From: a virus
Direction: 5' to 3' (one strand)
Length of the DNA: 54,787 nucleotides
IMG/VR virus record: IMGVR_UViG_3300037233_000021
Span: 1-54,787 of that record
Shown: positions 1 through 54,787 of the stretch, one piece after another
How positions within the stretch are numbered: the first letter of the stretch is position 1
How the letters are laid out: every line of letters begins with the position of its first letter
Notes under the pieces: generated by a model
What the model saw: the letters and a program-made list of their open reading frames with translations, nothing else
What the model was told of the DNA's origin: nothing
The model's database searches: none
Position numbers and translations under genes: made by a program

Positions 1-196
1 ACGCATACGGAGTGATGTCAACCCAGCCGCCGACCTTCTGTGCAAGGCCGGATGATGGAGCGAAGCGCACGAGGTTGCCGAGCTTCCAGCGTCCCTGAGC
101 TTCGTTGTCCGCGAGTACTGACAGGATGCCAGGAGCAACCTGCATCGGCAGCATATCGTCTTCGATCTTTTGCCGTTCATAGGGCAGCTTAAGCAT
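1..196 (-). CDS. Virion structural protein, N-terminal fragment (runs off the window)
   Basis: Only the first 65 codons are inside the window. The ATG at 194-196 overlaps the stop of the preceding gene. The visible part ends in a motif of the form GRWK-GNLVRF-GLAQKVGGW. From memory, this resembles the N-terminus of podovirus structural or stabilisation proteins, which begin with a wanted-region motif of the type RFR-GLPEKIGGW. It lies at the downstream end of the tail gene cluster, which fits a tail or packaged-DNA stabilising protein. The exact role cannot be fixed from this fragment. Confidence 0.6.
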   Translation of the reverse strand, partial: MLKLPYERQKIEDDMLPMQVAPGILSVLADNEAQGRWKLGNLVRFAPSSGLAQKVGGWVDITPYA

Positions 197-1853
197 AGCG
201 CCGCGCCCTTGCAGCCCGTGCGACAGCCTGCTGTTGCGCTGTTGCTGCTGCTGCCTTTCGCTGCATCAGGTGCTGCTGAAGAGGCGTGACGGTCGCTGAT
301 TGCGGAGTCAATGCTGGTAAGCCTGCCTCTGCTGCTGTAGCTGACGCAGTGTTGTGTCCGCCCGCTGTCGGCAGACCACCGGCCAATGCTGGTACAGCGA
401 CGCCACCGATCTGCTTCAACGTGTTAAGTAGTGATCCAGGACCAGTGCTTGCGCCGCCTAGTCCCAATCCGTTACTGACTCCGCTGGAGAGTGAGCCCAG
501 TGCAGCGCTCGCGCCAGACGATATGCCGCCCTGTATAGCTCCTTGAACTCCACCTGTTACGCCACCCTTCAAGATGGAGGCACCTATCTTCGCGGTCGTT
601 GGGTTGAGTAAGCCGCCAGTCGCATCAGAGATCTCCTGCGCGCCGCCGCTATTCATGTAGCCAGATGTTGCGCCTCCGACTGCGCCAGTGAGAGCGCCAG
701 TCAATGGGTTGCCGCCGCTCAGTTCTGAGCCAGCTGCGCCTTCTCCAGCACCGATGATTGCGCCTCCAGCTGCTGCGCCACCAGCGCCTGTGCCAGCGCC
801 TACAGCAGCGCCGAGGGCTGCAGAAGCTCCGCCAGCTGTGAGGAACATGCCAGCCGCAGAGAGAGCGAACTCACCCAGGCCGATGTTGTCGTTGCGATTC
901 TGCGCCTCGTATGCCTTGTCGTTTGATGCGAATCGCGCGAGGTCAAGCGCTCCGCCTGCTCCAAAGTTTGCGTCAGCGCTAGTTGACGTGTCCTGTCCCC
1001 ACACGGTGCCCATATCTCCGCCAATCTGTCCTTGGCCGTAGGACGCCTGTCCTGCCATCTTCGCGATGTATGGAGCAGCGGCTGCATAGAATGCATCGTA
1101 CTGAGCTTCAGTCTTGACCGCGCCACCGCCGAGACTGGCAATGGTTGCGCCGTGCAACATGTAGTTGAGCCCACCGCTGGCTGCTGCGGTCTGGAACGCC
1201 TGAGTATAGTTTCCTGACTGTAGGCTGCCTGTGATGCTCTTACCAGCAGCTGAGGCATCGAACGCTTGCGCGCCGGGGAGAGCCTTTGCCCAGTTGATTG
1301 TCGCGCCGTTGCTCGGGTTAGTTGGGTCATTGAACGCTTTCGCTGCATTCGCTTCAGTGCCGTTCGACCAAGCACCGCCATTCATGATGCCAGCTGTGGG
1401 TCCTTGCATTGCCTGTAGCGCGCCAGCTGTCTGTGTGGTCATCGCATTGAATACGCCACCGGGGCCAGTCCCGGCGTCCGCGATCAGTGTCTGTGAGGAT
1501 ATAGGAGACGCAGCCTTCGGAGCGATAGTGATACCGAAGCCGTTCGTCTGCGGTGAGTTTTGCACAGCGCGTGAGACATCGATGCCCCAGCTATTCGTCT
1601 GTGGCGCTGGAGTTGCGACCTTTGGAACTGTAGATGCCACAGTCTTGGGCGCTGCCTGCGGCATTGCGACCGCTGCTTTCGGTACTGGAGTCGGCGCGGC
1701 TGGAGCTGGTTCTGATGCTGCCTGAGTAGCTTTTGGCGCGGCAATGACCTCACTGGGCTGAGGCGATGCCTGTGTCTTCACTCCATACGCATCGGTCTCA
1801 GGTGTCAGCGCTCCCTGGCCGAGCGGACCTTGTAACCCTACCAGCGCGACCAT
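189..1853 (-). CDS. Pro/Ala/Gly-rich virion protein, possible internal (ejection) protein
   Basis: 554 residues. A start at 1853 is preferred over one 11 codons upstream because AAGGAGAGGG stands just before it and the ATG overlaps the upstream TAA as TAATG. After a short head comes a Pro/Ala linker (residues about 20-120). The middle third has little recognisable sequence. The C-terminal half has long Gly/Ala-rich, small-residue helices (glycine-zipper-like, about residues 330-500), then a Gln/Ala tail. Such hydrophobic glycine zippers occur in membrane-inserting phage proteins, so a DNA-ejection role is possible. I recognise no named family, and the assignment rests on composition and its place among tail genes. 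Confidence 0.55.
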   Translation of the reverse strand: MVALVGLQGPLGQGALTPETDAYGVKTQASPQPSEVIAAPKATQAASEPAPAAPTPVPKAAVAMPQAAPKTVASTVPKVATPAPQTNSWGIDVSRAVQNSPQTNGFGITIAPKAASPISSQTLIADAGTGPGGVFNAMTTQTAGALQAMQGPTAGIMNGGAWSNGTEANAAKAFNDPTNPSNGATINWAKALPGAQAFDASAAGKSITGSLQSGNYTQAFQTAAASGGLNYMLHGATIASLGGGAVKTEAQYDAFYAAAAPYIAKMAGQASYGQGQIGGDMGTVWGQDTSTSADANFGAGGALDLARFASNDKAYEAQNRNDNIGLGEFALSAAGMFLTAGGASAALGAAVGAGTGAGGAAAGGAIIGAGEGAAGSELSGGNPLTGALTGAVGGATSGYMNSGGAQEISDATGGLLNPTTAKIGASILKGGVTGGVQGAIQGGISSGASAALGSLSSGVSNGLGLGGASTGPGSLLNTLKQIGGVAVPALAGGLPTAGGHNTASATAAEAGLPALTPQSATVTPLQQHLMQRKAAAATAQQQAVARAARARRYA

Positions 1854-2140
1854 TACCCTCTCCTTCTCAGATACTCCTTGCGCCAATTACAGTTATGGCA
1901 GAGCACCTGATAGTTTGCGGGAGAGACCAGACCCTTCACCAGCTGCTGTGCTAGATTCTTGCCGTTTTTTCTCTCGGCAGCGCCATCATCCATCCTGTGG
2001 TCTATCACGAGGATCATTGGGTCATCTATACCACAGTAGGCGCACAGAGCACCCAGGATAGCCAAGGCTGCTTTTCGGATCTTGTCATGGTGCTTCCTAC
2101 CGTGCAGCTGCGAGTAGGCTTTGGTTGGTCTGTAGGTCAT
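1853..2140 (-). CDS. HNH endonuclease, small free-standing
   Basis: 95 residues. The sequence shows a CAYCG knuckle, a central DHRMDDG and a C-terminal NYQVLCHNCN, the ββα-metal core of HNH nucleases with a CxxC...CxxC zinc site. It sits between the fibre gene and the next structural gene and is absent from the logic of the operon, which is typical of a homing endonuclease. Its 3' end supplies the ribosome binding site of the downstream gene, so it is translationally embedded. Confidence 0.85.
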   Translation of the reverse strand: MTYRPTKAYSQLHGRKHHDKIRKAALAILGALCAYCGIDDPMILVIDHRMDDGAAERKNGKNLAQQLVKGLVSPANYQVLCHNCNWRKEYLRRRG

Positions 2141-2142
2141 AT

Positions 2143-3795
2143 TTAACTGACCGTGCCGATAGTGTGCGGCGAGCCGCCTCCAGAGATGACATTGACCGTC
2201 GAGCTATTCTTTGCGATGGCATTGCCAGCTGTGCCAGCTGCGCCGCCAGCGATCTGGAACGTACCGGCAGGGCTGCCACCAGCAGTGCCTGCAGAGCCCC
2301 AGTTGCCACCAGCGCCACCGTCGCCACCGTCCATTCCTGCGCCTGCCTCTGCGCCCGCTCCGCCGACGCCGAAGGCATTGGCTGCAGCTGTCGTGCCTAC
2401 CCGTGAGACCAAGCCGCTGATAGCTGAGTGCGTTCCTGTGTCTGCGTTGATGGCGCGTGCGCCCCTGCCGAAGCGAGGGTTGCCGCCAGCACCGCATCCG
2501 CCGCCGCCCGCATTGGCAACGAGAGATGATGCGCCTGAGTTCGCTGAGCCTACGCCACCGCCGCCACCGCCACCGCCACCGCCCCAGATATAGCCTGCAG
2601 CGTTCGTGACGTTCGTGGTCGTGCCTGAGCCTGAGCACTGGACCGCGATGCCACCGTTGCCACCATCCTGAGCGTCTTCGCCAGTCTGGTCTCCGCCGCT
2701 GCCAGTCATGATCTGCCAGCCACCGTCGCCGCCATAGCCGCCAGCGCCCTGGATATATCCCAGGTTGATGAGGTTGATGACTGAGCCGGATGGCATGCCG
2801 CTCAAGTCCATCGCGGGCAGTAGTGGCGTGAGCGAGGATACGATTGCGCCGCGCCCGACTGTGATCGTGACGTTCACCGGCGATGAGACTGTGCCGCCCA
2901 TCTGAGCAAGCAGGTTGAAGCTGTATGTGTTCTGCTCGATGTTGATCGCAAACGCTGCAGATGCCGAGTTATAGCCTGTGGTCGGAACCTTGCATATCCA
3001 GCTGGTGAAGTGCGAGCTGTACACCATGTTGATGACTGTTACGCCATTGGCGGACGTGTCAACAGTGTTGCTGCCGTTCGGGAAGGCGAATACCGCGTTC
3101 CACGATGTTATATGCCCGCCGCCTGAGTCCTGCGCGAGGATGAGCGTGATGGACTGGCCGTCGATTGGATTGGTCGGTACACCCAGCGTGAGGTTGCCGG
3201 TGAGTACAATGTACTGGCTATTACCGTTCGCAGCGTTGAGCGCGACTGAGCCCGCGTAGGTCTCAACGAAGAACGGGCTCGACATCTGGTTATAGAACTC
3301 AGCGGCTGGAGCTGTCCCCGGCGTGTCAGCGTTCACGCTTGTGTCGAGCCGAGCGTAGAAGGCTGCTACTATACCGCCCAAGGTCGATGCATCGCCGCTC
3401 GCGGAGTAGACGTTATTTGAGCCGTCGCAGTAGCAAAGGGCCACGCCGCCCTGGGGGAGTACAAGAGCAGTTGAAGGTGAGGCAGTCTGCACTGTCACAG
3501 TGAATGCGCCGGATGTGGCGTTATTGAATAGATATACCTTGTTCTCATTAGGGATGACGATAATGACATCGCCCGAGAGAGTGCCGTTGAACTGTATGAC
3601 CGCGTTTCGCGCCTGATTGCTCGCGCCGTTAGTAGTGCTCAGCGTGATTGTACCAGTGCTGATCGTCACAGCGAGATAGCCTGCAATCGCCTGCTCGATC
3701 AGTCCGAATACCACGTTCGCGACGTCGCCCCATGTGTTCGGGTTCGAGCCGTCATCCTGGAGCGTGAGACCTAATGCTGGTGAATATGTGACCAT
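2143..3795 (-). CDS. Tail fibre-like protein with polyglycine C-terminal domain
   Basis: 550 residues. The N-terminal third (with a motif TWGDVANVVFGLIEQAIAGY) resembles the virion-proximal part of phage fibres that carry short β-rich repeats. The middle is Thr/Ser/Val-rich and β-like. From about residue 355 the protein becomes very glycine-rich, with GGYGGDGG, a run of ten or so glycines near residue 405, and further Gly-Ala clusters to the end. Polyglycine sandwiches of this sort form the receptor-reading tips of some phage adhesins (for example T-even gp38 and S16 gp38). Receptor recognition is inferred; no chaperone or tailspike enzyme motif is visible. Confidence 0.7.
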   Translation of the reverse strand: MVTYSPALGLTLQDDGSNPNTWGDVANVVFGLIEQAIAGYLAVTISTGTITLSTTNGASNQARNAVIQFNGTLSGDVIIVIPNENKVYLFNNATSGAFTVTVQTASPSTALVLPQGGVALCYCDGSNNVYSASGDASTLGGIVAAFYARLDTSVNADTPGTAPAAEFYNQMSSPFFVETYAGSVALNAANGNSQYIVLTGNLTLGVPTNPIDGQSITLILAQDSGGGHITSWNAVFAFPNGSNTVDTSANGVTVINMVYSSHFTSWICKVPTTGYNSASAAFAINIEQNTYSFNLLAQMGGTVSSPVNVTITVGRGAIVSSLTPLLPAMDLSGMPSGSVINLINLGYIQGAGGYGGDGGWQIMTGSGGDQTGEDAQDGGNGGIAVQCSGSGTTTNVTNAAGYIWGGGGGGGGGGVGSANSGASSLVANAGGGGCGAGGNPRFGRGARAINADTGTHSAISGLVSRVGTTAAANAFGVGGAGAEAGAGMDGGDGGAGGNWGSAGTAGGSPAGTFQIAGGAAGTAGNAIAKNSSTVNVISGGGSPHTIGTVS

Positions 3796-3799
3796 CTAC

Positions 3800-4495
3800 C
3801 TATTCCTGTGCCGGGTTCTGACCGGGTGTTTTGCCGTCTGGCATCTCAAGACCGTTGCCCTTGAGCGCCTGTAAGTCTGTTCTGCGGTACGCGCGCAAGC
3901 GCACCTTCTCGCCTTCGAGCTTCGTCATGTATTCCTGCATCGCCGCGTTGAGACGCGCTGAGTTCTTCAAGAGCAGCGACACTTCGATGATCATCGCCAG
4001 GAACAGAAGCTCCTGTGTCTCAGTGCTGAGCCACGTAGCCGTAGAGCCATCATTCAATGACGTAGGCTCGTATGGACCCCAGCTGCGGATCGTGTACGTG
4101 ATGTCAGGATATGGAGCGAACATCCAGTTCGATGCGTCCACTTCCGCGAAGTACTTGGGCGGGCCGACGTTGGCCGGGTTCAAGTAGTCGTGCAGCCACG
4201 CCTTATCCCGGCGCACACACGGCATCCACTGCAGTGCATTGAGCCAGCCGACCTCGTCTGTGACGATGAGGCCAGTAGGTCGCGCCACGATGGTTGTAGT
4301 CGTCGAGGCTGCTAGCGAGCTGGCAGACGACACGGTGTCGAAGATCGTGAGGTCTAAGTCTATTGTAACCCGCTTCTCAGCTAGGTAGACCAGCTGCGGA
4401 AGCACCGTCGAGTTCACCCAGTCGGCGTCCGTGTCATCGAGCCACGTCTGCACAGCGTTCGTGAGGGTCGTGTATGTCCATGCTAAGCCGGTCAT
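3800..4495 (-). CDS. Head-tail adaptor-like protein
   Basis: 231 residues. The N-terminus (a DDTDADWVNSTVLPQLVYLA helix leading into EKRVTIDLD) matches the pattern of the phage adaptor family, whose members begin with a helical segment of the form FI-LAE-RI-RDL. The rest is helix- and strand-mixed, ending in a Lys/Glu helix and a polar tail. It precedes the fibre gene in the operon, with only 4 nt between them. An adaptor or connector role in the neck of a short-tailed virion is inferred from motif and position. Confidence 0.6.
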   Translation of the reverse strand: MTGLAWTYTTLTNAVQTWLDDTDADWVNSTVLPQLVYLAEKRVTIDLDLTIFDTVSSASSLAASTTTTIVARPTGLIVTDEVGWLNALQWMPCVRRDKAWLHDYLNPANVGPPKYFAEVDASNWMFAPYPDITYTIRSWGPYEPTSLNDGSTATWLSTETQELLFLAMIIEVSLLLKNSARLNAAMQEYMTKLEGEKVRLRAYRRTDLQALKGNGLEMPDGKTPGQNPAQE

Positions 4496-4496
4496 G

Positions 4497-5414
4497 CTAT
4501 GCCACCGTCACGTTGTAGACGCCGAGATTGGCGAATGGTGATGCGTGCGCTAGATTCCACTTCCAGGTTGCCCCCAGTCCGAAGGTCGTATAGGAAGCAG
4601 CCGAACTGAGCACCAGGACTGCGTTGCTGTTCTGGTCGGTGAACGAGAGGCTCGTGAAGAGCGCCTTTGGAGGGTACACGCCAGCGAGCTTGTTGATTGT
4701 GATGTTCAGTACTGACGGCGAGCCGGTGTCATCCGAAAACAGGGTGCCGACCGTGTGCCCGACAATCGTCGCCGGTACGAGTGAGCCGTAGCCGTCCACG
4801 AAGCCATAGTACGGGTCGAAGATGACAAAGCCAGCAGTCAACACCAATGGCGGCTGCGTGACATTGACGATGTTCGATGGAGGCGAGAGCGTCAAGCCGC
4901 TGTTCTGCCCCCACCATATGCCGGTGACGTAGTAGTTCGAGCCTGACACCCAGCTGGTGTCTGTGTACGTGAGCCCAGATACGACTGGGACTGTGCCCTC
5001 CTCGCGGCCTATCAAGTCCGGCAGCTGCACGAAGATATCGACAGGGATGATCGGATTGACCGTCGCGATTCGGATGTAGCCCATGCCTGGGAGCTGCCGC
5101 CACACATACCAGTTCTTGAGGGTGCCCCAGGGAGTGTCCTGCTGCGTCCAGTTGAGCACCGCATGCGAGCCGCTGAGTGAGCCAGTGAGCACCGGCGAGT
5201 AAGGCATGGGCTGCACGTTGTCAGGGCGAGGCTTGTAGATCGCAATACCCTCTTCAGGGTCGAACGGCTCCTCTTGCTGCTGCGGACCGTCATACCACTC
5301 AGGGTGCACCATCATGCCGCGCAGGTAGCCGTCCTCGATCATATCGGCGCGCAGCATCTTCTGTCCGCTGCGGTCGCAGATAGCTATTGCATTTTTGTCG
5401 CGTGCGTATGCCAT
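4497..5414 (-). CDS. Virion protein with degenerate N-terminal zinc knuckle and FN3-like domain
   Basis: 305 residues. It starts KNAIAICDRSG. In many podoviruses the equivalent protein begins with an AICDRCG zinc knuckle and a CP-CW pair, but here the second cysteine and the later pair have been lost. Residues about 75-180 have fibronectin type III hallmarks: VLNW, a WYVWRQLPG strand, IRIATV, then LTYTDTSWVSGSNYYVTGI. The C-terminal 110 residues are β-rich. The start overlaps the upstream stop (TAATG at 5412-5416). It probably decorates the tail or neck. Confidence 0.6.
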   Translation of the reverse strand: MAYARDKNAIAICDRSGQKMLRADMIEDGYLRGMMVHPEWYDGPQQQEEPFDPEEGIAIYKPRPDNVQPMPYSPVLTGSLSGSHAVLNWTQQDTPWGTLKNWYVWRQLPGMGYIRIATVNPIIPVDIFVQLPDLIGREEGTVPVVSGLTYTDTSWVSGSNYYVTGIWWGQNSGLTLSPPSNIVNVTQPPLVLTAGFVIFDPYYGFVDGYGSLVPATIVGHTVGTLFSDDTGSPSVLNITINKLAGVYPPKALFTSLSFTDQNSNAVLVLSSAASYTTFGLGATWKWNLAHASPFANLGVYNVTVA

Positions 5415-6118
5415 TACCGGAAGCCCCAGCCGTTCGTGCGGTGCCGGATGCGCGTGTTGGCCTTCTCGCGCGTCGAGTCCATCGCCACCTTGAACACCAT
5501 CTCAGCTTCTGCCTTCAGCGCCTCATAGCGCTCGGGTCGCCACTTCTGTGAGAACTTGGCCGCGATGCCAGCTGCTGCCGCCTCGTACCAAGCGTAGGGA
5601 ATGAAGAGCACGTTGTTCGCAGCGCCTGCATCCTGAGCACGGTTGAACACGCTGGCGTTCCAGATGTCCGTGCTGTTCTGCGACGCCTGCCATAGGTAGA
5701 CGACCGGAGATCCGTTGTTGTTGTCAGTCTGATGATTGACCCAGAACATGGTAGGACGCCCTTGCTGCGTCTTGTTCGGGATCGCCTCGTAGTCGGTACG
5801 GGCAATGGGATACATCTCAACGTCGTACCCATCCCGCGTGAGATAGGCGTGAAACACGTCGATGGCCGGGTTGATGAGAGGGATCTGGATCTGTCCCTGC
5901 GCGAGCGTGACGCTATAGGTCGTCATCCAGGGCTGCTTGAAGCCGCGTGACGTCCAGTAGGCGAACATGAAGTTGATCGAGCGTCGCACGGATGTGATGT
6001 GCTCGGAGTCCATGCTCGCCGGGTTTATACCGCAGCGTTCAACAGCCTCTGATACCAGCTCTGCAACTTCGGGAGCGAAGCCATAAGTACCACTAACGGT
6101 CGGGGTAGTCGCTGCCAC
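5414..6118 (-). CDS. Podovirus-type tail or adaptor protein
   Basis: 234 residues. The N-terminal helix (VAELVSEAVERCGINPASM) is followed by HITSVRRSINFMFAYWTSRG. The central LTRDGYDVEMYPIARTDYEAIPNKTQQGRPT has the conserved order 'RDG-D-PI-RI-DY-IPNK-QGRPT' of a widespread podovirus virion protein family annotated as tail or adaptor components. The C-terminus has the usual YEALKAEAEM helix. Family membership looks good; the precise position in the neck is not known. Confidence 0.7.
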   Translation of the reverse strand: MAATTPTVSGTYGFAPEVAELVSEAVERCGINPASMDSEHITSVRRSINFMFAYWTSRGFKQPWMTTYSVTLAQGQIQIPLINPAIDVFHAYLTRDGYDVEMYPIARTDYEAIPNKTQQGRPTMFWVNHQTDNNNGSPVVYLWQASQNSTDIWNASVFNRAQDAGAANNVLFIPYAWYEAAAAGIAAKFSQKWRPERYEALKAEAEMVFKVAMDSTREKANTRIRHRTNGWGFR

Positions 6119-6119
6119 A

Positions 6120-7586
6120 CTATGCGCGCTCCACGTTCACATCGAGCTGCACTGTGGCAGTTGTCGTAATGATGCGATAGGCGAAGTGCATGGACGGTAC
6201 TGGAGACACATAGCCCACCGTGAGGGCCGTGGTGCCAGGAGCCGCGAGTGAGAGAGCATTGGACGCGAGCGTGCTGCCCGTGTACGTGCCGTCATCCTCG
6301 TAGCCGACTTGGTTGATCGAGCCAGGAAGGAGAGGCCAGATAGCACCGGACTGATACACGTCAGGCGGATATTCGATTCCGGTGTACGCATACGGGTCGA
6401 GGAAGTTCTGGTCAGTGACCGCGAGGTTGTAGTTTCCAGCCGCGAGCACGATGGCCGAGGCCGATGCACGCCGGTAGCCAGCCTGCAACCACGGTGAGTA
6501 GTTGATCGTATCCCAGCCAGCTTCGAGTGTGAACCCGCCGCCGATGACAACCTGGGGAGTGCCGGACGAGACGATGGACGGTGTCCAGGTGAAGGACGCT
6601 GTCTGCCCCGCTTCCGTGTGCCCGCCCACCTTTACGACTGTGATGATCGTAGCCGTGGAAGAAACGACCACGAACGTGCCGTTGTTGGCAGCTGTCGAGA
6701 AGCCTGTGATGACCACGGTCGAGCCGTTGAACGCGCCAGCCGCGCCACCTGTGAAGGTGCCGGTGTACGTGTTGATGCTACCCGCTGCCACGACTGCGGT
6801 CGCCGCGAGCACCAGGGGATCAGCTTCTGTGACAGCGTTGTTGTTCGCGACCACGATGTCCGTCGCTGTCGAGGTCAGGATCGTGAACGTGCCGTTGTTG
6901 CCTGGGTTGGCAAAGCCTGTGATCGTGATCGTGCCACCGTTGAATGCACCAGCCGCGCCGCCCGTGAATGTCCCGGCGTAGTCTGCTTTGCCAGCAGTAG
7001 GTGTGGCAGCTGTGACGCCAGTGACTGTGGCGAAGGTCGTCTGCGGTGTCTCGTTGACAGCGCTCGCGTTGACCACGCCGATGTGTGCCGATGTGGCAGC
7101 GGTGACCGTGAACGTGCCGTTGTTCGCGGCATTGAGGAAGCCTGAGAAGATGACAGACTCGCCTACCAAGCCTGCGAAGCCTGTGATCGTGCCGAGGTAC
7201 AGCGCCGGTGAGCCGGTCTGGACCTGGGTGAGCGCTATGGTCGCGCCAGCCGACCCGCCTGATGTGACGATGGCGGTAACCGTGTTGAAGAGCGCTTTCG
7301 TCTTGAACGCTGTAGCACCCTGAGCCGTCACCGCAGGGATGACCTCTTGGATCTTATTCCCAGAGCGGTCCGTGCCTGTGACCGTGACCGTACCGATGGT
7401 CGATACGTCATTCGGGGTGAAGAGCACAGGGTTCGCCGTGACGAAGGTCTGACCAGCGGGCTGAGGCATAATGACGCCCGCAGCTGTGACCAGGGTCATG
7501 GGCACGCCCGCAACCGGGGCGGCTCCGACCGCAATACCTGCCGCATTCACCGATATAGGTGAAGCGATTAGGTGCAGGCGACGCAT
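6120..7586 (-). CDS. Virion protein with three tandem β-rich repeats
   Basis: 488 residues. Residues about 60-120 contain VTVTGTDRSGNKIQEVI and a TSGG segment, which are shared in outline with the protein encoded at 8012-8758. Three repeats of about 65-75 residues follow (about 127-200, 203-272, 274-338), each with the pattern G-F-G-TI-ITGF-NNGTF-V-ST-I-V. A capsid- or tail-surface Ig-like or β-sandwich repeat is the likeliest reading. The C-terminal 150 residues carry a Tyr/Gly-rich β region. No signal peptide or catalytic motif is seen. Confidence 0.6.
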   Translation of the reverse strand: MRRLHLIASPISVNAAGIAVGAAPVAGVPMTLVTAAGVIMPQPAGQTFVTANPVLFTPNDVSTIGTVTVTGTDRSGNKIQEVIPAVTAQGATAFKTKALFNTVTAIVTSGGSAGATIALTQVQTGSPALYLGTITGFAGLVGESVIFSGFLNAANNGTFTVTAATSAHIGVVNASAVNETPQTTFATVTGVTAATPTAGKADYAGTFTGGAAGAFNGGTITITGFANPGNNGTFTILTSTATDIVVANNNAVTEADPLVLAATAVVAAGSINTYTGTFTGGAAGAFNGSTVVITGFSTAANNGTFVVVSSTATIITVVKVGGHTEAGQTASFTWTPSIVSSGTPQVVIGGGFTLEAGWDTINYSPWLQAGYRRASASAIVLAAGNYNLAVTDQNFLDPYAYTGIEYPPDVYQSGAIWPLLPGSINQVGYEDDGTYTGSTLASNALSLAAPGTTALTVGYVSPVPSMHFAYRIITTTATVQLDVNVERA

Positions 7587-7837
7587 TAGATCTTGGCCTT
7601 AATCCACGCCCAGACTTTCTTCGCCTGTGCCTCGATGTCCATGCCCAAGTGCTTCTCTATCAACTCGATGCGAACCAGGAGGTTCTCAGGAGTTAGCGGC
7701 GGCGATGGCGCTGCCACTGGGTCGGGGACCACAACCACTGCGGGTGATGCCGCGACCAACTGCGCCTCGCCGAGGGTCGGCTGCGCTGCTGCCACGTAAG
7801 GAACATTTGCTGCTGCTGGGACTAATGTATCGACCAT
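7586..7837 (-). CDS. Small Pro/Ala-rich virion-cluster protein of unknown function
   Basis: 83 residues. The start at 7837 is chosen because GGAGAG precedes it by five bases; a longer reading to 7933 has no ribosome site. The N-terminal half is Ala/Val/Pro-rich and flexible. The C-terminal half forms an amphipathic helix (ENLLVRIELIEKHLGMDIEA) ending in a Trp/Lys-rich helix, suggesting a linker plus oligomerising helix. The stop overlaps the next start. I do not recognise the family. Confidence 0.55.
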   Translation of the reverse strand: MVDTLVPAAANVPYVAAAQPTLGEAQLVAASPAVVVVPDPVAAPSPPLTPENLLVRIELIEKHLGMDIEAQAKKVWAWIKAKI

Positions 7838-8011
7838 GTTTCTCTCCACTGTCAGCAATCGCTGCTGAGTTTGTAAGTCATTGATTCCACAGGTACATGC
7901 ACGTTTACGACTAAACCCGATATGAACGGGCACGAAACCGATACATTCCTGACTCTAACCGTCGCAAAAGTGAGCGCAATGATCTACGTATCCACTCTGC
8001 CTGTCGCTTCC
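7838..8011. other. Intergenic gap in the structural operon
   Basis: About 170 bases with no convincing gene on either strand. A plus-strand reading from 7922 (64 codons) is not accompanied by a ribosome site and is taken as chance. No hairpin followed by a T-run is visible, so read-through from 8758 into 7837 is expected. Confidence 0.5.
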
Positions 8012-8758
8012 TTATGCCTGGGTCACTCCGAACGCATTCGTGTTGAGCGGACCGCCGAGGGTCTGGTACTCCGTATAGAAGGTCGTCGTTGCCCGCGCGA
8101 GCGTGCCTGCCGGTGAGTACGTGCCACGGACGTCGCCCGTGATGTTCGTAGCCGGTGAGGTCGCATCTGCCTGGACCACTGTGCCAGCGTCAGCTGAGAC
8201 TGTGCCGGATACCATCTTGCTTCCTACCAGAAGTGAGCCTGGGAGTAAGGCGAAGCTCAAGCCAAGGACTGTGCCGAGGCTGACGCCGATGTTGCCGCTT
8301 GTGGTCGCCGTCGCTGTGACGCTGTGGACCGTGTAGAACGCTTTCTTCCCGGCGTCGATGTCTGAGCCTGTGCCGGTCAGGGTGATGAGTTCGCTCATCG
8401 CTGCGCCGTAGTAATCTGTGCCCTGGACCAGGAGGGTCGTGGTGTCCGTGCCGTCAGATGTCACTGTGACGTTGCGCGGGAAGTCGAGAGTTGCCACGCC
8501 GCCTGTGATCGTGATGCCGTTCGCCGAGGCCGCTGTCATAGGATTCGCGACGCCTGCGGTCATTACCGCTACGCCTGCCGTGATCAGCATGCTGGCTGCG
8601 ACCACTGCCGGGTTGCCGAGACCTTCGAACTGCTTGAGTGCTACCGGGACGCCGTTGAGCTGTCCGGCAGCCGAGACTGCGTTGCCCGCGCGAAGGTTGT
8701 CCGTGACGGATATACGATGCTGCGGGTACGTGAATGAACCGTTGAAGGGAGTAACCAT
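8012..8758 (-). CDS. Virion structural protein, paralogue of the repeat protein downstream
   Basis: 248 residues, with AAGGA eight bases before the ATG. The protein starts with TPFNGSFTYPQHRISVTDN, then small-residue β segments. Residues about 95-165 (VTVTSDGTDTTTLLVQGTDY, ELITLTG, KAFYTVHSVTATATTSGNIG) match the order of residues 60-120 of the 488-residue protein (6120-7586). The first gene of the leftward structural block, it faces the early promoters. It may be a decoration or tail-surface protein; no named family is recognised. Confidence 0.6.
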   Translation of the reverse strand: MVTPFNGSFTYPQHRISVTDNLRAGNAVSAAGQLNGVPVALKQFEGLGNPAVVAASMLITAGVAVMTAGVANPMTAASANGITITGGVATLDFPRNVTVTSDGTDTTTLLVQGTDYYGAAMSELITLTGTGSDIDAGKKAFYTVHSVTATATTSGNIGVSLGTVLGLSFALLPGSLLVGSKMVSGTVSADAGTVVQADATSPATNITGDVRGTYSPAGTLARATTTFYTEYQTLGGPLNTNAFGVTQA

Positions 8759-8813
8759 TTGAATTCCTTAGTATTTATGCCCGTAGACTGCCGGGGAACT
8801 GCAGCATGGAAAC

Positions 8814-8859
8814 TACCATGATTTGGTTTGTGTTCTGCTTTCCATAATACCACGATTTG
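8814..8859 (+). promoter_or_regulatory. Direct-repeat operator candidate at the first early promoter
   Basis: The 12-mer taccatgatttg (8814-8825) is repeated as taccacgatttg (8848-8859) with one mismatch and 34-bp start spacing, about three helical turns. The second copy runs into the -35 box of the promoter at 8857, so a bound protein would compete with RNA polymerase. It also lies between the divergent early and structural genes. The regulator is unknown. Confidence 0.45.
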
Positions 8860-8885
8860 ACGCGGTGCCCGCCGCTCTGTACAAT
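8857..8885 (+). promoter_or_regulatory. Early promoter 1, sigma70-like
   Basis: TTGACG at 8857-8862, a 17-base spacer and TACAAT at 8880-8885, then a short leader with AGGAGG before the ATG at 8909. Ten of twelve hexamer bases match consensus. Like the other cassette promoters, it continues TACAATCC. It reads the first three small genes. Confidence 0.85.
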
Positions 8886-8908
8886 CCTCGCATCACTAGG
8901 AGGATCAC

Positions 8909-9106
8909 ATGGACCGCAACACGACAGCAACGATCACGACCCACGCCTACGACCGCGACTCGAAGTCGATGGTCCGCATCGAGGTATACCTGGAGATCGA
9001 TCTGGTGGCGCTCGCCACCCGCATGGGAAAGAAAGCCTTCGACAGCAAGTCGAAGAAGTCAATCATCTACGGCGGCACAGCAGTCGCCAAGGTCACACGC
9101 TCATGA
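8909..9106 (+). CDS. Early small protein, 65 residues, unknown
   Basis: The first gene after promoter 1, with a strong AGGAGG six bases upstream. The protein is mixed, with a β-like start (TTATITTHAY), an amphipathic helix (RIEVYLEIDLVALATRMG) and a Lys/Ser-rich C-terminus. The stop overlaps the next start as ATGA. No family recognised; by position, a candidate early host-interaction protein. Confidence 0.75.
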   Translation: MDRNTTATITTHAYDRDSKSMVRIEVYLEIDLVALATRMGKKAFDSKSKKSIIYGGTAVAKVTRS

Positions 9107-9237
9107 ACGTCTACACAGTATCCAAGAAGGTCCGCGCGCTCGTGTACTGGCTCGACACCAAGGGCTACTACTACACCGGCAACGTGGTCTGGAATCTCTT
9201 CTACCGCGCCCGCAAGGCCATCTACGGTGGCATATGA
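9103..9237 (+). CDS. Early small aromatic protein, 44 residues, unknown
   Basis: Starts inside the previous stop (ATGA) and ends in another ATGA overlap. It is basic and rich in Tyr/Trp (YWLDTKGYYYTGNVVWNLFY), with an Arg/Lys end. Translational coupling on both sides supports expression. Function unknown. Confidence 0.7.
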   Translation: MNVYTVSKKVRALVYWLDTKGYYYTGNVVWNLFYRARKAIYGGI

Positions 9238-9353
9238 GCGCCCGCACAAAGGAAGTCCTCTACTGGGCGCTGGTAGCTGTGCTCACGGTGCTGTTCGTTC
9301 TTGCTGTGTCTGGCTCGGTGGACGGTGTCGGCGACATGGCAGTCTACGGGTAG
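9234..9353 (+). CDS. Early single-pass membrane protein, 39 residues
   Basis: ATGA-coupled to the preceding gene. A short basic head (SARTKE) leads into one hydrophobic segment of about 20 residues (VLYWALVAVLTVLFVLAV), followed by a polar acidic tail: an N-in, C-out type single-span protein. Too short for family assignment; phage early membrane peptides often disturb the host envelope, but that is inference. Confidence 0.65.
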   Translation: MSARTKEVLYWALVAVLTVLFVLAVSGSVDGVGDMAVYG

Positions 9354-9354
9354 T

Positions 9355-9383
9355 TTGACACGACTCCCGAGAGCGCGTATAAT
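9355..9383 (+). promoter_or_regulatory. Early promoter 2, perfect sigma70 consensus
   Basis: TTGACA at 9355-9360, exactly 17 bases, then TATAAT at 9378-9383: a full consensus match on both boxes. It starts directly after the stop of the previous gene and is followed by TGGAGG and the ATG at 9407. It should be one of the strongest promoters in the window. Confidence 0.92.
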
Positions 9384-9406
9384 CCCGAACGTCACCTGGA
9401 GGTCAC

Positions 9407-9502
9407 ATGTCACGCAACTCCCTTCGCTCACTCAACGCCCTGGTCGCACGAATCGACGCGACCTTCTTCAAACTCATCCTTAAAATCGCAGGAGTCAAAT
9501 AA
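9407..9502 (+). CDS. Early peptide, 31 residues, unknown
   Basis: The first ORF behind promoter 2, with TGGAGG six bases upstream. The 31 residues make an amphipathic, basic helix (RNSLRSLNALVARI, then FFKLILKIAGVK). The stop TAA shares its last A with the ATG of the next gene. Strong promoter, strong ribosome site and coupling argue that it is real. It could be a short membrane-active peptide. Confidence 0.65.
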   Translation: MSRNSLRSLNALVARIDATFFKLILKIAGVK

Positions 9503-9825
9503 TGTCAGTCGCAGCACGCCAACTGGTAGATATGCTCGTAGTTCGTCGCTTGATCGACAGCGCAGCCAAACAGGGCTGGGCGCTCACGCACATCAGTGAC
9601 GGCGACGAGGAACACAAGGTAGACAGCACCGAGGAAGCGCTCGGGCTGATCTTCAACCTGGACGACGCGCAGCTGAGCTTCAAGCGCCTGGGTAAACGCA
9701 ACCTCGCCGATGTGATCGAGTCCATATACTCCTGGTGTAACAGGCTGGACGCTGGCCTCAAAGGCAACAGCGCGCAGCGCGACAGACAGGTGATGGAAAT
9801 TCTCAACTCACTGGAGATCAAATAA
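9502..9825 (+). CDS. Early protein of 107 residues, unknown
   Basis: Coupled to the previous peptide by TAATG; AGGAG lies ten bases upstream. The protein is mostly helical: an N-terminal basic helix (ARQLVDMLVVRRLIDSAAKQ), an acidic stretch with ISDGDEEHK, and helices around IESIYSWCNRLDAGL to the end. It is soluble, with no catalytic motif. I do not recognise a family. Confidence 0.75.
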   Translation: MSVAARQLVDMLVVRRLIDSAAKQGWALTHISDGDEEHKVDSTEEALGLIFNLDDAQLSFKRLGKRNLADVIESIYSWCNRLDAGLKGNSAQRDRQVMEILNSLEIK

Positions 9826-9826
9826 C

Positions 9827-9889
9827 ATGGGACGCACACCCACAGCACCGTTCTACCTCAAGGTGGAACGCTTCGTGGTGCAGGCATGA
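9827..9889 (+). CDS. Possible early peptide, 20 residues
   Basis: A short reading frame filling the space between two genes: ATG at 9827, stop overlapping the next ATG (ATGA at 9886). GGAG sits about ten bases upstream, inside the preceding gene. Twenty residues, with a FYLKVERFVV strand. It may serve only to couple translation. Confidence 0.4.
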   Translation: MGRTPTAPFYLKVERFVVQA

Positions 9890-10101
9890 ACGCAGTAGAG
9901 ATGTACGGCGAGACGTTCTTCCGGGTGTACGGTAAGTACCCTGGTGCGAAGCGCTGGTCGCCGATGGACCTCCAGTCAGGCAGCTGCGTCGGCAACCTGA
10001 TATATGCGACCTTCTTCGACAGCGAGGCACAGGCTGATGCTGCGGTCGCTGAGGCAACCCGATTGAACCCCGAATGGTCATTTGAAACGAGGAAAGTATG
10101 A
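9886..10101 (+). CDS. Early protein of 71 residues, unknown
   Basis: ATGA-coupled on both sides. A mixed αβ protein: MYGETFFRVYGK, a polar loop, then IYATFFDSEAQADAAVAEAT, which looks like a strand followed by a helix of the kind found in small phage proteins with a single α/β sandwich. No catalytic residues stand out. Function unknown. Confidence 0.75.
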   Translation: MNAVEMYGETFFRVYGKYPGAKRWSPMDLQSGSCVGNLIYATFFDSEAQADAAVAEATRLNPEWSFETRKV

Positions 10102-10337
10102 GCGCCAAGATCTACAACTTCGACGACTACAAGCGCAAGCGCATCCTGGAGGCTGCGGCCAAGCTCGAAGCTCGCGCGGCATACCTGCGCGCGAACAAGC
10201 GCGGCACACCCCGCACAGACGAGCAGGTGACTCTCGCCTGCACTGAGTACCAGGACGCCCTGCGCCAGTGGCAGGACAACCACATGGACGGCTCGGACTG
10301 CGGCTGCTCGAATGGGCAGAGCCGGTGGTTCCAGTGA
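10098..10337 (+). CDS. Early basic helical protein with C-terminal Cys-rich tail, 79 residues
   Basis: Starts in the ATGA overlap. The first 60 residues are a highly charged helix (DDYKRKRILEAAAKLEARAA), the end carries DCGCSNGQ, and there is no complete zinc site. The stop overlaps a GTG start (GTGA). Function unknown. Confidence 0.75.
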   Translation: MSAKIYNFDDYKRKRILEAAAKLEARAAYLRANKRGTPRTDEQVTLACTEYQDALRQWQDNHMDGSDCGCSNGQSRWFQ

Positions 10338-10618
10338 GCGAGTATAATGTCGGTCGCTACTTCACTCCAGGCGAGACTGGGCAGCTTGCCTGCTGCCTAT
10401 ACCGCGCGGGTCGCACCCGCCTGCACATCCTCGTGATTGAGTCATCCGGTGTGATCGTACTGACGCCGCGCCTGGACGAGGCCAAGTTCATCACGCCGCT
10501 GCTGCACAAGTCTGACCCGTACCCGCTTGACAGGGCCGTCAGGCGGTTCAGGGCTGCGGGCCGCACCCTGGGCATCACTGAGGGGGCGAAAGCCGAACTG
10601 GAGAGGGCTGCGTCATGA
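10334..10618 (+). CDS. Early protein of 94 residues, unknown, GTG start
   Basis: Start taken at the GTG in the GTGA overlap, because an upstream ATG in this frame would overlap the previous gene by 70 bases. The N-terminal half is β-rich (TRLHILVIESSGVIVLTPRL), the C-terminal half helical and basic. The stop overlaps the next ATG (ATGA). No family recognised. Confidence 0.7.
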   Translation: MSEYNVGRYFTPGETGQLACCLYRAGRTRLHILVIESSGVIVLTPRLDEAKFITPLLHKSDPYPLDRAVRRFRAAGRTLGITEGAKAELERAAS

Positions 10619-10848
10619 AGGACCCAGGCAACCCTGACTTCTCGGACCTAGAGAACCTGGGGGATCTGCGAGGAGATCCCCTGGGGCCGGTGCATCAGGT
10701 AGCGGCTGGCAATGCCTTCTCCCCTGGTCCGCGTATGATTCCCTGCAGCCGGTGCAAAGGCACTGGCAACCATCCCTGCGGTCGCTGCTTCAAGTGCCAG
10801 GGCTCAGGGAAGATGCTGGCACCGAAGCGCGGTATGCGAATAGATTGA
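10615..10848 (+). CDS. DnaJ-type zinc-ribbon small protein
   Basis: 77 residues. After an acidic head, the C-terminal half has CSRCKGTG-(7)-CFKCQGSG, two CxxCxGxG repeats like the zinc-binding motif of DnaJ. No J domain is present, so this is a free-standing zinc ribbon, probably binding protein or nucleic acid. The last in the promoter 2 group: the next promoter overlaps its last codons. Confidence 0.75.
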   Translation: MKDPGNPDFSDLENLGDLRGDPLGPVHQVAAGNAFSPGPRMIPCSRCKGTGNHPCGRCFKCQGSGKMLAPKRGMRID

Positions 10849-10873
10849 CACCCAGCAACCAACCCTGTACAAT
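10845..10873 (+). promoter_or_regulatory. Early promoter 3, sigma70-like
   Basis: TTGACA at 10845-10850 overlaps the stop of the preceding gene; 17 bases later comes TACAAT (10868-10873), again followed by CC. TAGGAG precedes the ATG at 10898. Eleven of twelve bases match consensus. Confidence 0.9.
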
Positions 10874-10897
10874 CCAACCTCCAACTAGGAGATCATC

Positions 10898-11104
10898 ATG
10901 CTACTCGCAATGTACGACACCAAGAAGCTCTGCAAGTCCCACACGGGCGAGCCCCTGCGCTACCGCGAAACCTCGATGTTCGGTACCGAGTACCGCTCTG
11001 ACGGCGTACTGACGGTGGCGCACCGCCCGCACATCACAGGCACGGGTCGCGAATGGTTCGCTCGCATCACGATGAAGGGCGGGTTGATCGCGAAGGTCGA
11101 ATAG
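10898..11104 (+). CDS. Early protein of 68 residues, unknown
   Basis: The sole gene behind promoter 3, with CTAGGAG nine bases upstream. A β-rich basic protein (YDTKKLCKSHTGEPLRYRET, then LTVAHRPHI and FARITMKGGLIAKVE) that looks like a compact barrel, possibly nucleic-acid binding. The promoter 4 -10 box overlaps the sequence just past its end. Confidence 0.7.
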   Translation: MLLAMYDTKKLCKSHTGEPLRYRETSMFGTEYRSDGVLTVAHRPHITGTGREWFARITMKGGLIAKVE

Positions 11105-11112
11105 AGTATAAT
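11084..11112 (+). promoter_or_regulatory. Early promoter 4, sigma70-like
   Basis: TTGATC at 11084-11089, 17 bases, TATAAT at 11107-11112. The -35 box is inside the preceding gene. GGAGG at 11129-11133 serves the ATG at 11142. It renews transcription of the second half of the cassette. Confidence 0.8.
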
Positions 11113-11141
11113 CGAATCTCAACAGCTTGGAGGCTATGCCA

Positions 11142-11405
11142 ATGAAGAGCGCTTTTGAAACCGGGCGCAGCGAACACTGCGCCGAGCAGATGACTCAGGG
11201 TCAGGCTGCTATCGTCCTCACCGGGTTCGCCCCGGTAGGTTCCAAACTCTGGATTGAGGCCCGCGCGGTATTTAAACGCATGCGCGAGCGCTACGCTGTA
11301 CAGGACGCCTGTGCAGAGGCTTACCACTTCGGCTTAAAAGATGGCCGCAAGTCGAAGCGCCTGGAGATCAGCTGTGAACAGATCAAAGCGGGCCAGCGCT
11401 CATGA
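11142..11405 (+). CDS. Early protein of 87 residues, unknown
   Basis: The ATG at 11142 is eight bases from GGAGG; the alternatives at 11127 and 11136 are too close to that site. Soluble and helical, with a central GFAPVGSKLWIEARAVFKRM and a basic C-terminus (GRKSKRLEISCEQIKAG). ATGA-coupled to the next gene. Function unknown. Confidence 0.7.
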   Translation: MKSAFETGRSEHCAEQMTQGQAAIVLTGFAPVGSKLWIEARAVFKRMRERYAVQDACAEAYHFGLKDGRKSKRLEISCEQIKAGQRS

Positions 11406-11620
11406 ACACCTTCCAAGACCTCAACGCCGGTGACCGCGTGCGCTTCATGCGGACCAACGGCATAGGGCGCAACGGAGTCGAATGGGTCGAGGCCACCGGC
11501 ACCGTGCTCAAGTACCTAGCCTTCGCGAACCACGTAGTCGTGGCGGTTGCAGGAGGAAAGGGCAACCCCTACGTAGTAGACGCCAAGAACTTCAAGGCAG
11601 TCGTGAGGAGGATCGCATGA
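11402..11620 (+). CDS. Early SH3-like small protein, 72 residues
   Basis: The β pattern LNAGDRVRFMRTNGIG...ATGTVLKYLAFANHVVVAV...NFKAVVRRI, with GDRVRF and a GTV turn, resembles small SH3-like barrels such as those binding RNA or peptides. Coupled by ATGA overlaps to both neighbours. The fold assignment is by eye only. Confidence 0.65.
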   Translation: MNTFQDLNAGDRVRFMRTNGIGRNGVEWVEATGTVLKYLAFANHVVVAVAGGKGNPYVVDAKNFKAVVRRIA

Positions 11621-11784
11621 ACACCATAGATTTTGAGGCTCCCCTGATGACCCTCGCTGACGCCTTCCGCGACCTGGATCAGGCCGAGTCAGAGTCAATC
11701 AAGTACCGCCAGGACGCTGAATCCGCACGCGAGGAGCGCGCGAGAACCGCCGCCAAGAAATACTACGACCGACAGGAGAAATAA
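11617..11784 (+). CDS. Early charged helical protein, 55 residues
   Basis: The ATG lies in the ATGA overlap, with GAGGA eight bases upstream. Almost entirely charged helix (FRDLDQAESESIKYRQDAES, then a basic AREERARTAAKKYYDRQEK), probably a coiled coil. Function unknown. Confidence 0.65.
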   Translation: MNTIDFEAPLMTLADAFRDLDQAESESIKYRQDAESAREERARTAAKKYYDRQEK

Positions 11785-11785
11785 A

Positions 11786-11965
11786 ATGTTCAGCTGGATG
11801 TTCTGGAAGATCCCGATCACTGGTGTACGCATCCGTTACACCGGGCCGATCAACTCTGACCGCGCTCGCGCGTCGCTACAGGGAAAGCTCTGTGTTGCTC
11901 GGGTGTACGCTCCCCCCGCCATCCTGCAGAAGAAGCTGAAGAAGCTGAAGAAGGCCACATCATGA
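11786..11965 (+). CDS. Early basic protein, 59 residues
   Basis: AGGAG precedes the ATG by seven bases; it starts two bases after the previous stop. A short aromatic head (FSWMFWKIP), a β part, and a Lys-rich helix (LQKKLKKLKKA) at the end. ATGA-coupled to the next gene. No family recognised. Confidence 0.65.
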   Translation: MFSWMFWKIPITGVRIRYTGPINSDRARASLQGKLCVARVYAPPAILQKKLKKLKKATS

Positions 11966-12141
11966 AACACAAAGACACACTGCGTCGCGAAGCCATCGAG
12001 CGCCTGGAGCGCACACCTACCAGCAGCGGCAGCACGCGCCGCGAGCGCAATGGCATCTCTGAGACCGAGGACGAGGTTGTCGCCCGCCGCAACGCGGAGG
12101 CCGCGCGCCTGCGCGAGAAGTTCGGGAAGCTTATCAAGTGA
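11962..12141 (+). CDS. Early Arg/Glu-rich helical protein, 59 residues
   Basis: Coupled by ATGA upstream and GTGA downstream. Charged throughout (LRREAIERLERTPTSSGSTR and ARRNAEAARLREKFGKLIK): probably helical and nucleic-acid or protein binding. Function unknown. Confidence 0.65.
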   Translation: MKHKDTLRREAIERLERTPTSSGSTRRERNGISETEDEVVARRNAEAARLREKFGKLIK

Positions 12142-12377
12142 CAGCGCGCAACGTAACTCATGGCATGAAGGTCCAGGAGCGGCACCGTAAGAACGCCGCA
12201 GGCGATATGGTCCACTACGTCGAGATGTGGTGCCCGGTGGAGCGAGTCCTGCCGCCGCCAGTCGATCTGCCTACCAAGGTAGTGTTCGAGGAACCTCCCC
12301 CTGAGATGACGATCCGCACCCGTCTCAGGTTCGAGGCACGTACCCTGTCCGAGATGATCCTGCCCTGGAGAAAGTAA
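12138..12377 (+). CDS. Early protein of 79 residues, unknown, GTG start
   Basis: The GTG lies in the GTGA overlap; an internal ATG nine codons on would remove a plausible β strand. Polar and basic, with a Pro-rich middle (ERVLPPPVDLPTKVVFEEPP). It ends in TAATG with the next gene. Function unknown. Confidence 0.65.
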   Translation: MTARNVTHGMKVQERHRKNAAGDMVHYVEMWCPVERVLPPPVDLPTKVVFEEPPPEMTIRTRLRFEARTLSEMILPWRK

Positions 12378-12607
12378 TGCTAACCCTAATCGTATTTGGT
12401 TCTACGGCTGATACGGAGGTCGAGACCTCCGGCAGAGGGATTGCTGTCCAGCAGTTCATCTACGACCGCCTGTGTAATTCAACCCTGTGCCTGCTCCAGG
12501 TACAGTTCCAGCCAGGACTATTCGCTGCCCTGAAGCGCTGGTACACGGACCCGTTCTCTAAGGCTCTTCCGGGCGAGCTGCTCTACTACGGGGCGGACCC
12601 TCGATGA
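12377..12607 (+). CDS. Early protein of 76 residues, unknown
   Basis: TAATG-coupled, with GGAG 13 bases upstream. It begins with a hydrophobic strand (LTLIVFGSTAD), followed by a helix and two cysteines (LCNSTLCLLQ). ATGA-coupled to a tiny membrane peptide. No family recognised. Confidence 0.65.
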   Translation: MLTLIVFGSTADTEVETSGRGIAVQQFIYDRLCNSTLCLLQVQFQPGLFAALKRWYTDPFSKALPGELLYYGADPR

Positions 12608-12690
12608 CCTGGAGAGACTGGCTCACGCTCGCATCCCCGCAGCTTGCTATACTGGCTGCATGGTTTATCTATCTGGAGTACCACCTATGA
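12604..12690 (+). CDS. Tiny membrane peptide, 28 residues
   Basis: ATGA overlaps at both ends. One hydrophobic segment (LASPQLAILAAWFIYLEY) after a WRDW head. Such coupled membrane micropeptides recur in this window. Real expression is likely because its end carries the ribosome site of the next gene. Confidence 0.55.
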   Translation: MTWRDWLTLASPQLAILAAWFIYLEYHL

Positions 12691-13193
12691 AGCTCAGTAA
12701 CCTTCCACCCGGCGTGACCGACGCAGCTATCGAGCGGCAAGTTGCCGACGACGATGGTATGGCTATCCAGCCGGAGCTGGTAGAAGGCACGCTTGCTGAT
12801 CTGGTCCCACCCAAACCCAAGTACCCGAACGCGCTCGCGGAGATGTGGAACGAGACCCTGTTCTCACGCATCCGAGCTGGCAACTTCAAAGGCTTCCGTG
12901 GCATCCAGACGAAGCGCCATAGCGGCGTCAGCGCGCGCACCCACGGGCGAGAGATCGAACGACTGAAGGAGATGGGTATGACACCAAAGCAAGGGCGCGG
13001 TCTCGTACCGGCGCATGGACTGGGCTCGATCAACGTCGAGAGCGATGCGGTAGAGCTGGCGCGAGTCGGCAAGTACCCCGAGGCGATCAAGCTCCTGGAG
13101 AGCTGGCAGCCACACTACATGCGCCATCACGAGCGCAAGGCATACCGCCTGAACTTCTGGCGTTCACGGCTACTGCATGTGGTGCAAGCATGA
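12687..13193 (+). CDS. Early protein of 168 residues, unknown
   Basis: The start at 12687 (GGAG eight bases upstream) is preferred over an ATG at 12660 that lacks a ribosome site. Residues about 60-115 are basic (IRAGNFKGFRGIQTKRHSGV, then a Gly/Arg loop with KQGRGLVPAHG), followed by a helix-turn-helix-like C-terminal part. It could bind nucleic acid. No catalytic motif. ATGA-coupled to the last cassette gene. Confidence 0.7.
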   Translation: MKLSNLPPGVTDAAIERQVADDDGMAIQPELVEGTLADLVPPKPKYPNALAEMWNETLFSRIRAGNFKGFRGIQTKRHSGVSARTHGREIERLKEMGMTPKQGRGLVPAHGLGSINVESDAVELARVGKYPEAIKLLESWQPHYMRHHERKAYRLNFWRSRLLHVVQA

Positions 13194-13528
13194 ACATCGC
13201 CGAAGCACAACGCAGGATGGAACAGGCCGAGCAGGCGGGGCGAGACCTGCAGGCGCTGGTCGATTCACTGACGGCTATGATAGCAATCATGGCACAGCAG
13301 GTGTCCTTGCAGCGCGCCGCGATATGGGCAATGATGTCCCAGGCAGCAATGGATGAGGTCTCTCAAGATCCTGTGAAGAATCCATGGCTCGGGCTGAAGT
13401 CTGAGTTCGCCGGGAAGATCAACCCGCTGGTGGTTGCGCTGAACAAGATGATGGGTGTGAAGGTAACGCCGATCCCTGAGGGTGCGGCCAAGTCAGTAGT
13501 GGTTGCAACTGAGATGCCGAGGAGGTAG
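13190..13528 (+). CDS. Early helical protein of 112 residues, last gene of the cassette
   Basis: A coiled-coil N-terminus (AEAQRRMEQAEQAGRDLQAL), a Met/Ala-rich amphipathic helix (MIAIMAQQVSLQRAAIWAMM), then a polar part ending in EMPRR. Its last codons contain the promoter of the small RNA candidate. Function unknown. Confidence 0.7.
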   Translation: MNIAEAQRRMEQAEQAGRDLQALVDSLTAMIAIMAQQVSLQRAAIWAMMSQAAMDEVSQDPVKNPWLGLKSEFAGKINPLVVALNKMMGVKVTPIPEGAAKSVVVATEMPRR

Positions 13529-13531
13529 AAT
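13503..13531 (+). promoter_or_regulatory. Promoter of the small RNA candidate
   Basis: TTGCAA at 13503-13508, 17 bases, TAGAAT at 13526-13531 (the TAG stop of the last early gene lies in the -10 box). Nine of twelve bases match consensus. The only thing downstream before a strong terminator is a run of hairpins. Confidence 0.55.
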
Positions 13532-13535
13532 ACTC

Positions 13536-13621
13536 GCATTGCGCGATGTCGCGCAGCCCAGCCGGGTCCGCTCCTACCCCGCTGGAAGACTTAGGCCCTG
13601 GTCACTCCGGGGCATTTTTTT
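13536..13621 (+). ncRNA. Candidate small structured RNA of about 85 nt
   Basis: Between a promoter-like element and a terminator lie three consecutive stems: TGCGCG-ATGT-CGCGCA (13540-13555), CCAGC-c-GGGT with ACCC-c-GCTGG and an 8-base loop (13558-13585), and the terminator stem (13595-13613). The transcript would hold no ribosome site or reading frame. It may be a regulatory RNA, or only the end of the early mRNA. No Rfam family is recognised. Confidence 0.5.
13595..13621 (+). terminator. Rho-independent terminator of the early cassette
   Basis: GCCCTGG / CCGGGGC stem (13595-13601 with 13607-13613, one G-U pair), loop TCACT, then A and seven Ts. It sits at the meeting point of the rightward early genes and the leftward accessory block. 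Confidence 0.9.
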
Positions 13622-13679
13622 ATCTCACCACAATCACGATGATGATGATGAGTAAGATGAGTCCGATACTGATGCCCAT
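13620..13679 (-). CDS. Tiny single-span membrane peptide, 19 residues
   Basis: The frame is almost nothing but a hydrophobic stretch (GISIGLILLIIIIVIVV) with a final Arg. The stop overlaps the T-run of the opposing terminator. It directly follows another small membrane gene. Expression is uncertain. Confidence 0.4.
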   Translation of the reverse strand: MGISIGLILLIIIIVIVVR

Positions 13680-13680
13680 A

Positions 13681-13842
13681 TTAGTGCGTGCCGTGAAAGG
13701 CTCCAATTCCAACCAGCCAAGCCAGTATCAAGAATGAGAAGGATGCCGTCATCCAGTTTATGCTCCACGTTGCGGGAGGCTTGATCGAGATGATCATGCA
13801 CACCAGCGCCAGGATCAGACAAATCCAGTGAGCGTCAATCAT
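13681..13842 (-). CDS. Two-span membrane protein, 53 residues
   Basis: Start at 13842, in a TAATG overlap with the upstream gene. Two hydrophobic segments (HWICLILALVCMIISI and FSFLILAWLVGIGAF) are separated by a short polar loop: a holin-like size and shape, though the canonical lysis cassette is elsewhere (47240-48959). It could be an accessory membrane protein of the exported block. Confidence 0.6.
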   Translation of the reverse strand: MIDAHWICLILALVCMIISIKPPATWSINWMTASFSFLILAWLVGIGAFHGTH

Positions 13843-14132
13843 TAGCGCCGATCCCCATGACTGTGTCCGCCGCGATGCCAGCCACCATGACCACGGTCGC
13901 CGTGATTCCAGTGACCATGCCCGTAGCCGCCGTGACCGTAGCCGTACCACTCTCGATCCCATCCGTTACCAGTCCAGTAGCCGCAGTCTCCATTGTAGAA
14001 ACCGACCGGGCCAACATACACACCGCACGGCAGTCCCAGGTCGATACCAACACTGACGTCTGCTACCGCAGGAGCCGCGAGGAATCCAGCAGACAGAGTC
14101 AGACCAACGAGCATAGCGAAAAAACTTTTCAT
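13842..14132 (-). CDS. Exported His/Gly-rich protein, 96 residues
   Basis: Start at 14132 with AGGTGG upstream; a longer frame to 14189 lacks a signal. A Sec signal peptide (MKSFFAMLVGLTLSAGFLAA, cut after about PAVA) leads to a short mature domain with two cysteines (GLPCGVY and NGDCGYW). The tail of about 35 residues is made of Gly-His-Tyr-Trp repeats such as YGHGGYGHGHWNHGD. Periplasmic metal binding is plausible from composition. Phage function unknown. Confidence 0.75.
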   Translation of the reverse strand: MKSFFAMLVGLTLSAGFLAAPAVADVSVGIDLGLPCGVYVGPVGFYNGDCGYWTGNGWDREWYGYGHGGYGHGHWNHGDRGHGGWHRGGHSHGDRR

Positions 14133-14133
14133 G

Positions 14134-14358
14134 TTACACCACCTTTGATGCTGCGACTGCCGCGAGGACTGCTGCCGGTGAGGCAACAACTGGGGCCGCA
14201 GGTACGTGAGCTGCTACGACTGCCGGAGCGAACTTCGTCACGACAGAGTTGAGGTCCGCCTGGGCAGATGCGAGCTGCTTATGCAGCCAAGTGTACCCAA
14301 CGGTTGCGCCGACGACGGAACCAACGACGAAAGATACTATGACAGAAATTAAATCCAT
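14134..14358 (-). CDS. Membrane-anchored Ala/Val-rich small protein, 74 residues
   Basis: An N-terminal transmembrane segment (LISVIVSFVVGSVVGATVGY) is followed by a short coiled part and a Pro/Ala/Val tail. The stop is directly before the next gene. Probably an inner-membrane tether; unknown role. Confidence 0.65.
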   Translation of the reverse strand: MDLISVIVSFVVGSVVGATVGYTWLHKQLASAQADLNSVVTKFAPAVVAAHVPAAPVVASPAAVLAAVAASKVV

Positions 14359-14369
14359 AGGTGCCTCTA

Positions 14370-15089
14370 TTATTTACTCAGCTGCTTCACGAGCTGACGC
14401 TGTTCGATGTCGATCATCTCTTTGTGCGTGACGAAGTCACCAGTTGGGACCGCCACCACGTCTGGAACTACACACATGTCTTCGAGTGCCTGCCCACAGT
14501 TGTCGCCTAGAGTTTTCTTCACGAACGAGATGTCGCACGCTACTGACTGGGCAGCCAGAGGAGCATTTGACTCGCAGAAGAATTTGACTAGTTCGAGCTT
14601 CGCGCAGTCATCGTCCTTCCTGGACTTGCCGAACGATCCGCCCGCGATCAGGAGCTGTAGGCCAGCGCCGTCCGTGAACCGGCAAGACGCTGTCGTCTGA
14701 CCGTAACCTGCGATGGCCGTCATGGCGAGCCGAGGGGACGTGAAGTTCGAGCCAGTCTGGGTCACGCCGTTGTTGACCGCTGAGCCGCCTTTGCCGCCTT
14801 CAGCGACTGCCTTAGCATCGCCACCTGTACCACCCTGAGCTACACCACCCTGAGCTACAGAGCTAGACTGCGCTGCGCCGCCCTGGATGACTGCGCCGTT
14901 ACCTGATCCCAGGCCATTGACCGTGGTCGTGCTGGTGCTGGTGCTGGTAGCTGTATTGTTGTTGCCAAACACGTTGCCGCTCGCGACGTTTCCGGTGCCG
15001 GTGTTGTCCAGCGTTGGAGGAACCTGTGCGAAGGCTGACCCAGCGCACAAGAGAACTAATGCAGCGGCTATTCTGACAGTGTTTTTCAT
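14370..15089 (-). CDS. Exported protein with Gly/Asn/Thr repeat region and Cys-rich C-domain
   Basis: 239 residues. The start at 15089 gives a clear Sec signal (VRIAAALVLLCAGSAFAQ) with GAGGT upstream; a longer frame to 15143 has none. Residues about 20-110 are low complexity, with NNNTATSTSTST, then repeats of AQGG, GGDAKAVAEGGKGG. The C-domain has several cysteines (ASCRF, DDDCAKLELVKFFCE, VACDI, NCGQAL, DMCVV) that probably pair outside the cytoplasm. From memory, similar exported proteins with a DCA motif occur in other environmental phages. Role unknown; an envelope or surface role is likely. Confidence 0.7.
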   Translation of the reverse strand: MKNTVRIAAALVLLCAGSAFAQVPPTLDNTGTGNVASGNVFGNNNTATSTSTSTTTVNGLGSGNGAVIQGGAAQSSSVAQGGVAQGGTGGDAKAVAEGGKGGSAVNNGVTQTGSNFTSPRLAMTAIAGYGQTTASCRFTDGAGLQLLIAGGSFGKSRKDDDCAKLELVKFFCESNAPLAAQSVACDISFVKKTLGDNCGQALEDMCVVPDVVAVPTGDFVTHKEMIDIEQRQLVKQLSK

Positions 15090-15186
15090 TAATGTGTACC
15101 TCTCAACCAGTATGCGCTGATTGGTCTGTGGTTTACCGCACATAGCTGCAGGCCACTGATATTACTCAAACCTTAGTTGAAACTCA

Positions 15187-15651
15187 CTACACCACGGCCT
15201 TACAAACGGCAGGGGTTAGAGCGCTTTCGACGCCCAGAGAGTTGAAGGAGACCATCGCGATGCAGTGATTGCCCAGCGGGATATCGGTGAACTCGTAGAG
15301 GAGCTGGCCGAGCCCAAGGGATACCACGGTGACGGAGTCGAGATAAATCCTCACCCCGGCGAGGTTCGCGAGTGCCGAGCCGTCCGTGTTCATAGTTGGG
15401 TCCGCCCAGGCTACCGTCATGACGCCGGTCGTAGGCGCGGGCAGGGTGACTACAGGAGGGATGACGACAATGGGAACAACGACCGGAGGGATGACTACTG
15501 GTGGGATGACCACAGGAGGCACGATAACAGGCGGAAGGATAACGTGCGGGGGCGATGTTACGACCGGAGGGGCAGGCGTGGCTGGAGTGCTTGAGCCTCC
15601 ACATCCGGTGAGTACCAGGATAGTAGCCGTGCACGGCACGAACCAACGCAC
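15187..15651 (-). CDS. Lipoprotein with PV-rich stalk and FN3-like domain
   Basis: 154 residues. The N-terminus FVPCTATILVLTGCGG has a lipobox (LTGC), so lipidation and envelope anchoring are expected. Residues about 30-65 repeat PPVV/PPVI, a rigid stalk. The rest (MTVAWADP, LAGVRIYLDS, LLYEFTDIPLGNHCIAMVSF) resembles a fibronectin type III fold. The start is GTG. Might be superinfection-excluding or host-surface modifying; unlike an o-spanin it has a globular end domain. Confidence 0.7.
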   Translation of the reverse strand: MRWFVPCTATILVLTGCGGSSTPATPAPPVVTSPPHVILPPVIVPPVVIPPVVIPPVVVPIVVIPPVVTLPAPTTGVMTVAWADPTMNTDGSALANLAGVRIYLDSVTVVSLGLGQLLYEFTDIPLGNHCIAMVSFNSLGVESALTPAVCKAVV

Positions 15652-15652
15652 G

Positions 15653-15703
15653 TTACCAGCCGCTCGTATCCGCCGCCAGAAACCCGTCAGCGCCCTTGCG
15701 CAT
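15653..15703 (-). CDS. Possible leader peptide, 16 residues
   Basis: ATG at 15703 in a TAATG overlap with the upstream gene, ending one base before the GTG of the lipoprotein. It fills the gap exactly and may only couple translation. Confidence 0.3.
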   Translation of the reverse strand: MRKGADGFLAADTSGW

Positions 15704-15912
15704 TACCGCTTGTCAGCTGATTGGTAATCGAGGATCTCGGAGCCACTGGTGCCCTTCTTGCCCTTGCCGCCGCCAGCGCGCGCTTCCGCCGCCGCCGAAC
15801 CTTCACCGCTGTACGACTTGCCGCCGCTCACCGAGCTGGCAGGCTTGACGCCGTTCTTGGCAGCACCGGCTGTGTTGCCGCGCCGCTCGTCTTTCATTGC
15901 TCTACCGGACAT
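15703..15912 (-). CDS. Small Gly/Lys/Ser-rich protein, 69 residues
   Basis: A disordered, basic, low-complexity protein (KSYSGEGSAAAEARAGGGKG). AAGGAG precedes the ATG by eight bases, which supports the start. No family recognised. Confidence 0.6.
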   Translation of the reverse strand: MSGRAMKDERRGNTAGAAKNGVKPASSVSGGKSYSGEGSAAAEARAGGGKGKKGTSGSEILDYQSADKR

Positions 15913-16010
15913 GTGTGATGGCTCCTTGGTTGATCCTTATTCTAACACGCCCAGGAAGCCCCAGGCGCGGCGTACCCAGGTTGGGAGCGATCACCCCCAG
16001 CCAGGGAGCG

Positions 16011-16103
16011 CTAAGCCCCTGGGTAGAGCTGTGCCTTCCATCCTGCCTCGATCTCATCGAGCTTCTGGCGCAGGTATCGCAGCGCACCAGGGTCGCGGAT
16101 CAC
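16011..16103 (-). CDS. Small protein, 30 residues, GTG start
   Basis: GTG in a GTGA overlap with the preceding gene. The product (VIRDPGALRYLRQKLDEIEA with a GWKAQLYPGA end) is a single amphipathic helix with natural codon use. The overlap argues for coupled translation. Unknown role. Confidence 0.5.
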   Translation of the reverse strand: MIRDPGALRYLRQKLDEIEAGWKAQLYPGA

Positions 16104-16219
16104 AAGCACCACTTCACTTCCTTGTGCTCAGCCCAGTCCTGAATCGTAATGGTTGATTCATCCCATCGAGGGGTAACGGTGACGCCACCGATGGCCGCTC
16201 TGAGTCTACGTGTTCTCAT
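16100..16219 (-). CDS. Small protein, 39 residues
   Basis: Starts inside the previous gene (14-base overlap) and ends in a GTGA overlap. Sequence TRRLRAAIGGVTVTPRWDES, then a β/helix ending HKEVKWCL. Probable; function unknown. Confidence 0.5.
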   Translation of the reverse strand: MRTRRLRAAIGGVTVTPRWDESTITIQDWAEHKEVKWCL

Positions 16220-16460
16220 GTGCAAGGTACTCCTTTTCGAGCGCAAGGATGCGCTCCGCGAATTTACCCTTCCCGTACTTGTGCCCGCCGCGATCCTCTA
16301 TGCCAGCGTTGTAGCTGCGCAGCGCGGTCAGCTCTGCAGCCCGCTCCACCAGGGTAGCCAGGATGACTGGGGGCCGACCTACCAGGACTGGGCGCGCGCG
16401 GACGCCGACGTCCTGGGTATGGTGCTGGTCTGTGTCTTTGATTCTGGTGCGTTTAGCCAT
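16206..16460 (-). CDS. Basic protein, 84 residues, unknown
   Basis: Start at 16460 (AGAGGATGT just upstream), overlapping the previous stop. Basic head (AKRTRIKDTDQ), then a helix (PVILATLVERAAELTALRSY) and another (GKFAERILALEKEYLAH). Could bind DNA. Not recognised. Confidence 0.6.
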   Translation of the reverse strand: MAKRTRIKDTDQHHTQDVGVRARPVLVGRPPVILATLVERAAELTALRSYNAGIEDRGGHKYGKGKFAERILALEKEYLAHENT

Positions 16461-16749
16461 ACATCCTCTCAAGTAACCCGGCGCGAAAAGCGGGGTGCCG
16501 GATGGGGGTCATGTGTTTAGCGGTGGCTCCTCGCCGACGCCGCGCGTTCCTCACCTGTCCATGCCGAGCTGCCCACCGGGCGTATGCAGCCCTGAACTGC
16601 TCCGGCTTCAGCTTGCGCTGTACCGCCATCTGAGCGTTGCGCCTCGCGCGGTACGCTGGGGTGCTGCGGTATTTGCGCTGAGCCCTCAAGCGCCTGAGAG
16701 GATGCGCGGCGCGGTAGCGCGCGTCCCTGGCAGCCCTATTTCTGGTCAC
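16453..16749 (-). CDS. Arg/Ala-rich basic protein, 98 residues
   Basis: About a third of residues are Arg or Lys (RAARDARYRAAHPLRRLRAQ and RKYRSTPAYRARRNAQ). The repeated RYRAAHP/RRNAQ pattern resembles the basic helical leader of some HNH enzymes, but no HNH core follows. Probably nucleic-acid binding. The start follows no strong ribosome site. Confidence 0.55.
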   Translation of the reverse strand: MTRNRAARDARYRAAHPLRRLRAQRKYRSTPAYRARRNAQMAVQRKLKPEQFRAAYARWAARHGQVRNARRRRGATAKHMTPIRHPAFRAGLLERMYG

Positions 16750-16825
16750 GTAGACGCTCCTCCATTGTCCGCGGACGTATACGTGTCTGTCACCACCTGT
16801 ATAGAAAAGGGCCTTTTTCTATCCA

Positions 16826-17065
16826 TTATCGAGCCAACTCAATCAGTAAGGCGTCGGCGAGAGTCACGGCAGCTGCAGCGAACTTGAGTGGTGCGTCGCG
16901 CGCAGCTGCATCTGCCAAGAGCCCGATCAGAGCTTGACCAGCGATCCACTCACGCTTGGACATGAGGTTAACAGGCAAGTTGCCGTTGTCGGACCCCTGG
17001 TCAGAGAGATCTTCATCTTCATTGCGTTTGCGTAGAGCTGCCTGAGATTCAGTTATGGATGTCAT
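16826..17065 (-). CDS. Protein of 79 residues, unknown
   Basis: ATGA-coupled to the gene before it. An acidic polar head, then KREWIAGQALIGLLADAAAR and an Ala/Leu helix to the end. The MSKREWIAGQALIGLLA segment resembles small phage proteins with a conserved REWFAGQAL motif; function unknown in those as well. Confidence 0.6.
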   Translation of the reverse strand: MTSITESQAALRKRNEDEDLSDQGSDNGNLPVNLMSKREWIAGQALIGLLADAAARDAPLKFAAAAVTLADALLIELAR

Positions 17066-17202
17066 TTCTTCACTACCTTTGCGCCATTGCGCCAGCCGGG
17101 TTGCTCACGTTTGATTGCGGCGAGTTCCTTCGCCTCGTAGCGCTGGCCTCCTAGCTTCCAGCGGCCAACAGTCGTCTTGGGTTTGGTATCACGGTCTATC
17201 AT
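17062..17202 (-). CDS. Small basic protein, 46 residues
   Basis: Overlaps both neighbours (ATGA downstream, four bases upstream), with GGAGGAGAC before the start. Sequence IDRDTKPKTTVGRWKLGGQR, a helix and a Lys end (KVVKK). The GRWKLGGQRYEAKELAAIKR part looks like a short β-hairpin plus helix. Unknown. Confidence 0.6.
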   Translation of the reverse strand: MIDRDTKPKTTVGRWKLGGQRYEAKELAAIKREQPGWRNGAKVVKK

Positions 17203-17684
17203 GACGATGTCTCCTCCATAAAGTCTTGCGGCTGCTCGTGCACATACCGAACCTTCGCGGTGCAGGTAGCTGTATCGAAGTCACGCGGTTCGAGCATGGA
17301 AGGATCTGGGCTGTCAAGCCGCGCACCTTGGCGCATCGACCAGTCTACCGGCAGCGGCCCTGGGCGTCCCAGCACACCATCCCACTCGTCTGCGTACTGG
17401 TGATCGGCGTCAGCAGGATGCTTGCCGCGATCCGCGCAGTTCGACATCTGACACGTCGGCTTCATCCAATGCGTCTTGATGCCGCGAGCCCAGCTGGCGG
17501 TGTACAGGACGCACAGCGCAATGATGCCCCACTGGGAATGCTCGATGGCAGTCCATAACCAGAACGGCTCGCTGGCGAGGCCGAAGATGGGTGCCCACTT
17601 AGGTGCTCGCCCCATCGCCAGCCAGATAGCTATCACGCCGGGGACGCAGATGCCGAGTTGCTGAAACCAGTGCAGATAGTTCAT
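17199..17684 (-). CDS. Membrane protein with cytoplasmic tail, 161 residues
   Basis: Start at 17684 in an ATGA overlap. Three hydrophobic segments fall within residues about 8-70 (GICVPGVIAIWLAM, PFWLWTAIEH, GIIALCVLYTASWARGI). The FGLASEPFWLWTAIEHSQWG motif occurs in small phage inner-membrane proteins. The last 90 residues are polar and acidic, ending EETSS. Role unknown. Confidence 0.65.
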   Translation of the reverse strand: MNYLHWFQQLGICVPGVIAIWLAMGRAPKWAPIFGLASEPFWLWTAIEHSQWGIIALCVLYTASWARGIKTHWMKPTCQMSNCADRGKHPADADHQYADEWDGVLGRPGPLPVDWSMRQGARLDSPDPSMLEPRDFDTATCTAKVRYVHEQPQDFMEETSS

Positions 17685-17803
17685 AGGTGGTACACCATAA
17701 ATACCGCTATCGCGACCGGGATCAATGCGGGCCATCGCATGCAGACCCCGATCATCCCAGGAGATGATGCGAGGTTTGTGACTACATCGAGGAACATCTT
17801 CAT
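17681..17803 (-). CDS. Small single-span membrane protein, 40 residues
   Basis: Start at 17803, directly after the stop of the upstream gene. The tail (RWPALIPVAIAVFMVYHL) is shared in outline with the end of the preceding gene product, suggesting tandem duplication. Orientation probably N-in. Confidence 0.55.
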   Translation of the reverse strand: MKMFLDVVTNLASSPGMIGVCMRWPALIPVAIAVFMVYHL

Positions 17804-17804
17804 G

Positions 17805-17912
17805 CTAGACCCTGAAGGCTGTGTAACACGCGCCACCGACAGCAATGACGGCGGCGAGTATCGGCCAGCGAAGGACGACGTTGACGATGAACGAGTTGAG
17901 CGGAAGGTACAT
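17805..17912 (-). CDS. Small single-span membrane protein, 35 residues
   Basis: Sequence MYLPLNSFIVNVVLRWPILA then VIAVGGACYTAFRV: one span with the RWP-L--V-IAV pattern repeated in the following gene. AAGGGGA lies upstream. It follows the exported barrel-like gene with a few bases of overlap. Confidence 0.55.
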   Translation of the reverse strand: MYLPLNSFIVNVVLRWPILAAVIAVGGACYTAFRV

Positions 17913-17913
17913 C

Positions 17914-18384
17914 TCAATTCCCCTTGAGGTTCCAGCCAACCCAGTAGCTAATGTACGCCTGCATGCCGAAGCCATTCATGCCTGGAGTTGAGCCGGTCAC
18001 TACGGAGCGTCCGTCCCATCCGTCACCCCAATGGTGCTCGTCCACTGCCTCAACACCTACGGTCACGATACCGTTACTGAAGTGCCGGTCGATGCGCGCG
18101 CCGAACGCCGGGATCACCTTGTCGTTGTACGACAGATGGTTTCGGTCGTCGCTGAGAGTGACGCTGCCATACGTGTCGAACGTGAAGTTATGGACCTTGA
18201 ACCAGTCAATGCCCTGGGTGATCTTGCCGATGTACAGCACGTTGCCAGTCTCGGGCGTGTTCTGCATCACGCTACTCGGAGCGATCACAGCACCCCAACT
18301 CGAACCTGGGTATGCGAGAGGGCCGTCAGCGAACGCAGCAGACGAGGCGAGGATCGCTACGACTGCAAAAGCTATCTGTTTCAT
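17914..18384 (-). CDS. Exported β-strand-rich protein next to glycosyltransferase
   Basis: 156 residues. The start at 18384 gives a Sec signal (KQIAFAVVAILASSAAFADG). The mature part alternates polar and aromatic/hydrophobic residues in strand-like runs (NFTFDTYGSVTLSDD, VIPAFGARIDRHFSNGIVTV, GMQAYISYWVGWNLKGN), suggesting a β-barrel or sandwich at the outer membrane. It is the immediate neighbour of the glycosyltransferase (18398-19468), 13 bases downstream, so the two may act together. A weak likeness to the C-terminal domain of N4-adsorption protein NfrA is possible but unproven. Confidence 0.6.
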   Translation of the reverse strand: MKQIAFAVVAILASSAAFADGPLAYPGSSWGAVIAPSSVMQNTPETGNVLYIGKITQGIDWFKVHNFTFDTYGSVTLSDDRNHLSYNDKVIPAFGARIDRHFSNGIVTVGVEAVDEHHWGDGWDGRSVVTGSTPGMNGFGMQAYISYWVGWNLKGN

Positions 18385-18397
18385 GAACATCATTTCC

Positions 18398-19468
18398 TTA
18401 AGTTGATGGGACAATTGAATCGAAATTATAGCGCTGAACCTTATTCCATGTCAAGATGGTTTTGCGGAGCAGGATGATCTCTACAAAGCTTCTCAGGAAC
18501 GCGAACGTGTTCAGGTAAGACAGCCAGTAAAACACCGGAACTTTGCACAGCACATCCCATCGCTTGGTCTTGAGCGCGATCATCACGCCGACGCCCAGGT
18601 AGCACGCCAGATCAACCAAGACGCCCAGCGCTACCCACTTGATGGGGAACGCCCAGCAGAGAAGTGGCAGCGTAAAGAAACGATTGAGCAGCAAGGTGTC
18701 TAGCACGAGGTACATCATGTACCAGTCCACTGGGCGCTTGGGCGCTAGAGAAAACGTCTTGTGCTTGAGGACAATCTGCCAGAAGCCACGGTTCCACCGC
18801 ATGTTCTGCTTCATGAAGTCCTCGAACGTGCTCGGGTCTTGAGTGATGACCCCTGCCCCGTGGATATACTTGATCTTGCCCTGCATGCGATGCACCTGGA
18901 GGGTGAGGTCCATATCTTCAGCGAGCGTGCCCGCATCGATGTTCAGCTTCATCAGCTCTGACAGCCGGTACATCGAGGCACAGCCCGGTGAGACCGTGAT
19001 CATGTTGAAGTTGGCCTGCCCGCCCTTGATGACCTCGTGCGAGAAGGTGTACTCATACGCCCGCAGAGCGCCCCAGATGTGGTTGCTCTTGGCAGACTTC
19101 ACCTGACCGATGAGCAGCGCGGCGTCAGGGTTCTGCTCTGCCGCCTCATACATGACGTTGAGAAACTGCGACTCCACCTGGGAGTCCGCGTCCACGAACA
19201 CCACCCACTGGTAGCGGTCCTGAAGCCTGAAGTGTGCCAGCCCGTAGTTCTGAGCGTGCGCTTTGCATCCGCCCTTCTCGGGCACGGTGTAGACGGTGAC
19301 GCCCTTGGCGCGCGCGAGCGCCGCCGTAGCATCTGACGACATGTCGTCCACAACGTAGATGTCGCTGCGATTGAAGCCTGCAGCACGCAGGGATGCTATC
19401 GTGCCTTCAATGACCCGCTCTTCGTTGAACGCGGGAATAAGCACGCAGATCTTGGGCTCGGGTGTCAT
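18398..19468 (-). CDS. Processive-type family 2 glycosyltransferase, membrane-bound
   Basis: 356 residues. The GT-A fold of GT2 enzymes is clear: ICVLIPAFNEERVIEGTIAS at the nucleotide site, DDMSSDAT, the DAD metal motif (93-95), AEDMD (183-187), and QNMRW (221-225), the Q/RxxRW signature of processive synthases such as PgaC/IcaA, NodC, cellulose and hyaluronan synthases. Three hydrophobic segments follow (about 251-275, 278-300, 310-335), which could form the export channel; the N-terminal spans of PgaC are missing. It probably polymerises a sugar on the inner membrane. No good ribosome site is visible before 19468. Product sugar unknown. Confidence 0.85.
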   Translation of the reverse strand: MTPEPKICVLIPAFNEERVIEGTIASLRAAGFNRSDIYVVDDMSSDATAALARAKGVTVYTVPEKGGCKAHAQNYGLAHFRLQDRYQWVVFVDADSQVESQFLNVMYEAAEQNPDAALLIGQVKSAKSNHIWGALRAYEYTFSHEVIKGGQANFNMITVSPGCASMYRLSELMKLNIDAGTLAEDMDLTLQVHRMQGKIKYIHGAGVITQDPSTFEDFMKQNMRWNRGFWQIVLKHKTFSLAPKRPVDWYMMYLVLDTLLLNRFFTLPLLCWAFPIKWVALGVLVDLACYLGVGVMIALKTKRWDVLCKVPVFYWLSYLNTFAFLRSFVEIILLRKTILTWNKVQRYNFDSIVPST

Positions 19469-19495
19469 GCCAGGAGTGTAGCACAAAAGGTTCGG

Positions 19496-19567
19496 TGCCG
19501 GGTCTCTGAATCGAACAGAGGAATGGCAGTTTACAAAACTGCTGCTGTGCCACTGAGCCAACCCGGC
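19496..19567 (-). tRNA. tRNA-Thr (TGT), first copy
   Basis: Acceptor GCCGGGT/ACCCGGC, anticodon stem GCAGT around loop TTTGTAA (anticodon TGT), T-arm CTCTG-TTCGATT-CAGAG, discriminator A. The 3' CCA is not encoded (CCG follows). Reads ACA. Confidence 0.92.
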
Positions 19568-19571
19568 GAGA

Positions 19572-19597
19572 TGGAGCGGAGCCGGGGCCAGCCCCGC
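19572..19597 (-). pseudogene. Internally deleted tRNA-Gly remnant
   Basis: 26 nt. The first 11 nt (GCGGGGCTGGC) equal the 5' end of the intact tRNA-Gly at 20155-20228, and the rest (CCCGGCTCCGCTCCA) equals its 3' end except for one base. About 48 nt including the anticodon arm are missing. It cannot be functional. Confidence 0.75.
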
Positions 19598-19645
19598 TTG
19601 TTCAGCTACCGGCGCTGTTCACGTTACATGAACGGAGCCAGAAAA

Positions 19646-19720
19646 TGGCTCCGAGAGATGGGATCGAACCACCGACCACGCCATTAACAGGGGCGCGCTC
19701 TACCGCTGAGCTATCCCGGA
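19646..19720 (-). tRNA. tRNA-Asn (GTT)
   Basis: Acceptor TCCGGGA/TCTCGGA (one G-U), anticodon loop CTGTTAA (GTT), with one mismatch at the base of the anticodon stem, T-loop TTCGATC, and encoded GCCA end. Reads AAC/AAT. Confidence 0.9.
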
Positions 19721-19905
19721 ATGTACTTAAGACTCGGCGCGCGCACAGGTGTTGGCCGCTCTACAACACTTCGGACGCCATGCGCGAACCGTCCCGGAGT
19801 TGAGGTCCGCCCTATCTCGCCGCACAGGCGATGGGCTCCTTGGCCCAGGCAGGCTTACTTATTTCAGCCCGCTCAATGCGCAACGCCAACCGTCTCCCGG
19901 CGAAC
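19721..19905. other. Gap inside the tRNA array, degenerate tRNA-like stems
   Basis: About 185 bases with no complete tRNA on either strand. Short hairpins exist (TGGGC-TCCTTG-GCCCA at about 19833, GTGTTG/CAACAC near 19750), but none makes a cloverleaf. Probably decayed tRNA or other RNA genes. Confidence 0.4.
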
Positions 19906-19980
19906 TGGTGGACCGCCTCGGACTCAAACCGAGCAGGCTAACTCCGTGCAAGGGAATTCCGGGTACTCTGCCCGCAGCCC
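19906..19980 (-). tRNA. tRNA-Ala (TGC), divergent D-arm
   Basis: Acceptor GGGCTGC/GCGGTCC pairs throughout, with G-T at pair 3, the G3-U70 identity element of alanine tRNA. Anticodon arm ATTCC-CTTGCAC-GGAGT, T-arm CTCGG-TTTGAGT-CCGAG, encoded ACCA. The D-arm (about GGG-CAGAGTA-CCC) lacks U8, A14 and the G18G19 pair, and C56 of the T-loop is replaced by T. Confidence 0.6.
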
Positions 19981-19998
19981 AGTGCGTCTATCATATCA

Positions 19999-20072
19999 TG
20001 GCGGGCCGGTAAGGACTCGAACCTTAATGAACGGTTTTGGAGACCGTGATCCTACTATTGGATTACCAACCC
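19999..20072 (-). tRNA. tRNA-Trp (CCA)
   Basis: Acceptor GGGTTGG/CCGGCCC (two G-U), anticodon arm ACGGT-CTCCAAA-ACCGT (anticodon CCA), T-arm TAAGG-TTCGAGT-CCTTA, encoded GCCA. Confidence 0.92.
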
Positions 20073-20074
20073 GG

Positions 20075-20146
20075 TGCCGTGTCTCTGAATCGAACAGAGG
20101 AATGGCGGCTTACAAAACCACTGCTGTACCACTGAGCCAACACGGC
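20075..20146 (-). tRNA. tRNA-Thr (TGT), second copy
   Basis: Acceptor GCCGTGT/ACACGGC, anticodon loop TTTGTAA (TGT), T-arm identical to the first copy. CCA not encoded. The pair differ mainly in compensatory acceptor and anticodon-stem changes. Confidence 0.92.
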
Positions 20147-20154
20147 GAAAAAAG

Positions 20155-20228
20155 TGGAGCGGAGCCAGGGAATCGAACCCTGATACCCAGTTTGGAAGAC
20201 TGATGCACTGCCAATATGCCAGCCCCGC
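20155..20228 (-). tRNA. tRNA-Gly (TCC)
   Basis: Acceptor GCGGGGC/GCTCCGC (one G-U), anticodon loop CTTCCAA (TCC), T-arm CAGGG-TTCGATT-CCCTG, encoded TCCA. Reads GGA. The parent of the remnant at 19572. Confidence 0.92.
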
Positions 20229-20240
20229 TCGCGAACAAAA

Positions 20241-20318
20241 TGGTCTGTCGGGAAGGATTTGAACCTTCGACCCTCCGGTTCCAGACCGGATACTCTAACC
20301 AGACTGAGCTACCAACAG
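20241..20318 (-). tRNA. tRNA-Pro (TGG)
   Basis: Acceptor CTGTTGG/CCGACAG with C1-G72, the hallmark of proline tRNA. Anticodon stem TCCGG/CCGGA around TCTGGAA (anticodon TGG; position 33 is C, not the usual T). T-arm GAAGG-TTCAAAT-CCTTC, encoded ACCA. Confidence 0.85.
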
Positions 20319-20327
20319 ATCTCGACC

Positions 20328-20357
20328 AGTATACGCTTCACAATATGCGCAGCGCAA
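20328..20357 (-). promoter_or_regulatory. Promoter candidate for the tRNA array
   Basis: On the minus strand TTGCGC (20352-20357), 18 bases, TATACT (20328-20333), ten bases before the tRNA-Pro 5' end and just after the capsid terminator. It would let tRNAs be read independently of the virion genes. Confidence 0.5.
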
Positions 20358-20369
20358 GATGTGAAGCGC

Positions 20370-20396
20370 AAAAAGAAAGGGCCGCATGTGCGGCCC
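20370..20396 (-). terminator. Rho-independent terminator after the capsid gene
   Basis: GGGCCGC stem (20390-20396 with 20379-20385), loop ACAT, then TTTCTTTTT on the minus strand. It ends the capsid operon 32 bases past the capsid stop. Confidence 0.9.
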
Positions 20397-20427
20397 CTTC
20401 AGCGTACTCTCCCAGGTGGAGATGAAC

Positions 20428-21336
20428 CTAGGTTCCCGCGCTTCCCCAGCAGCCCCTGTAGTCCGACCAGCCGAAGCTGTAACGCTCGCGCGCCTTGTAC
20501 CGCATGTTTCCTGTCTCGAACTCCCCTTCAAGGCCGCGCTCGACTTTCTTTCGCACGAAGTGCTTGAGACCGTCTGCCACGTCCGTCTTGATGTACCACC
20601 CAATGGGGTCCGTCAAGTAGTGGTTGACCGACACGCCGCCCGCATACGTCCCGATGGACTTGAGGGCGTTGATGTCGTTGTCGCCAGTCGCCGGACGGAA
20701 GTCGCTGAACAGCAAGCGCTGTGCAACGTACTTGTTACCGTTCGGGACGATCAGGCGCTTCGGCTTCGCCGCTATGCGAATGCCGCGCTCGTCAACCCAG
20801 AGGCCAATCGCGATGTCAGCAGCTTCCAGCGCGCTCTCGCACAGGTCGGGCTGAGTCGTGAACATGTTCGCTTGCACGCCGCCGCCCCAGATGGGGTGCG
20901 AGATGCTGAATAGTGCAACACCGTCGCCGCCCGGATAGGACGCGCTGAACCCATTGTTCAGGACGTTCGCACCAGTGACTTCCTTGGTGTTCTGCAAACC
21001 ACGGGCCAGCGACTTGCTGTACTTGCCCGCGATTGAACCGTAGAGGCCGTCCTCTTCCGCTTCCTGCGTGATGGCGAATGCCAACGCTACCGTGTTGTGT
21101 ATGTACCGAGCGACGTAGGACTCTGCGCCTTCGTCGAACGACACGCCTGCGCCTTCAGCTTTCACTGGGGCGGTGCCGAGACCGGCCATCAACACATCCT
21201 CTTCATACGCCTTGACAGACGTATTGATGTCGAATATGTCGCGCCACTCTTCGGGATAGCGGTTGTACTCCATGCCGAACACGGTGTTCAGGCCGAGCTG
21301 CAACTGCTTCTTGAATAGACTGCGGTTCATTGCCAT
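20428..21336 (-). CDS. Major capsid protein (Mu gpT / HK97-like)
   Basis: 302 residues. The order of motifs fits the Mu gpT-like capsid family: an N-terminal FKKQLQLGLNTVFGMEYNRY, a long central part with ALAFAITQEAEEDGLYGSI, a strand LIVPNGNKYVAQRLLF (spine and axial-domain region), and the end ARERYSFGWSDYRGCWGS. It is the last gene before a strong terminator and follows the scaffold and decoration-like genes, as usual for capsid modules. No delta domain is seen. Confidence 0.9.
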   Translation of the reverse strand: MAMNRSLFKKQLQLGLNTVFGMEYNRYPEEWRDIFDINTSVKAYEEDVLMAGLGTAPVKAEGAGVSFDEGAESYVARYIHNTVALAFAITQEAEEDGLYGSIAGKYSKSLARGLQNTKEVTGANVLNNGFSASYPGGDGVALFSISHPIWGGGVQANMFTTQPDLCESALEAADIAIGLWVDERGIRIAAKPKRLIVPNGNKYVAQRLLFSDFRPATGDNDINALKSIGTYAGGVSVNHYLTDPIGWYIKTDVADGLKHFVRKKVERGLEGEFETGNMRYKARERYSFGWSDYRGCWGSAGT

Positions 21337-21369
21337 GTTAGTTTCTCTCTCTTCTTGTTGAGCTGTTAC

Positions 21370-21984
21370 TTAGACCTGGGTCTGCGTCCAAACCGCCATG
21401 AGATCGGACTGGCAGATCAAGAACTCGGCTTCTGTGTAGCCGCCGTAGTTGACCGGATCGTTGCCAGGGTTGCCCGTCAGGTTGTACAGGAACAACGCGA
21501 CGTCTTTGTTGGCTGTCTTGGTGCGGTTCGCGTAGTTCGCGTACTCAGCGGACTTGCCCGTGAGGGTCGAGCCAGATGACTGACCGAGGAAGTCGTAGTA
21601 CTCGTTGACGTTACCGGCTGAGAAGCCAGTTGCGCCGACGCCGGAGACCATACCTTTGAACACGATCAACGGGTCGTCATACACGAGTGCCGTGATGACA
21701 GTACCGGCCAAGATTGCCGTGTTTGCAGTCCACATCTTCTCGAACCGGGTGTTACCGGCTGAGTCAACGAACTGGCAGCCCATGAACACGCCGCGAATGA
21801 AGAGCGACGTGGTGGCGACAACGATGTTGCGACCAGCAGCTGTGGCAAGTGACACGAGGTCTCCTGCGAAGATGGTGGAAGCGTAGGCTGACGCGATGGT
21901 GTACGATGCCGCGCGGATCACGCCGCCATTCTGGTGACGGACGGGAACGAAGCCGTAGGGGCTATTCGGAAGTGTGCTGGTCAT
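21370..21984 (-). CDS. Capsid-associated (decoration-like) protein
   Basis: 204 residues. Start at 21984 with AAGGATAGAGAC upstream. The head NSPYGFVPVRHQNGG is typical of phage head-region proteins of the form 'PYGFRPVRH-GGG', followed by many small β segments (IFAGDLVSLA, VFMGCQFVDSAGNTRFEKMW, TVITALVYDDPLIVFKGMVS). Directly upstream of the capsid gene. Probably a capsid decoration or minor head protein. Confidence 0.65.
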   Translation of the reverse strand: MTSTLPNSPYGFVPVRHQNGGVIRAASYTIASAYASTIFAGDLVSLATAAGRNIVVATTSLFIRGVFMGCQFVDSAGNTRFEKMWTANTAILAGTVITALVYDDPLIVFKGMVSGVGATGFSAGNVNEYYDFLGQSSGSTLTGKSAEYANYANRTKTANKDVALFLYNLTGNPGNDPVNYGGYTEAEFLICQSDLMAVWTQTQV

Positions 21985-22024
21985 GTCTCTATCCTTTTTG
22001 TTGAAGGACGGAGACACTCAGATG

Positions 22025-22660
22025 TTAGTCTTCTGAGTCTGCTCCCCGCCCCGTTTTAACTCTGCTGCGTCGGTCGGCCACGATGGCACCGTATCCCTGA
22101 CGCTCTTCTTTGTGTATGTCACGTTCGATGGCTTCAGTCTGCACCGCAGTCTGATTCCGGTAGAACTTGGCGCGCTGTCGGGCAATACGCACCGGCATCT
22201 CGCACAGGATCAAACCCTCCACGCCTATGACACTACCCAATGTCGCGTGAGTGATGGTTGGCGGTAAGTCTTCCTTCGGCACCGAACTCATGGGCCGAGG
22301 CTGCCATCCCTCTCGCATAGCGCGTGACCAGTTCTGTGGGTCTTGACCCACGCGGAACGAGGTACGCACCAATCTCTGAACGAATCCAGGACGAGCGGCG
22401 GGCATCTCCAGGTTTCCTGGGTCGCGCCAATTCACTAAGTCCTGTTCCTGCTCGACCACGTCCACGCTACCGTGAACCTGATCGTCGCCCGTGTCAACCT
22501 CGTGAGATTGCACGGTCTGATTTACCTTTCCTGACCGCACACCTTGCGCTCGCTGGAGCTGCTTGATGCGGTTCTGCAGTTCACCGATGTCGTCCGTGTC
22601 GATCTCTTCGTTCGGACTGAATTCGGGAACCTCAACATATCCTGGACGATCTACGCTCAT
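22025..22660 (-). CDS. Head-cluster protein of unknown function, 211 residues
   Basis: A long polar protein: acidic N-terminus (GYVEVPEFSPNEEIDTDDIG), a coiled helix (ELQNRIKQLQRAQGV), a middle with FVQRLVRTSFRVGQDPQ, then a hydrophobic stretch (LGSVIGVEGLILCEMPVRIA) and a basic end. Between scaffold and decoration genes. It may be a minor head protein; no family known to me. Confidence 0.5.
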   Translation of the reverse strand: MSVDRPGYVEVPEFSPNEEIDTDDIGELQNRIKQLQRAQGVRSGKVNQTVQSHEVDTGDDQVHGSVDVVEQEQDLVNWRDPGNLEMPAARPGFVQRLVRTSFRVGQDPQNWSRAMREGWQPRPMSSVPKEDLPPTITHATLGSVIGVEGLILCEMPVRIARQRAKFYRNQTAVQTEAIERDIHKEERQGYGAIVADRRSRVKTGRGADSED

Positions 22661-23679
22661 GACTGACTCCTCGTGTTGCGTGCATCTGCCTGCTTATTGC
22701 GGGCGAACTCGCGAAGCACCTTCGGATCTGTGGTGTCTTGCCCCATCGTCTGGAGCATCTTGATCTCGTCTGACGTGATGACAACCTTATTGGGGTTGCT
22801 GTTCTGTACCGTCATCGAGTTCCCACCACGAACCCCGTTGCTACCGACACCACCGGCTGCGGACTTGCCGCCGCGCCTTGACTTCAGATACTCAGGGTTA
22901 ACTTTGTCGTGGAACCGCTCGTCTAAAATCTTGCTCAGGCGGGTGTAGTACTCGTCTGAGTTTTGGTTGTGCCCCATCTTGTAGAGGAGTTGGTCAGCTG
23001 CTAGTGCAGCCTCTTTGAACAAAGGGTCTGAGCCGTATGCCGGGTGAGCCGTGATCCAGGCCTGCGCCTTCGGATTGACTACCGCAGCTTTCGCTGGGGT
23101 CTGCTTCGCCGCAGCGCGCGCTGTCTCCAGCTTGTCAGTGCGTGATTTGATGCTGGCCTTGACATCAGTGATCTGATCGTCAACGTCAACCTCAGCAGTC
23201 GTGTCCCCTTCCTCTTTGGCCTTAATCTTCCGTGCTCTCAAGGCTTCTAGCTTCGTGCGATCCTTAGAGTTCTCAGCATCCGCTGCGCGGGTCTGATCTT
23301 CCAAGTCAACTCGCTGTGTGAGCTGGCCGACCTGGGCCTCCAGTCTGCGGCTGCGCTCTTCAGCTTCTTCTCTCAGTATCCGTTCGCGTCCGAGGCGTTC
23401 CTCAAATGCATCGCCTTTTCCTTTGTCGGCGTCATCAGTGTTTCCACTGGTGTCCAACACGAAGGTATCGTTGTCTGCAGTGACTTCGTCCGGGCGATCT
23501 ACTCGCTCGATGTCGCCGAACTGGTCGGCCTTCCCTGCATTGGGATTGCGGGGTGACTCACTGATGACGGTTGCGCCGGTTGCGTCCTGACGAATGGCCT
23601 CGTTTGTGAGGTCAACAGCGGCACCTTCTACGGTGTCCGGTGTGTGCAGGTCGTTGAAAGAATGATCGTACTTGCCCAT
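22657..23679 (-). CDS. Scaffolding protein, coiled-coil
   Basis: 340 residues. The start at 23679 has AAAGGA upstream; the longer frame to 23862 lacks one. An acidic head, then a long coiled coil of about residues 110-220 (EERLGRERILREEAEERSRR and RRLEAQVGQLTQRVDLEDQ), a helix (AWITAHPAYGSDPLFKEAAL) and a Gly/Asn-rich linker before a C-terminal helix. Highly charged helical proteins upstream of capsid genes are scaffold or assembly-protease partners. No protease motif seen. Confidence 0.8.
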   Translation of the reverse strand: MGKYDHSFNDLHTPDTVEGAAVDLTNEAIRQDATGATVISESPRNPNAGKADQFGDIERVDRPDEVTADNDTFVLDTSGNTDDADKGKGDAFEERLGRERILREEAEERSRRLEAQVGQLTQRVDLEDQTRAADAENSKDRTKLEALRARKIKAKEEGDTTAEVDVDDQITDVKASIKSRTDKLETARAAAKQTPAKAAVVNPKAQAWITAHPAYGSDPLFKEAALAADQLLYKMGHNQNSDEYYTRLSKILDERFHDKVNPEYLKSRRGGKSAAGGVGSNGVRGGNSMTVQNSNPNKVVITSDEIKMLQTMGQDTTDPKVLREFARNKQADARNTRSQS

Positions 23680-23765
23680 TGGGTGTTCTGGTCCTTTGTT
23701 CTTGTTGTAACGCCGATCCCTTGGGGATCGTGAGCTTATATCATAGCACGGGCCAGGAGGGGTAC

Positions 23766-24173
23766 TTACACGCGGACGATATGGAGGTAGAGACCATGCG
23801 CCCCGGCGCGATTCATCATCGACAGCGATCCCCTGCTCTTCCCATCCCAGAAACAAATACAAGCTCCCCCTTCCGCGCGCAACGCCATCTGCTCATTGCG
23901 GTACGGGCCAGCACGCGGGCCGTACTTAGACCAGTCCGCGAGCACCTTCACAACGAGGATCTTGTTGTCTACCGCCCAGGTCTCGCCATACCTGTCCGGA
24001 CCGCGACAGCCGCCAGAGTACACTGCCTGTGGTTTGCGGATGTTCGCCAGCCGATCCAGCTCGTCCGTCAGGCGCTGGCGGTCGTGGAAGTTACGCGATC
24101 CGCACACAACCCACACGTTGGTGAGTAGGTGGACGGGCCACACCCAGTCTAGTTCCCAGCGATCCAAACCCAT
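23766..24173 (-). CDS. YspA/YpsA-like SLOG-fold protein (DUF2493 type)
   Basis: 135 residues. VWVVCGSRNFHDRQRL, a helix, AVYSGGCRGPDRYGETWAVD, then ADWSKYGPRAGPYRNEQMAL and ICFWDGKSRGSLSMMNRAG match the DUF2493 order GSR-F, GG--GAD, G--AGP-RN--M and FWDG-S-GT. SLOG-fold proteins bind nucleotides or ADP-ribose. The start at 24173 overlaps the preceding gene; a later GTG is possible. Its place in the capsid operon is unexplained. Confidence 0.8.
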   Translation of the reverse strand: MGLDRWELDWVWPVHLLTNVWVVCGSRNFHDRQRLTDELDRLANIRKPQAVYSGGCRGPDRYGETWAVDNKILVVKVLADWSKYGPRAGPYRNEQMALRAEGGACICFWDGKSRGSLSMMNRAGAHGLYLHIVRV

Positions 24174-24610
24174 AGCCTTGAAGGATCGGTAACGATTGCG
24201 AGGACGTCGGTCTCTTTGATTGTCTTGAGCACGTCAAGCTGGGCAACCCCGTCCCCGTCTACGACCACGTCGTTCAGGGCATGCTCGGAGCCGCAGTGCT
24301 TAGGATACGTGACCCACTGGCCGACTTCTAACTGATCAGGATCTTCGGCAAACCTAAGCCCTGATGTGGTGATAGCCTTACCCACAAGTCCACCGAGAGC
24401 CAGGATCTGGCCGACGTCATTGAAGACGGACTGAGCTTGCTGGTCCGCTTGAGTGAGTGCAATACTTCCGATCTTTGTACGCGGGCGATGTGGTCTAACC
24501 AGTACGAACCACTTGATTGGTCGTAGGGCGAGCGGTAGGTCACCAAGCGTCTGCGCCAATGCCTGCGCCGGTTCGTTTTCTGGCAGCAATTCTGTCGTCA
24601 ATAGGCTCAT
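24149..24610 (-). CDS. GroES-like co-chaperonin
   Basis: 153 residues. Start at 24610, six bases from GGAG; a GTG at 24622 is also possible. The β-barrel core (LRPIKWFVLVRPHRPRTKIG), a mobile-loop-like segment (KIGSIALTQADQQAQS, compare SGGIVLT of GroES), a GQILALGGLVG turn, the dome region and LDVLKTIKETDVLAIV at the end follow the order of Cpn10 proteins. Phage co-chaperonins such as T4 gp31 adapt host GroEL to fold the capsid protein. No GroEL gene is visible. Confidence 0.8.
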   Translation of the reverse strand: MSLLTTELLPENEPAQALAQTLGDLPLALRPIKWFVLVRPHRPRTKIGSIALTQADQQAQSVFNDVGQILALGGLVGKAITTSGLRFAEDPDQLEVGQWVTYPKHCGSEHALNDVVVDGDGVAQLDVLKTIKETDVLAIVTDPSRLWVWIAGN

Positions 24611-24788
24611 CATCTTCTCCACGGTTGCGCTTAAGTTCAGCTAGGAATGATTCGAGAGCTTCGATCTCGCGCCACCGGCCAAGCCAAGACGTGTACGACA
24701 ACATGTCTTCTAACCCTCCTGACCATGCGTTCACGCAGCGCGCACGCTGCTTGGAGATGTGTAGTGCCAGCTGCGCTTCTAAACTCAC
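24540..24788 (-). CDS. Small helical protein between portal and GroES-like gene, 82 residues
   Basis: Starts in a four-base overlap with the preceding gene and overlaps the GroES-like gene by about 70 bases. The AWSGGLEDMLSYTSWLGRWR motif, followed by REIEALESFLAEL, resembles short phage proteins of unknown function found next to portal genes. Helical. Confidence 0.6.
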   Translation of the reverse strand: MSLEAQLALHISKQRARCVNAWSGGLEDMLSYTSWLGRWREIEALESFLAELKRNRGEDDEPIDDRIAARKRTGAGIGADAW

Positions 24789-25042
24789 GGACCACCTGTT
24801 GGTAATTCGCTTGCGGTCTTATCCCCGGCCTCATCCATCACACGGCTGTGGATGTCTGCTGTCTGGTTCTGTCCGCCAGCCATCTGGTTGCCCAGAAACT
24901 TCATCACACCACGGAACCCAAGGGAGGTTTCCTTGGCAGCACCGGCGAACGTCTTTGGACTGATGTCCTCTGTACGGATGCCGCGCTGACGCAGGTATGA
25001 GCGTGCTGCTCTAACCTCCGCTGGGAGTGGATGAGCCGCCAC
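24785..25042 (-). CDS. Protein of 85 residues, unknown, GTG start
   Basis: GTG overlaps the upstream TAG (TAGTG). Sequence HPLPAEVRAARSYLRQRGIR then TFAGAAKETSLGFRGVMKFL and a polar end. Helical with conserved-looking Gly-Phe; not recognised. Confidence 0.55.
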   Translation of the reverse strand: MAAHPLPAEVRAARSYLRQRGIRTEDISPKTFAGAAKETSLGFRGVMKFLGNQMAGGQNQTADIHSRVMDEAGDKTASELPTGGP

Positions 25043-25116
25043 TACCTGTTACCCTTAGCGGCGGCGTTTGCGTTCATCCTAAGTCTACGTGCTTCCTGTG
25101 ACGACATGGCAGACAT
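25042..25116 (-). CDS. Small protein, 24 residues
   Basis: ATG overlaps the portal stop (TAATG at 25114-25118). It ends in TAGTG with the next gene. Basic helix (QEARRLRMNANAAAKGNR). Coupling on both sides supports translation. Confidence 0.45.
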   Translation of the reverse strand: MSAMSSQEARRLRMNANAAAKGNR

Positions 25117-27698
25117 TATATCTGACTACCGGACTGCGCGGGGGAACCACCTAGAGGAGATGGTGGTGGACCCTGGGGAGTCGGCGCGAGCGCCTGACCG
25201 GTCGGGGGAGTGGCGGCAGGAGGATCTGACGGCAGCTGGATGTCATGGGCGTTCCTGATGTGTCCTTCGCGCATCAGCTTAGCGCGGAGGATGGCGTCCT
25301 CACGCTTGATCTTTGCCTTCGCTTCCGTGTTCTTGCGCTTCTCGTCGCCCTGGAACGCGAGCTGCTTCATGGCTTCTCCAGCCTGCGCCGACTTCGTAGC
25401 CTGATCTGTCTTGGCCTGTACAGCCTGCGCGTTGGCTGCATCCTCTTGCTGAGACTGCTGCTGTGGATTCTGCTGACCAGGAGGCGGAGGCTGCGGCGCT
25501 GGCGCGGGCAGCGAGTTGACCTTGATGGCAACCGCCGAAGCGATCATGTTCTGCAGGTCCGGCGAGATGGTCGTGCCGGTAGGATCATGCATGTCGAACG
25601 GCGGCAGCGGTATGCCCATCGTCTTCTCGACCTCTACCTTGTACTGGAACGCTAAATGCTCTGCGACGTGCGCAGCCATGATCATCTGGAACTGCTGCTG
25701 CAGCGGAAGCGGCAGAGCAGGCATGGTCTTCGTCATGAAGTCCTGATGTATCGCGATGTGTGCGGTGTGCAGCTGATCGTAGAACGCGCGCACCGGTGTG
25801 TTCGCCATGATCGCCATGTTCTCGCTGACAGGGTCCAGCTCAGTGTATGCGTCGCTCGACATGTAGGTATCCACGTCATGCACGCGCAGAGCCCGGAGCA
25901 TCTCGCGGTGAGCTTTGCGCTTGGCCTTCTCGGAGTACAGGCTCGGGTCTGACGTGATGAGTCCGAGTACGCTCTGTGCCTGCGCGATCCGCATCGTGCT
26001 CGACCAGATATTAGGATCACTGACAGGGCGTATTTCGTGAGTGATGGTGTTGTTGAAGTCGTCGCCGATCTTGAAGGCGTCGAACTGCTTCGACTTGATC
26101 GGGTACTTCTCGTCAGCCATGTACTCTGAATTCAGCGTGTAGAGGATGCCGAACTCTTCACCCGCACTCGTGTGCAGGCGCTTGTGGATAGCGGAGAACA
26201 CCTTACTGCCCTGCTCAATGATGGCGAGGGTTGTTCCCACCGGGCCAGTGTTCGGCGATTCGCCGGTCATAGCCTCAGTCGTCGATGAGAACGATTGAAT
26301 ACCCTCAACCAATAACTTCAGTGTACTGAACAACGCAGGCGTGGGCTCTTTGAACGGCGGAGTGTAGAAGCCCTTCGCTAGGTCTTCTGCTGATGCGTCA
26401 ACATCAACCCACTCGCCAGCCTTGTATCTAATCTCGCCCGCCTGCGACAGAGACTTAGTGCGGAAGCCTCCCTGAAGAGAGGACGTAAGTGATCCATCCA
26501 ATAGAAGCCGTAAAGCTCCGCCAGCCGCTGCCCCCAGTGAGCCGATGAGATGGAGTAATCCAAAGCCATAGAATCCAAAACCAGGGAGATATTTATAGTG
26601 GACGAACCAGATGCGCTTGCGGCGCTTCGCGTCATCGATCTTCCAGTTGCGGCGGATAGACAGGACTTCTCCTGACTCGCGCTCAAACACAATGATGTAC
26701 GGGTATGCGAATTCATTTTTCTTCTGCCCTGTCTTGTCGTAGAAACCAGTCGGCACCTTCGCCCACGGCGTAATGGTATCCTTCTGATCTATAGGTTGGG
26801 ACTCGTTGACGAAGTTGAAGTCGATATGCATCTCGCAAATTTCATAGGTGCTATCGTCTTCGTGACGCACAGCATTTCGCGTGTCAGAATGATCCAACAG
26901 CATGCGAGGATCGTCAGCGGACTGCGATGCATTGTACGGCTGCCTCCAGATGTTCTTGGGTTCAATGAATTCTCCATCAGCAATCGCTCGCTTCAGGTCG
27001 TTGCCGGTCATGTAGTAGCGGTGCGTGTAGCGGCTCGCGTCCTCAAGACTCATGGCGTCGTAAGGAACTATGAAGTCTTCGACCCGCAGGAAGCGCGCAA
27101 CGGGCATCTCTAGCTGGATGTCGTAGAAGCACTTCTTGAATGCTGACCCAGCGAACGGCAGATAGAACAGCATCTGGTCCACGTTCCAGAAGTACTGCTT
27201 ATCCAGCTTCGTCAGCTGGCGGTTCATGAAGGTCTCGATGCGATCCGCTTGGTCTTCCTGCTCCTCGTCCGAGTCATCTTCTGCGACGACCTTGACCGGA
27301 CCCTGCGGAGGGAATACTTCAGAGATGGACCGCGACTGGAACTGCACCATAGCCTCAGCGAGCGCCGGGTGCGTGACAGTAGAAGCTCCCTCGAACACAG
27401 TCTCGTCTGACGGGATGTCCTGAAGCCCTATGATTTCAAGCCCTTTCTTCAGGCGACGCATGTGATCGCGGCGCGACCCTTCATCCACCACCAAATACTC
27501 TTTCAGCTTGTCGCCGAGCAGGCGGCGATGATTCTCGTCCAGTGCGTCGGCAAGGTTGGCGTCATGCTTGCGCTGCGCCATCGACTCCTTCTTGAAGTCT
27601 GCGTCCTGGTCAGGCTCGCCAACCTCCACGCTGCCATCCTCATTGTGCTGGATGTCAGATGCTTCTTCTGTGGGTTGTTCTTGTGCTTCGAGCGCCAT
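25116..27698 (-). CDS. Portal protein
   Basis: 860 residues. A portal of podovirus type: charged N-terminus, HPALAEAMVQFQSRSISEVF and GPVKVV, an acidic EDDSDEEQEDQ loop, LPFAGSAFKKCFYD, the clip/stem region around GLLHLIGSLGAAAGGALRLL, and RALRVHDVDTYM further on. The Gln/Pro-rich C-terminus (PPPPGQQNPQQQSQQED) is probably an unstructured tail. Starts in a TAATG overlap with the terminase stop. Forms the dodecameric DNA channel. Confidence 0.9.
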   Translation of the reverse strand: MALEAQEQPTEEASDIQHNEDGSVEVGEPDQDADFKKESMAQRKHDANLADALDENHRRLLGDKLKEYLVVDEGSRRDHMRRLKKGLEIIGLQDIPSDETVFEGASTVTHPALAEAMVQFQSRSISEVFPPQGPVKVVAEDDSDEEQEDQADRIETFMNRQLTKLDKQYFWNVDQMLFYLPFAGSAFKKCFYDIQLEMPVARFLRVEDFIVPYDAMSLEDASRYTHRYYMTGNDLKRAIADGEFIEPKNIWRQPYNASQSADDPRMLLDHSDTRNAVRHEDDSTYEICEMHIDFNFVNESQPIDQKDTITPWAKVPTGFYDKTGQKKNEFAYPYIIVFERESGEVLSIRRNWKIDDAKRRKRIWFVHYKYLPGFGFYGFGLLHLIGSLGAAAGGALRLLLDGSLTSSLQGGFRTKSLSQAGEIRYKAGEWVDVDASAEDLAKGFYTPPFKEPTPALFSTLKLLVEGIQSFSSTTEAMTGESPNTGPVGTTLAIIEQGSKVFSAIHKRLHTSAGEEFGILYTLNSEYMADEKYPIKSKQFDAFKIGDDFNNTITHEIRPVSDPNIWSSTMRIAQAQSVLGLITSDPSLYSEKAKRKAHREMLRALRVHDVDTYMSSDAYTELDPVSENMAIMANTPVRAFYDQLHTAHIAIHQDFMTKTMPALPLPLQQQFQMIMAAHVAEHLAFQYKVEVEKTMGIPLPPFDMHDPTGTTISPDLQNMIASAVAIKVNSLPAPAPQPPPPGQQNPQQQSQQEDAANAQAVQAKTDQATKSAQAGEAMKQLAFQGDEKRKNTEAKAKIKREDAILRAKLMREGHIRNAHDIQLPSDPPAATPPTGQALAPTPQGPPPSPLGGSPAQSGSQI

Positions 27699-29317
27699 TA
27701 ACCTGTGCCTATGCCTTTTACTTGACGGGGCCTGAATAGCCTGATTGTTCCCGCTTCTTCCTCAAACTGTACGCCGTCGCGCTTACGAAGCCACATCAAA
27801 CCCATGAGCAAGCAATCGACCCAGTCGTCGTTCTTTCCTTTCGGAAAGTTCGCGCACTCGTCAATGACCGGCTTCGAGAACAGCTCCTGCGGCAGGTAGA
27901 ACAGGCAGCCCTTCTCCAAGGAGAGGCTGGCCGTGTGCGCCCGCGCGATCTTGTCCCCGTCCCCGTCGATCTTCACCGCCAGAACCGGGAGGTTTGCGCG
28001 ACGCAGTTCCTGGATCAACGAGTGGCCGCTGGCCTTCTTCTCGATCAGAATCCAGTCGGGATTTGCCTTATCATTCGAGACCTTAGCGAGCTTTCGTAGA
28101 ACCGGGAACGACACTTTGTCCTTCCAGGCACCCAGCAACATCGCACAATTTCGGGTCGGCTTCTTAATTGGTCTATCGACCATTCTACCATCTGGCAGAC
28201 GTACCTTGGACATTACCTCCGGCGTGTATCGGAAGATGCCGAGCGTCAGGCGAGCGCTGAAGTCATTCTCCTCCCCCTCCTCGAACGCCGTATCGTACAG
28301 CTGGATCTTCTCAAAGAACTCAGGCAGCTCGGCCTGAGCACCTGGGTTCGGAGCCCATGGCGGGTTGACCCACGCCTGCCAGTAATTGCGCTTGAGGATG
28401 TAGCCACCCTCCTTGGTCGGGTCTTGCTGGAACTGGGCGGAGTAGTCGGCCTCAGTCATGCCTTCCATGTACTCATCGGTGGCTTCTTGAGTCAGCCGGT
28501 GCGGGCTCAGCAGCTCGCCGTCATTCTTACGCGGGTCCATGTAGATCAGTCTGCCCTGGCTGCCGTCCTTCGTGGGGAGTCTGGTAGTGCAGCGCGTCAG
28601 CCGCTTGAACTGGTTCGGTAAACACAGGTGAACGTACTTCTTGCCTTCTGTGTCCAGCAGGTGACCAGTCAGATCCAGGGAGTGCGAGCGCTGTGCGATC
28701 AGCACCCGGCGTGTCTGAGATGGATTGTTGACGCGCGTGCGCAGCGGGCCGGTGTACCAACGGATTGCCTTCTCTCGGGTGACGTCGCTGTTGATGTCCT
28801 GAAGGTTGTGCGGATCGTCAACGATATGGTAGTCGCCGCCGAACCCAGTCAAGCGTCCAGCGACCGACACGGCCATGCGCTGACCACCGGCGTTGTTGAC
28901 GAACAGGTTCTTCTCGTTCTGGTCTAGCTTCAGGATGATGTCTGAGCCGAAGCGGGCACGATACCAGGGGCTCTGAATCAGATCTCGCATGCGCAGAGCG
29001 TCGCGAGTCGCGAGCCCTATTTCGTAGGAGCCGGTGAGGAACTTGATCTTTGGATTGTTGGCCCAGATCCAGCTCGGCCAGAGCACGGACACCAGCGTTG
29101 ACTTGAGGAAGCGCGGCGGGATGGATACGATGAGATTCTTGATGTCGCCCAGGTACGTGTAGACCAGATGGTCACACAGGGCATCGAGATATGGCTCCCA
29201 CTGCAGCTCTTCGTTCTCGATGACGTGCCATGCGTCTTTGGAGAACCTGCGGAGGTTCCTGCGGCACAGCTCCGCGCCCATCTCGGTGAACGTGATCTCC
29301 GGGGTCTTGAAGTCCAC
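27698..29317 (-). CDS. Terminase large subunit
   Basis: 539 residues. Walker A-like SIPPRFLKST (65-74), Walker B YHIVDDP (163-169) and an RNase H-like nuclease domain with LYDTAFEEGEENDFSA and later IDGDGDKIAR. The variant PPRFLKST P-loop is typical of the terminase group using PPR-KS. It packages DNA into the prohead with the portal and small subunit (33818-34618). Confidence 0.92.
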   Translation of the reverse strand: MDFKTPEITFTEMGAELCRRNLRRFSKDAWHVIENEELQWEPYLDALCDHLVYTYLGDIKNLIVSIPPRFLKSTLVSVLWPSWIWANNPKIKFLTGSYEIGLATRDALRMRDLIQSPWYRARFGSDIILKLDQNEKNLFVNNAGGQRMAVSVAGRLTGFGGDYHIVDDPHNLQDINSDVTREKAIRWYTGPLRTRVNNPSQTRRVLIAQRSHSLDLTGHLLDTEGKKYVHLCLPNQFKRLTRCTTRLPTKDGSQGRLIYMDPRKNDGELLSPHRLTQEATDEYMEGMTEADYSAQFQQDPTKEGGYILKRNYWQAWVNPPWAPNPGAQAELPEFFEKIQLYDTAFEEGEENDFSARLTLGIFRYTPEVMSKVRLPDGRMVDRPIKKPTRNCAMLLGAWKDKVSFPVLRKLAKVSNDKANPDWILIEKKASGHSLIQELRRANLPVLAVKIDGDGDKIARAHTASLSLEKGCLFYLPQELFSKPVIDECANFPKGKNDDWVDCLLMGLMWLRKRDGVQFEEEAGTIRLFRPRQVKGIGTG

Positions 29318-29320
29318 GGG

Positions 29321-29749
29321 TTACGTAGGGTCTTGGTCGTCAGCTATTCCGGTGGCTCCCTGTAATCCCTGGGCATTACCGGCTGAGCCGAGCTGCTTGT
29401 TTACCTTCGACTTCTGTGTGCTGAGAGCCGCCGCCGCGCGCGCGAGCTTGGGTCCGCCGAGTGCCGGTCCTTGGTTCGAGACGCTGGGCATGGGGGCCTT
29501 GAACGCCCCAGGGCGGGCAGACTTCACTGTGGGGGTGATCTTCTTACCAGACAGGATAGGATTGGCTGGGACGCCCAGACCCTGGAGGGCCGGTGCCTTG
29601 GGCATGCTGCCAGGAGCGAAGCCCTTGGGGGCCTTCGGAGGCTGCTTGGGGGCACCCATGACGAACTGGTTCAGGCTCTTGCGCGGCCCCTTACTGGGTC
29701 CGCCAGGGGCGACCGGCATGTTCATTGATTTTCTGGCACGAGACTGCAT
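29321..29749 (-). CDS. Pro/Lys/Gly-rich low-complexity protein, 142 residues
   Basis: AGGTGG nine bases upstream of the ATG. Disordered and basic (GGPSKGPRKSLN, PKQPPKAPKGFAPGSMPKAP, TPTVKSARPGAFKAP). It ends just ahead of the terminase. It may be a disordered virion or packaging factor; unknown. Confidence 0.55.
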   Translation of the reverse strand: MQSRARKSMNMPVAPGGPSKGPRKSLNQFVMGAPKQPPKAPKGFAPGSMPKAPALQGLGVPANPILSGKKITPTVKSARPGAFKAPMPSVSNQGPALGGPKLARAAAALSTQKSKVNKQLGSAGNAQGLQGATGIADDQDPT

Positions 29750-29752
29750 ACA

Positions 29753-30177
29753 TCACCACCTATTGCTTTTTGCTGCATTCTGCATGGGAGTCAAGTACTG
29801 TAAGTTCCACGACACATGTAGACCTGATACCATCTTTCCCTGCATCGGTACAATATGGTCTACCTCGAAACCAGAGGGACACCCCTCGTAAAACAACCGA
29901 GTCACCCAACCTATAGCAAACGCGGGAGTTCGCTGCATCTTTGCTGCCGTCCTATTTGCGGAATACTCGCGCAACCGCTGTGGGTTGTTCAGTCTCCAGC
30001 GCCGAATACCAGCAAGCTCGCGCGGTGTTGGCCCCGGCCTACGCTCAGATCCATATTTTAACGCACACGGCCTACAAGAGCCCAGCTTATCCCCTTTCGG
30101 CTTACGAGGATACCGATCCCAGCTTCCGCATTTAACGCACTGTTTTGTCCAAAACTTTCTTGCGCCGATAAGTCACC
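29753..30177 (-). CDS. HNH endonuclease with N-terminal zinc knuckles, no ordinary start codon
   Basis: The frame is open from about 30177 to a stop at 29753. It reads [29 protein letters not shown] (two CxxC knuckles), basic [19 protein letters not shown], then [20 protein letters not shown] and [18 protein letters not shown], a complete HNH core. No ATG, GTG or TTG occurs before the TTG at 29974, which would lose the zinc knuckles. Expression of the complete form would need a rare start or a +1 shift from the 47-residue gene upstream (30132-30275). Related to the HNH at 35295. Confidence 0.65.
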
Positions 30178-30275
30178 TTTGGTGCAGCCTTACTAAGAGC
30201 CGCCCCCTTGGCAGGAATCACTTCCTGAAATGCGGGCTGCTTGATCGGACGGGGCTGCTTCGGCTGGTTTGCCAT
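30132..30275 (-). CDS. Small basic protein of 47 residues
   Basis: A Pro/Lys/Gln head ([18 protein letters not shown]), a basic middle, ending [14 protein letters not shown]. It ends in another frame of the HNH zinc region. It has no good ribosome site and overlaps the next upstream frame, so it is uncertain which of the two is real. Confidence 0.4.
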
Positions 30276-30408
30276 TCACTATTATAACATCGAAGTACCT
30301 GAGCGCATTCAGTATACCGTCCGGCGCTCTACCGCAGCACTCGCACAAGTCTGGACGTGGGCGCGTTGGCTCTGGCGCTCCACGACTCTTGTGCAGAGCA
30401 CGAACCAT
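30193..30408 (-). CDS. Small Cys-containing protein, 71 residues
   Basis: RALHKSRGAPEPTRPRPDLC then ECCGRAPDGILNALRYFDVI: a CxxC-like knuckle followed by a helix and strand. It starts eight bases after the stop of the Ntn hydrolase gene. It overlaps the 47-residue frame. Unknown. Confidence 0.45.
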   Translation of the reverse strand: MVRALHKSRGAPEPTRPRPDLCECCGRAPDGILNALRYFDVIIVNGKPAEAAPSDQAARISGSDSCQGGGS

Positions 30409-30415
30409 GCAGTCG

Positions 30416-30994
30416 TTAAACCTTTGAGGGTTCGACTGAGCCTATCGCTTGTTCTGTTGGGCTATCCGGCGCGGGTGTCGCTTTCCGTATGCGCGCCGTC
30501 TTGCGTTGTGCTGAAGCCGTTGTGTTTCGCTTTGCATTGAGTTTCATCGTATGAATGGGCGGTGCGCTGTACGGGTCAATCAGACATGATACCTCAACTG
30601 CCTTGGCTGCACCAGCCCCCATATACATCGCGCCCATCGCCGCCTTCGCGCCGGACCCTATAGCGTAGAACTCGTTGAGAACCTTCTCCCCCCTGCACCA
30701 TTTGTCCCACTCATAGAGTCCGTCAGCCTGCAACACCAGAACGGAAAAGTCAGCATCGCCGTGGATCAGATTATCTGGCGGGTCTTTACCGGAGCCAAGC
30801 CAATCAACGAAGACTAGCCCGCTGAACGTCTCTCCTGCAGTAGCCAAGATTACTTCTTGCTGAACCCCGTTGACCAGGATGGACTTCCGAAACAGCTTCT
30901 CGCAGATGAACACTCGCGCACCACCGGCATCGGTGTGTGTTGTGGTGCGGCTGTCCGCAGCTAGGATACCTGCCCGGTACGCAATAGTTGTCAT
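30416..30994 (-). CDS. HslV/proteasome-like Ntn hydrolase
   Basis: 192 residues. After loss of Met the chain starts with Thr: TTIAYRAGILAADSRTT, with Asp at about 13 and Lys at about 32 (CEKLFRK), in the positions of the T1/D17/K33 set of HslV and proteasome β subunits. ATAGETFSG, FYAIGSGAKAAMGAMYMGA and AVEVSCLIDPYSAPPI also follow the Ntn order of phage T1-type peptidases. Probably a homo-oligomeric peptidase of 20-24 subunits; the ATPase partner is not visible. Polar C-terminal tail of 45 residues. Role in capsid maturation or host takeover is inferred. Confidence 0.8.
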   Translation of the reverse strand: MTTIAYRAGILAADSRTTTHTDAGGARVFICEKLFRKSILVNGVQQEVILATAGETFSGLVFVDWLGSGKDPPDNLIHGDADFSVLVLQADGLYEWDKWCRGEKVLNEFYAIGSGAKAAMGAMYMGAGAAKAVEVSCLIDPYSAPPIHTMKLNAKRNTTASAQRKTARIRKATPAPDSPTEQAIGSVEPSKV

Positions 30995-31530
30995 GCGCGC
31001 AGCTCGTTGTAGCGCTGCAGGAAGATGTCCACAATCTGGTTCTCGTTCATCACTGGGAAGATTTGCGGGATGTAGATGTCGCGGTCGAACGGAATGAACC
31101 GCGTGATGTTCGGGTGCATGAGGTCGCGCGCCTCTGCGATCAACGCAAGGTGATCAGCTTCCTTGACATACTCCCACTCTGAGGCGGTGCAGGTCACACC
31201 GTGCGAGCGCCAGATGACCTGACGAATCTTGTCGCCAGCCTCGATGACTGCCGGTGCCAAATGCTTGGCCGGTGTCGGGATGTCACCGAACACGGCTTCC
31301 TCGATGTCGTGCATCAGTGCCGGGAGAGCGAGCCTGTACGGTACATTGAGACTGACCCACACGCTGTGCTCAGCGACTGAGTACGTGACCCCCTTCTTCG
31401 TGTGACCGGCGAACCGATTCACTCGCGCCAGTGACAGCGCAAGCTCCTCGATCCCAACCTCGTCTGCCGTATCGAACGAGTTGAGGTCTACCGTGACCCC
31501 GTTGCTGAACGTCATGAACTTAGGTGTCAT
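30991..31530 (-). CDS. HD-domain phosphohydrolase (YfbR/DatZ-like)
   Basis: 179 residues. RVNRFAGHTKKGVTYSVAEH (H55), ALMHDIEEAVFGDIPTP (HD at 74-75) and EAD (126) match the H...HD...D metal site of YfbR-like 5'-nucleotidases and phage dNTPases. Start ATG with AGGAAGAG upstream; ATGA-coupled to the Ntn hydrolase. It probably hydrolyses dNMP or dNTP. DatZ of 2-aminoadenine phages belongs to this fold, but no PurZ is seen here. Confidence 0.8.
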   Translation of the reverse strand: MTPKFMTFSNGVTVDLNSFDTADEVGIEELALSLARVNRFAGHTKKGVTYSVAEHSVWVSLNVPYRLALPALMHDIEEAVFGDIPTPAKHLAPAVIEAGDKIRQVIWRSHGVTCTASEWEYVKEADHLALIAEARDLMHPNITRFIPFDRDIYIPQIFPVMNENQIVDIFLQRYNELRA

Positions 31531-31577
31531 TGCACTCTTCCTGGTGTAGGGGAAAGGATTCGCTCTGCGATATTCAT
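31527..31577 (-). CDS. Possible coupling peptide, 16 residues
   Basis: A short frame (NIAERILSPTPGRVQ) between the DUF5664 gene and the HD gene, with an ATGA overlap downstream. Real expression not established. Confidence 0.3.
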   Translation of the reverse strand: MNIAERILSPTPGRVQ

Positions 31578-31590
31578 CTCACCCTGCGCC

Positions 31591-32055
31591 TCACACTGGT
31601 AGCAAGGCGTAGCCTTTATTGAGTTCGCCGAGGGAATGCCGAACGTCGGCGATAGACTGCAGGAACGCCTCTTCAGGAGACAAGGCTGAATCAAGCTCCG
31701 CCTCAATCTCCCGGCGCACCGCGTCCTCGCGTAACTCAGAGATGATCTCTTCGCGCTCCTCTTGCTCGATGTCGAGCTGGAGCTGCGCCGACAGCCGCCA
31801 GATGGCTTTGGCAAGGTGCCACTGACCGTCAGTGTCCTTCTTAATGCCCATGCCATAATCGAACTGGTGACGCCACGCGGTGTTCATCTGGTCGGTAGAT
31901 TTCTCGCGCGCCCAGTGCAGCTGCTCTCCGGGGTTGTGCTGGTTGTTGCCAACCACCGCGACATTACACACCGCCAGCCACGCCTTGACGAAGTAGCCGA
32001 ACATGAACGTGTAGAGCGGGATGGCCTTACGATCTTTGTCTGTGGTCGGAAGCAT
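31591..32055 (-). CDS. dATP/dGTP diphosphohydrolase-like protein (DUF5664)
   Basis: 154 residues. The start at 32055 is in a TAATG overlap with the upstream gene. The N-terminal domain KDRKAIPLYTFMFGYFVKAW, then VGNNQHNPGEQLHWAREKST and WRHQFDYG match the DUF5664 family, described as dATP/dGTP diphosphohydrolases. The C-terminal half is a charged coiled helix. Sits beside the HD phosphohydrolase, suggesting a nucleotide-pool module. Confidence 0.75.
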   Translation of the reverse strand: MLPTTDKDRKAIPLYTFMFGYFVKAWLAVCNVAVVGNNQHNPGEQLHWAREKSTDQMNTAWRHQFDYGMGIKKDTDGQWHLAKAIWRLSAQLQLDIEQEEREEIISELREDAVRREIEAELDSALSPEEAFLQSIADVRHSLGELNKGYALLPV

Positions 32056-32879
32056 TACTCTTGCTCTATATTGAAGTGCTCGTACATCTTGTGCTTGCCG
32101 GTGAACTGTCCGACGATGCGACCCTTGGTGATCCACACGTTATGGATCTGCTCGAAGTCAGGCTTGTCACCGAGTTCAAACTTATGCACGTTTCCTGTGC
32201 AGAAGTCACCCATGAAAGTAGCCTCGTCGTGTCCAAAGATCACGCTGAACAAGTCAGGAGGAGAGAAGAACTCAACGTCATGCTTTGTAAGGCATGGGTG
32301 CGTGTGGTAGTTGGCAACGAAGTCGACACCACGCGGAACCGTGTGCGGCATGGACGTGTTGTCTCCAGCATACTCGGTGGACGGAGGAAAATAAACATAC
32401 TTGCCGCTTGGAAGCCTGCCAATCGCTCCGCCCCACTCGTACACGTCGCCGTACTCAGTGTCAATATTCTTGAGCGCTGCGATTGCAGCCTCGTCTGCCG
32501 TATCGAACGGAATGACCTTAGCCTCTTGAGGAATCGACATCACGTCCATCTTGACGAGCGAAGGAGCGACAGCGACCGGCTGCGCGATGCCGCCGTATAC
32601 CGTGGCGTCTCCGAAGCACAGGCTCATACCGATGTGCGCGTGTTCGCCAATTTGCTGACTGGCAGTTGCCGCCAATGCAATCGTGGCCTCTGTGCAGGAG
32701 TCCTTATCAGGAAAGCCGTTGACAAACCATTTCACAACTTCGCCGTTCGAGTCATCGAACGCAGCGGTGAGTAGCATCACGCGCGTATGTAGCGGGTCGG
32801 CCTTATCTTCTGCGTGAGCACCTGCTGAAAGCGCGATGCCAAGAGCTAAGGCTACAAGGTACGTGATCCAATTTTTCAT
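32055..32879 (-). CDS. Exported DUF4329/JAB-like protein
   Basis: 274 residues. GGAG lies nine bases before the start. A Sec signal peptide (WITYLVALALGIALSAGAHA) gives periplasmic export. Residues about 125-240 carry DTADEAAIAALKNI, YGDVYEWGGAIG, GKYVYFPPS, and YHTHPCLTKHDVEFFSPPD, the H-x-H...S-x-x-D zinc pattern of JAMM-type metalloproteases, in the order of DUF4329 domains known from polymorphic toxin and cell-wall proteins. The first 120 residues have a CTEA/CFGD cysteine pair. Sits, oddly, in the nucleotide-pool cluster. Substrate unknown. Confidence 0.75.
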   Translation of the reverse strand: MKNWITYLVALALGIALSAGAHAEDKADPLHTRVMLLTAAFDDSNGEVVKWFVNGFPDKDSCTEATIALAATASQQIGEHAHIGMSLCFGDATVYGGIAQPVAVAPSLVKMDVMSIPQEAKVIPFDTADEAAIAALKNIDTEYGDVYEWGGAIGRLPSGKYVYFPPSTEYAGDNTSMPHTVPRGVDFVANYHTHPCLTKHDVEFFSPPDLFSVIFGHDEATFMGDFCTGNVHKFELGDKPDFEQIHNVWITKGRIVGQFTGKHKMYEHFNIEQE

Positions 32880-32909
32880 TTGCTTCTCCGTAAGGTAAGG
32901 GGGAGTATA

Positions 32910-33821
32910 TCAGGTCTTGCGGCGCTTGGAGGTTAAATGTCCGTACCGGCGCTTCAAGTAACTCAGAGAGACCGTCATCAGGTCAAAATAGCCCTCGTGC
33001 ACCTCGTGGAACACCAGGATGCCGCGCCAGTGCGTGTTGCCCTGTGGGCTCAGGTACTTCTCGAAATGAGGGTACGCGCTGCCCGCGATGATGCCCCACT
33101 GCAGGACCCCACCGAGCGGCATACAGGCGATGTCCAGCCCCTGCTGGTGCCCGCTCACCGCGCTGCGGCCCTCGCGGATCAGCTGCGCGCGAGCATTCGG
33201 TGCGCCGCGCTTGGTCTGCCCGACCGTGCCGGACGCCGACCGTGGGAAGTAGTGACAGTACGCGACCCCGTCGATCACCACCGGCTGTAGGAACGGGTAG
33301 ACCTCGAAACCGAACTGCTCGTAGTTCAGATCCTTGATGGAGAGTGCGCCCTCCAGCTTGGCGTCGGACTCGACAGCTCGATCTATGCGGTCCTCGTGAT
33401 TGCCGAGCGTCAGCACTTTACGGGTTGACTGCGGCACGTACTGCATCAGGCGCTCCATAGCGAGATTGGAGGTCGCGATATCAGCCATGTACCTCTTGCC
33501 TTCGTGTGCCTTTTTGCCAACGTCGTAGGAGCTGAGAGAGTTCATGTCCGCGAAGTCCCCGATTTGCACCAGGACGTCTGGCTTTCTGTCCGCGATATAG
33601 TGACTAACCCAGGTCAAAAAGTCGGTAGAGACCCCTGGGCGGATCTGACAGTCAGGCACCATGATGTGGCTGACAGTGGTTTTTTTGGCACCAGACTCGG
33701 TCTTGACCTGACGGATAAGTCTACGAGCACTCCCTCCGTCTATCCCCAGCGCGCGACCGATCTCCTCGCCGGACTTCCCTTTGGCTACCAGCTTCTCTAT
33801 CCTGTCGCGTCGCTTGGTCAT
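32910..33821 (-). CDS. Calcineurin-like metallophosphoesterase with N-terminal HTH
   Basis: 303 residues. A helix-turn-helix head (KLVAKGKSGEEIGRALGIDG, then GGSARRLIRQVK) precedes a calcineurin-like fold: PDCQI (57-59), GDFAD (88-92), LTLGNHEDRIDR, CHYFPR, SGHQQGLDIACMP. The first motif has Q in place of the usual H. Such phage phosphoesterases may act on nucleic acids or cyclic nucleotides. ATGA-coupled to the small terminase gene. Confidence 0.85.
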   Translation of the reverse strand: MTKRRDRIEKLVAKGKSGEEIGRALGIDGGSARRLIRQVKTESGAKKTTVSHIMVPDCQIRPGVSTDFLTWVSHYIADRKPDVLVQIGDFADMNSLSSYDVGKKAHEGKRYMADIATSNLAMERLMQYVPQSTRKVLTLGNHEDRIDRAVESDAKLEGALSIKDLNYEQFGFEVYPFLQPVVIDGVAYCHYFPRSASGTVGQTKRGAPNARAQLIREGRSAVSGHQQGLDIACMPLGGVLQWGIIAGSAYPHFEKYLSPQGNTHWRGILVFHEVHEGYFDLMTVSLSYLKRRYGHLTSKRRKT

Positions 33822-34618
33822 TCTGTTTCCTTGTCTGTAGAGGGTTGCCTGGGAGCGGGAGCTTGGGCTGCCGGAGACCCTGCAGGAATAATCTCCGACC
33901 TTATGCCCGTAGCTCCCGCCACCAGGACTTCAGAGTGTACAGGAATCGCGTTCGCATCGCGAGCTTTAGATACAAGATCTGCAGCTTTTCGCATCATCGA
34001 TTCGAGTAACATTAAATCAGCAGTCGGGAGCTTAGATAGCATAGCATGCCCGACCGAGTCTCCGACCTTAGATCCAGCGGGCAGCAGCGGCGTGTTGGCG
34101 AACATACCGATGGTCTTCCCAAGCATCTGTTTCGCCTTGAGCTTGTCGATCAGCTTGACCTCGCCAAGCACTGCGATCATCGGGCACGTCTCGTTAGGCT
34201 TACTGGGGTCTGGCTTCCAGTCCCAGTCCGGTATATAGTTCAGCTCGAACTCCTGGATCGCGGATGCTTCCTCGTCGGTAATCTCTGACATCTTCTTCGG
34301 CCTGCTTGCGCCGGTCTCAGGGTCTGAGACGATGAAATTCTTGAACGTGATATCAGTCATCACGGCGATGGATGTCTGGATGGACGACACACTCACGAGA
34401 GCGCTGCGCCTGATCGACGCCTCAAGCTGAGCGATGTACTCCAGGCACAGGGAGCGTACCCTGCGCGCGCTACCAGTGTGTTCTCCGGCCAGTGAGTACC
34501 CACCTGCTTCCAGCGCCTTGCGTGGCGAGCGGGACTTCACCCACTCCACCGCGAACGCGCGCTGCTGCTCGTTCAGGTCTTCAAGGCCGGTGCCTCGACT
34601 GCGGATCATGGACACCAT
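33818..34618 (-). CDS. Terminase small subunit-like protein
   Basis: 266 residues. Start at 34618 with GGAG five bases upstream; an ATGA-coupled ATG at 34609 is an alternative. The head NEQQRAFAVEWVKSRSPRKA, followed by AGGYS and ARRVRSL, is the helix-turn-helix of DNA-binding terminase small subunits. A helical middle and a Pro/Ala C-terminus follow. It is separated from the large subunit by the nucleotide cluster, an unusual arrangement. Confidence 0.7.
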   Translation of the reverse strand: MVSMIRSRGTGLEDLNEQQRAFAVEWVKSRSPRKALEAGGYSLAGEHTGSARRVRSLCLEYIAQLEASIRRSALVSVSSIQTSIAVMTDITFKNFIVSDPETGASRPKKMSEITDEEASAIQEFELNYIPDWDWKPDPSKPNETCPMIAVLGEVKLIDKLKAKQMLGKTIGMFANTPLLPAGSKVGDSVGHAMLSKLPTADLMLLESMMRKAADLVSKARDANAIPVHSEVLVAGATGIRSEIIPAGSPAAQAPAPRQPSTDKETE

Positions 34619-35019
34619 AGCCACTCCCCGTCCTGCATGTAGCGCTGGAAGCTGTCGACGCCCTCTGCCAGTCCGCTGCAAACGTCTGCCCAGTATCCGT
34701 AGGTTCTCATGTTCATCGTGAACGCCAGCTGGTCAGGACTAACCCGTCCGCCTTTCAAGCGCTTCATCTCAAAAAAAGCTCCGTGGTATCCGTGCATGGG
34801 CCACGCGAAAAACAAGTCAGACGCGCCGGGGAGCAGCCCCTGCTTCTTCAAAAAGTTTGAGTACATGGCGCGGTGCTTCGCGTCGCCTGGAAGTTGAGTG
34901 CCGTTCGGAATCAGCATAATCCTATTTCCGAATCCCAGAGCACGGATGTGCTCTACGAGCGCAGCCTGAGCATCCGCCTCGACATCCGGGGTGATCTTTG
35001 GCATATACAGGAAGCGCAT
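34606..35019 (-). CDS. VRR-NUC nuclease
   Basis: 137 residues. IPNGTQLPGDAKHR, LKKQGLLPGASDLFFAWP, YHGAFFEMKRLKGGRVSPDQ and YGYWADVCSGLAEG follow the VRR-NUC order (G--D, E-K, S--Q, conserved Gly/Tyr). These PD-(D/E)XK nucleases cut structured or mismatched DNA and often sit near phage packaging or replication genes. Start may be 35019 or the ATG at 35004; no strong ribosome site at either. Confidence 0.85.
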   Translation of the reverse strand: MRFLYMPKITPDVEADAQAALVEHIRALGFGNRIMLIPNGTQLPGDAKHRAMYSNFLKKQGLLPGASDLFFAWPMHGYHGAFFEMKRLKGGRVSPDQLAFTMNMRTYGYWADVCSGLAEGVDSFQRYMQDGEWLWCP

Positions 35020-35307
35020 TTAATCTATGTCCGCGTCAATCATCTCGATGGCCTCTGCCTTGAACATTTCGATCCAGCCTATAACCGTGATGTCGTCAGA
35101 GATGCCGCGCTGCGCAACGTAGGTATCGCGAAGTTCACCGTCCTTGCTCTCGATGCACACCATGACGATCACGCGCGCAGTATTGCCACGCAGCACTTCT
35201 TTCTCAACCAACTGCTTCGTCTTGTCCAACAGGTCAGCCGGAGTCCAGAGCTTCGGATCATCGAGTCGAGCTGCATCGAGCTTGTCCCTTATTCCTATAA
35301 TCGACAT
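35020..35307 (-). CDS. Protein of 95 residues, unknown
   Basis: Start at 35307 with AAGGAG eight bases upstream. A mixed αβ protein with an SxIGIRDKLDAARLDDPKLW head, VIVMVCIESKDG, and ITVIGWIEMFKAEAIEMIDA at the end. Not recognised. Between two nuclease genes. Confidence 0.6.
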   Translation of the reverse strand: MSIIGIRDKLDAARLDDPKLWTPADLLDKTKQLVEKEVLRGNTARVIVMVCIESKDGELRDTYVAQRGISDDITVIGWIEMFKAEAIEMIDADID

Positions 35308-35678
35308 TCTGCTTTCTCCTTGGAGCTTTTCGGATAGTGCATCCACGCTGGGATGACCTGCAGATTCTCATGAACATGCAGGCCGCTCACGGTTGCCCCA
35401 CAGTACGGTGCTATGTGGTCAACGTGCATCTTCACGCCAGTCTCGTGCTGTAGGTAGGCGGCAAAACGATACGCTAGTTTTATCTTACCACGGTCCGCCC
35501 ACGGTGGCATCCTGTCTAGGCTTCGAGCGCGCTGCACGGACACATTAAACGCGAGGAGCCACGGATGGTCCATCAACCACTTCTGGTTGTATGCTATGTA
35601 CTTGGCGCGATTCAGACGACGCCACTCTACATCCATGACCTTCTTGCGTGCCTTCTGCTCTGGCGTCCAAACCCTCAT
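35295..35678 (-). CDS. HNH endonuclease
   Basis: 127 residues. A basic helical head (EQKARKKVMDVEWRRLNRAK), then KMHVDHIAPYCGATVSGLHV and HENLQVIPAWMHYPKSSKE, an HNH core of the same subtype (VDHI-P--G--VSGLHV---LQ) as 29753-30177. Probably a homing endonuclease. Confidence 0.85.
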   Translation of the reverse strand: MRVWTPEQKARKKVMDVEWRRLNRAKYIAYNQKWLMDHPWLLAFNVSVQRARSLDRMPPWADRGKIKLAYRFAAYLQHETGVKMHVDHIAPYCGATVSGLHVHENLQVIPAWMHYPKSSKEKAECRL

Positions 35679-36058
35679 AGTCTAACTACCCCCTCAAGCA
35701 ACGGGACAGTTTCAACGTGACATCCTGGGATGGCGATGCGCGTGCGGAGCTGGTACATCTTGATGTTCTGCTCGAAGCAGGTAAAGAGATCAATCGTGAT
35801 TCTGTCACCAGTGCGCCAGTACAGAGTCGCAGGCTTCTGGGATGCCTTGCGGAACAGGACCATCTGCTCGTAGAAGAGCCGGAACATGTCATCGAAGTTC
35901 GCGCCGGGTTCACCCTCGTGCTTCTCGATCCGCAGCTCGAAGTATGGCGTGCGGCTGCACGTTGTCCGGTCGCTGGGCCACTCCGCGATTCGGGTCATGG
36001 CTCCCAGGCGGTCCTCATCGAAGAGCCCGCCGATTGCGTCTACGTGGTACTTGTTCAC
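35675..36058 (-). CDS. Protein of 127 residues, unknown, GTG start
   Basis: Start taken at the GTG in the GTGA overlap. It has DAIGGLFDEDRLGAMTRIAE, a β stretch (RTPYFELRIEKHEG), MFRLFYEQMVLFRKASQ and LYWRTGDRITIDLFT. Not recognised; αβ protein in the nuclease cluster. Confidence 0.55.
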   Translation of the reverse strand: MNKYHVDAIGGLFDEDRLGAMTRIAEWPSDRTTCSRTPYFELRIEKHEGEPGANFDDMFRLFYEQMVLFRKASQKPATLYWRTGDRITIDLFTCFEQNIKMYQLRTRIAIPGCHVETVPLLEGVVRL

Positions 36059-36399
36059 TTGAAGCTCACCTTGTGATCGAGACCGGCGAGCGCGAACACA
36101 TCCACGCCAAGCCGCCGACACACCATCTCCAGGAACTCAAGCTGGGTGCCGTACTTTTCTTCCCACTCGCGCACCGTGATCCCGCCGCCGTCGATGGCGT
36201 CAGGTCCGTCGTAGTGATAACGCGGGTGCAGCGGTATAACCAACCAGTCGGAAGTCTTCTGCCCGAGCCCTTTGTGCAGCTTGATGTCGCGCATCGATCC
36301 GCCATGCACATGATGGATGGACGGATTCGGTTGGTTCGAGATGCAGCAGTTCAGCGCAGCAACCCGACTCCAGTGACGCTTCAGTTCAGCTGTTGCCAT
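36055..36399 (-). CDS. Ref-like RecA-dependent nuclease
   Basis: 114 residues. Start at 36399; an earlier ATG overlaps the upstream gene too far. LNCCISNQPNPSIHHVHGGS, GLGQKTSDWLVIPLHPRYHY and EWEEKYGTQLEFLEMVCRRL match the Ref (recombination enhancement function) family of phage P1, with its GS-Q--SD--VIPL--HHH pattern. Ref cuts at RecA-coated D-loops. A recombination role is likely here. Confidence 0.75.
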   Translation of the reverse strand: MATAELKRHWSRVAALNCCISNQPNPSIHHVHGGSMRDIKLHKGLGQKTSDWLVIPLHPRYHYDGPDAIDGGGITVREWEEKYGTQLEFLEMVCRRLGVDVFALAGLDHKVSFK

Positions 36400-36703
36400 A
36401 AAACACCGGGTCAGTTGGGTTGGAGGAATGCAGGCCATCTGTACGACCCTGCAGAAACCAATCTTTGCCGCAGGTGTCGCAGCGAGCAAACACCTTCAGG
36501 TACTTGTACCCATAGTCAAGACCTCGCCGGGAGTTCATGATGTGAGCATCCACGATCTCAACATGCTCGTGAGCACATCTGGACATTATAGTGTCCACCA
36601 ATGTCTCTGTCCTGTATACCAAGATATCCAGGCGGCGAGTAAAGAGCCGATACCATGTGATGGGCCAAGTCACCCTACTCCAAAAGTCTTTAAGGACGTT
36701 CAT
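36386..36703 (-). CDS. Protein of 105 residues with partial zinc knuckle
   Basis: A basic aromatic head (NVLKDFWSRVTWPITWYRLF), a helix, then CAHEHVEIVDAHIMNS and FARCDTCGKDWFLQGR, together a possible Cys/His zinc site. Overlaps the Ref-like gene by 14 bases. Unknown. Confidence 0.55.
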   Translation of the reverse strand: MNVLKDFWSRVTWPITWYRLFTRRLDILVYRTETLVDTIMSRCAHEHVEIVDAHIMNSRRGLDYGYKYLKVFARCDTCGKDWFLQGRTDGLHSSNPTDPVFYGNS

Positions 36704-37382
36704 AGGTCTCTCCGGTCCACTCCCTGAATTGGGCGTGGAGTGTAGTAAATTTCTGAATAGCCAGTGTGTTTCGTGGGTCGTCCAGCTCCGAGCGGCTGTC
36801 TACCCCAATGTGAGACTTGAGCCATGTGGTGGCTGTGGTCTCGTTCCACCCGCCTTCCTGAATCGTCTCGCGCAACCATTCCCAAAACTGGGGGTTCTTG
36901 CCGAGGATAGCTGCGGTGCCGCTCAGCTTCTTGTCGGCCTTGCGGCCCGCAGTCATGTCCCGCTCTACCTTCTCTCGGCGCTCCTGGTTGATAACGGTAT
37001 TGTCATGATCCAGCTCAACTGCCGCTACCATGTAGCGAGTCCCAGCACGATCAGATGTCCGTCGCAAACACCCCGCAAACGCTACTGGCTCCTCAGGGAA
37101 CTCAAACGACACAACCCACCCGCGAGTCGAGTCTCCCCAAGCAGCAAGCATGACATCTCCCTCATATGGCTTTCCGAAAGCCACCGGGTGAGCTGACACA
37201 ACGAACATTGTGCCTGCTCTGTCGCCGGATCTTTTGGTGTACTGTTTAAAAGGATTTGCCTTCTCTGCGCTACCGGGAAGTTGGATTAAGCGAAACCTAA
37301 CTCGCCAGCCATTTCGGTCGCCCCATGATGCGCCGTCAAATTCAACCTCCCCGCTCCACGCGACAATCCTAGAGTTTTCCAT
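36690..37382 (-). CDS. Protein of 230 residues with internal duplication
   Basis: Start at 37382, with GGAGG seven bases upstream. Two units align: WGDRNGWRVRFRL...SGDRAGTMFVVSA (about 20-64) and WGDSTRGWVVSFEF...TSDRAGTRYMVAA (82-121). Each begins WGD--GW-V-F and ends DRAGT--MVA. The C-terminus has FWEWLRE, then ATTWLKSHIGVDSRSELDD and a LHAQFREWTG helix of a type seen at the ends of other phage proteins. No catalytic motif is recognised. Confidence 0.6.
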   Translation of the reverse strand: MENSRIVAWSGEVEFDGASWGDRNGWRVRFRLIQLPGSAEKANPFKQYTKRSGDRAGTMFVVSAHPVAFGKPYEGDVMLAAWGDSTRGWVVSFEFPEEPVAFAGCLRRTSDRAGTRYMVAAVELDHDNTVINQERREKVERDMTAGRKADKKLSGTAAILGKNPQFWEWLRETIQEGGWNETTATTWLKSHIGVDSRSELDDPRNTLAIQKFTTLHAQFREWTGETYERP

Positions 37383-37824
37383 GAAGAGCCTCCACCACAA
37401 CCTTAAGAGTGTCGTCGCCCCACGTACCGAGCGCCGCATTAACGCACCACACCACCACCCTGGTGTTTTCAGGAGTGTATCCAAGCTCTGCAATTTTTCT
37501 ATCCAGACTTGGAGTATACGGAGAGCGCCCGCCGCGTGCATGAAGATCAAAAGCCAAACCGGATAACTCACAGTGTCCGGCTAAAATCTTTCGCAACACC
37601 CACTCAACATTAATAGTCACGAGGTCATGCCTGCGACCGCAATACTTAATCAGGCTGACGGCGCGGCCTCGGGCTGTTTCCCGCCATTTCCTCATAGAGG
37701 CTTTATTTGCATCAGGAAAGCTCACCCTTGACTGTTTGGCTGCGGCATTCAGGCACGCAGCACACCACGACCTGTGGCGGTTTACCCCTTTCTGTCCGCC
37801 ACACTTAGTGCATGCGCTTCTCAT
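37369..37824 (-). CDS. HNH-family endonuclease with N-terminal zinc finger
   Basis: 151 residues. SACTKCGGQKGVNRH and WCAACLNAAAKQ give a zinc knuckle, and HCELSGLAFDLHARGGRSPY, TPSLDRKIAELGYTPENTR and VVWCVNAALGTWG give an HNH-like core of the 'SLDRI-GY--EN-R' type. Inserted next to the primase gene (ATGA overlap). Likely homing enzyme. Confidence 0.75.
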   Translation of the reverse strand: MRSACTKCGGQKGVNRHRSWCAACLNAAAKQSRVSFPDANKASMRKWRETARGRAVSLIKYCGRRHDLVTINVEWVLRKILAGHCELSGLAFDLHARGGRSPYTPSLDRKIAELGYTPENTRVVVWCVNAALGTWGDDTLKVVVEALHGKL

Positions 37825-39641
37825 AAGTACCTCGCGACTTGACCGTTGCGCTCAGACAGGAATTGGTGAGACTGTGTATGAAACCACAGGCGCTGATAGG
37901 GCTCGGTGCCGTCACCGTTCCGCTGCTTGTGAACCTCGCACGTTGCATCAGGCTTGTTCTTCAGCTCCTCCATGAGGATCGCGATCTGCTCGGGAGGCAG
38001 CGTCTGGTTCGGGCTCAGGTACTCGCGGAGCTTCTGCTCTTTACCTTTGTCGCGGAACCACAGGATGACGTTGTCAACTAAGTCCGTGATCGCGCCGGTC
38101 CCTTTGATGGACCACTTGCCGCCCTTCTCTTCGCTCTTGCCTTCGCCCTTGCGCATGTGCGCGACGATCAGCATGTGGACGTTGTGTTCGATACCGAACG
38201 CTGTCGCCATCTCTATGAATCTCTTCTGTCCGTTGTAGTCGTCTTCATCGAGTCCGCACTTGGACATGTTGTCAATGACAAAGAACTTAACTCCGTAGCG
38301 ACGATATGCATACAGGAACACGTCGAGCATTTCTTCCATGCGAGCCTTACCAACGACGTCGAAGACCCAGAGTCTGTCAGCATACCAGTCATGGAGCGCT
38401 CGTAGACGGCTAGGTTCTGGGGACACTGTGCAGAGCGCTTGGCGAGCAATGCGAGCAAGCCAGCGTCGTGGCTTGAATTCAAGGGAAGCGACGCAGGTCC
38501 GAACGTCCTGAGCCAAAGCGCAGAGAGCGATATGTCCAACTCCCTCAGATTTTCCGTGGCCGTTGATGCCAGCCAGTACTGTCGTCTCACCGTATCGAAA
38601 CTGGAATCCTTTTCCCAGCCAGGGCCACGGAGGAGCGAATCCAATATTGCCTTTGTCTTTGGGGTAGAACTCATCGTGAACCTCTTCGTAGTATCCGTCG
38701 GCCTGTCTCAGTTGGGCGGGATCGAGAGCTGTTGCCTCCTCCACCGCTCGTCTAATAACGTCTGTAGGAATGCCGTCTGTGAGGCAATCATTCGCATCCT
38801 TGCGTGGTAGCGTGACCAAGCGGCATCGATGGCGTCCGAGACGATTGATAACTTCTCCGACAGCCTGTTGTCCGGCTTCGTCTTGGTCGAAGGCGATGTA
38901 AAGGATATCGAAACGCTCCAGATTATCCCACTCTGTTGCGATCCAGTCGTGATGACCCTTGCCTGCCCCGTATGGAATACTGAGAGCTGGAAAACCGTAA
39001 ACCCACATTGCCATTGCATCGAGTTGACCCTCAGTTAAGACGACACTGGTGGCGTCGTCAGGTATCGCTTGCCACCCGAACAGGGAAGGCCGCGTGTCTT
39101 TACTGGTCCAGAACTTTTTCGTTGCCGCATCACGGTAGCCAATATGCACCAGCTCCCCTTGTGCGTCAAGGTACGGAAATACAATCGTCTTGCCGTCATC
39201 TGCCATCGCAATTTTGTAGGGTTCAATTGCCTTCTCCAGTCCGCGCTTCACCAACAGCTGGTGAGCGATGTCGAGTTTTGATACAGCAGAGAGCGACGTC
39301 GGACGCTCAGGCTTCTTGTATACCTTTTCCGCGTGCTTCAATGAGAGCGGTGTGTCGGCCACGCCCAGGTATCTCTTCGCTGCCTTGATGCCATCTGAGA
39401 TAGACAGACCCTGACTCTCACGAATCAGGTCAATCAGGTCTCCGCCTATTTCGTTGTTCGCAAAGTCCTTCCAGAGGCCCCGGCGCTCACCAACGAGCTG
39501 AACCTTCAGACTCTGGCCATCCTCTCCAGCTAGAGATCCGACCACCCACTCGTGCCCAACCTTCCTACCGTTCGGAAGGAATTGTCGGCAGATGCTTTCT
39601 ACTTGCCCAGCCAGCGCCTCACGTAGTTGACGCGGCATCAT
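37821..39641 (-). CDS. DNA primase-helicase (TOPRIM plus DnaB-like)
   Basis: 606 residues. N-terminal primase-like region (GRRGLWKDFANNEIGGDLID) without zinc cysteines, TOPRIM motifs TEGQLDAM (203-210) and DQDEAG (252-257), Walker A AGINGHGKSE (357-366), Walker B FFVIDN (453-458), LIVAHMRKGEG (491-501) and a C-terminal ATP-domain end. Order and spacing resemble the T7 gp4-type bifunctional helicase-primase. GGAGAGG precedes the start. It unwinds and primes the replication fork. Confidence 0.9.
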   Translation of the reverse strand: MMPRQLREALAGQVESICRQFLPNGRKVGHEWVVGSLAGEDGQSLKVQLVGERRGLWKDFANNEIGGDLIDLIRESQGLSISDGIKAAKRYLGVADTPLSLKHAEKVYKKPERPTSLSAVSKLDIAHQLLVKRGLEKAIEPYKIAMADDGKTIVFPYLDAQGELVHIGYRDAATKKFWTSKDTRPSLFGWQAIPDDATSVVLTEGQLDAMAMWVYGFPALSIPYGAGKGHHDWIATEWDNLERFDILYIAFDQDEAGQQAVGEVINRLGRHRCRLVTLPRKDANDCLTDGIPTDVIRRAVEEATALDPAQLRQADGYYEEVHDEFYPKDKGNIGFAPPWPWLGKGFQFRYGETTVLAGINGHGKSEGVGHIALCALAQDVRTCVASLEFKPRRWLARIARQALCTVSPEPSRLRALHDWYADRLWVFDVVGKARMEEMLDVFLYAYRRYGVKFFVIDNMSKCGLDEDDYNGQKRFIEMATAFGIEHNVHMLIVAHMRKGEGKSEEKGGKWSIKGTGAITDLVDNVILWFRDKGKEQKLREYLSPNQTLPPEQIAILMEELKNKPDATCEVHKQRNGDGTEPYQRLWFHTQSHQFLSERNGQVARYL

Positions 39642-39718
39642 ACAGGCCTCTCCATCTTACTTTTCATTTTGTGCTGCGATTTGGTCAGTAGCTGTAGTAA
39701 AAACTGAATGTAGCTCAT
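39638..39718 (-). CDS. Possible small protein, 26 residues
   Basis: A frame (SYIQFLLQLLTKSQHKMKS with a MERPV end) filling the space between the replication protein and primase genes, ending in an ATGA overlap. Its last codons hold the primase ribosome site. No ribosome site of its own. Confidence 0.35.
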   Translation of the reverse strand: MSYIQFLLQLLTKSQHKMKSKMERPV

Positions 39719-39721
39719 ACG

Positions 39722-40090
39722 TTACAGGTCAAACCTCGACATTTCTTTCGGCACACACGCATCGAGCCAACGCCTCTGGTTGAGGTAGGTCGTGGGGTGT
39801 AAAATGTACTGCATGCCGGTGGCGTCAGGTTTCCACTCTTCGGAGGCCAACCTTGATGCCACATTGGTCTGGATGAGGTTGAAGTGCTTATCGCCATCTG
39901 CTCGTCTCCATGCGTTTGCGGCGGCAGGCTTGCCGACCTTTCGTGGGTACAGAAGCCAGAACTCGTTGAAGCGCTGGGGTGAGTCTGCGGCGTCCAGGAT
40001 CTCCTGCGCGCGCATGCACAGGTTCACCACCAGCTGCAGGCCGACTTCTGCACTGGCTTGTTTAATGGCATCGAGTACGCGGTCTCTCAT
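39722..40090 (-). CDS. Replication-initiation / helicase-loader protein, C-terminal domain type
   Basis: 122 residues. FNEFWLLYPRKVGKPAAANA, WRRADGDKHFNLIQTNVASR and YILHPTTYLNQRRWLDAC match the common C-terminal domain of phage replication proteins (FW--YPRK--K--A--AW ... ATYLN--RW-D). A winged-helix DNA-binding domain is absent, so it may act as loader partner of the primase-helicase. The start ATG overlaps the previous stop. Confidence 0.75.
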   Translation of the reverse strand: MRDRVLDAIKQASAEVGLQLVVNLCMRAQEILDAADSPQRFNEFWLLYPRKVGKPAAANAWRRADGDKHFNLIQTNVASRLASEEWKPDATGMQYILHPTTYLNQRRWLDACVPKEMSRFDL

Positions 40091-40155
40091 AGGCTCAGCT
40101 CCCTCAGTATTGCAGCATCAGCAGCCCGGTGCTGCAACTCAGCGCGGCAGGTCAC
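40087..40155 (-). CDS. Possible small protein, 22 residues, GTG start
   Basis: Frame TCRAELQHRAADAAILREL, ending in ATGA overlap with the replication gene. GTG overlaps the preceding 35-residue frame. Helical, resembling the short coupling peptides elsewhere in the window. Confidence 0.35.
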   Translation of the reverse strand: MTCRAELQHRAADAAILRELSL

Positions 40156-40246
40156 TCGGGTCTAGGCTGAACCGCACCGCGCTTTCAATCGCCGCAAGTC
40201 CGGCGTCGCCGATCAAGTCGAACGTATGCAGGTGGTTTTTGCTCAT
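40139..40246 (-). CDS. Small protein, 35 residues
   Basis: The first frame after the terminator at 40275. Sequence SKNHLHTFDLIGDAGLAAIE, then a SAVRFSLDPSDLPR end. GGGG lies a few bases upstream. Overlaps the next frame slightly. Unknown. Confidence 0.5.
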   Translation of the reverse strand: MSKNHLHTFDLIGDAGLAAIESAVRFSLDPSDLPR

Positions 40247-40274
40247 GCGGGGGAGTGTACCACAGTTTTTGAAT

Positions 40275-40301
40275 AAAAAAAGGCCCATGTGAATCTGGGC
40301 C
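40275..40301 (-). terminator. Rho-independent terminator before the replication operon
   Basis: Minus-strand stem GGCCCA (40296-40301) with TGGGCC (40282-40287), 8-base loop, followed by seven Ts. It ends the transcript of the 40362-40755 genes. The 30 bases beyond it hold a weak -10 (TACACT). Confidence 0.85.
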
Positions 40302-40361
40302 GAGGGGTTGCTTGACCTTGAGTTGGAGTTATCACGAGCCGGTCAACCGCGCGCCGGGGTA

Positions 40362-40571
40362 TCAGCCCGATTTTGTCAGATCCTGTGCGTGTGCGAGAGC
40401 GAGTAGGTACGGTGCCATCAGGTCTGCCGAGGGAGCGAGCACAAAGCTCATTCGAGTGAAGACCTCAACTGCGCGCTCGAACTCAGCGACGCGCTGTGTC
40501 GGGACGTTCATCTGATCCATGAGCGCATTACGCGCCAGATGTAACTTGAACTGAGCTTCTATCTGGTTCAC
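40362..40571 (-). CDS. Helical protein of 69 residues, GTG start
   Basis: GTG at 40571 has AAGGA eight bases upstream. Mostly helix (NQIEAQFKLHLARNALMDQM and QRVAEFERAVEVFTRMSFVL). Unknown; coupled to the preceding gene by overlap. Confidence 0.6.
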   Translation of the reverse strand: MNQIEAQFKLHLARNALMDQMNVPTQRVAEFERAVEVFTRMSFVLAPSADLMAPYLLALAHAQDLTKSG

Positions 40572-40755
40572 TGGCACGTTCCTTGGTTAGGTTTTTCCAT
40601 CGGAGAAGGCGCGCACCTGAGTACACGCTCTCGTCCTTCTGTCCGCACTGCAAGCAAGATTCTGTCAGGTAGACCAGCCTGCCACCCTCTAGGGTTCTGC
40701 GAGTCATATCCACACCGCAATGGGTGCGCGTCAATCCGATGCGTAGCTCGAACAT
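40528..40755 (-). CDS. Small zinc-knuckle-like protein, 75 residues
   Basis: ELRIGLTRTHCGVDMTRRTL, then LVYLTESCLQCGQKDESVYS: a CxxC knuckle with an earlier Cys. The promoter just upstream puts the transcript start near 40760, so the ATG at 40755 would be almost leaderless; ATG at 40707 is an alternative start. Confidence 0.5.
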   Translation of the reverse strand: MFELRIGLTRTHCGVDMTRRTLEGGRLVYLTESCLQCGQKDESVYSGARLLRWKNLTKERASEPDRSSVQVTSGA

Positions 40756-40767
40756 ACCTATGAGCAT

Positions 40768-40797
40768 AACATATCCCGGAGCATCGTGTGCTGTCAA
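40768..40797 (-). promoter_or_regulatory. Promoter for the leftward genes at 40755
   Basis: Minus-strand TTGACA (40792-40797), 18 bases, TATGTT (40768-40773). It lies back to back with the rightward promoter region, making a divergent control segment. Confidence 0.6.
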
Positions 40798-40806
40798 ACT
40801 AAAAGC

Positions 40807-40835
40807 TGTCGGCAGTCCAGGAACCGTGTTAAGAT
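40807..40835 (+). promoter_or_regulatory. Promoter candidate for the recombination operon, extended -10
   Basis: TGT-TAAGAT (-10 at 40830-40835 with an upstream TG) is an extended -10. The -35 region, TGTCGG at 40807-40812, is poor. It would start a transcript near 40842, at the first leader hairpin. Confidence 0.45.
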
Positions 40836-40837
40836 AA

Positions 40838-41024
40838 GGGAACCTACGGAGGGTTCTACCTCCTACTCTTGGAGTACCGAAGGTACGAAGGGCTAACAGT
40901 TCGATCCGAATCTAATCTCTACTGTAGAGATAGCATCAGGAATAGGATTCGAACTTTAAGTGTTTTTTTTCTGCAGTCTGATTCGGAAGTCTATACCAGT
41001 AATTATCTAAGAGGGATATGTCAA
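40838..41024 (+). promoter_or_regulatory. Structured 5' leader of the recombination operon
   Basis: About 185 nt without a gene. It contains GAACC-7-GGTTC (40840-40856), GTACC-GAA-GGTAC (40874-40886), an outer GTTCGA/TCGAAC pair (40899-40904 with 40949-40954) around a perfect 17-bp palindrome ATCTCTAC-T-GTAGAGAT (40915-40931). The palindrome could be an operator, or the whole a regulatory RNA. Confidence 0.5.
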
Positions 41025-41183
41025 ATGGCTAGAGTTGACCTGGATTCCCTCACCGAAACTGAACGCCGGGATGAGCTGCGATTCCGCACAGTCCTGATGA
41101 ACCTCCAGCGCGCCTGGAAAAAAAATGATCTTCCACCTACCTTAACTCCAGAAGAGTGTGCTATCATCTGGTCAGATGATTGA
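41025..41183 (+). CDS. Small charged protein, 52 residues
   Basis: ATG at 41025 with AGAGGG nine bases upstream; a longer frame from 40869 falls in the structured leader. ARVDLDSLTETERRDELRFR, a basic helix RAWKKND, then a polar end. The first gene of the rightward operon. Unknown. Confidence 0.65.
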   Translation: MARVDLDSLTETERRDELRFRTVLMNLQRAWKKNDLPPTLTPEECAIIWSDD

Positions 41184-41196
41184 ACTGAGGTAGCCA

Positions 41197-41499
41197 ATGG
41201 ACATGTCGATCCCCACACAGACTCTCGCTGACGGCTCGCAGTACCGTATCACTCCGCAGGTAATGACGATCCTGACGATTCTGATGTCCATGTCTCTCGA
41301 AGAGTACACTCAGGCGCGGCTGTTTCTGTCGCCCTGGCAGTTCTTCTACTCGTTCATGCGTCGTAACGATCTGGCGTTAGAGTCATTCGAGGCTCTCGTC
41401 CAGCGCGACTACTGGCGGTGGCAGACCCAGGTGCTCGGCACGAACATCGGCAAGTCAGCCGCAGACGTCCCCATCCCCCCCAAGAAGTCGCAAAATTAA
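41197..41499 (+). CDS. Protein of 100 residues, unknown
   Basis: GAGG lies six bases upstream of the ATG. A polar head, a hydrophobic helix (VMTILTILMSMSLEEYTQAR), an aromatic middle (FLSPWQFFYSFMRRNDLALE) and a Pro/Lys end. Possibly an early regulator; not recognised. Confidence 0.6.
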   Translation: MDMSIPTQTLADGSQYRITPQVMTILTILMSMSLEEYTQARLFLSPWQFFYSFMRRNDLALESFEALVQRDYWRWQTQVLGTNIGKSAADVPIPPKKSQN

Positions 41500-41509
41500 A
41501 GGAACTGAT

Positions 41510-42088
41510 ATGGCATTCGGACCCAACATTGCGAAAGCTCTACTTAGCCTTCAAGCGAAGGCCCCGCAGATCATCAAAAACCAGGAAGCTGACGCGGTCA
41601 AGTTCAAGTACATGTACGCGAGCTTGCCGGACATCTTCGCGATTTTCAAGCCGCTACTGACAGAGATGGGTATTCTGATCATGCAGCCCACGGCAACCAA
41701 GGTGCACGGCGGCGTCGCGTTCGTTGGCGTGTCAACTCAGATGGTGCACGTCGAGTCGATGGAAGACGTTTGCACGGACTCACTCAGCACACCGGCGAAA
41801 GACCCGCAAGACCTGGGCAAGGTCATCACGTACCTGCGCCGCTACCAGTTCAACTCCCTGCTCGGGATAGCCCCTGCCGGTGAGGACGACGACTGTGTGT
41901 TGATCACGAAGGATGCAGACCCGGTCTTGTCGATCAAGCTCGCAGAGATCAAGCGACTCGTGACACTGACCAAGACCGACCCTGATGCGGTGAAGCTCTA
42001 CTTCGGCGTGAAGTACTTCGATGAACTCACAGACGTCCAGCAGGACGACTGCATCGCGACCCTCCTGGTCAAGTCTGGTGCCAAGTGA
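41510..42088 (+). CDS. ERF-family single-strand annealing protein
   Basis: 192 residues. VKFKYMYASLPDIFAIFKPL, LTEMGILIMQPTA, then DPQDLGKVITYLRRYQFNSL and LGIAPAGEDDD carry the ERF order (Y-Y--L---F-PLL---G, RY-L---LGI---DDD). The start follows AAAGGA. ERF proteins anneal complementary single strands, partnered here by the exonuclease at 42806. The C-terminus is a helical tail with acidic clusters. Confidence 0.9.
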   Translation: MAFGPNIAKALLSLQAKAPQIIKNQEADAVKFKYMYASLPDIFAIFKPLLTEMGILIMQPTATKVHGGVAFVGVSTQMVHVESMEDVCTDSLSTPAKDPQDLGKVITYLRRYQFNSLLGIAPAGEDDDCVLITKDADPVLSIKLAEIKRLVTLTKTDPDAVKLYFGVKYFDELTDVQQDDCIATLLVKSGAK

Positions 42089-42528
42089 TACCCACCAGCA
42101 AAATTGAAGCGATTCTCGGGCGCAGCCGCAATGGCCGGTGGGTCCGTCATCCCGACACGTACCTTGGTAAATTGCAGATGGCGCGCGCTCTCCTGACGCG
42201 CGAGAACTGGATTCAGGGCGCATACGCTGTTGATCGCCAGGGCCGCGAGCTGAAGACTGCGCGCACCAAGCAGGCAGTGAAGTTCTGCATGCTCGGAGCC
42301 ACCGAGAACGTCAGCGCCGACTACCAGCAGTACTGGCTCTTGAAGAGCCTGCTCGCTGCCGCTGCCGACGTACCAGTTGGAGATCTGTCCAAGCTCAACG
42401 ACTCGAAGCCAGCGCCGAAGGTTGAGGAGAAAGACACCGGCAAAGAACATCCTGATCTGGCCTACGCTCTGGTGCTCGCGATCTACGACGTGGCTATCAA
42501 GTCTCTGCAGCTCTTGGTGACGGAATGA
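42085..42528 (+). CDS. DUF6197-like protein
   Basis: 147 residues, GTG start in GTGA overlap. ARALLTRENWIQGAYAVDRQ, KTARTKQAVKFCMLGATENV resemble the DUF6197 core, a helical family of unknown role. A polar linker and an AYALVLAIYDVAIKSLQLL helix follow. Translationally coupled to the annealase. Confidence 0.6.
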   Translation: MIPTSKIEAILGRSRNGRWVRHPDTYLGKLQMARALLTRENWIQGAYAVDRQGRELKTARTKQAVKFCMLGATENVSADYQQYWLLKSLLAAAADVPVGDLSKLNDSKPAPKVEEKDTGKEHPDLAYALVLAIYDVAIKSLQLLVTE

Positions 42529-42809
42529 AATACCCAGACGTACCGGGGCACGAGGATGCAGCAACCTCAAAAGCTGCTGCTGCCTCTGTTGCTCGGACTG
42601 CAGCATCGATGCGGACAAAAGTGTTTCGAGCGATCCTCGAAGCCGGATATGCTGGGATGACGTGCAATGAAATCGAGATCGCACTTGGCATGCGCCACCA
42701 GACAGCGTCCGCTCGCGTGAGAGAGTTGTTCCTGCTGGCTGACATCAATGACTGGCACTTGGTACGTAAGACGCGCTCGGGGCGCAACGCCACGGTGTGG
42801 TTTGCATGA
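42525..42809 (+). CDS. Winged-helix DNA-binding protein
   Basis: 94 residues. A head rich in Ala (ATSKAAAASVARTAASMR), then VFRAILEAGYAGMTCNEIEI and MRHQTASARVRELFLLADI, a helix-turn-helix followed by a β wing with VRKTRSGRNATVWFA. ATGA overlaps at both ends. The family is common in phage early operons, function not settled; a DNA-binding or regulatory role is likely. Confidence 0.75.
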   Translation: MKYPDVPGHEDAATSKAAAASVARTAASMRTKVFRAILEAGYAGMTCNEIEIALGMRHQTASARVRELFLLADINDWHLVRKTRSGRNATVWFA

Positions 42810-43558
42810 GGGTTCCCCTGCACGATCTGCTGTCTGACGCTTCTGTGAGAGAGTTCGCAGAAGCATACGCAGCTGATGTCTTGAATGACACTAAACCCCC
42901 TGAATCGGTGGGTTATGTGAAGCCTTATTCTGACCTGTGGTGGAACTCCCGGCGCGGCAAGGTCACTTCCTCGAAGCGCCTGTACACCGTCCTGTACGGC
43001 ACGGTAGCCGCCAAGAACAAGATGCTGGATGATCTTGAGGCTGAGCTGGCCGATGGCTTCACATGGCCCGCAGAGGCTCAGGGCGCGGCGCTCTCCTGGG
43101 GCAAGGACCACGAGACGCAGGCGCGAAACCTGATCGAGCTGATGCACGACGTCAAGACTTACGAGCCTGGATTCCTGTGTCACACGGATGTTCCGATTCT
43201 CGCCTGCACGCCGGACTATGCCATCGTCGGCGCGGACATCACCGGCGAGATCAAGTGCCCCTACAAGCCAGAGAACCACCAGAAGCTCTTCCTGCAGGGG
43301 CTGAAGAGCAATGAAAAGTATGTCGTCCAGGTGCAGGGCCAGATGCTCATTACGTCCTCCGCCTGCGGATGGTTCAGTTCCTTCGATCCGCGCGCGACGC
43401 ACGCCATGCGCCTATCTCGGGAGACCATTCTGCCTGACGACGAGATGCAGACATCGATGCTGCATGGTTGCGAAAAGATCGCGAGTATGTTACATTCTGG
43501 ATCACGGTTCGGCAAAGGCCTAGTTACCACCCCAACCGGAGTGAGAAAATGCTTCTGA
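42806..43558 (+). CDS. YqaJ / lambda exonuclease-like 5'-3' exonuclease
   Basis: 250 residues. Start ATG in the ATGA overlap. WWNSRRGKVTSSKRL, LSWGKDHETQARNLI, then ACTPDYAIVGADITGEIKCP (Asp137, Glu148, Lys150), VQVQGQMLITSS and a C-terminal helix give the restriction-like core of YqaJ-type exonucleases. With the ERF protein it forms the two-component recombination system, like lambda Exo/Beta. Confidence 0.88.
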   Translation: MRVPLHDLLSDASVREFAEAYAADVLNDTKPPESVGYVKPYSDLWWNSRRGKVTSSKRLYTVLYGTVAAKNKMLDDLEAELADGFTWPAEAQGAALSWGKDHETQARNLIELMHDVKTYEPGFLCHTDVPILACTPDYAIVGADITGEIKCPYKPENHQKLFLQGLKSNEKYVVQVQGQMLITSSACGWFSSFDPRATHAMRLSRETILPDDEMQTSMLHGCEKIASMLHSGSRFGKGLVTTPTGVRKCF

Positions 43559-43692
43559 GAATCCGAAAGTACCTGTGTCCTGGCTGCGGCGGCGTCGTCA
43601 AGGTCAAAGCAAAGACCAAGTCCGTCCCGAGCTGGTGCGACCGGAGCCAGAAGGACGTCCGTCTCAAACTGATCTCGAAGGTGAAGTCATGA
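43549..43692 (+). CDS. Small zinc-ribbon protein, 47 residues
   Basis: GGAG nine bases upstream. LLRIRKYLCPGCGGVVKVKA then WCDRSQKDVRLKLI: one CxxC knuckle, the second half incomplete. Basic; likely nucleic-acid binding. ATGA-coupled to the next gene. Confidence 0.6.
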   Translation: MLLRIRKYLCPGCGGVVKVKAKTKSVPSWCDRSQKDVRLKLISKVKS

Positions 43693-44480
43693 CCGTCCGC
43701 ATCGTAGACGCTGTAGATCCGAACGCCACGAACGCTTCTGGCAAGCAGCTCGCGGTAGTAACGCTGGCGGTCGGAAAGATCGCCCGCTCGGTTCAGCCTG
43801 GAGAACTAGGCGCGATTATGCGCCAGCTCGACATCGACACCCTCGAAGTTGAGGACCAGCTCACCCGTGTGGTGATTAAGGACCAGCAGTCCTACGGTCT
43901 CGCCGGTGCGCTCGCGAAGGAAGTCTCTGGCCTTATTAAGTCCGCAGACATGCTGCGTATGAACATCGGCAAGCCGCTGCGCGACATGACGACCGAGCTG
44001 AACAAGCTGTTCAAAATCTACACAGACCGGCTCGACATCGTCAAGGAAGATTTGAACGCCAAGAGCGTTGTATACGGGCGCGTGCTCGCGGAAGAGGCGC
44101 GCATCAAGGCAGCCGCTGAACGCAAGCGTATCGAGGACGAAGCCTTGGCTCTAGCCGCCGCCGCCATCGGTATCGCAGGTGCAGAAGAGATCATGCAGGC
44201 AGGTGTTGAGGTCGCGGCCCAGGTCAGTGCGAAGGTTGAGCTGGTGGAAGCCTATGGCGTGAAGACCGGGCTCGTGAAGGTGAAGTCAGGGCTCGTGGTA
44301 GACGCTGTCGCGTTCCTGAAATTCCTGGTTGAAAACCCAGGAATGATACCGTCCGTGATAGAATTCAAGAAGTCAGGACTCAATCAGCTGGCTAAAGACT
44401 TCGGAACAGCTGGTGTACTGGTCAACGGCGTGTATGCCGGTGTTCAATTGGTCGAAACAGATTCATCGAGGAACTACTAA
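43689..44480 (+). CDS. Coiled-coil protein of the recombination operon
   Basis: 263 residues. The start at 43689 is in the ATGA overlap. The N-terminal half is strand-rich (DTLEVEDQLTRVVIKDQQSY). Residues about 95-165 are a charged coiled coil (DRLDIVKEDLNAKSVVYGRV, EEARIKAAAERKRIEDEALA). The C-domain is hydrophobic αβ. Between exonuclease and SSB genes in several phages lies a similar coiled-coil protein of unknown role. Possibly a partner of recombination. Confidence 0.65.
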   Translation: MTVRIVDAVDPNATNASGKQLAVVTLAVGKIARSVQPGELGAIMRQLDIDTLEVEDQLTRVVIKDQQSYGLAGALAKEVSGLIKSADMLRMNIGKPLRDMTTELNKLFKIYTDRLDIVKEDLNAKSVVYGRVLAEEARIKAAAERKRIEDEALALAAAAIGIAGAEEIMQAGVEVAAQVSAKVELVEAYGVKTGLVKVKSGLVVDAVAFLKFLVENPGMIPSVIEFKKSGLNQLAKDFGTAGVLVNGVYAGVQLVETDSSRNY

Positions 44481-44936
44481 ATGTCAGTCAACAAAGTCAT
44501 GCTGCTCGGACATCTCGGGAAAGATCCCGAGAAGCGCCAAGTAGGCGACACGGTCGTCACAGCGTTCTCTCTCGCCACCAGCGAGAAGTGGACGGACAAA
44601 CGGTCAGGCGAGATCCACGAGAAGACTCAGTGGCACAATGTCGAAGCCTGGGGTCGCACCGGCGAGATCGCTGCTGAGTACCTCTTCAAGGGCTCAGAGG
44701 TTTTCATCGAGGGCACGCTCGACTACCAGACCTGGGACAAGAAGGACGGCGGCAAAGGCTACAAGACGATTGTCAAGGCACTCAGCCTGCAGTTCGTAGG
44801 TAGCGGCGGTCAGCGCGGCGAAGACAGCGACGACCAGGGTGCAGACTCAGGTCAGGAGCCTGAGCGTCCTGGTAGGGCTGCGCCGACAGCGGCTGCCAAG
44901 CAGTCCGCCCCGAGGGCAGGCAAGCTGCCATTCTGA
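44481..44936 (+). CDS. ssb: Single-stranded DNA-binding protein
   Basis: 151 residues. The OB fold follows SSB closely: VNKVMLLGHLGKDPEKRQVG, FSLATSEKWTDK, EKTQWHNVEAWGRTGEIAAE, LFKGSEVFIEGTLDYQTW. A polar linker ends in GKLPF, equivalent to the acidic tip that recruits partner proteins, but with LPF replacing the usual DIPF. One base from the coiled-coil gene and one-base overlapping with the next. Confidence 0.95.
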   Translation: MSVNKVMLLGHLGKDPEKRQVGDTVVTAFSLATSEKWTDKRSGEIHEKTQWHNVEAWGRTGEIAAEYLFKGSEVFIEGTLDYQTWDKKDGGKGYKTIVKALSLQFVGSGGQRGEDSDDQGADSGQEPERPGRAAPTAAAKQSAPRAGKLPF

Positions 44937-45583
44937 TGCGCTCCATAAGCATCGACATCGAGACCAAGGGCACGGACAAGAATTCGTTCGTGCTCGCAAT
45001 CGGGGCCTGCGCGTTTGACGACAGCGGCTTCAACAAGAACATCGACAAGTGTAAGGTCGCGGTGTTCTACGGTCAGGTGCCCTGGGACGACCCTGCTCAG
45101 GCCGAGCGAGTCGTCGATGCATCCACCCTGCAATGGTGGGACGGTCAAGCGGAGGCGCGCAGGCTGCTGCAGTCTCCGAACTCCCAGGAGATCGTGTACC
45201 AGTACAAAGGGCTCGTCCCTCTCCTGGAAGCATACCTGATGTTCGTGCGCGAGGAGCGCTCGAAAGACGGCAAGATCATTGCGCAGGGTACGGACTTCGA
45301 CTGCGCCATCCTTGATCAGGCGATCAAATACTTCGACCTCGAAGTGTCCAAGTCGTGGAAGTTCTGGGATCACCAGTGCCTGCGCGCGTTCGCGGACGCC
45401 GCCCACCGCGCCGGGGTGTCGCAGATCCGCGCCACGATTCCTGTCGGTGATAAGAAGAAATTCGTCAAGCATCACGCCGCCGACGACGCGATGCAGCAGG
45501 CTGCCAAGTACCAAGCCTACTCCCACGAGCTATGGAAGCTCTCTCAACGCACCGCCCAGAAAGGGCTGGAGTTCATTTCTTGA
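44936..45583 (+). CDS. DnaQ-type 3'-5' exonuclease
   Basis: 215 residues. SIDIETKG (Asp7, Glu9), GTDFDCAIL, and HHAADDAMQQAAKYQ give the DEDD core with a final HxAxxD. The fold matches RNase T/DnaQ-like exonucleases found in phages. Probably cleans 3' ends with SSB, or acts on RNA. Confidence 0.85.
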   Translation: MRSISIDIETKGTDKNSFVLAIGACAFDDSGFNKNIDKCKVAVFYGQVPWDDPAQAERVVDASTLQWWDGQAEARRLLQSPNSQEIVYQYKGLVPLLEAYLMFVREERSKDGKIIAQGTDFDCAILDQAIKYFDLEVSKSWKFWDHQCLRAFADAAHRAGVSQIRATIPVGDKKKFVKHHAADDAMQQAAKYQAYSHELWKLSQRTAQKGLEFIS

Positions 45584-45924
45584 AGAAGATCACCACCGCA
45601 TTGAAGTTCGAGCGCTGGCTGAAACGCCAGCCTCTGCGCACGGAGTTCTCTCAGTGCAGAGCCGGGAAGTGCCCGCTCGCGAAATACTCAGCGTCATACA
45701 TTGACTTCGGGCAGCAGTACACTGAGTACCGCAACCCAAAAGACGGAGACTCGCGTCGCAAAATCTCCCTCCCCCGTTGGGCAAAGAGTTACGTTTACCG
45801 CTTCGACAACCTGGGAGACGGTGACCCTGGGTTCATAAAGAACATCAAGTCCCCTTATCCAACCATGAAGAATCACGTCTTCAATAAGAATGGCGCTCTG
45901 TTCGCGCTGAGGTACTTACGATGA
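45580..45924 (+). CDS. Protein of 114 residues, TTG start
   Basis: TTG overlaps the previous stop (TTGA). KKITTALKFERWLKRQPLRT, EFSQCRAGKCPLAKYSASYI (possible CxxxxCP knuckle) and a basic C-terminus. ATGA-coupled onwards. Unknown; basic. Confidence 0.6.
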   Translation: MKKITTALKFERWLKRQPLRTEFSQCRAGKCPLAKYSASYIDFGQQYTEYRNPKDGDSRRKISLPRWAKSYVYRFDNLGDGDPGFIKNIKSPYPTMKNHVFNKNGALFALRYLR

Positions 45925-46427
45925 GAGGTTATGCAAGCCGCGAGCCGCAGAAGCGTCCAGACGAATTGACGGTGAGCCGTGAGACGACCATGTCTTTATT
46001 CAGCGTCGTCGAGCAGATTCAGCTGCTCGGTAAGCTCAGCGAGAAGACAGGGAACAAATACGAGCGCCTTAACAGCGCGTGGTCCGGCGTGACCTGGGTT
46101 GCTACAGTTAAACGGGCTCCTGGAATCTGGGTGCCTATCAGCCTGATCAGCGTCATAGGTCTGCGCTACAATTTCAAGGACCATGACACTCACCCCATCC
46201 CGGTAGAGCAGTTCCTGGCTGTGCCGCTCGTCATGCAGGGCGCGCTTAAGGTAGGCCTCATAGTTCAGTTCCACGACTGCGTGGCCGCGCGCGTCATCAG
46301 CGAGAAGCTCGGGGATATCACCGAGATCATGACGAATGCCAGGATCGGAGACACGCTGGATATGTCTGACACCAGCTCCCTGGTCAATGACTTCGACGCA
46401 GCCAGCTTCGTACTGCTCGATCTATGA
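45921..46427 (+). CDS. Protein of 168 residues, unknown
   Basis: ATGA overlaps at both ends. MSLFSVVEQIQLLGKLSEKT, GVTWVATVKRAPGIWVPISL, then FKDHDTHPIPVEQFLAVPLV: αβ. An internal ATG at residue 24 could be the start. Not recognised. Confidence 0.6.
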   Translation: MRGYASREPQKRPDELTVSRETTMSLFSVVEQIQLLGKLSEKTGNKYERLNSAWSGVTWVATVKRAPGIWVPISLISVIGLRYNFKDHDTHPIPVEQFLAVPLVMQGALKVGLIVQFHDCVAARVISEKLGDITEIMTNARIGDTLDMSDTSSLVNDFDAASFVLLDL

Positions 46428-46612
46428 ACATTACGCGCTGGATCATCGTCGGTGCCATGACTGCTGACCTTCGTGCTAAGATCAGGTCGCTCCCTCTATG
46501 GGAGTACAGAGATCCGGTCGAGTTCAGTCGTGCAGTGGCAGAAATTTACAGGCTAGAGAGAGAAGAAGAAAATATGAAAACCCCAGTGGCTACCAATGAA
46601 TCCCCAGCATGA
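46424..46612 (+). CDS. Protein of 62 residues, unknown
   Basis: ATGA-coupled. A hydrophobic strand (ITRWIIVGAMTADLR), then a helix rich in Glu (AEIYRLEREEENMK). Unknown. Confidence 0.6.
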   Translation: MNITRWIIVGAMTADLRAKIRSLPLWEYRDPVEFSRAVAEIYRLEREEENMKTPVATNESPA

Positions 46613-47105
46613 CCGCAAGACGTACATCGCCAATTCTGGCCGCAGTGCTCAGGAATCTGTCACGCGCCACCGAGCGGGAGAGCATCCTCCCTGCTTTGAG
46701 ACTCTTAGTCAATATCGGCGGTGGCTTGCCCAGAATAAGCTCGCCCCTGTCCCGGCGCGCGACGTCTTCCCGCGAGAACCCAATTATTGCCACGATTGCA
46801 CGGCTGGATTCCAGGCTGATGCAATTAAGCGACGAGTCTGTCTCTTTCCTGCTGTCGGGTTTGAAGAGCGAACCGAGCCGTCCTTTGGACGAGAGCCCGC
46901 AGCCCTCAAAGAAATCCTCCCACCACGTAGCACGGAGATCGTAGGTTATGAAGCACGAGAAGGTTCCAGTAGGCGAAGAGATAATCCATCGCTGGCAAAA
47001 ACTGTGCTGCGCCGTGTTGATGCGGTCCCTGCTCGACTACCACAAGTGGAATCGAATGACGGGCAGGCAGATAGCGGTTGGGATATCCCTGGGAAAGGAA
47101 GCTGA
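46596..47105 (+). CDS. Zinc-knuckle protein, 169 residues
   Basis: QYRRWLAQNKLAPVPARDVF, NYCHDCTAGFQADAIKRRVC and LFPAVGFEE carry a CxxC...C motif of the type 'CxDC---FQ--M---G-C', seen in small phage zinc proteins. The last 50 residues overlap the next gene in another frame (46948-47105). A competing frame, 46609-46944, is rejected because it lacks conserved features. Confidence 0.6.
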   Translation: MNPQHDRKTYIANSGRSAQESVTRHRAGEHPPCFETLSQYRRWLAQNKLAPVPARDVFPREPNYCHDCTAGFQADAIKRRVCLFPAVGFEERTEPSFGREPAALKEILPPRSTEIVGYEAREGSSRRRDNPSLAKTVLRRVDAVPARLPQVESNDGQADSGWDIPGKGS

Positions 47106-47382
47106 TTCCTGGATCAGGCAGCAGGTCGTGTCCTCAGTCAACATCCAGCATTGTATGGACGCCGTTCACTTCAAGGGTACGCTCACGCAGTTCCAGGAGA
47201 AGTGCATGTGCGCTGCCACAGGTGACCAGCTGCAGGAGACTAATGCGTGGCGGGATTCGTTTTACCAGGAGGAGTCTGCTGCAGAGAGCGAATCTTCGCC
47301 ATCCGACCGTCACACTCTACCAGAGCTTCATGAGATGAAACAGCCCAGTCAAACACACCGGGAAGCATCATCGGCCCAGTAG
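46948..47382 (+). CDS. Protein of 144 residues, unknown
   Basis: RBS GGAG about a dozen bases upstream. EEIIHRWQKLCCAVLMRSLL, DYHKWNRM and ADSWIRQQVVSSVNIQHCMD resemble a helical phage family of unknown role. The C-terminus is polar and low complexity, and lies opposite the o-spanin gene (47240-47554). Confidence 0.55.
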   Translation: MKHEKVPVGEEIIHRWQKLCCAVLMRSLLDYHKWNRMTGRQIAVGISLGKEADSWIRQQVVSSVNIQHCMDAVHFKGTLTQFQEKCMCAATGDQLQETNAWRDSFYQEESAAESESSPSDRHTLPELHEMKQPSQTHREASSAQ

Positions 47383-47554
47383 TAGGCAATGGCTCAACGG
47401 TGTCGCAAGGTGCGGTTAAGGCCGGGTCCAGGGGAACCAGGACCAGCTTCGGGATCGTGACCGTATTCGTCTTAACGATTTGCGTCGGCGCTGCGCAGGA
47501 CGCTAGCAACGTCAGGATACTGAGAATTAAGGTCGATTGTAAGAAGTGGTGCAT
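47240..47554 (-). CDS. o-Spanin lipoprotein (Rz1-like)
   Basis: 104 residues. Signal with lipobox (STLILSILTLLASCAAPT, LASC), then a Pro-rich stretch and SHEALVECDGRMAKIRSLQ, typical of outer-membrane spanins. It overlaps the i-spanin gene by 83 bases in another frame, and its 3' half lies antisense to the 46948-47382 gene. Confidence 0.85.
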   Translation of the reverse strand: MHHFLQSTLILSILTLLASCAAPTQIVKTNTVTIPKLVLVPLDPALTAPCDTVEPLPTTGPMMLPGVFDWAVSSHEALVECDGRMAKIRSLQQTPPGKTNPATH

Positions 47555-47909
47555 CTGATGGTTTTCCTTGAAAAGACTTTAGAGCTGAACGAGACACCGC
47601 AAGACCCTGAGTCAGGCGGGTCCGAGTCTGCTCTGCTTCAGTGGCGGCTTGAGCAGACGCGACTCCTGCAGCAGCAAATTGCTGAGTGCAGGTTGCCAGA
47701 CCTGCTTGTATTTCGAGAATCGATCTCTCGTCAGTTCGGTTCGCATCTTGAGCTGTGGATAGCTGCGATTTTATGGCGGTCACTTCCATCGACAGCGCGT
47801 GATTTGTTTTGTGCTGCACGTAGGCAGTCAGAAGTAGTCCCGCAAGCGCTGCGACTAACGCCATCGTGACGTAGGAGCCACCGAAGAACTTAAGAATTGT
47901 TGCCCACAT
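47472..47909 (-). CDS. i-Spanin (Rz-like)
   Basis: 145 residues, start at 47909. Single N-terminal membrane span (VTMALVAALAGLLLTAYVQH), then a periplasmic coiled coil (DANRTDERSILEIQAGLATC, AATEAEQTRTRLTQGL) and a basic/hydrophobic tail. It forms the fusion complex with the o-spanin, in the usual overlapping arrangement. Confidence 0.85.
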   Translation of the reverse strand: MWATILKFFGGSYVTMALVAALAGLLLTAYVQHKTNHALSMEVTAIKSQLSTAQDANRTDERSILEIQAGLATCTQQFAAAGVASAQAATEAEQTRTRLTQGLAVSRSALKSFQGKPSDAPLLTIDLNSQYPDVASVLRSADANR

Positions 47910-47910
47910 T

Positions 47911-48351
47911 TTACAGCCCCCTGTCTCTTGATTCGACGTTATCCACTCGATCCCTGTCGCCACCCTGGCTCTGATCGTCATCATCTTTGCTCGGATCACA
48001 TGGAGCTTGGTCCCAGTTTCTCCCGCCGCCAATGTACACTTTGAAGGCGTAGCCTAAGACAGTGCATATCGGGGCAGTGATGACGCCTGCAAACGCAGTG
48101 ACGTTTCCGGTGCGCTCCGCTGGCTGCAGCACCATGTACCAGTGTAACATGACCCCCAGCTTCCACGCCGACCAGACGAACATAGGAACTATGATCAGCC
48201 TGGGCACGATCCGCAGAGAGTCTATAACCTCCGACCAATGCATCCATTTGACCTTACCTGGGATGTCAGGGGTCTTGGCTACCGGCGCGGGCGTCGGTAC
48301 AGCAGACGCAGGCGGCGCGGTAGCTGTTGCTGTGATGCTTAAGCCTGTCAT
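47911..48351 (-). CDS. Holin-like membrane protein
   Basis: 146 residues, start at 48351 in an ATGA overlap with the endolysin stop. A Pro/Ala head, two membrane spans (RLIIVPMFVWSAWKLGVMLH and VTAFAGVITAPICTVLGYAF), and an acidic, Asp-rich tail (DPSKDDDDQSQGGDRD). Position between endolysin and spanins supports a holin. Confidence 0.7.
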   Translation of the reverse strand: MTGLSITATATAPPASAVPTPAPVAKTPDIPGKVKWMHWSEVIDSLRIVPRLIIVPMFVWSAWKLGVMLHWYMVLQPAERTGNVTAFAGVITAPICTVLGYAFKVYIGGGRNWDQAPCDPSKDDDDQSQGGDRDRVDNVESRDRGL

Positions 48352-48959
48352 GGGCCACCCACGCATTCGAGGAATTTCAAGATCCAGCTCGTCCGTAGAG
48401 CTAGTCCGTCCAGCCCGCCGTTGATGCGCCGGGTGACTCCCTGCCAGTCCTGGGCGTCTGCCAGCTCGTTACAGCCATGAGCCGACCAGAACCAAGCCGC
48501 ACTGGAAGCCCCAGGAGCGGTTTGGAGGAGTAACTCGGGTGAGGACAGCAGGTCCAAGGCGAGCGCCCTGCCACAGAGCCCGTACTCGGCCCTGCCGGTA
48601 ATCTGGATGGGACCGCGCCCGTGGTAGAGGTAGCCGTCGCCGGAGGATGAGTTCCCCATCCTGTTGCCGTACACGAGGTAGGCAAGCGCCGGTGGGTTGT
48701 AAGCGTACCCCGTGGTCTTGTCCAGGGTCGGGAAACGGTTGGGCCACACTCGCATCAGGTCTTGAGGGGAATAACTGAGATTCTCCTCAAAGTCTGTGAA
48801 CTGGGTTGACTCATAGCACGTCTGTCCCAGGAACCCGGCGATGCGCAGGCGTGTGTTGATACCCCAGGGGTCGAGGTCGCACATGCCGAGGACCGCTAGA
48901 AACCAGTTGTCATCCGCCAGGGGGATGATGTCGATGAACTGGTCAAGGTTCATGTCCAT
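48348..48959 (-). CDS. Endolysin, GH19 chitinase-like
   Basis: 203 residues. IAGFLGQTCYESTQFTDFEE, NLSYSPQDLMRVWPNRFP, LVYGNRMGN, GDGYLYHGRGPIQITGRAEY are the typical GH19-type lysozyme motifs (catalytic Glu in QTCYES, RGPIQITGR). No signal peptide, so release depends on the holin. It cuts the peptidoglycan. Confidence 0.93.
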   Translation of the reverse strand: MDMNLDQFIDIIPLADDNWFLAVLGMCDLDPWGINTRLRIAGFLGQTCYESTQFTDFEENLSYSPQDLMRVWPNRFPTLDKTTGYAYNPPALAYLVYGNRMGNSSSGDGYLYHGRGPIQITGRAEYGLCGRALALDLLSSPELLLQTAPGASSAAWFWSAHGCNELADAQDWQGVTRRINGGLDGLALRTSWILKFLECVGGP

Positions 48960-49303
48960 TACTTGTTCTCTGTCTTCTGCGCATTCAAGGCATGACCTGC
49001 GGCTCGATCTGACGCAGACTGGGTGGCGTCTGCAATATCACGGGTAGCCTTGGATGACGCGGTGACGGCAGCCTCACGCGCGTGGTCAGCGATATCCTCT
49101 GCAGCCGTGCGCTCCTCTTTCAGTAGGGAAAACATCTTATCGAGCCTGCTGTTCGTGCTGACGTGGATCTCTGCGAGCACCTGGTCTTGTCCAGTGAGTG
49201 ACCTCTTATTGTGTAAGCCGATGATCACAGCAACGCAGCCGATGATGGCTGTGGCGCAGGTGCCTATGGCTTCAATGAGCGGCAGCAGGTTCGGGTCTAT
49301 CAT
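48959..49303 (-). CDS. Membrane protein with coiled coil, 114 residues
   Basis: Span (GTCATAIIGCVAVIIGLHNK), then a coiled coil rich in Ala/Glu (ERTAAEDIADHAREAAVTAS). Start overlaps the downstream stop of the following gene. In phages such proteins may be internal or membrane-tethered lysis factors. Unknown. Confidence 0.55.
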   Translation of the reverse strand: MIDPNLLPLIEAIGTCATAIIGCVAVIIGLHNKRSLTGQDQVLAEIHVSTNSRLDKMFSLLKEERTAAEDIADHAREAAVTASSKATRDIADATQSASDRAAGHALNAQKTENK

Positions 49304-49644
49304 AAATGTGTATCCTCTAGTCGTTTGCGAACTGCGTCTTTTTCGGTGCTCAGAGCTACCCTCACATCCTTAGCCTCAGTCCTGGCGTCGTCCTTCGATG
49401 CAAGCATGAGTGTCATGATCTCACGGTGACTGGCGTGCATCTGCTCGCCAACCACTTCGATTTTATCATACAGCCTGGACACGTCAGACCGAGTGGCCTG
49501 CGTGGTTTCAAGCGCAGTCAAGCGTGTGATGGTTGCGAGATGGTTCTCCTTGTCAGCCTGAATGTGCCCACGGCCCAGCCATGCCACAACCGTTACCGCG
49601 ACCATCCAGCCCTTAGTTGTCAAACTGTTGAAATCGAAATCCAT
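49300..49644 (-). CDS. Membrane protein with coiled coil, 114 residues
   Basis: ATG at 49644 is seven bases from GAGG. Span (KGWMVAVTVVAWLGRG) then a long charged coiled coil (VVGEQMHASHREIMTLMLAS, ALSTEKDAVRKRLEDTHL). Twin of the next gene in layout. Unknown. Confidence 0.55.
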   Translation of the reverse strand: MDFDFNSLTTKGWMVAVTVVAWLGRGHIQADKENHLATITRLTALETTQATRSDVSRLYDKIEVVGEQMHASHREIMTLMLASKDDARTEAKDVRVALSTEKDAVRKRLEDTHL

Positions 49645-52600
49645 CACGCTACCTCTTCAATTGCGGCCCGAACGGATGCGGGCATTCGTTTACTAAGCTG
49701 AGCGAACAGGCTCGCGGTGTGCGGCATGTCGTTGGCGCGCAGGATTGCCGCCTTGTCGTTCATCGTTGTGGCCTTACTGAGTTCGAGCATGACTTTCTTG
49801 TTTTCGATACCACCAGGGCGGTACTCGTAGGTTTCGTGCGCGGACTCGTTGATGCCTTTCTGTAGTTCGTCCACAGATTCTTTCTTCTCTGCGGCAGACA
49901 TGTCTGGATCAGCCATGATCTGGCGCTGCATCTTCTGAGACGCGTGAATCTGCTTCGCTACTGGTCCCATTGATTGCTCTGCAACCCATTCCGATGGGTC
50001 AGCATCCTGCATGGCCTGCGCTCGCTGCTGAGCCTCTTCGTCGTGCTGTGCCTCAAGCTCACGTATGGTGGCCTCAATCGGCGCGGCTGCCTTCATCACG
50101 CGGTTCAGTTCCTGCAGTGATCGCGTCGTGTGCGGCTCACCTTCCTGTCCAGGTATCAAGCTCCCGATGACAGGGAGCTGCCTCCAAATGCTGTCAGTTG
50201 ACTTTGGTGCCATATGTGCGGCACGCATCATTATGTCTGTAGTCTGCAGCACGTAGTTTCCGAGCATACCGCTGTACGCACGCACCAGGAAGTCCAGCTG
50301 CTTCGGGCTCTGCATCCATCCGCCGAACGGCATGTGGCGAGCGATAGCGGTGATAGTCGGGCTCGTGCGAGGGCCTACCTGTTCACTTGGTGCCAGCTCT
50401 TGGTCGAACGATGTGAGGATTGGGTTTCCGTTGTTGGTCCAGTCGCTGTTGCCGTACACTTCAGCCAACGGCTTCACCAGCTGCGGAGTAGGGTTCAGGT
50501 TGAGCCCGTTCATCACAGAATGAAACATAAAGAGCGCCTGCTCTTTTGCGATGGTTCCTTTGTTGCTCGATAAGGCTGCTGTCGCTATAGCTTCAGGGAA
50601 TGTACCAAATATCTGGCCGCTCTCGAATTGCTTCGGCACATGGAACCTGTGGTCTCCGATGTACACGTTGAACGATGTCTCGCGCTGCAGATCCGGCAGC
50701 TCTTGGTACGCCGGGTTGTTGAGGTTATGGAACAGCGCAGCGGAAGCAAGGAACGCAATCGCGCCACCCTTGATCAGGGTAGCTGCATACGCAGCATCGA
50801 GCGAGTGCAGGACAGTTCGCGCAACAATCTTCTTGCCGATAGTCGGCGCGTAGGCTCCAGAGTTGCTGACCATCGAGCGCCCTGTCTTGTACATGCCCTG
50901 TGAGTGCGCGCCCCAGAACGGCACGGTCTCAACTATCGCGTGCACGAGCGGTGAGGCTCCGCGCATAGCGTAGTCCATGATGTCGCGCGCCTCGAAGGCC
51001 GCGAGCTTGTGGCTGGCCGTAGTCTTGAGGGTCTTCTCGTAGACGGTGACGCGGCTGGCGTTCTCCGAACTCGATGTGAGGTTCAGGTAGTTCTGCCACT
51101 GCCGACCGACCCACGAGGACTTGGTCAGGTACTTCTTGCGCCCAACATTCAGGTCGGACGGGTCATTGCGTCCCTGGTTGAAAGATGCGCCAGCGGCAGA
51201 CATCCTGCGGAACGAATCGCTTGCTGTCACAGCCTTGATGGTTCCAGTGATCGCGCTGACGATAGGGGTCACCGGCATGATGCCGCGCGAGACGACCCAG
51301 GCGTTGATGTTGTCCTTGTACAGGGTGCGCAGCCAGAATACCGGCGTGTGCACGATAGCTGCGGTGAGCCCACGCTTCGCTCCACCGAAGAGCCCCATAG
51401 CTGTCTTGAGCCCACGGACCTGCGAGAGGGACGCCAGCGGGCTATTCTTGAGCGCGGCGAACGATTGGGCCAGCATTGGGTCGAACAGCTTATGGATCTC
51501 TTTCTTGCCGTTGCGCCAGATTGTGATCGTGTCATCTCCTCTGGAAGCCTGATGCATGCTGAGCAGCTGCCGGACGCCAGCCATCGAGGATGCGCCAACA
51601 GGCTCTACGCCCATCTTCTCAAGAGCAGCGTTGATACCTTCGGGCGACATGACAGCGTCCACGATGTCGGGCTGACGAATCGCGAGACCGTGCGGAGTGA
51701 TATTGTCGATGGCGACTCGCGCCGCGTGCGCCTTGGTAGCCGCGCTGATGAGCGCCTTCCAGTTCTGCACCATATTGCCGGTGATGTCCCTGACGTTCTG
51801 GGTGCCACCCTTCAGGCGCGTGATCGGGTTCTTGACGCTGCCGAGCGCGCCGGATGCGAACGGGCCGACATTGGTATCTTCTGCCACCCTGTACAGGGGC
51901 GTGTAGTTCTCGGACTCCCACATCGGGCGAGTCTCACCGTCGATGATTCCAGCAGCCTGAGCGAAGTCCAGGACATTCTTGTTGAGCTTGGCGACGTCCT
52001 TCTGCATCTGCACGAAGTGCGGATACCTCACAGCCATCGACAGCGCGTCCGCGATGTCTTCCTGCGTCAGAGAGTTCTCACGGCCTTCCTTCATCAGGTC
52101 GTTCGAGCGCAGCCCGTACTGATACCACTCGAAGTTGCGCAGCATCTGCGGATCGTTACCGAGCGGCGCGTGGATCTGGTTGAGGGGTTTCACGCTCGTA
52201 TCGATATCTGGAGCCATCGACTTGTCAGGGTCGAAGCCAGCGGTGGCCGTCCACTTGATTCCGCCCCACTCCATCAGGGTACGGATCTGCGGCATGACGT
52301 TGGTAGACAGGCGCGCGGAGATGTAGCCGCTCTCTGCCGGTGGAACCTTGCCGTCCTCTTCGTACTGCTTGATGCGGTACAGCTGGTCGGCGCTGTCGAT
52401 CAGCCATTTGGAGCGCACATCGTTCATGGTGCGCGTCATGCGGGTTTTGTAGCCTTCGGTGTTCGGTCCTTTTGGCTGCTCACCCATCTTGGCGTTCTGG
52501 CGCTTGATGGACTCGGCATCTGGCGGCACCACGGCGAACTTCACGCTCGCGGCTTCCTTGGCGTCACGAGCCTCAGATACGCGATGCGCCCAGCTTCCGT

Positions 52601-54787
52601 TCTTCACGTAGTCGTGCGCGCGGCGCAGGGCGGTCAGCGCGTCGTCGCGGTCCAGCGTGATCGGTAAGCCTTTGGATGCGGCCCACACCTTGACCCTGGA
52701 GATGACGCTGCCGACAGCTCCTCGCAAGCCTGTTGGGGTCGCAGCGCCACGCAACTCTGAGCCAGCGCCGTGAGCCAGCCACTCTTCAGCGGCGGCGCGT
52801 AGAGCTTCCATGCGCGTCACCGGGTCCATTGCGCCCTGAAGGTTAATTCCTTCGCGGGCAGCCATGCGCAAAATTGACGGCATCAAGGAGCCGTTGCGCA
52901 GGAAGCCGTCCATGAGGTTGCCGACGTCAGCGCCGAACGTGCGAGCGATACCGTCGTGACCGACGTTCTCCTGCACCAGGGTGTCCAGCGCTTCCTCGAC
53001 GCTCGTCATGTTGTTCTGAATCATGTAGATGTGGGTGCCGTCCGGCTCGCGCACATAGGCTGCCATGATCTTGTCTGTGAGACCTCGAAGCCCTGCCTCA
53101 GCCTGAACAGCGTGCGGTGTGTCCTCTATGGACTTCGCAAGGTGATGTTGTGCGGTAGGGAACATGGCCTGCGCATGCTTTAGTACCTCAGCGGACTTTT
53201 CGTCAGATAGTCCTTTACCGGCGTTTGTGGCAAACGGAGTTACCGCAAACTTTGTTGTGTCTAATGGCTCTCGGCGCATGAGCATGCTGTCGCGCGTGGA
53301 GCCGTCATCGACTTCTTTGAACCCCAGGCTCTCGTACCAGCGAACCAGCGGCTCGAAGCGGATGCCGTTGCGATCCATCGGGACTGCATTCAACTCAAGG
53401 GCAACACCGTGCTTGTCAGCCAGGCCGACGATGTCGGCCATTGCTTTTGTCCCGGCTCCTTCGCCAGGGTATATGGAGCGCACGCTTGACACGTACATGG
53501 TTCCACCATCGTAGGGATCAGAGACGACCCCGACCATGACGTTACCGTTGACCAATCTCTCCCCGATAGATCCTGGTATCTCGGGATACTTGGATTCAAG
53601 CTCCGCACGCATTGCGGAGGATGGTGCCTTACCGTCCTTTGCTCGCGGGGTGTTTCGGAACGGGTTTCTACTGATAGGGGCAACCACAAAGTGACTGGCC
53701 CCTGGTGGTAGCTCGGTGTTATCGACGTAGTCATGTGCATCCTCGTTTGAGCCGAATGTTAGCTCGCTGTGTGGACCTTCTACCTCGTCGCCTGCCTTGG
53801 TGTGAGCCACGACGTTGTAGTCGTAGTCCTCGCCTGGGCGCGAGGCGAACTTGACGGTCGATCCGCCAGACATCCGGTTCTCCAGGGCCGCTTTAATGTC
53901 CGCATCAGATATTGGCTGCCAGCTGTCTAGGTTTATCCCAGAAGTAGGCTCTCGCCCCTGGGACTTAGCGAGTGTTCCTTCGGCGTCCTCTAGGAGCTGC
54001 AGTACGCCCTGCAGGTCCGGTAGTTTGTCAGATGGCGTCAGACCGTCCATGTCAGTGAAGTCGCCGGTCAGAACGCGGTACACCGCGTCAGAGATATTCG
54101 TGTTGTACTCACGCGCGAAGTCCTGGTCTGGGATCGACACGCCGTTCTTTTCCAGGACCGCGCGCTGCATGCGGAACGCGACGTCCTCCCACTCCACGGC
54201 GCGCTGAGCTTCTGCCAGCGTGAGCGGACGTTGGTTGACCATCTTCTGCTTGCCAGCGCCACCGCGCTCGACCTGCATGGTCTGCCCGAGCCGACCGTAG
54301 CGGAAGCTGTCTCCGTACTTCGCCTGCATGAAGTGCTCTGTCAGTGCGTGTCCCAGCTCGTGACTGGTTCTCCACGCGCGCGTGTAGTCAGCGTCATGGA
54401 ACGAAGCCGCGCCGACGCGCGGATCGTAGAGCCACAGCTTGCCGCCCGTGTAGCCGTTCTTGCCGAGCTTCGGTAGGCGGAACTCGACGCCCTTACTTGG
54501 GTCGCTCGTGAAGCTGAACAGCTCTACCTCAAACCCCAATCGTTTCGCGAAGTCCGCGATCTGCGCGGGATTCTCCACAAGGCTCTTGAGGTCATACAGT
54601 TTCCCAGCTGGCCGGAGATCCGTTCCCAGCTTGCCGAATCTGCCGCGCACATCCTTCTGCAAGCCGCCCTTGTCGCCGGTTAACCGATCCAGGGATATTG
54701 GTGGTCCGAGTTTCCCATCTGAATCGGCAGACCCCTCAACGCTTCCCCGTTTGCCATGTTCGGTGCCAAGGCGCTCGGCGTACTTGG
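49644..54787 (-). CDS. Giant polyvalent protein with zincin and GNAT domains, 5' part outside the window
   Basis: At least 1714 residues visible; the frame stays open to the window edge, and the TTG at 54662 is only the first possible start inside it. Counting from 54662: HELGH at 101-105 within WRTSHELGHALTEHF (HExxH zinc protease), a GNAT acetyltransferase-like region about 375-460 (SIYPGEGAGTKAM, LVRWYESLGFKE), then about 1200 residues of mixed helical protein, with short membrane-prone segments near the C-terminal third. This matches phage polyvalent proteins that carry several effector domains, or an ejected virion protein. ATGA-like overlap with the next gene at 49644. Confidence 0.75.
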   Translation of the reverse strand, partial: KYAERLGTEHGKRGSVEGSADSDGKLGPPISLDRLTGDKGGLQKDVRGRFGKLGTDLRPAGKLYDLKSLVENPAQIADFAKRLGFEVELFSFTSDPSKGVEFRLPKLGKNGYTGGKLWLYDPRVGAASFHDADYTRAWRTSHELGHALTEHFMQAKYGDSFRYGRLGQTMQVERGGAGKQKMVNQRPLTLAEAQRAVEWEDVAFRMQRAVLEKNGVSIPDQDFAREYNTNISDAVYRVLTGDFTDMDGLTPSDKLPDLQGVLQLLEDAEGTLAKSQGREPTSGINLDSWQPISDADIKAALENRMSGGSTVKFASRPGEDYDYNVVAHTKAGDEVEGPHSELTFGSNEDAHDYVDNTELPPGASHFVVAPISRNPFRNTPRAKDGKAPSSAMRAELESKYPEIPGSIGERLVNGNVMVGVVSDPYDGGTMYVSSVRSIYPGEGAGTKAMADIVGLADKHGVALELNAVPMDRNGIRFEPLVRWYESLGFKEVDDGSTRDSMLMRREPLDTTKFAVTPFATNAGKGLSDEKSAEVLKHAQAMFPTAQHHLAKSIEDTPHAVQAEAGLRGLTDKIMAAYVREPDGTHIYMIQNNMTSVEEALDTLVQENVGHDGIARTFGADVGNLMDGFLRNGSLMPSILRMAAREGINLQGAMDPVTRMEALRAAAEEWLAHGAGSELRGAATPTGLRGAVGSVISRVKVWAASKGLPITLDRDDALTALRRAHDYVKNGSWAHRVSEARDAKEAASVKFAVVPPDAESIKRQNAKMGEQPKGPNTEGYKTRMTRTMNDVRSKWLIDSADQLYRIKQYEEDGKVPPAESGYISARLSTNVMPQIRTLMEWGGIKWTATAGFDPDKSMAPDIDTSVKPLNQIHAPLGNDPQMLRNFEWYQYGLRSNDLMKEGRENSLTQEDIADALSMAVRYPHFVQMQKDVAKLNKNVLDFAQAAGIIDGETRPMWESENYTPLYRVAEDTNVGPFASGALGSVKNPITRLKGGTQNVRDITGNMVQNWKALISAATKAHAARVAIDNITPHGLAIRQPDIVDAVMSPEGINAALEKMGVEPVGASSMAGVRQLLSMHQASRGDDTITIWRNGKKEIHKLFDPMLAQSFAALKNSPLASLSQVRGLKTAMGLFGGAKRGLTAAIVHTPVFWLRTLYKDNINAWVVSRGIMPVTPIVSAITGTIKAVTASDSFRRMSAAGASFNQGRNDPSDLNVGRKKYLTKSSWVGRQWQNYLNLTSSSENASRVTVYEKTLKTTASHKLAAFEARDIMDYAMRGASPLVHAIVETVPFWGAHSQGMYKTGRSMVSNSGAYAPTIGKKIVARTVLHSLDAAYAATLIKGGAIAFLASAALFHNLNNPAYQELPDLQRETSFNVYIGDHRFHVPKQFESGQIFGTFPEAIATAALSSNKGTIAKEQALFMFHSVMNGLNLNPTPQLVKPLAEVYGNSDWTNNGNPILTSFDQELAPSEQVGPRTSPTITAIARHMPFGGWMQSPKQLDFLVRAYSGMLGNYVLQTTDIMMRAAHMAPKSTDSIWRQLPVIGSLIPGQEGEPHTTRSLQELNRVMKAAAPIEATIRELEAQHDEEAQQRAQAMQDADPSEWVAEQSMGPVAKQIHASQKMQRQIMADPDMSAAEKKESVDELQKGINESAHETYEYRPGGIENKKVMLELSKATTMNDKAAILRANDMPHTASLFAQLSKRMPASVRAAIEEVA

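Follow-up and report, generated by a model that had tools for sequence, protein, structure and literature searches.

In T4-type phages, early promoters reportedly stand before small accessory genes within mobile promoter-stem-loop (PeSL) cassettes, for which Arbiol et al. in 2010 (cited in PMC4177764) are said to have proposed a role in gene shuffling. The locus described here resembles these cassettes in that early-type promoters precede small genes, and they are the closest model for the idea that small genes are added as modules. However, no stem-loop or terminator lies beside the promoters here (a scan of the + strand from 8857 to 13595 found no terminator-like site), there is no repeated sequence beyond the promoter hexamers, and most of the gene turnover is away from the promoters. 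PeSL-type cassettes were therefore rejected, as stem-loop and repeated homologous sequence were both looked for and both absent.

Early regions with multiple sigma70 promoters are a known style in virulent phages. Kayvirus 515A1, which infects Staphylococcus, has 58 early promoters and several multi-promoter units, with transcript starts mapped by RNA sequencing (PMC7698491). Our locus is similar in its many consensus sigma70 promoters, in having units with more than one promoter, and in its small genes of unrecognised product, which in Kayvirus make up a host-takeover module. Whereas terminators separate the Kayvirus units, a single short operon is present here, known from its sequence alone. 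In SIRV2 and other archaeal viruses, a conserved early promoter precedes anti-defence genes, with both expression and function tested (PMC11065993). Clustered small unrelated genes with a common strong promoter type are seen in both cases, but the archaeal viruses use TATA/BRE promoters before single genes, and the predicted sites here are of the bacterial sigma70 type and stand in front of whole blocks of coupled genes.

Four predicted promoters in one small-gene operon

The window, that is, the whole stretch of DNA analysed, is a linear piece of an unclassified phage, 54,787 bases long, from the IMG/VR virus records. About 21 small + strand genes, mostly of unrecognised product, form a single operon from 8909 to 13528. 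As structural genes occupy the opposite strand up to 8758, the predicted promoter at 8857 is a divergent-junction promoter. The features are as follows:

8857..8885, + strand: predicted lead promoter P1, TTGACG-17-TACAAT, 10/12 consensus bases, in the divergent intergenic gap opposite gene 8012-8758 (- strand)
8909..9106, + strand: 65-aa gene, unmatched in the close relative and in phage records
9103..9237, + strand: 44-aa gene, no match in the close relative
9234..9353, + strand: 39-aa hydrophobic gene, one probable membrane helix
9355..9383, + strand: predicted internal promoter P2, perfect TTGACA-17-TATAAT, 12/12, 1 nt past the preceding stop
9407..9502, + strand: 31-aa gene, the first behind P2
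9502..10618, + strand: small genes 9502-9825, 9827-9889, 9886-10101, 10098-10337 and 10334-10618, overlapping or abutting, no promoter between them
10615..10848, + strand: 77-aa gene with CxxCxGxG-type cysteine motifs
10845..10873, + strand: predicted internal promoter P3, TTGACA-17-TACAAT, 11/12, the -35 lying across the stop codon of 10615-10848
10898..11104, + strand: 68-aa gene, phrog_37117
11084..11112, + strand: predicted internal promoter P4, TTGATC-17-TATAAT, 10/12, the -35 lying within the end of 10898-11104
11142..12607, + strand: overlapping small genes 11142-11405, 11402-11620, 11617-11784, 11786-11965, 11962-12141, 12138-12377 and 12377-12607, behind P4
12604..12690, + strand: 28-aa hydrophobic gene, closing the apparent gap before 12687
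12687..13528, + strand: last two operon genes, 12687-13193 and 13190-13528, with orthologs in the relative
13595..13613, + strand: predicted intrinsic terminator, with no earlier + strand terminator-like site after P1

Sigma70-type sites were defined as hexamers near TTGACA and TATAAT separated by 16-18 nt, the host's own sigma70 being assumed to have this preference. All four sites are of this type, each with a 17-nt spacing, and they are the only + strand sites with at least 10/12 consensus bases in the whole 54.8-kb window. Dinucleotide shuffles of the 2.3-kb stretch gave a mean of 0.037 sites of at least 10/12 (at most 2 in 2000 trials), and when the whole window was shuffled, none of 600 shuffled strands contained a 2.26-kb cluster of four sites. 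Set against the four sites observed, this expectation indicates that the cluster is not due to chance; judged by their sequence, the four promoters are real. A C directly follows the -10 in all of them, so that the core TAYAATC holds in 4/4, and an ATG preceded by GGAG(G) lies 23-29 nt past each -10. The sequence-only reading, which had described four sigma70-type promoters with this spacer and core, a perfect site at 9355, and short leaders with strong ribosome sites, is thereby confirmed. Its view that this is a region of small phage genes, mostly with unrecognised products and served by host-type promoters, is supported.

It had also called the promoters near-identical, and here it was mistaken. 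Outside the hexamers the sites are only 12-47% alike in pairwise comparisons of the spacers and 7-47% alike after the -10, and a repeat search found no direct repeat spanning two promoters. With both spacers and downstream bases dissimilar, the recurring parts are limited to the hexamers, their spacing, and the short leader with its ribosome site. The placement of the -35 boxes at or inside the ends of preceding genes proved right for 9355 (just after the gene), 10845 (across the stop) and 11084 (inside), but not for 8857, which lies in the divergent gap. Finally, ending the cassette at 11112 cuts through the unit, as the operon continues to 13528.

Adjacent genes of the operon share 1 or 4 nt or lie no more than 1 nt apart (junctions of -4 to +1 nt), the exceptions being four gaps of 150, 53, 49 and 37 nt, each of which contains one promoter. 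A candidate fifth promoter at about 12647 (TATACT after TG) was dropped, since the 28-aa gene fills the apparent gap and a -35 is absent. As the operon has no terminator-like site inside it, nested transcripts with a common 3' end are expected from the promoters, and not separate promoter-gene modules.

Domain and known-defence libraries gave nothing useful for the operon proteins, and ten cassette proteins compared with known defence-system models had no match. The 77-aa protein (10615-10848) carries paired CxxC motifs, CSRCKGTG and CFKCQGSG, which by eye appear DnaJ zinc-finger-like; no family match above threshold was obtained for it.

The operon in related phages

The best relative, contig 3300014501_000085 (L009, L010 and L016), is the sole close relative covering the whole operon, and its DNA is about 65-77% identical to the window in most aligned blocks. 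It has orthologs, in the same order, of genes 9407, 10098, 10615, 10898, 11142, 11402, 11962, 12138, 12687 and 13190 (69% identity for 10615, 66% for 12687 and 88% for 13190). A gene similar to the hydrophobic gene 9234 (E 5e-4) is located elsewhere in the relative's operon, before the 10098 ortholog, and a T-rich hairpin is present in L010 at the position matching the 13595 terminator.

P3 and P4 both have counterparts in front of the same genes. For P3, the relative has TTGACA-17-TATACT, in which TTGACA, the 17-nt spacing and 4/6 of the -10 bases are kept while the spacer has diverged; for P4 it has TTGATA-18-TATAAT, with TATAAT and the TTGAT core kept and a spacer of 17 or 18. The counterpart of P2, before the 9407 ortholog, is weak (TTGACT-17-TATCGT, 9/12). 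The relative lacks the P1 unit (the 8857 promoter with 8909 and 9103), and its first operon gene is the 9407 ortholog. A promoter-like site at the lead junction is found in L010 as well as in the more distant L001. Gap and promoter do not always coincide, as a 59-nt gap in L010 (3618-3678) has no clear promoter.

Eight genes of the window are unmatched in the relative: 8909, 9103, 9502, 9886, 10334, 11617, 11786 and 12377 (9827 was left out of the comparison). All but the first two of these (6/8) lie in promoter-less stretches, coupled to their neighbors by start/stop overlaps. The main zone of gene turnover is 9502-10618, in which 10098 alone has an ortholog in the relative (9827-9889 again being left out). 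The sequence-only reading had suggested that small genes were added as modules, each with its own promoter, and had proposed comparing related phages for gain or loss of promoter-gene units. With one close relative available, joint gain or loss is seen for P1 with 8909 and 9103 but not for P2-P4. As a general rule modular addition is not supported, since P3 and P4 precede the same genes in both phages, 9355 has a weaker counterpart, and most unmatched genes lie away from promoters.

The distant relative L001 encodes a junction protein 62% identical to that of the window, but has very few operon genes in common with it; the last operon gene, 13190-13528, is also present (32%). On the reverse complement of L001, a lead promoter TTGACA-18-TACGAT is predicted at 10532 and an internal promoter TTGCGC-17-TATACT at 11059, the latter having its -35 inside the end of the preceding 33-aa gene. 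The presence of lead and internal promoters with mostly other genes suggests that the architecture has been kept while the genes changed. Another related contig, 3300050138_000037 (L015), stops short of the cassette. Among phage records, a near search returned no nucleotide relatives and a distant search matched the 68-aa gene alone; no prophage or host was found when the junction gene was compared with genome contigs.

The 68-aa protein and its homologs

The 68-aa gene (10898-11104) belongs to phrog_37117, its protein matching the profile over the full length (E 7e-26, residues 2-68 on profile positions 4-71 of 71). Homologs are found in many unrelated phages, among them phages of Rhodobacter, Pseudomonas, Tunturiibacter, Roseobacter and Erythrobacter, and 297 candidate stretches in IMG/VR encode relatives, of which the best 80 of 297 were kept. 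A strong promoter (at least 10/12) was found in 8/63 distinct regions upstream of homologs in other viral contigs, as against 2.1 expected, and several of the eight positives are close copies of one another, so that the excess rests on few independent cases. The proposal that a promoter always accompanies this family was dropped in view of this weak enrichment. By these sequence comparisons, the gene is mobile across phages, usually without a strong promoter of its own. The predicted structure is confident (pLDDT 94); no significant match to the predicted fold was found in the PDB or a viral structure library, nor any match to the sequence in the PDB. As a member of a widespread phage family without known function, the protein is a fair assay target.

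In contig L012, successive small genes within 2141-3003 are preceded by three TTTACT-17-TATAAT promoters that closely resemble one another (two of them have almost identical spacers), and the first of these genes is a phrog_37117 homolog. Promoter repetition is better exemplified by L012 than by the window.

Use and origin of the promoters

The most likely explanation, in which we have fairly good confidence, is a small-gene operon that would be read by the host sigma70 polymerase from a lead promoter and three internal promoters, giving nested transcripts to one terminator. Host RNA polymerase would start at 8857, 9355, 10845 and 11084, as we infer from the predicted promoters, and all transcripts would run to the 13595 terminator and have one common 3' end, so that the later genes receive transcription from more promoters. 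Each internal promoter sits in the operon's only kind of gap, where its -35 meets or enters the 3' end of the gene before it, and the leader behind it would open a new translationally coupled block. The internal promoters might boost the blocks further along and let translation restart from a new ribosome site. Since no phage factor is needed for the sites to match the host consensus, expression of the operon probably begins immediately on entry, i.e., early, and a host-takeover or counter-defence role for it is plausible. We are rather doubtful of a further suggestion, namely that the block behind the promoters, including the phrog_37117 protein, is an immediate-early host-takeover or counter-defence set, and that the position rule, a consensus promoter in a gap of about 37-53 nt within an otherwise overlapping operon, could serve to recognise genes of this kind elsewhere in the unclassified phage group.

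That the sites are chance matches, and that a single lead promoter or a phage polymerase accounts for all reading of the operon, is very improbable. Likeness to a consensus is by itself no evidence of function, and in the first 20 kb weaker 9/12 sites are about as frequent as expected by chance, but the number, strand, gap position and conservation of the four sites are strongly above chance. A different matter is how the promoters originated. They may have arisen in place, selection for more transcription of blocks, once the operon had grown, having made the few gene gaps into promoters, with gene turnover going on independently. This is consistent with promoters that are unrelated in sequence except for the consensus, and with -35 boxes made from the preceding gene's stop codon or coding sequence (10845, 11084 and 11059 of L001), although the joint loss or gain of P1 and its genes is left unexplained; we consider such an origin only slightly short of probable. 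It can hold together with the nested-transcript explanation.

Alternatively, recombination at the promoters or close to them might have brought in the small genes singly, each together with a promoter and ribosome site of its own. The absence of P1, 8909 and 9103 from the close relative, where the 9407 ortholog leads, favors such arrivals, as do the similar promoters before the phrog_37117 homolog and the next genes in L012 and the several GTTGAC-17-TATRTT sites around the 68-aa homolog of RcTitan. We nevertheless regard this account as unlikely for the operon, since in the relative P3 and P4 remain fixed before the same genes, promoter-less stretches hold six of the eight unmatched genes, the promoters offer no common sequence for recombination beyond the hexamers, and most 68-aa homologs are without a strong promoter. 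What the sequence suggests is an ordinary early-type operon with internal promoters, in which promoter-plus-gene addition would fit only the P1 unit. The idea of repeated early promoters is often merged with that of accessory-gene movement, and here the two appear mostly uncoupled. The map of the small-gene operon obtained here is clean and testable, and it comes from a phage group about which little is known.

Elsewhere in the window, a second divergent junction is located at 40800-41030, with replication genes (primase/helicase, replication initiation) on the - strand and an operon encoding an Erf-like protein, exonucleases and SSB on the + strand side; a search of this junction for + strand sites of 9/12 or better returned none. 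Six consecutive tRNA genes (Thr, Asn, Trp, Thr, Gly, Pro) are present at 19494-20318 (- strand). A perfect 12/12 site, TTGACA-18-TATAAT, lies at 18454-18425 (- strand), within the 3'-terminal part of a glycosyltransferase-like gene (18398-19561, - strand). It precedes gene 17914-18384 (- strand), which encodes a protein with an apparent signal peptide and looks like an accessory gene with its own predicted promoter.

Follow-up and report, generated by a model that had tools for sequence, protein, structure and literature searches.

Chlorovirus PBCV-1, a virus of eukaryotic algae, encodes a single hyaluronan synthase, a processive GT2 glycosyltransferase, along with precursor genes. The hyaluronan coats the infected cells and its purpose is still debated: exclusion of other viruses, clumping and avoidance of grazers have been proposed, and PBCV-1 could not be engineered (PMC5408694). 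In bacteria, the Pga, Bcs and NfrAB systems share an arrangement in which a synthase is paired with an outer-membrane exit; PgaA and NfrA both combine TPR repeats with a 16-strand barrel. The glycan made by the host-encoded NfrAB pair is the receptor for phage N4 (PMC8669472). Phage-borne GT2 enzymes that alter the cell surface are represented by the GtrABC O-antigen conversion systems. Here we describe a phage locus in which a putative processive synthase is encoded next to a small exported protein that is predicted to resemble outer-membrane barrels.

The island and its surroundings

The window (the whole stretch of DNA that was analysed, 54,787 nucleotides) is a 54.8 kb virus record that carries tailed-phage head, portal, terminase and primase-helicase genes. 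Its capsid protein shares approximately 50% identity with the capsid proteins of Roseobacter phages CRP-901/902 and Planktothrix phage Pag-Yong1, and no annotated glycosyltransferase is found in the regions read of the capsid-matched cultured phages (Roseobacter CRP-902, Planktothrix Pag-Yong1 and Alcaligenes QDWS535). The genes between 13.6 and 19.5 kb are all located on the minus strand and form an island bordered by six tRNA genes and head genes on one side and by plus-strand genes ending near 13.5 kb on the other side. The original prediction had described this island as a one-directional group of genes for exported, lipidated and small hydrophobic proteins together with a GT2, and the gene calls, the sequence and Pfam bear this description out: the island encodes three Sec-type exported proteins, two of them read from internal Met starts, a lipoprotein with a stalk, and five hydrophobic proteins of less than 80 residues. 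An FN3-like domain that had also been assigned to the lipoprotein finds no Pfam support at E≤1. The features are as follows.

13620-13712, minus strand: small hydrophobic protein, 30 aa (KD19 maximum 2.99)
13681-13842, minus strand: small hydrophobic protein from an internal Met, two helices by eye
13842-14189, minus strand: exported protein, Sec-type N-terminus from internal MKSFFAMLVGLTLSAGFLAAPAVA (sequence reading)
14134-14358, minus strand: small hydrophobic protein, 74 aa
14370-15143, minus strand: exported protein, Sec-type N-terminus from an internal Met, MKNTVRIAAALVLLCAGSAFA (sequence reading)
15187-15651, minus strand: lipoprotein, lipobox LTGC followed by a Pro/Val-rich stalk (sequence reading)
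17681-17803, minus strand: TM2, second small one-helix protein, 40 aa (HMM match 4.9e-11, with a model that included the TM2 sequence)
17805-17912, minus strand: TM1, conserved one-helix protein, 35 aa, motif N-x4-N-x2-M/L-R-W/F-P (sequence reading; HMM match 6.7e-5)
17914-18384, minus strand: exported protein (hereafter Exp), 156 aa, signal peptide followed by six predicted antiparallel strands, outer-membrane-barrel-like (AF2, Foldseek, VIA)
18398-19468, minus strand: GT2 processive polysaccharide synthase (hereafter GT), 356 aa, PgaC/HAS-like catalytic domain (Pfam, NCBIfam, PDB profile, motifs)
18425-18454, minus strand: exact match to the sigma-70 consensus (TTGACA-N18-TATAAT), within the GT gene at its 3' end and ~40 nt ahead of the Exp start codon, ATG
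19494-20318, minus strand: six tRNA genes directly upstream of the cassette, part of its context and not of the cassette

The glycosyltransferase

The GT matches the Pfam family Glyco_tranf_2_3 (E 3.8e-24) and contains the motifs DD, DAD, TLAEDMD and QNMRW, so that the domain and the DxD, TED-like and QxxRW signatures of GT2 processive synthases are all present. Of the 16 GTs checked, every one keeps DxD and QxxRW, and only that of contig L025 lacks TLAED. The best NCBIfam model is TIGR03937, PgaC_IcaA (8.6e-25), but the score of 87.5 bits is far under the equivalog cut-off of 422.3 bits and places the protein outside the PgaC/IcaA family, so the sugar that it polymerizes stays putative. When a profile built from six GTs was compared with the PDB, the Chlorella virus hyaluronan synthase ranked first (2.7e-12), followed by a HAS1 and BcsA; among the E. 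coli proteins, the same profile matched PgaC (5.5e-29) and BcsA (1.6e-15) and gave no match to NfrB. The hydrophobic helices of the GT are C-terminal, and it lacks N-terminal helices, of which PgaC has two. Only one to four C-terminal hydrophobic stretches per GT pass a simple hydropathy scan; given this and the missing N-terminal helices, a translocation channel formed within this single polypeptide stays putative.

The exported protein and its one-helix neighbours

The Exp gene lies 13 nt beyond the GT gene, and its product has no significant family match in Pfam, PHROGs or NCBIfam. Searches started with the window Exp and with its relative from L009 retrieved no homologs from 50,697 deposited phage records, and two scans of GTDB genomes with short motif patterns, the reach of which falls short of distant host homologues, gave no confirmed case. 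Matches on Vibrio plasmids (E 0.2) correspond to a lytic transglycosylase and were taken as chance. In IMG/VR, by contrast with the deposited records, relatives with identity down to 27% were identified. The AF2 prediction reached a pLDDT of 80.2 with 16 relatives, compared to 31 with 3, and the model has six strands after a signal helix, with lengths of 12-15 residues for five of these strands. A Foldseek search of the PDB ranks BcsC, the channel for cellulose export, first (E 0.2, probability 0.95; the E-values are weak), and VIA-align returned a list filled by barrels, with OmpA at Z 10.1 (rmsd 3.8 over 108 residues), NspA at 9.0 and PagL at 8.9; the viral Foldseek library contains no match at E<0.001. 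The Sec signal and the long antiparallel amphipathic strands of the model are those of an outer-membrane beta protein. Thus, by predicted structure, we would say that Exp is an outer-membrane-type beta protein, a description in which the structural matches leave the function unspecified.

Homology of Exp to the NfrA, BcsC and PgaA barrels was considered and rejected, with hhalign probabilities of <1% and no support from Pfam or PDB profiles. The TPR domain and 16-strand barrel by which the PgaA/BcsC/NfrA exporters are recognized are both missing from this protein of 156 aa. No known monomeric pore is built from as few strands as the six of the model, and we count this against Exp as an exporter.

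TM1 starts 1 nt past the Exp stop codon in the window and in the contigs L004 and L003, and in the latter two its homologs likewise follow Exp directly. TM2 is likely a duplicate of TM1, judging by the shared M-R-W-P motif; a TM2 homolog is present in L004 (1.9e-16), and none was seen in L003 or in the distant cassettes. Values of dN/dS, all below 1, lie at ~0.09-0.15 (GT), ~0.18-0.31 (Exp) and ~0.25-0.43 (TM1), so selection maintains all three genes. The sigma-70 consensus ahead of Exp is found in the window only, being absent in L004 and L003, so if this predicted promoter is active, Exp may sometimes be expressed without the GT.

Distribution and mobility of the cassette

Searches started from the GT and from Exp converge on 21 IMG/VR contigs, which correspond to 15 distinct cassettes after collapsing near-identical ones and represent backbones of 49 kb to 358 kb. 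Terminases of their own on the 358, 336, 122 and 49 kb contigs identify these as phages, the first two being jumbo contigs. The co-occurrence of Exp with the GT, which the original prediction had put forward as its own check, holds in every one of the 20 records that show both sites, that is, the window and the 21 contigs minus L018 and L027, both of which end before the GT. Three contigs (L028, L031 and L033) were recovered via the GT alone and yet carry Exp, TM and YkuD genes; finding Exp on them tests the pairing independently. The GT and Exp genes are direct neighbors in 13 of the 15 distinct cassettes; in the remaining two (L034 and L038), ~1.9 kb separates them, occupied by a NodB deacetylase gene and, in L034, also by an acyltransferase gene (Pfam).

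The L003 cassette, with GT and Exp 76% and 63% identical, respectively, to those of the window, is flanked by genes quite different from the window's, and the two terminases are only 26% identical. The window major capsid protein, portal and primase were not found in the stretches around the other cassettes, and the window TerL has a match on 1 of the 21 contigs only, at 26% identity. The GT-Exp-TM order kept on unrelated backbones indicates that the cassette is mobile between phages, and by the same sequence comparisons numerous uncultured phages of unrelated backbone, very large ones among them, also carry the GT/Exp pair. As in the window, tRNA genes precede the cassette in L004, L026, L035 and L040. 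Searches of the open-access literature on phage-encoded polysaccharide synthases and deacetylases turned up no account of the cassette.

The rest of the island behaves differently. All of the five small hydrophobic proteins except 13620-13712 have counterparts in L004, a close relative. Only there, and beside no other cassette, does the lipoprotein recur, along with the 74-aa protein, a 161-aa membrane protein and the exported proteins of 257 and 115 aa, the Ser/Thr/Asn-rich one included. The proposal that the 6-kb island is a single system accordingly does not hold; what stands is the GT/Exp pair as the core of a conserved phage cassette, outside of which the remaining island genes fall.

Companion genes in fuller cassettes

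A gene for a YkuD L,D-transpeptidase-like protein is present in 11 of the 15 distinct cassettes and a gene for a PgaB/NodB-type deacetylase in 8. The catalytic motif of the YkuD proteins, His with TxGC (of the S/T-x-G-C pattern), is kept in all 11 copies, the Pfam score is above the cut-off for L011 only, and the signal peptide is missing from most copies. The deacetylase motifs TFDDG and H-S/T-x-x-H are intact in most cases; for the L009 protein the best NCBIfam model is PgaB, with a score below the PgaB cut-off, and the PdaA and PgdA models are also listed. GH16-like enzymes follow in L009, L015 and L034, and an acyltransferase 3 gene, a component of ica loci as well, was detected with Pfam in one cassette (L034). 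The envelope or capsule function originally suspected around the polysaccharide synthase fits these deacetylase, YkuD, acyltransferase and GH16 genes that adjoin the pair elsewhere. Neither YkuD nor NodB genes occur in the window or in the stretches around the cassette in L003 and L004; the PgaB-type deacetylase expected of a Pga operon is thus missing from the window, which, to judge from its gene content, carries the cassette core only.

The same family of short YkuD-like proteins (phrog_38499) is represented in cultured Xanthomonas, Stenotrophomonas and Erwinia phages, with 36-55% identity. There, the YkuD gene adjoins a gene for an Asn/Ser/Gly-rich exported protein, and no gene annotated as a glycosyltransferase occurs in the stretches read around it, so YkuD has a function independent of the polymer.

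Proposed function and alternatives

We consider it probable that a surface polysaccharide is produced and exported in the course of infection by a mobile phage cassette whose core consists of the GT, Exp and the one-helix protein. This reading is based on homology, motif integrity, purifying selection, conserved gene order and occurrence on unrelated backbones. Weighing against it are the YkuD copies, most of which lack a signal peptide, the missing YkuD and NodB genes of the window, and the promoter candidate of the window, from which Exp could be made apart from the GT. In the proposed scheme, the GT would act at the inner membrane and polymerize a UDP-sugar of the host, UDP-GlcNAc being the most likely one, and the small helix protein would assist the synthase in the place that PgaD takes in E. 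coli. Exp, probably as an oligomer, would provide the outer-membrane exit, as PgaA, BcsC or NfrA do in bacteria. In the fuller versions, the PgaB/NodB-type deacetylase, the acyltransferase, the GH16-like enzyme and YkuD would either tailor the polymer or attach it to the wall. As a result, the infected cell would be coated with polymer, with consequences for how other phages adsorb, for clumping or for grazing. Masking of the surface or exclusion of superinfecting phages would be plausible, and both this exclusion and the biofilm effects raised in the original prediction are conjectural.

The best reading of the cassette, by analogy, is as a putative bacteriophage counterpart of the chlorovirus hyaluronan synthase: both are virus-encoded processive GT2 enzymes of the same superfamily, and the chlorovirus protein is the best PDB profile match of the GT, although PBCV-1 infects a eukaryotic alga and its synthase has no outer-membrane partner. 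With PgaABCD/Ica the cassette shares a PgaC-like GT2, a small membrane partner and a candidate outer-membrane exit, as well as the PgaB-like deacetylase of the fuller versions; it differs in the helix-free GT N-terminus, in the tiny exported protein unrelated to PgaA, in being phage-borne, in the addition of YkuD and in scores below the family cut-offs. The likeness to NfrAB lies in a two-gene core of an inner-membrane GT2 and a would-be outer-membrane exit, and in a surface glycan tied to phage adsorption, but the GT profile leaves NfrB unmatched and hhalign finds Exp unrelated to NfrA. Hence it is by analogy, with its proteins falling outside the respective families, that the cassette is proposed to work like PgaC, PgaA, BcsC and NfrA.

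A bolder version, which we find conceivable and on balance doubtful, is that of a self-contained mobile exopolysaccharide machine that evolved within phages, with a minimal helix-poor processive synthase, a virus-only outer-membrane pore assembled from copies of a six-stranded protein and, in the fuller versions, YkuD tying the coat to the wall, which would close infected cells to other phages or make them stick to fresh hosts.

Modification of an existing surface glycan is an unlikely alternative, under which the GT would be a GtrB-like enzyme transferring a single sugar to a lipid carrier for host O-antigen and Exp a separate receptor-blocking outer-membrane protein, with superinfection exclusion achieved without a new polymer. 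The best match of the GT in PHROGs is indeed the GtrB-like phrog_841 (8.4e-9), confined to the N-terminal 112 residues, and the resemblance of Exp to OmpA, NspA and PagL, all small barrels, would suit a blocking protein. Nevertheless, the invariant QxxRW argues for a processive enzyme, since GtrB-type enzymes are not known to carry it, and the gene lists read beside the cassettes include an outer-membrane-like partner and recurrent polysaccharide deacetylases instead of a GtrA flippase or a GtrC-like third gene.

It is rather improbable that the GT, YkuD and NodB act on the wall itself, by crosslinking, deacetylation and GlcNAc addition, and thereby toughen the cell or block injection by other phages. 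Such peptidoglycan or envelope remodelling is consistent with the preserved YkuD catalytic motif, with the ability of deacetylases of the NodB/PgaB fold to act on peptidoglycan as well (the PdaA and PgdA models being cases in point), and with the cultured phages that carry YkuD without a GT. However, the constant core is a processive membrane GT with an outer-membrane-like protein, and the window has neither YkuD nor NodB. Finally, a chance gathering of unrelated late morons beside tRNAs, compatible with tRNA arrays flanking several cassettes and with most island genes being conserved in L004 only, is very improbable as a general explanation, being refuted for GT-Exp-TM1 by the order retained across unrelated backbones, L003 included, and stands only for the other island genes.

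Implications

The analysis delineates two protein families, the exported six-strand protein and its one-helix partner, for which the libraries that were searched offer no match, and the predicted outer-membrane exit is far smaller than PgaA, BcsC or NfrA. Ever since hyaluronan was found in PBCV-1 infection, it has been an open question why viruses spend host energy on an extracellular polysaccharide. That tailed phages of bacteria have a compact set of genes with a seemingly similar purpose would make this question testable in systems where genetics is easy.

Gene neighborhood of the cassette

In three different phages, namely that of the window and those of the contigs L010 and L015, the cassette has nearby an exported Ser/Thr/Asn-rich protein with a Cys-containing tail, and these proteins match phrog_20531, weakly in the case of the window copy.

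Ser/Thr/Asn-rich exported proteins and CTA-anticodon tRNAs near the cassette
Window, 14370-15143: exported protein, phrog_20531 (weak)
L010, 9962-10639: exported protein, phrog_20531
L015, 1750-2562: exported protein, phrog_20531
L034, 2130-2297: CTA-anticodon tRNAs (ARAGORN)
L038, 2409-2882: CTA-anticodon tRNAs (ARAGORN)

The contigs L034 (358 kb) and L038 (108 kb), which come from the same sample, carry upstream of the cassette two CTA-anticodon tRNAs, called tRNA-Pyl by ARAGORN; TAG reassignment is possible. The 122 kb phage L040 encodes an array of 25 tRNA genes (236-4921), followed by an exported protein of the Gcw_chp family (4967-5743), with the cassette directly downstream of the array.

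Elsewhere in the window, a second perfect match to the sigma-70 consensus, TTGACA-N17-TATAAT, is located at 9355-9383 (plus strand); none of 100 shuffled windows contained one or more perfect TTGACA/TATAAT matches. The 1672-aa protein encoded at 49644-54662 (minus strand), which contains an LPD38 polyvalent-protein domain (Pfam, 2.5e-31), probably belongs to the virion, as an internal or injected component.

YkuD-like proteins in cultured phages

In five cultured Xanthomonas and Stenotrophomonas phages (L054, L055, L056, L057 and L058), a protein of 390-530 aa immediately precedes a short YkuD-like protein of the cassette type (phrog_38499). This preceding protein is exported and Asn/Ser/Gly-rich in all three cases read (L054, L055 and L058), and the pair looks like a second YkuD-based envelope module, separate from the cassette.

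Follow-up and report, generated by a model that had tools for sequence, protein, structure and literature searches.

Is a phage gene pair encoding an HD-domain phosphohydrolase and a DUF5664 protein the mark of a genome that carries 2-aminoadenine (Z), or can it serve a phage with ordinary DNA? The question is raised by a single virus contig of 54,787 bases (IMG/VR record IMGVR_UViG_3300037233_000021), here called the window, which is the whole stretch of DNA that was analyzed. Here, we describe it as a new example of a recurrent pair of predicted nucleotide hydrolases in phages without PurZ.

A preliminary description, made from the sequence, had reported neighboring HD phosphohydrolase and DUF5664 genes at positions 30991-32055, and both families were confirmed on the minus strand (PF12917 and PF18909, respectively). 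The genes for the 154-amino-acid DUF5664 protein (31591-32055; PF18909, E 2.4e-8) and the 179-amino-acid HD protein (30991-31530; assigned by PF12917, tree, and residues to the YfdR/Atu1052 branch) belong to one coupled row of minus-strand genes between the two terminase genes. The row is bounded upstream by the terminase small subunit (33818-34681; PHROG 51, E 1.4e-7) and holds a metallophosphoesterase (32910-33821; PHROG 221, E 2.5e-48), a DUF4329 protein (32055-32879; PF14220, E 5.1e-9) that adjoins the DUF5664 gene upstream, the pair itself, and, downstream of the HD gene, an HslV-family (Ntn-hydrolase-like) peptidase (30416-30994; PHROG 1040, E 2.2e-30). Small open reading frames separate the latter from the downstream boundary, the terminase large subunit (27698-29317; PHROG 38, E 1.3e-67), and the minus-strand portal gene follows (25116-27698). 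As read from the DNA, the pair overlaps its neighbors on both sides: the DUF4329 stop codon shares TAATG with the DUF5664 start, and the HD stop codon shares ATGA with the start of the HslV-like gene. The HD reading frame starts with ATG, with AGGAAGAG immediately 5' of it; the DUF5664 gene starts with ATG at 32055, and an alternative GTG at 32136 would give a longer protein. Against three relatives (60-100% nucleotide identity), dN/dS was 0.15-0.24 for the HD gene and 0.23-0.29 for the DUF5664 gene, and both are under purifying selection. Row position, start-stop overlaps, and dN/dS together carry the two-gene observation. The order DUF5664-HD-HslV...TerL is retained in four related contigs, including a distant one (L030, the same contig as L009) whose TerL is 40% identical to that of the window.

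Among the other members of the row, the HslV-family peptidase begins MTTIAYRAGILAADSR, which fits an N-terminal-threonine hydrolase after Met removal, and HslV-like genes also lie near DUF5664 in L030, L034, L040, L041, L045, L056, L058, L066, L068, and L087. The DUF4329 protein has a hydrophobic N-terminal stretch. A reading of the row as a defense system was rejected (0/5 row proteins matched PADLOC).

The DUF5664 protein scored 34.3 bits against PF18909 (curated cutoff, 27), a family whose current Pfam name is "dATP/dGTP diphosphohydrolase, N-terminal" and which was matched by 70/70 aligned relatives. Its AlphaFold2 model (pLDDT 93.8; pTM 0.72) is nearly all helical and matched nine predicted viral proteins at E ≤0.001, two of them named dATP/dGTP diphosphohydrolase N-terminal domain; among solved structures, Foldseek returned none at E ≤0.001 and VIA-align reached a Z of 4.1 at most. 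TcdB/TccC chains from a profile search of solved structures (E 0.06-0.08) were taken as chance matches. The assayed relative is the free-standing DUF5664 protein of Arthrobacter phage Wayne (DUF5664-1), which, according to PMC12884076, slowly converts dATP, dGTP, and dUTP to dNMPs and prefers dATP over dGTP. The window protein shares with it PF18909, the free-standing state, and an R-H...D...G..H pattern; R62, H63, D74, G77, and H80 are invariant or nearly so in the protein's own 70-row family and have counterparts in the Wayne-type alignment. The subgroups are far apart (hhalign probability 70, E 4e-5, 68 columns), so the substrate may differ, and purZ is directly adjacent in Wayne whereas the window has none. 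By analogy, the DUF5664 protein would be a dNTP pyrophosphohydrolase (dNTP to dNMP plus PPi), a predicted activity like that of S-2L MazZ (DUF550, PF04447), although the two belong to different Pfam families: S-2L MazZ contains PF04447 only, and in the Acinetobacter Z phage SH-Ab 15497 a PF18909 domain is fused to DUF550.

The HD protein matched the YfbR-like family PF12917 above the cutoff (E 1.3e-7). Its best PHROG was 318, "deoxyribonucleoside 5' monophosphate phosphatase" (E 3.6e-42), and PHROG 7076, "dATP triphosphohydrolase," was far weaker (E 3.8e-6). With the dATP triphosphohydrolase DatZ of S-2L and phiVC8 it has in common the HD fold and the metal- and phosphate-binding residues, whose roles are taken from PMC8065100: the metal ligands H55, H74, D75, and D126 map to DatZ H34, H66, D67, and D119, and E78, R39, K89, and K123 map to DatZ E70, R19, K81, and K116, with the metal site (H55, H74, D75, D126, and E78) intact. 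The specificity residues differ. DatZ Ile22, which keeps out the 2-amino group, is replaced by Gly42, and Gln29 by Tyr50; position 22 is Ile, Leu, or Met and position 29 is Gln in six DatZ-type proteins, while viral YfdR-type rows have Gly at 22 in 88/89 and Tyr at 29 in 89/89, and YfdR of E. coli prophage CPS-53 carries the same G and Y. In the tree, a branch supported at 100/98 separated the window protein and 89 others, including YfdR, from YfbR and the six DatZ-type proteins, with the six DatZ-type proteins as one group at 99/93; branches to YfbR and S-2L DatZ are long, and the bootstrap was not fully settled. On a YfdR-type model that excluded its own lineage, the protein scored 129 bits, versus 25.6 bits on a DatZ-only model. 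Its best solved relative by sequence was Agrobacterium Atu1052 (2gz4, E 1.4e-30; DatZ, E 0.13), which was also the best fold match (E 2.1e-8; TM 0.82-0.85), followed by YfbR and DatZ at about 1e-2 (DatZ, 0.015). Residues 22 and 29, tree, model scores, and best structure thus assign the protein to the YfdR/Atu1052 branch, outside the DatZ clade, and the comparison with DatZ drawn in the preliminary description does not hold at the level of sequence. T5 Dmp, considered as the model behind the PHROG name, was rejected and left out of the tree because it matched neither HD model (-0.5 and -1.5 bits). According to PMC4776307, YfbR, an HD relative in PF12917, acts on dNMPs, and YfdR binds nucleotides much less well than YfbR. 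A further PF12917 enzyme, Dtm of roseophage DSS3_VP1, is a dTMP phosphatase that had earlier been proposed as a dTTPase (PMC12697855), a history that cautions against naming substrates. By analogy with these relatives, the HD protein is a predicted 5'-deoxynucleotidase (dNMP to deoxynucleoside plus Pi).

We infer the activities, serial action, timing, and purpose of the pair as follows, and give about a 50% probability to the resulting reading, namely that an ordinary-DNA phage carries a two-step dNTP-degrading pair, DUF5664 then HD. The DUF5664 protein would cleave dNTPs (probably dATP, dGTP, and dUTP) to dNMPs and pyrophosphate, and the YfdR-type HD protein would then strip off the 5' phosphate, giving deoxynucleosides that would require kinases to re-enter the pool. 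The position between the terminase genes suggests late expression of the row; produced along with the packaging genes, both enzymes would serve to shrink or alter the dNTP pool, not to provide a modified base. Candidate purposes are pool control, removal of dUTP, arrest of replication at the packaging stage, or interference with a competitor. A narrower version, which we regard as improbable, is that such a cassette stands on its own in ordinary-DNA phages and, expressed together with the packaging genes, depletes purine dNTPs late in infection, stopping replication or starving a competing phage, and that Z phages recruited similar parts to replace a base. The earlier suggestion that both enzymes can remove purine dNTPs is borne out insofar as the tested members of both families hydrolyze deoxynucleotides and the Wayne protein prefers dATP among purines; it fails for the HD protein as a DatZ. 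Depletion of dATP, likewise proposed, could still occur by way of the DUF5664 protein; the sequence of the HD protein, by contrast, gives no reason to expect that it removes dATP selectively.

The recurrence of the pair bears on whether the two genes are functionally linked. When viral contigs were searched with the DUF5664 alignment, 504 relatives were obtained, and among the best 80 a YfdR-type HD gene was present in the flanks of 16 loci. It lay ≤1.5 kb from DUF5664 in 15/16 (about 21% is expected under uniform placement) and on the same strand in 16/16, with the HD gene preceding DUF5664 in 12 and following it in 4. From the HD side (best 80 of at least 543 relatives; L003 was dropped because it was already in the DUF5664 set, and L102 is the same contig as L024), DUF5664 of either the window or the Wayne type was found in 11/79 loci, within 1.5 kb in 8/11. 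DUF5664 stands directly before a YfdR-type HD gene, with about 20-30 bases between the domains, in L115, L155, L164, L167, L172, and L173; in L115 and L155 it was matched by the Wayne-type model only, and the pairing therefore extends beyond the DUF5664 type of the window. These loci are not independent, as L003, L024, and L035 are closely related to the window and L036/L037, L164/L167, and L172/L173 are apparently near-duplicate pairs. The HD gene was absent from the examined flanks, several of them short, of 64/80 DUF5664 loci, and also from 7/7 DUF5664 loci of bacterial genome contigs and 34/34 loci anchored on Wayne-type DUF5664. With so many loci lacking the HD gene, pairing is optional. 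We conclude that the association is real but optional and that a general tendency of accessory genes to cluster may explain part of it.

That last point leads to the view of the two genes as unrelated accessory cargo between terS and terL, with general house-cleaning or other functions, and neighbors only through the clustering of accessory genes. In its favor, the metallophosphoesterase and HslV-like genes also recur near DUF5664 in related contigs, and the HD gene is missing from most DUF5664 loci. Against it stand the short distance and shared strand of the pair in both gene orders, and the proximity to HD of another DUF5664 type, recovered in the HD-anchored set. We consider this account somewhat unlikely.

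Among the alternatives, the one with the most published substance is that the HD protein acts like YfdR as a DnaA-binding inhibitor of the initiation of host replication, with nucleotidase activity secondary and the DUF5664 protein acting separately. YfdR is in the same branch and is the nearest named relative (33% identity over 171 columns); according to PMC4776307, it binds DnaA, and its gene cluster inhibits initiation upon overexpression. The window protein, unlike YfdR, adjoins DUF5664 between terminase genes, and the identity of the two is only that 33%. Against this explanation, the HD active-site residues are retained in 88-89/89 viral YfdR-type rows, the exception being the K116 equivalent (K in 66), which indicates catalysis. 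It is held to be unlikely, and the serial dNTP-degrading pair retains our preference.

A Z genome, in which the HD protein would destroy dATP and the DUF5664 protein would make dGMP for PurZ as a DatZ/MazZ-like pair, was the context that the preliminary description had raised with reservations. Both families do occur in Z systems, and the DUF5664-DUF550 fusion of SH-Ab 15497 sits between purZ and datZ. The whole 54.8-kb record nevertheless gave no match to PurA/PurZ (PF00709), a model that matched 7/7 known Z phages (S-2L, phiVC8, SH-Ab 15497, PMBT28, ZP6, BUCT555, and Wayne) among 10 control phage records. DUF550/MazZ (PF04447), matched by S-2L MazZ and the SH-Ab fusion, had no match in the record either, the window DUF5664 protein included; the search for PurZ and MazZ that had been proposed earlier thus found neither in the record. 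Family A DNA polymerase (PF00476) was also without a match there, in agreement with the previous remark that PurZ and a DNA polymerase were missing; the replication gene in the record is a Toprim primase/helicase, and MazG (PF03819) and dUTPase (PF00692) were not matched in the record. Because the record may be incomplete, a fragment, the absence of PurZ from it is not proof. In all seven Z phages, purZ is a few genes at most from nucleotide hydrolases. A second PurZ model, built from four Z phages and used on the flanks of loci, found PurZ in 0/80 window-type DUF5664 loci (within 10 kb) and 0/80 HD-anchored loci versus 14/34 loci anchored on Wayne-type DUF5664, where it was always directly adjacent. 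Across the 27 pair-holding loci, the PurZ scan covered 17 whole records, none of which matched PF00709, and flanking DNA for the other 10. In addition, the HD protein does not belong to the DatZ clade and carries Gly at the site where the Ile of DatZ excludes the 2-amino group. A Z genome is therefore very unlikely for this phage, which most likely has ordinary DNA.

Removal of dTMP by the HD protein for a deoxyuridine genome, as performed in DSS3_VP1 by an HD enzyme of the same Pfam family (PF12917; PMC12697855), is hardly credible here, since the dCMP/dCTP deaminase family (PF00383) was not found in the record and, in the initial 50 kb of DSS3_VP1, the sole HD-like open reading frame found, presumably the assayed protein, groups with the DatZ/YfbR-type model and not, as the window protein does, with the YfdR type.

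For the two-step pair in ordinary-DNA phages, the wider distribution of the families is informative. At least 905 of 50,697 phage records contained DUF5664 (one query), compared with 200 phage records with PurZ-like sequence (S-2L PurZ query), so most DUF5664 genes must serve another role. Our literature searches, in which PMC12884076 was the only paper naming DUF5664, yielded no description of a DUF5664-HD pair in phages without PurZ, and the recurrent pair offers a testable hypothesis for the role of DUF5664 outside Z phages. Phage genes annotated "dATP/dGTP diphosphohydrolase" and "HD/YfbR-like" do not by themselves imply a 2-aminoadenine genome, although annotation merges these.

Elsewhere in the record, a giant gene with an LPD38 domain (49644-54787, minus strand) exits the right end in frame with an open reading frame at the left end (1-196), whose ATG (196) overlaps a stop at 189; the joined frame has 1,779 residues. 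The record may accordingly represent a complete, circularly permuted genome, although the homologue of the giant gene in L187 matches only past the join (residue 91). The record behind L187 (G018, 70.5 kb) is the nearest giant-gene relative, and the giant proteins of the two share 51% identity. Neither PurZ nor, in a search run without a control genome, an HD match was found in G018, which carries its own PF18909 gene at 37195-37491. A glycosyltransferase gene in the window (18398-19561, minus strand) resembles GtrB-like O-antigen conversion proteins (PHROG 841, E 1e-8).
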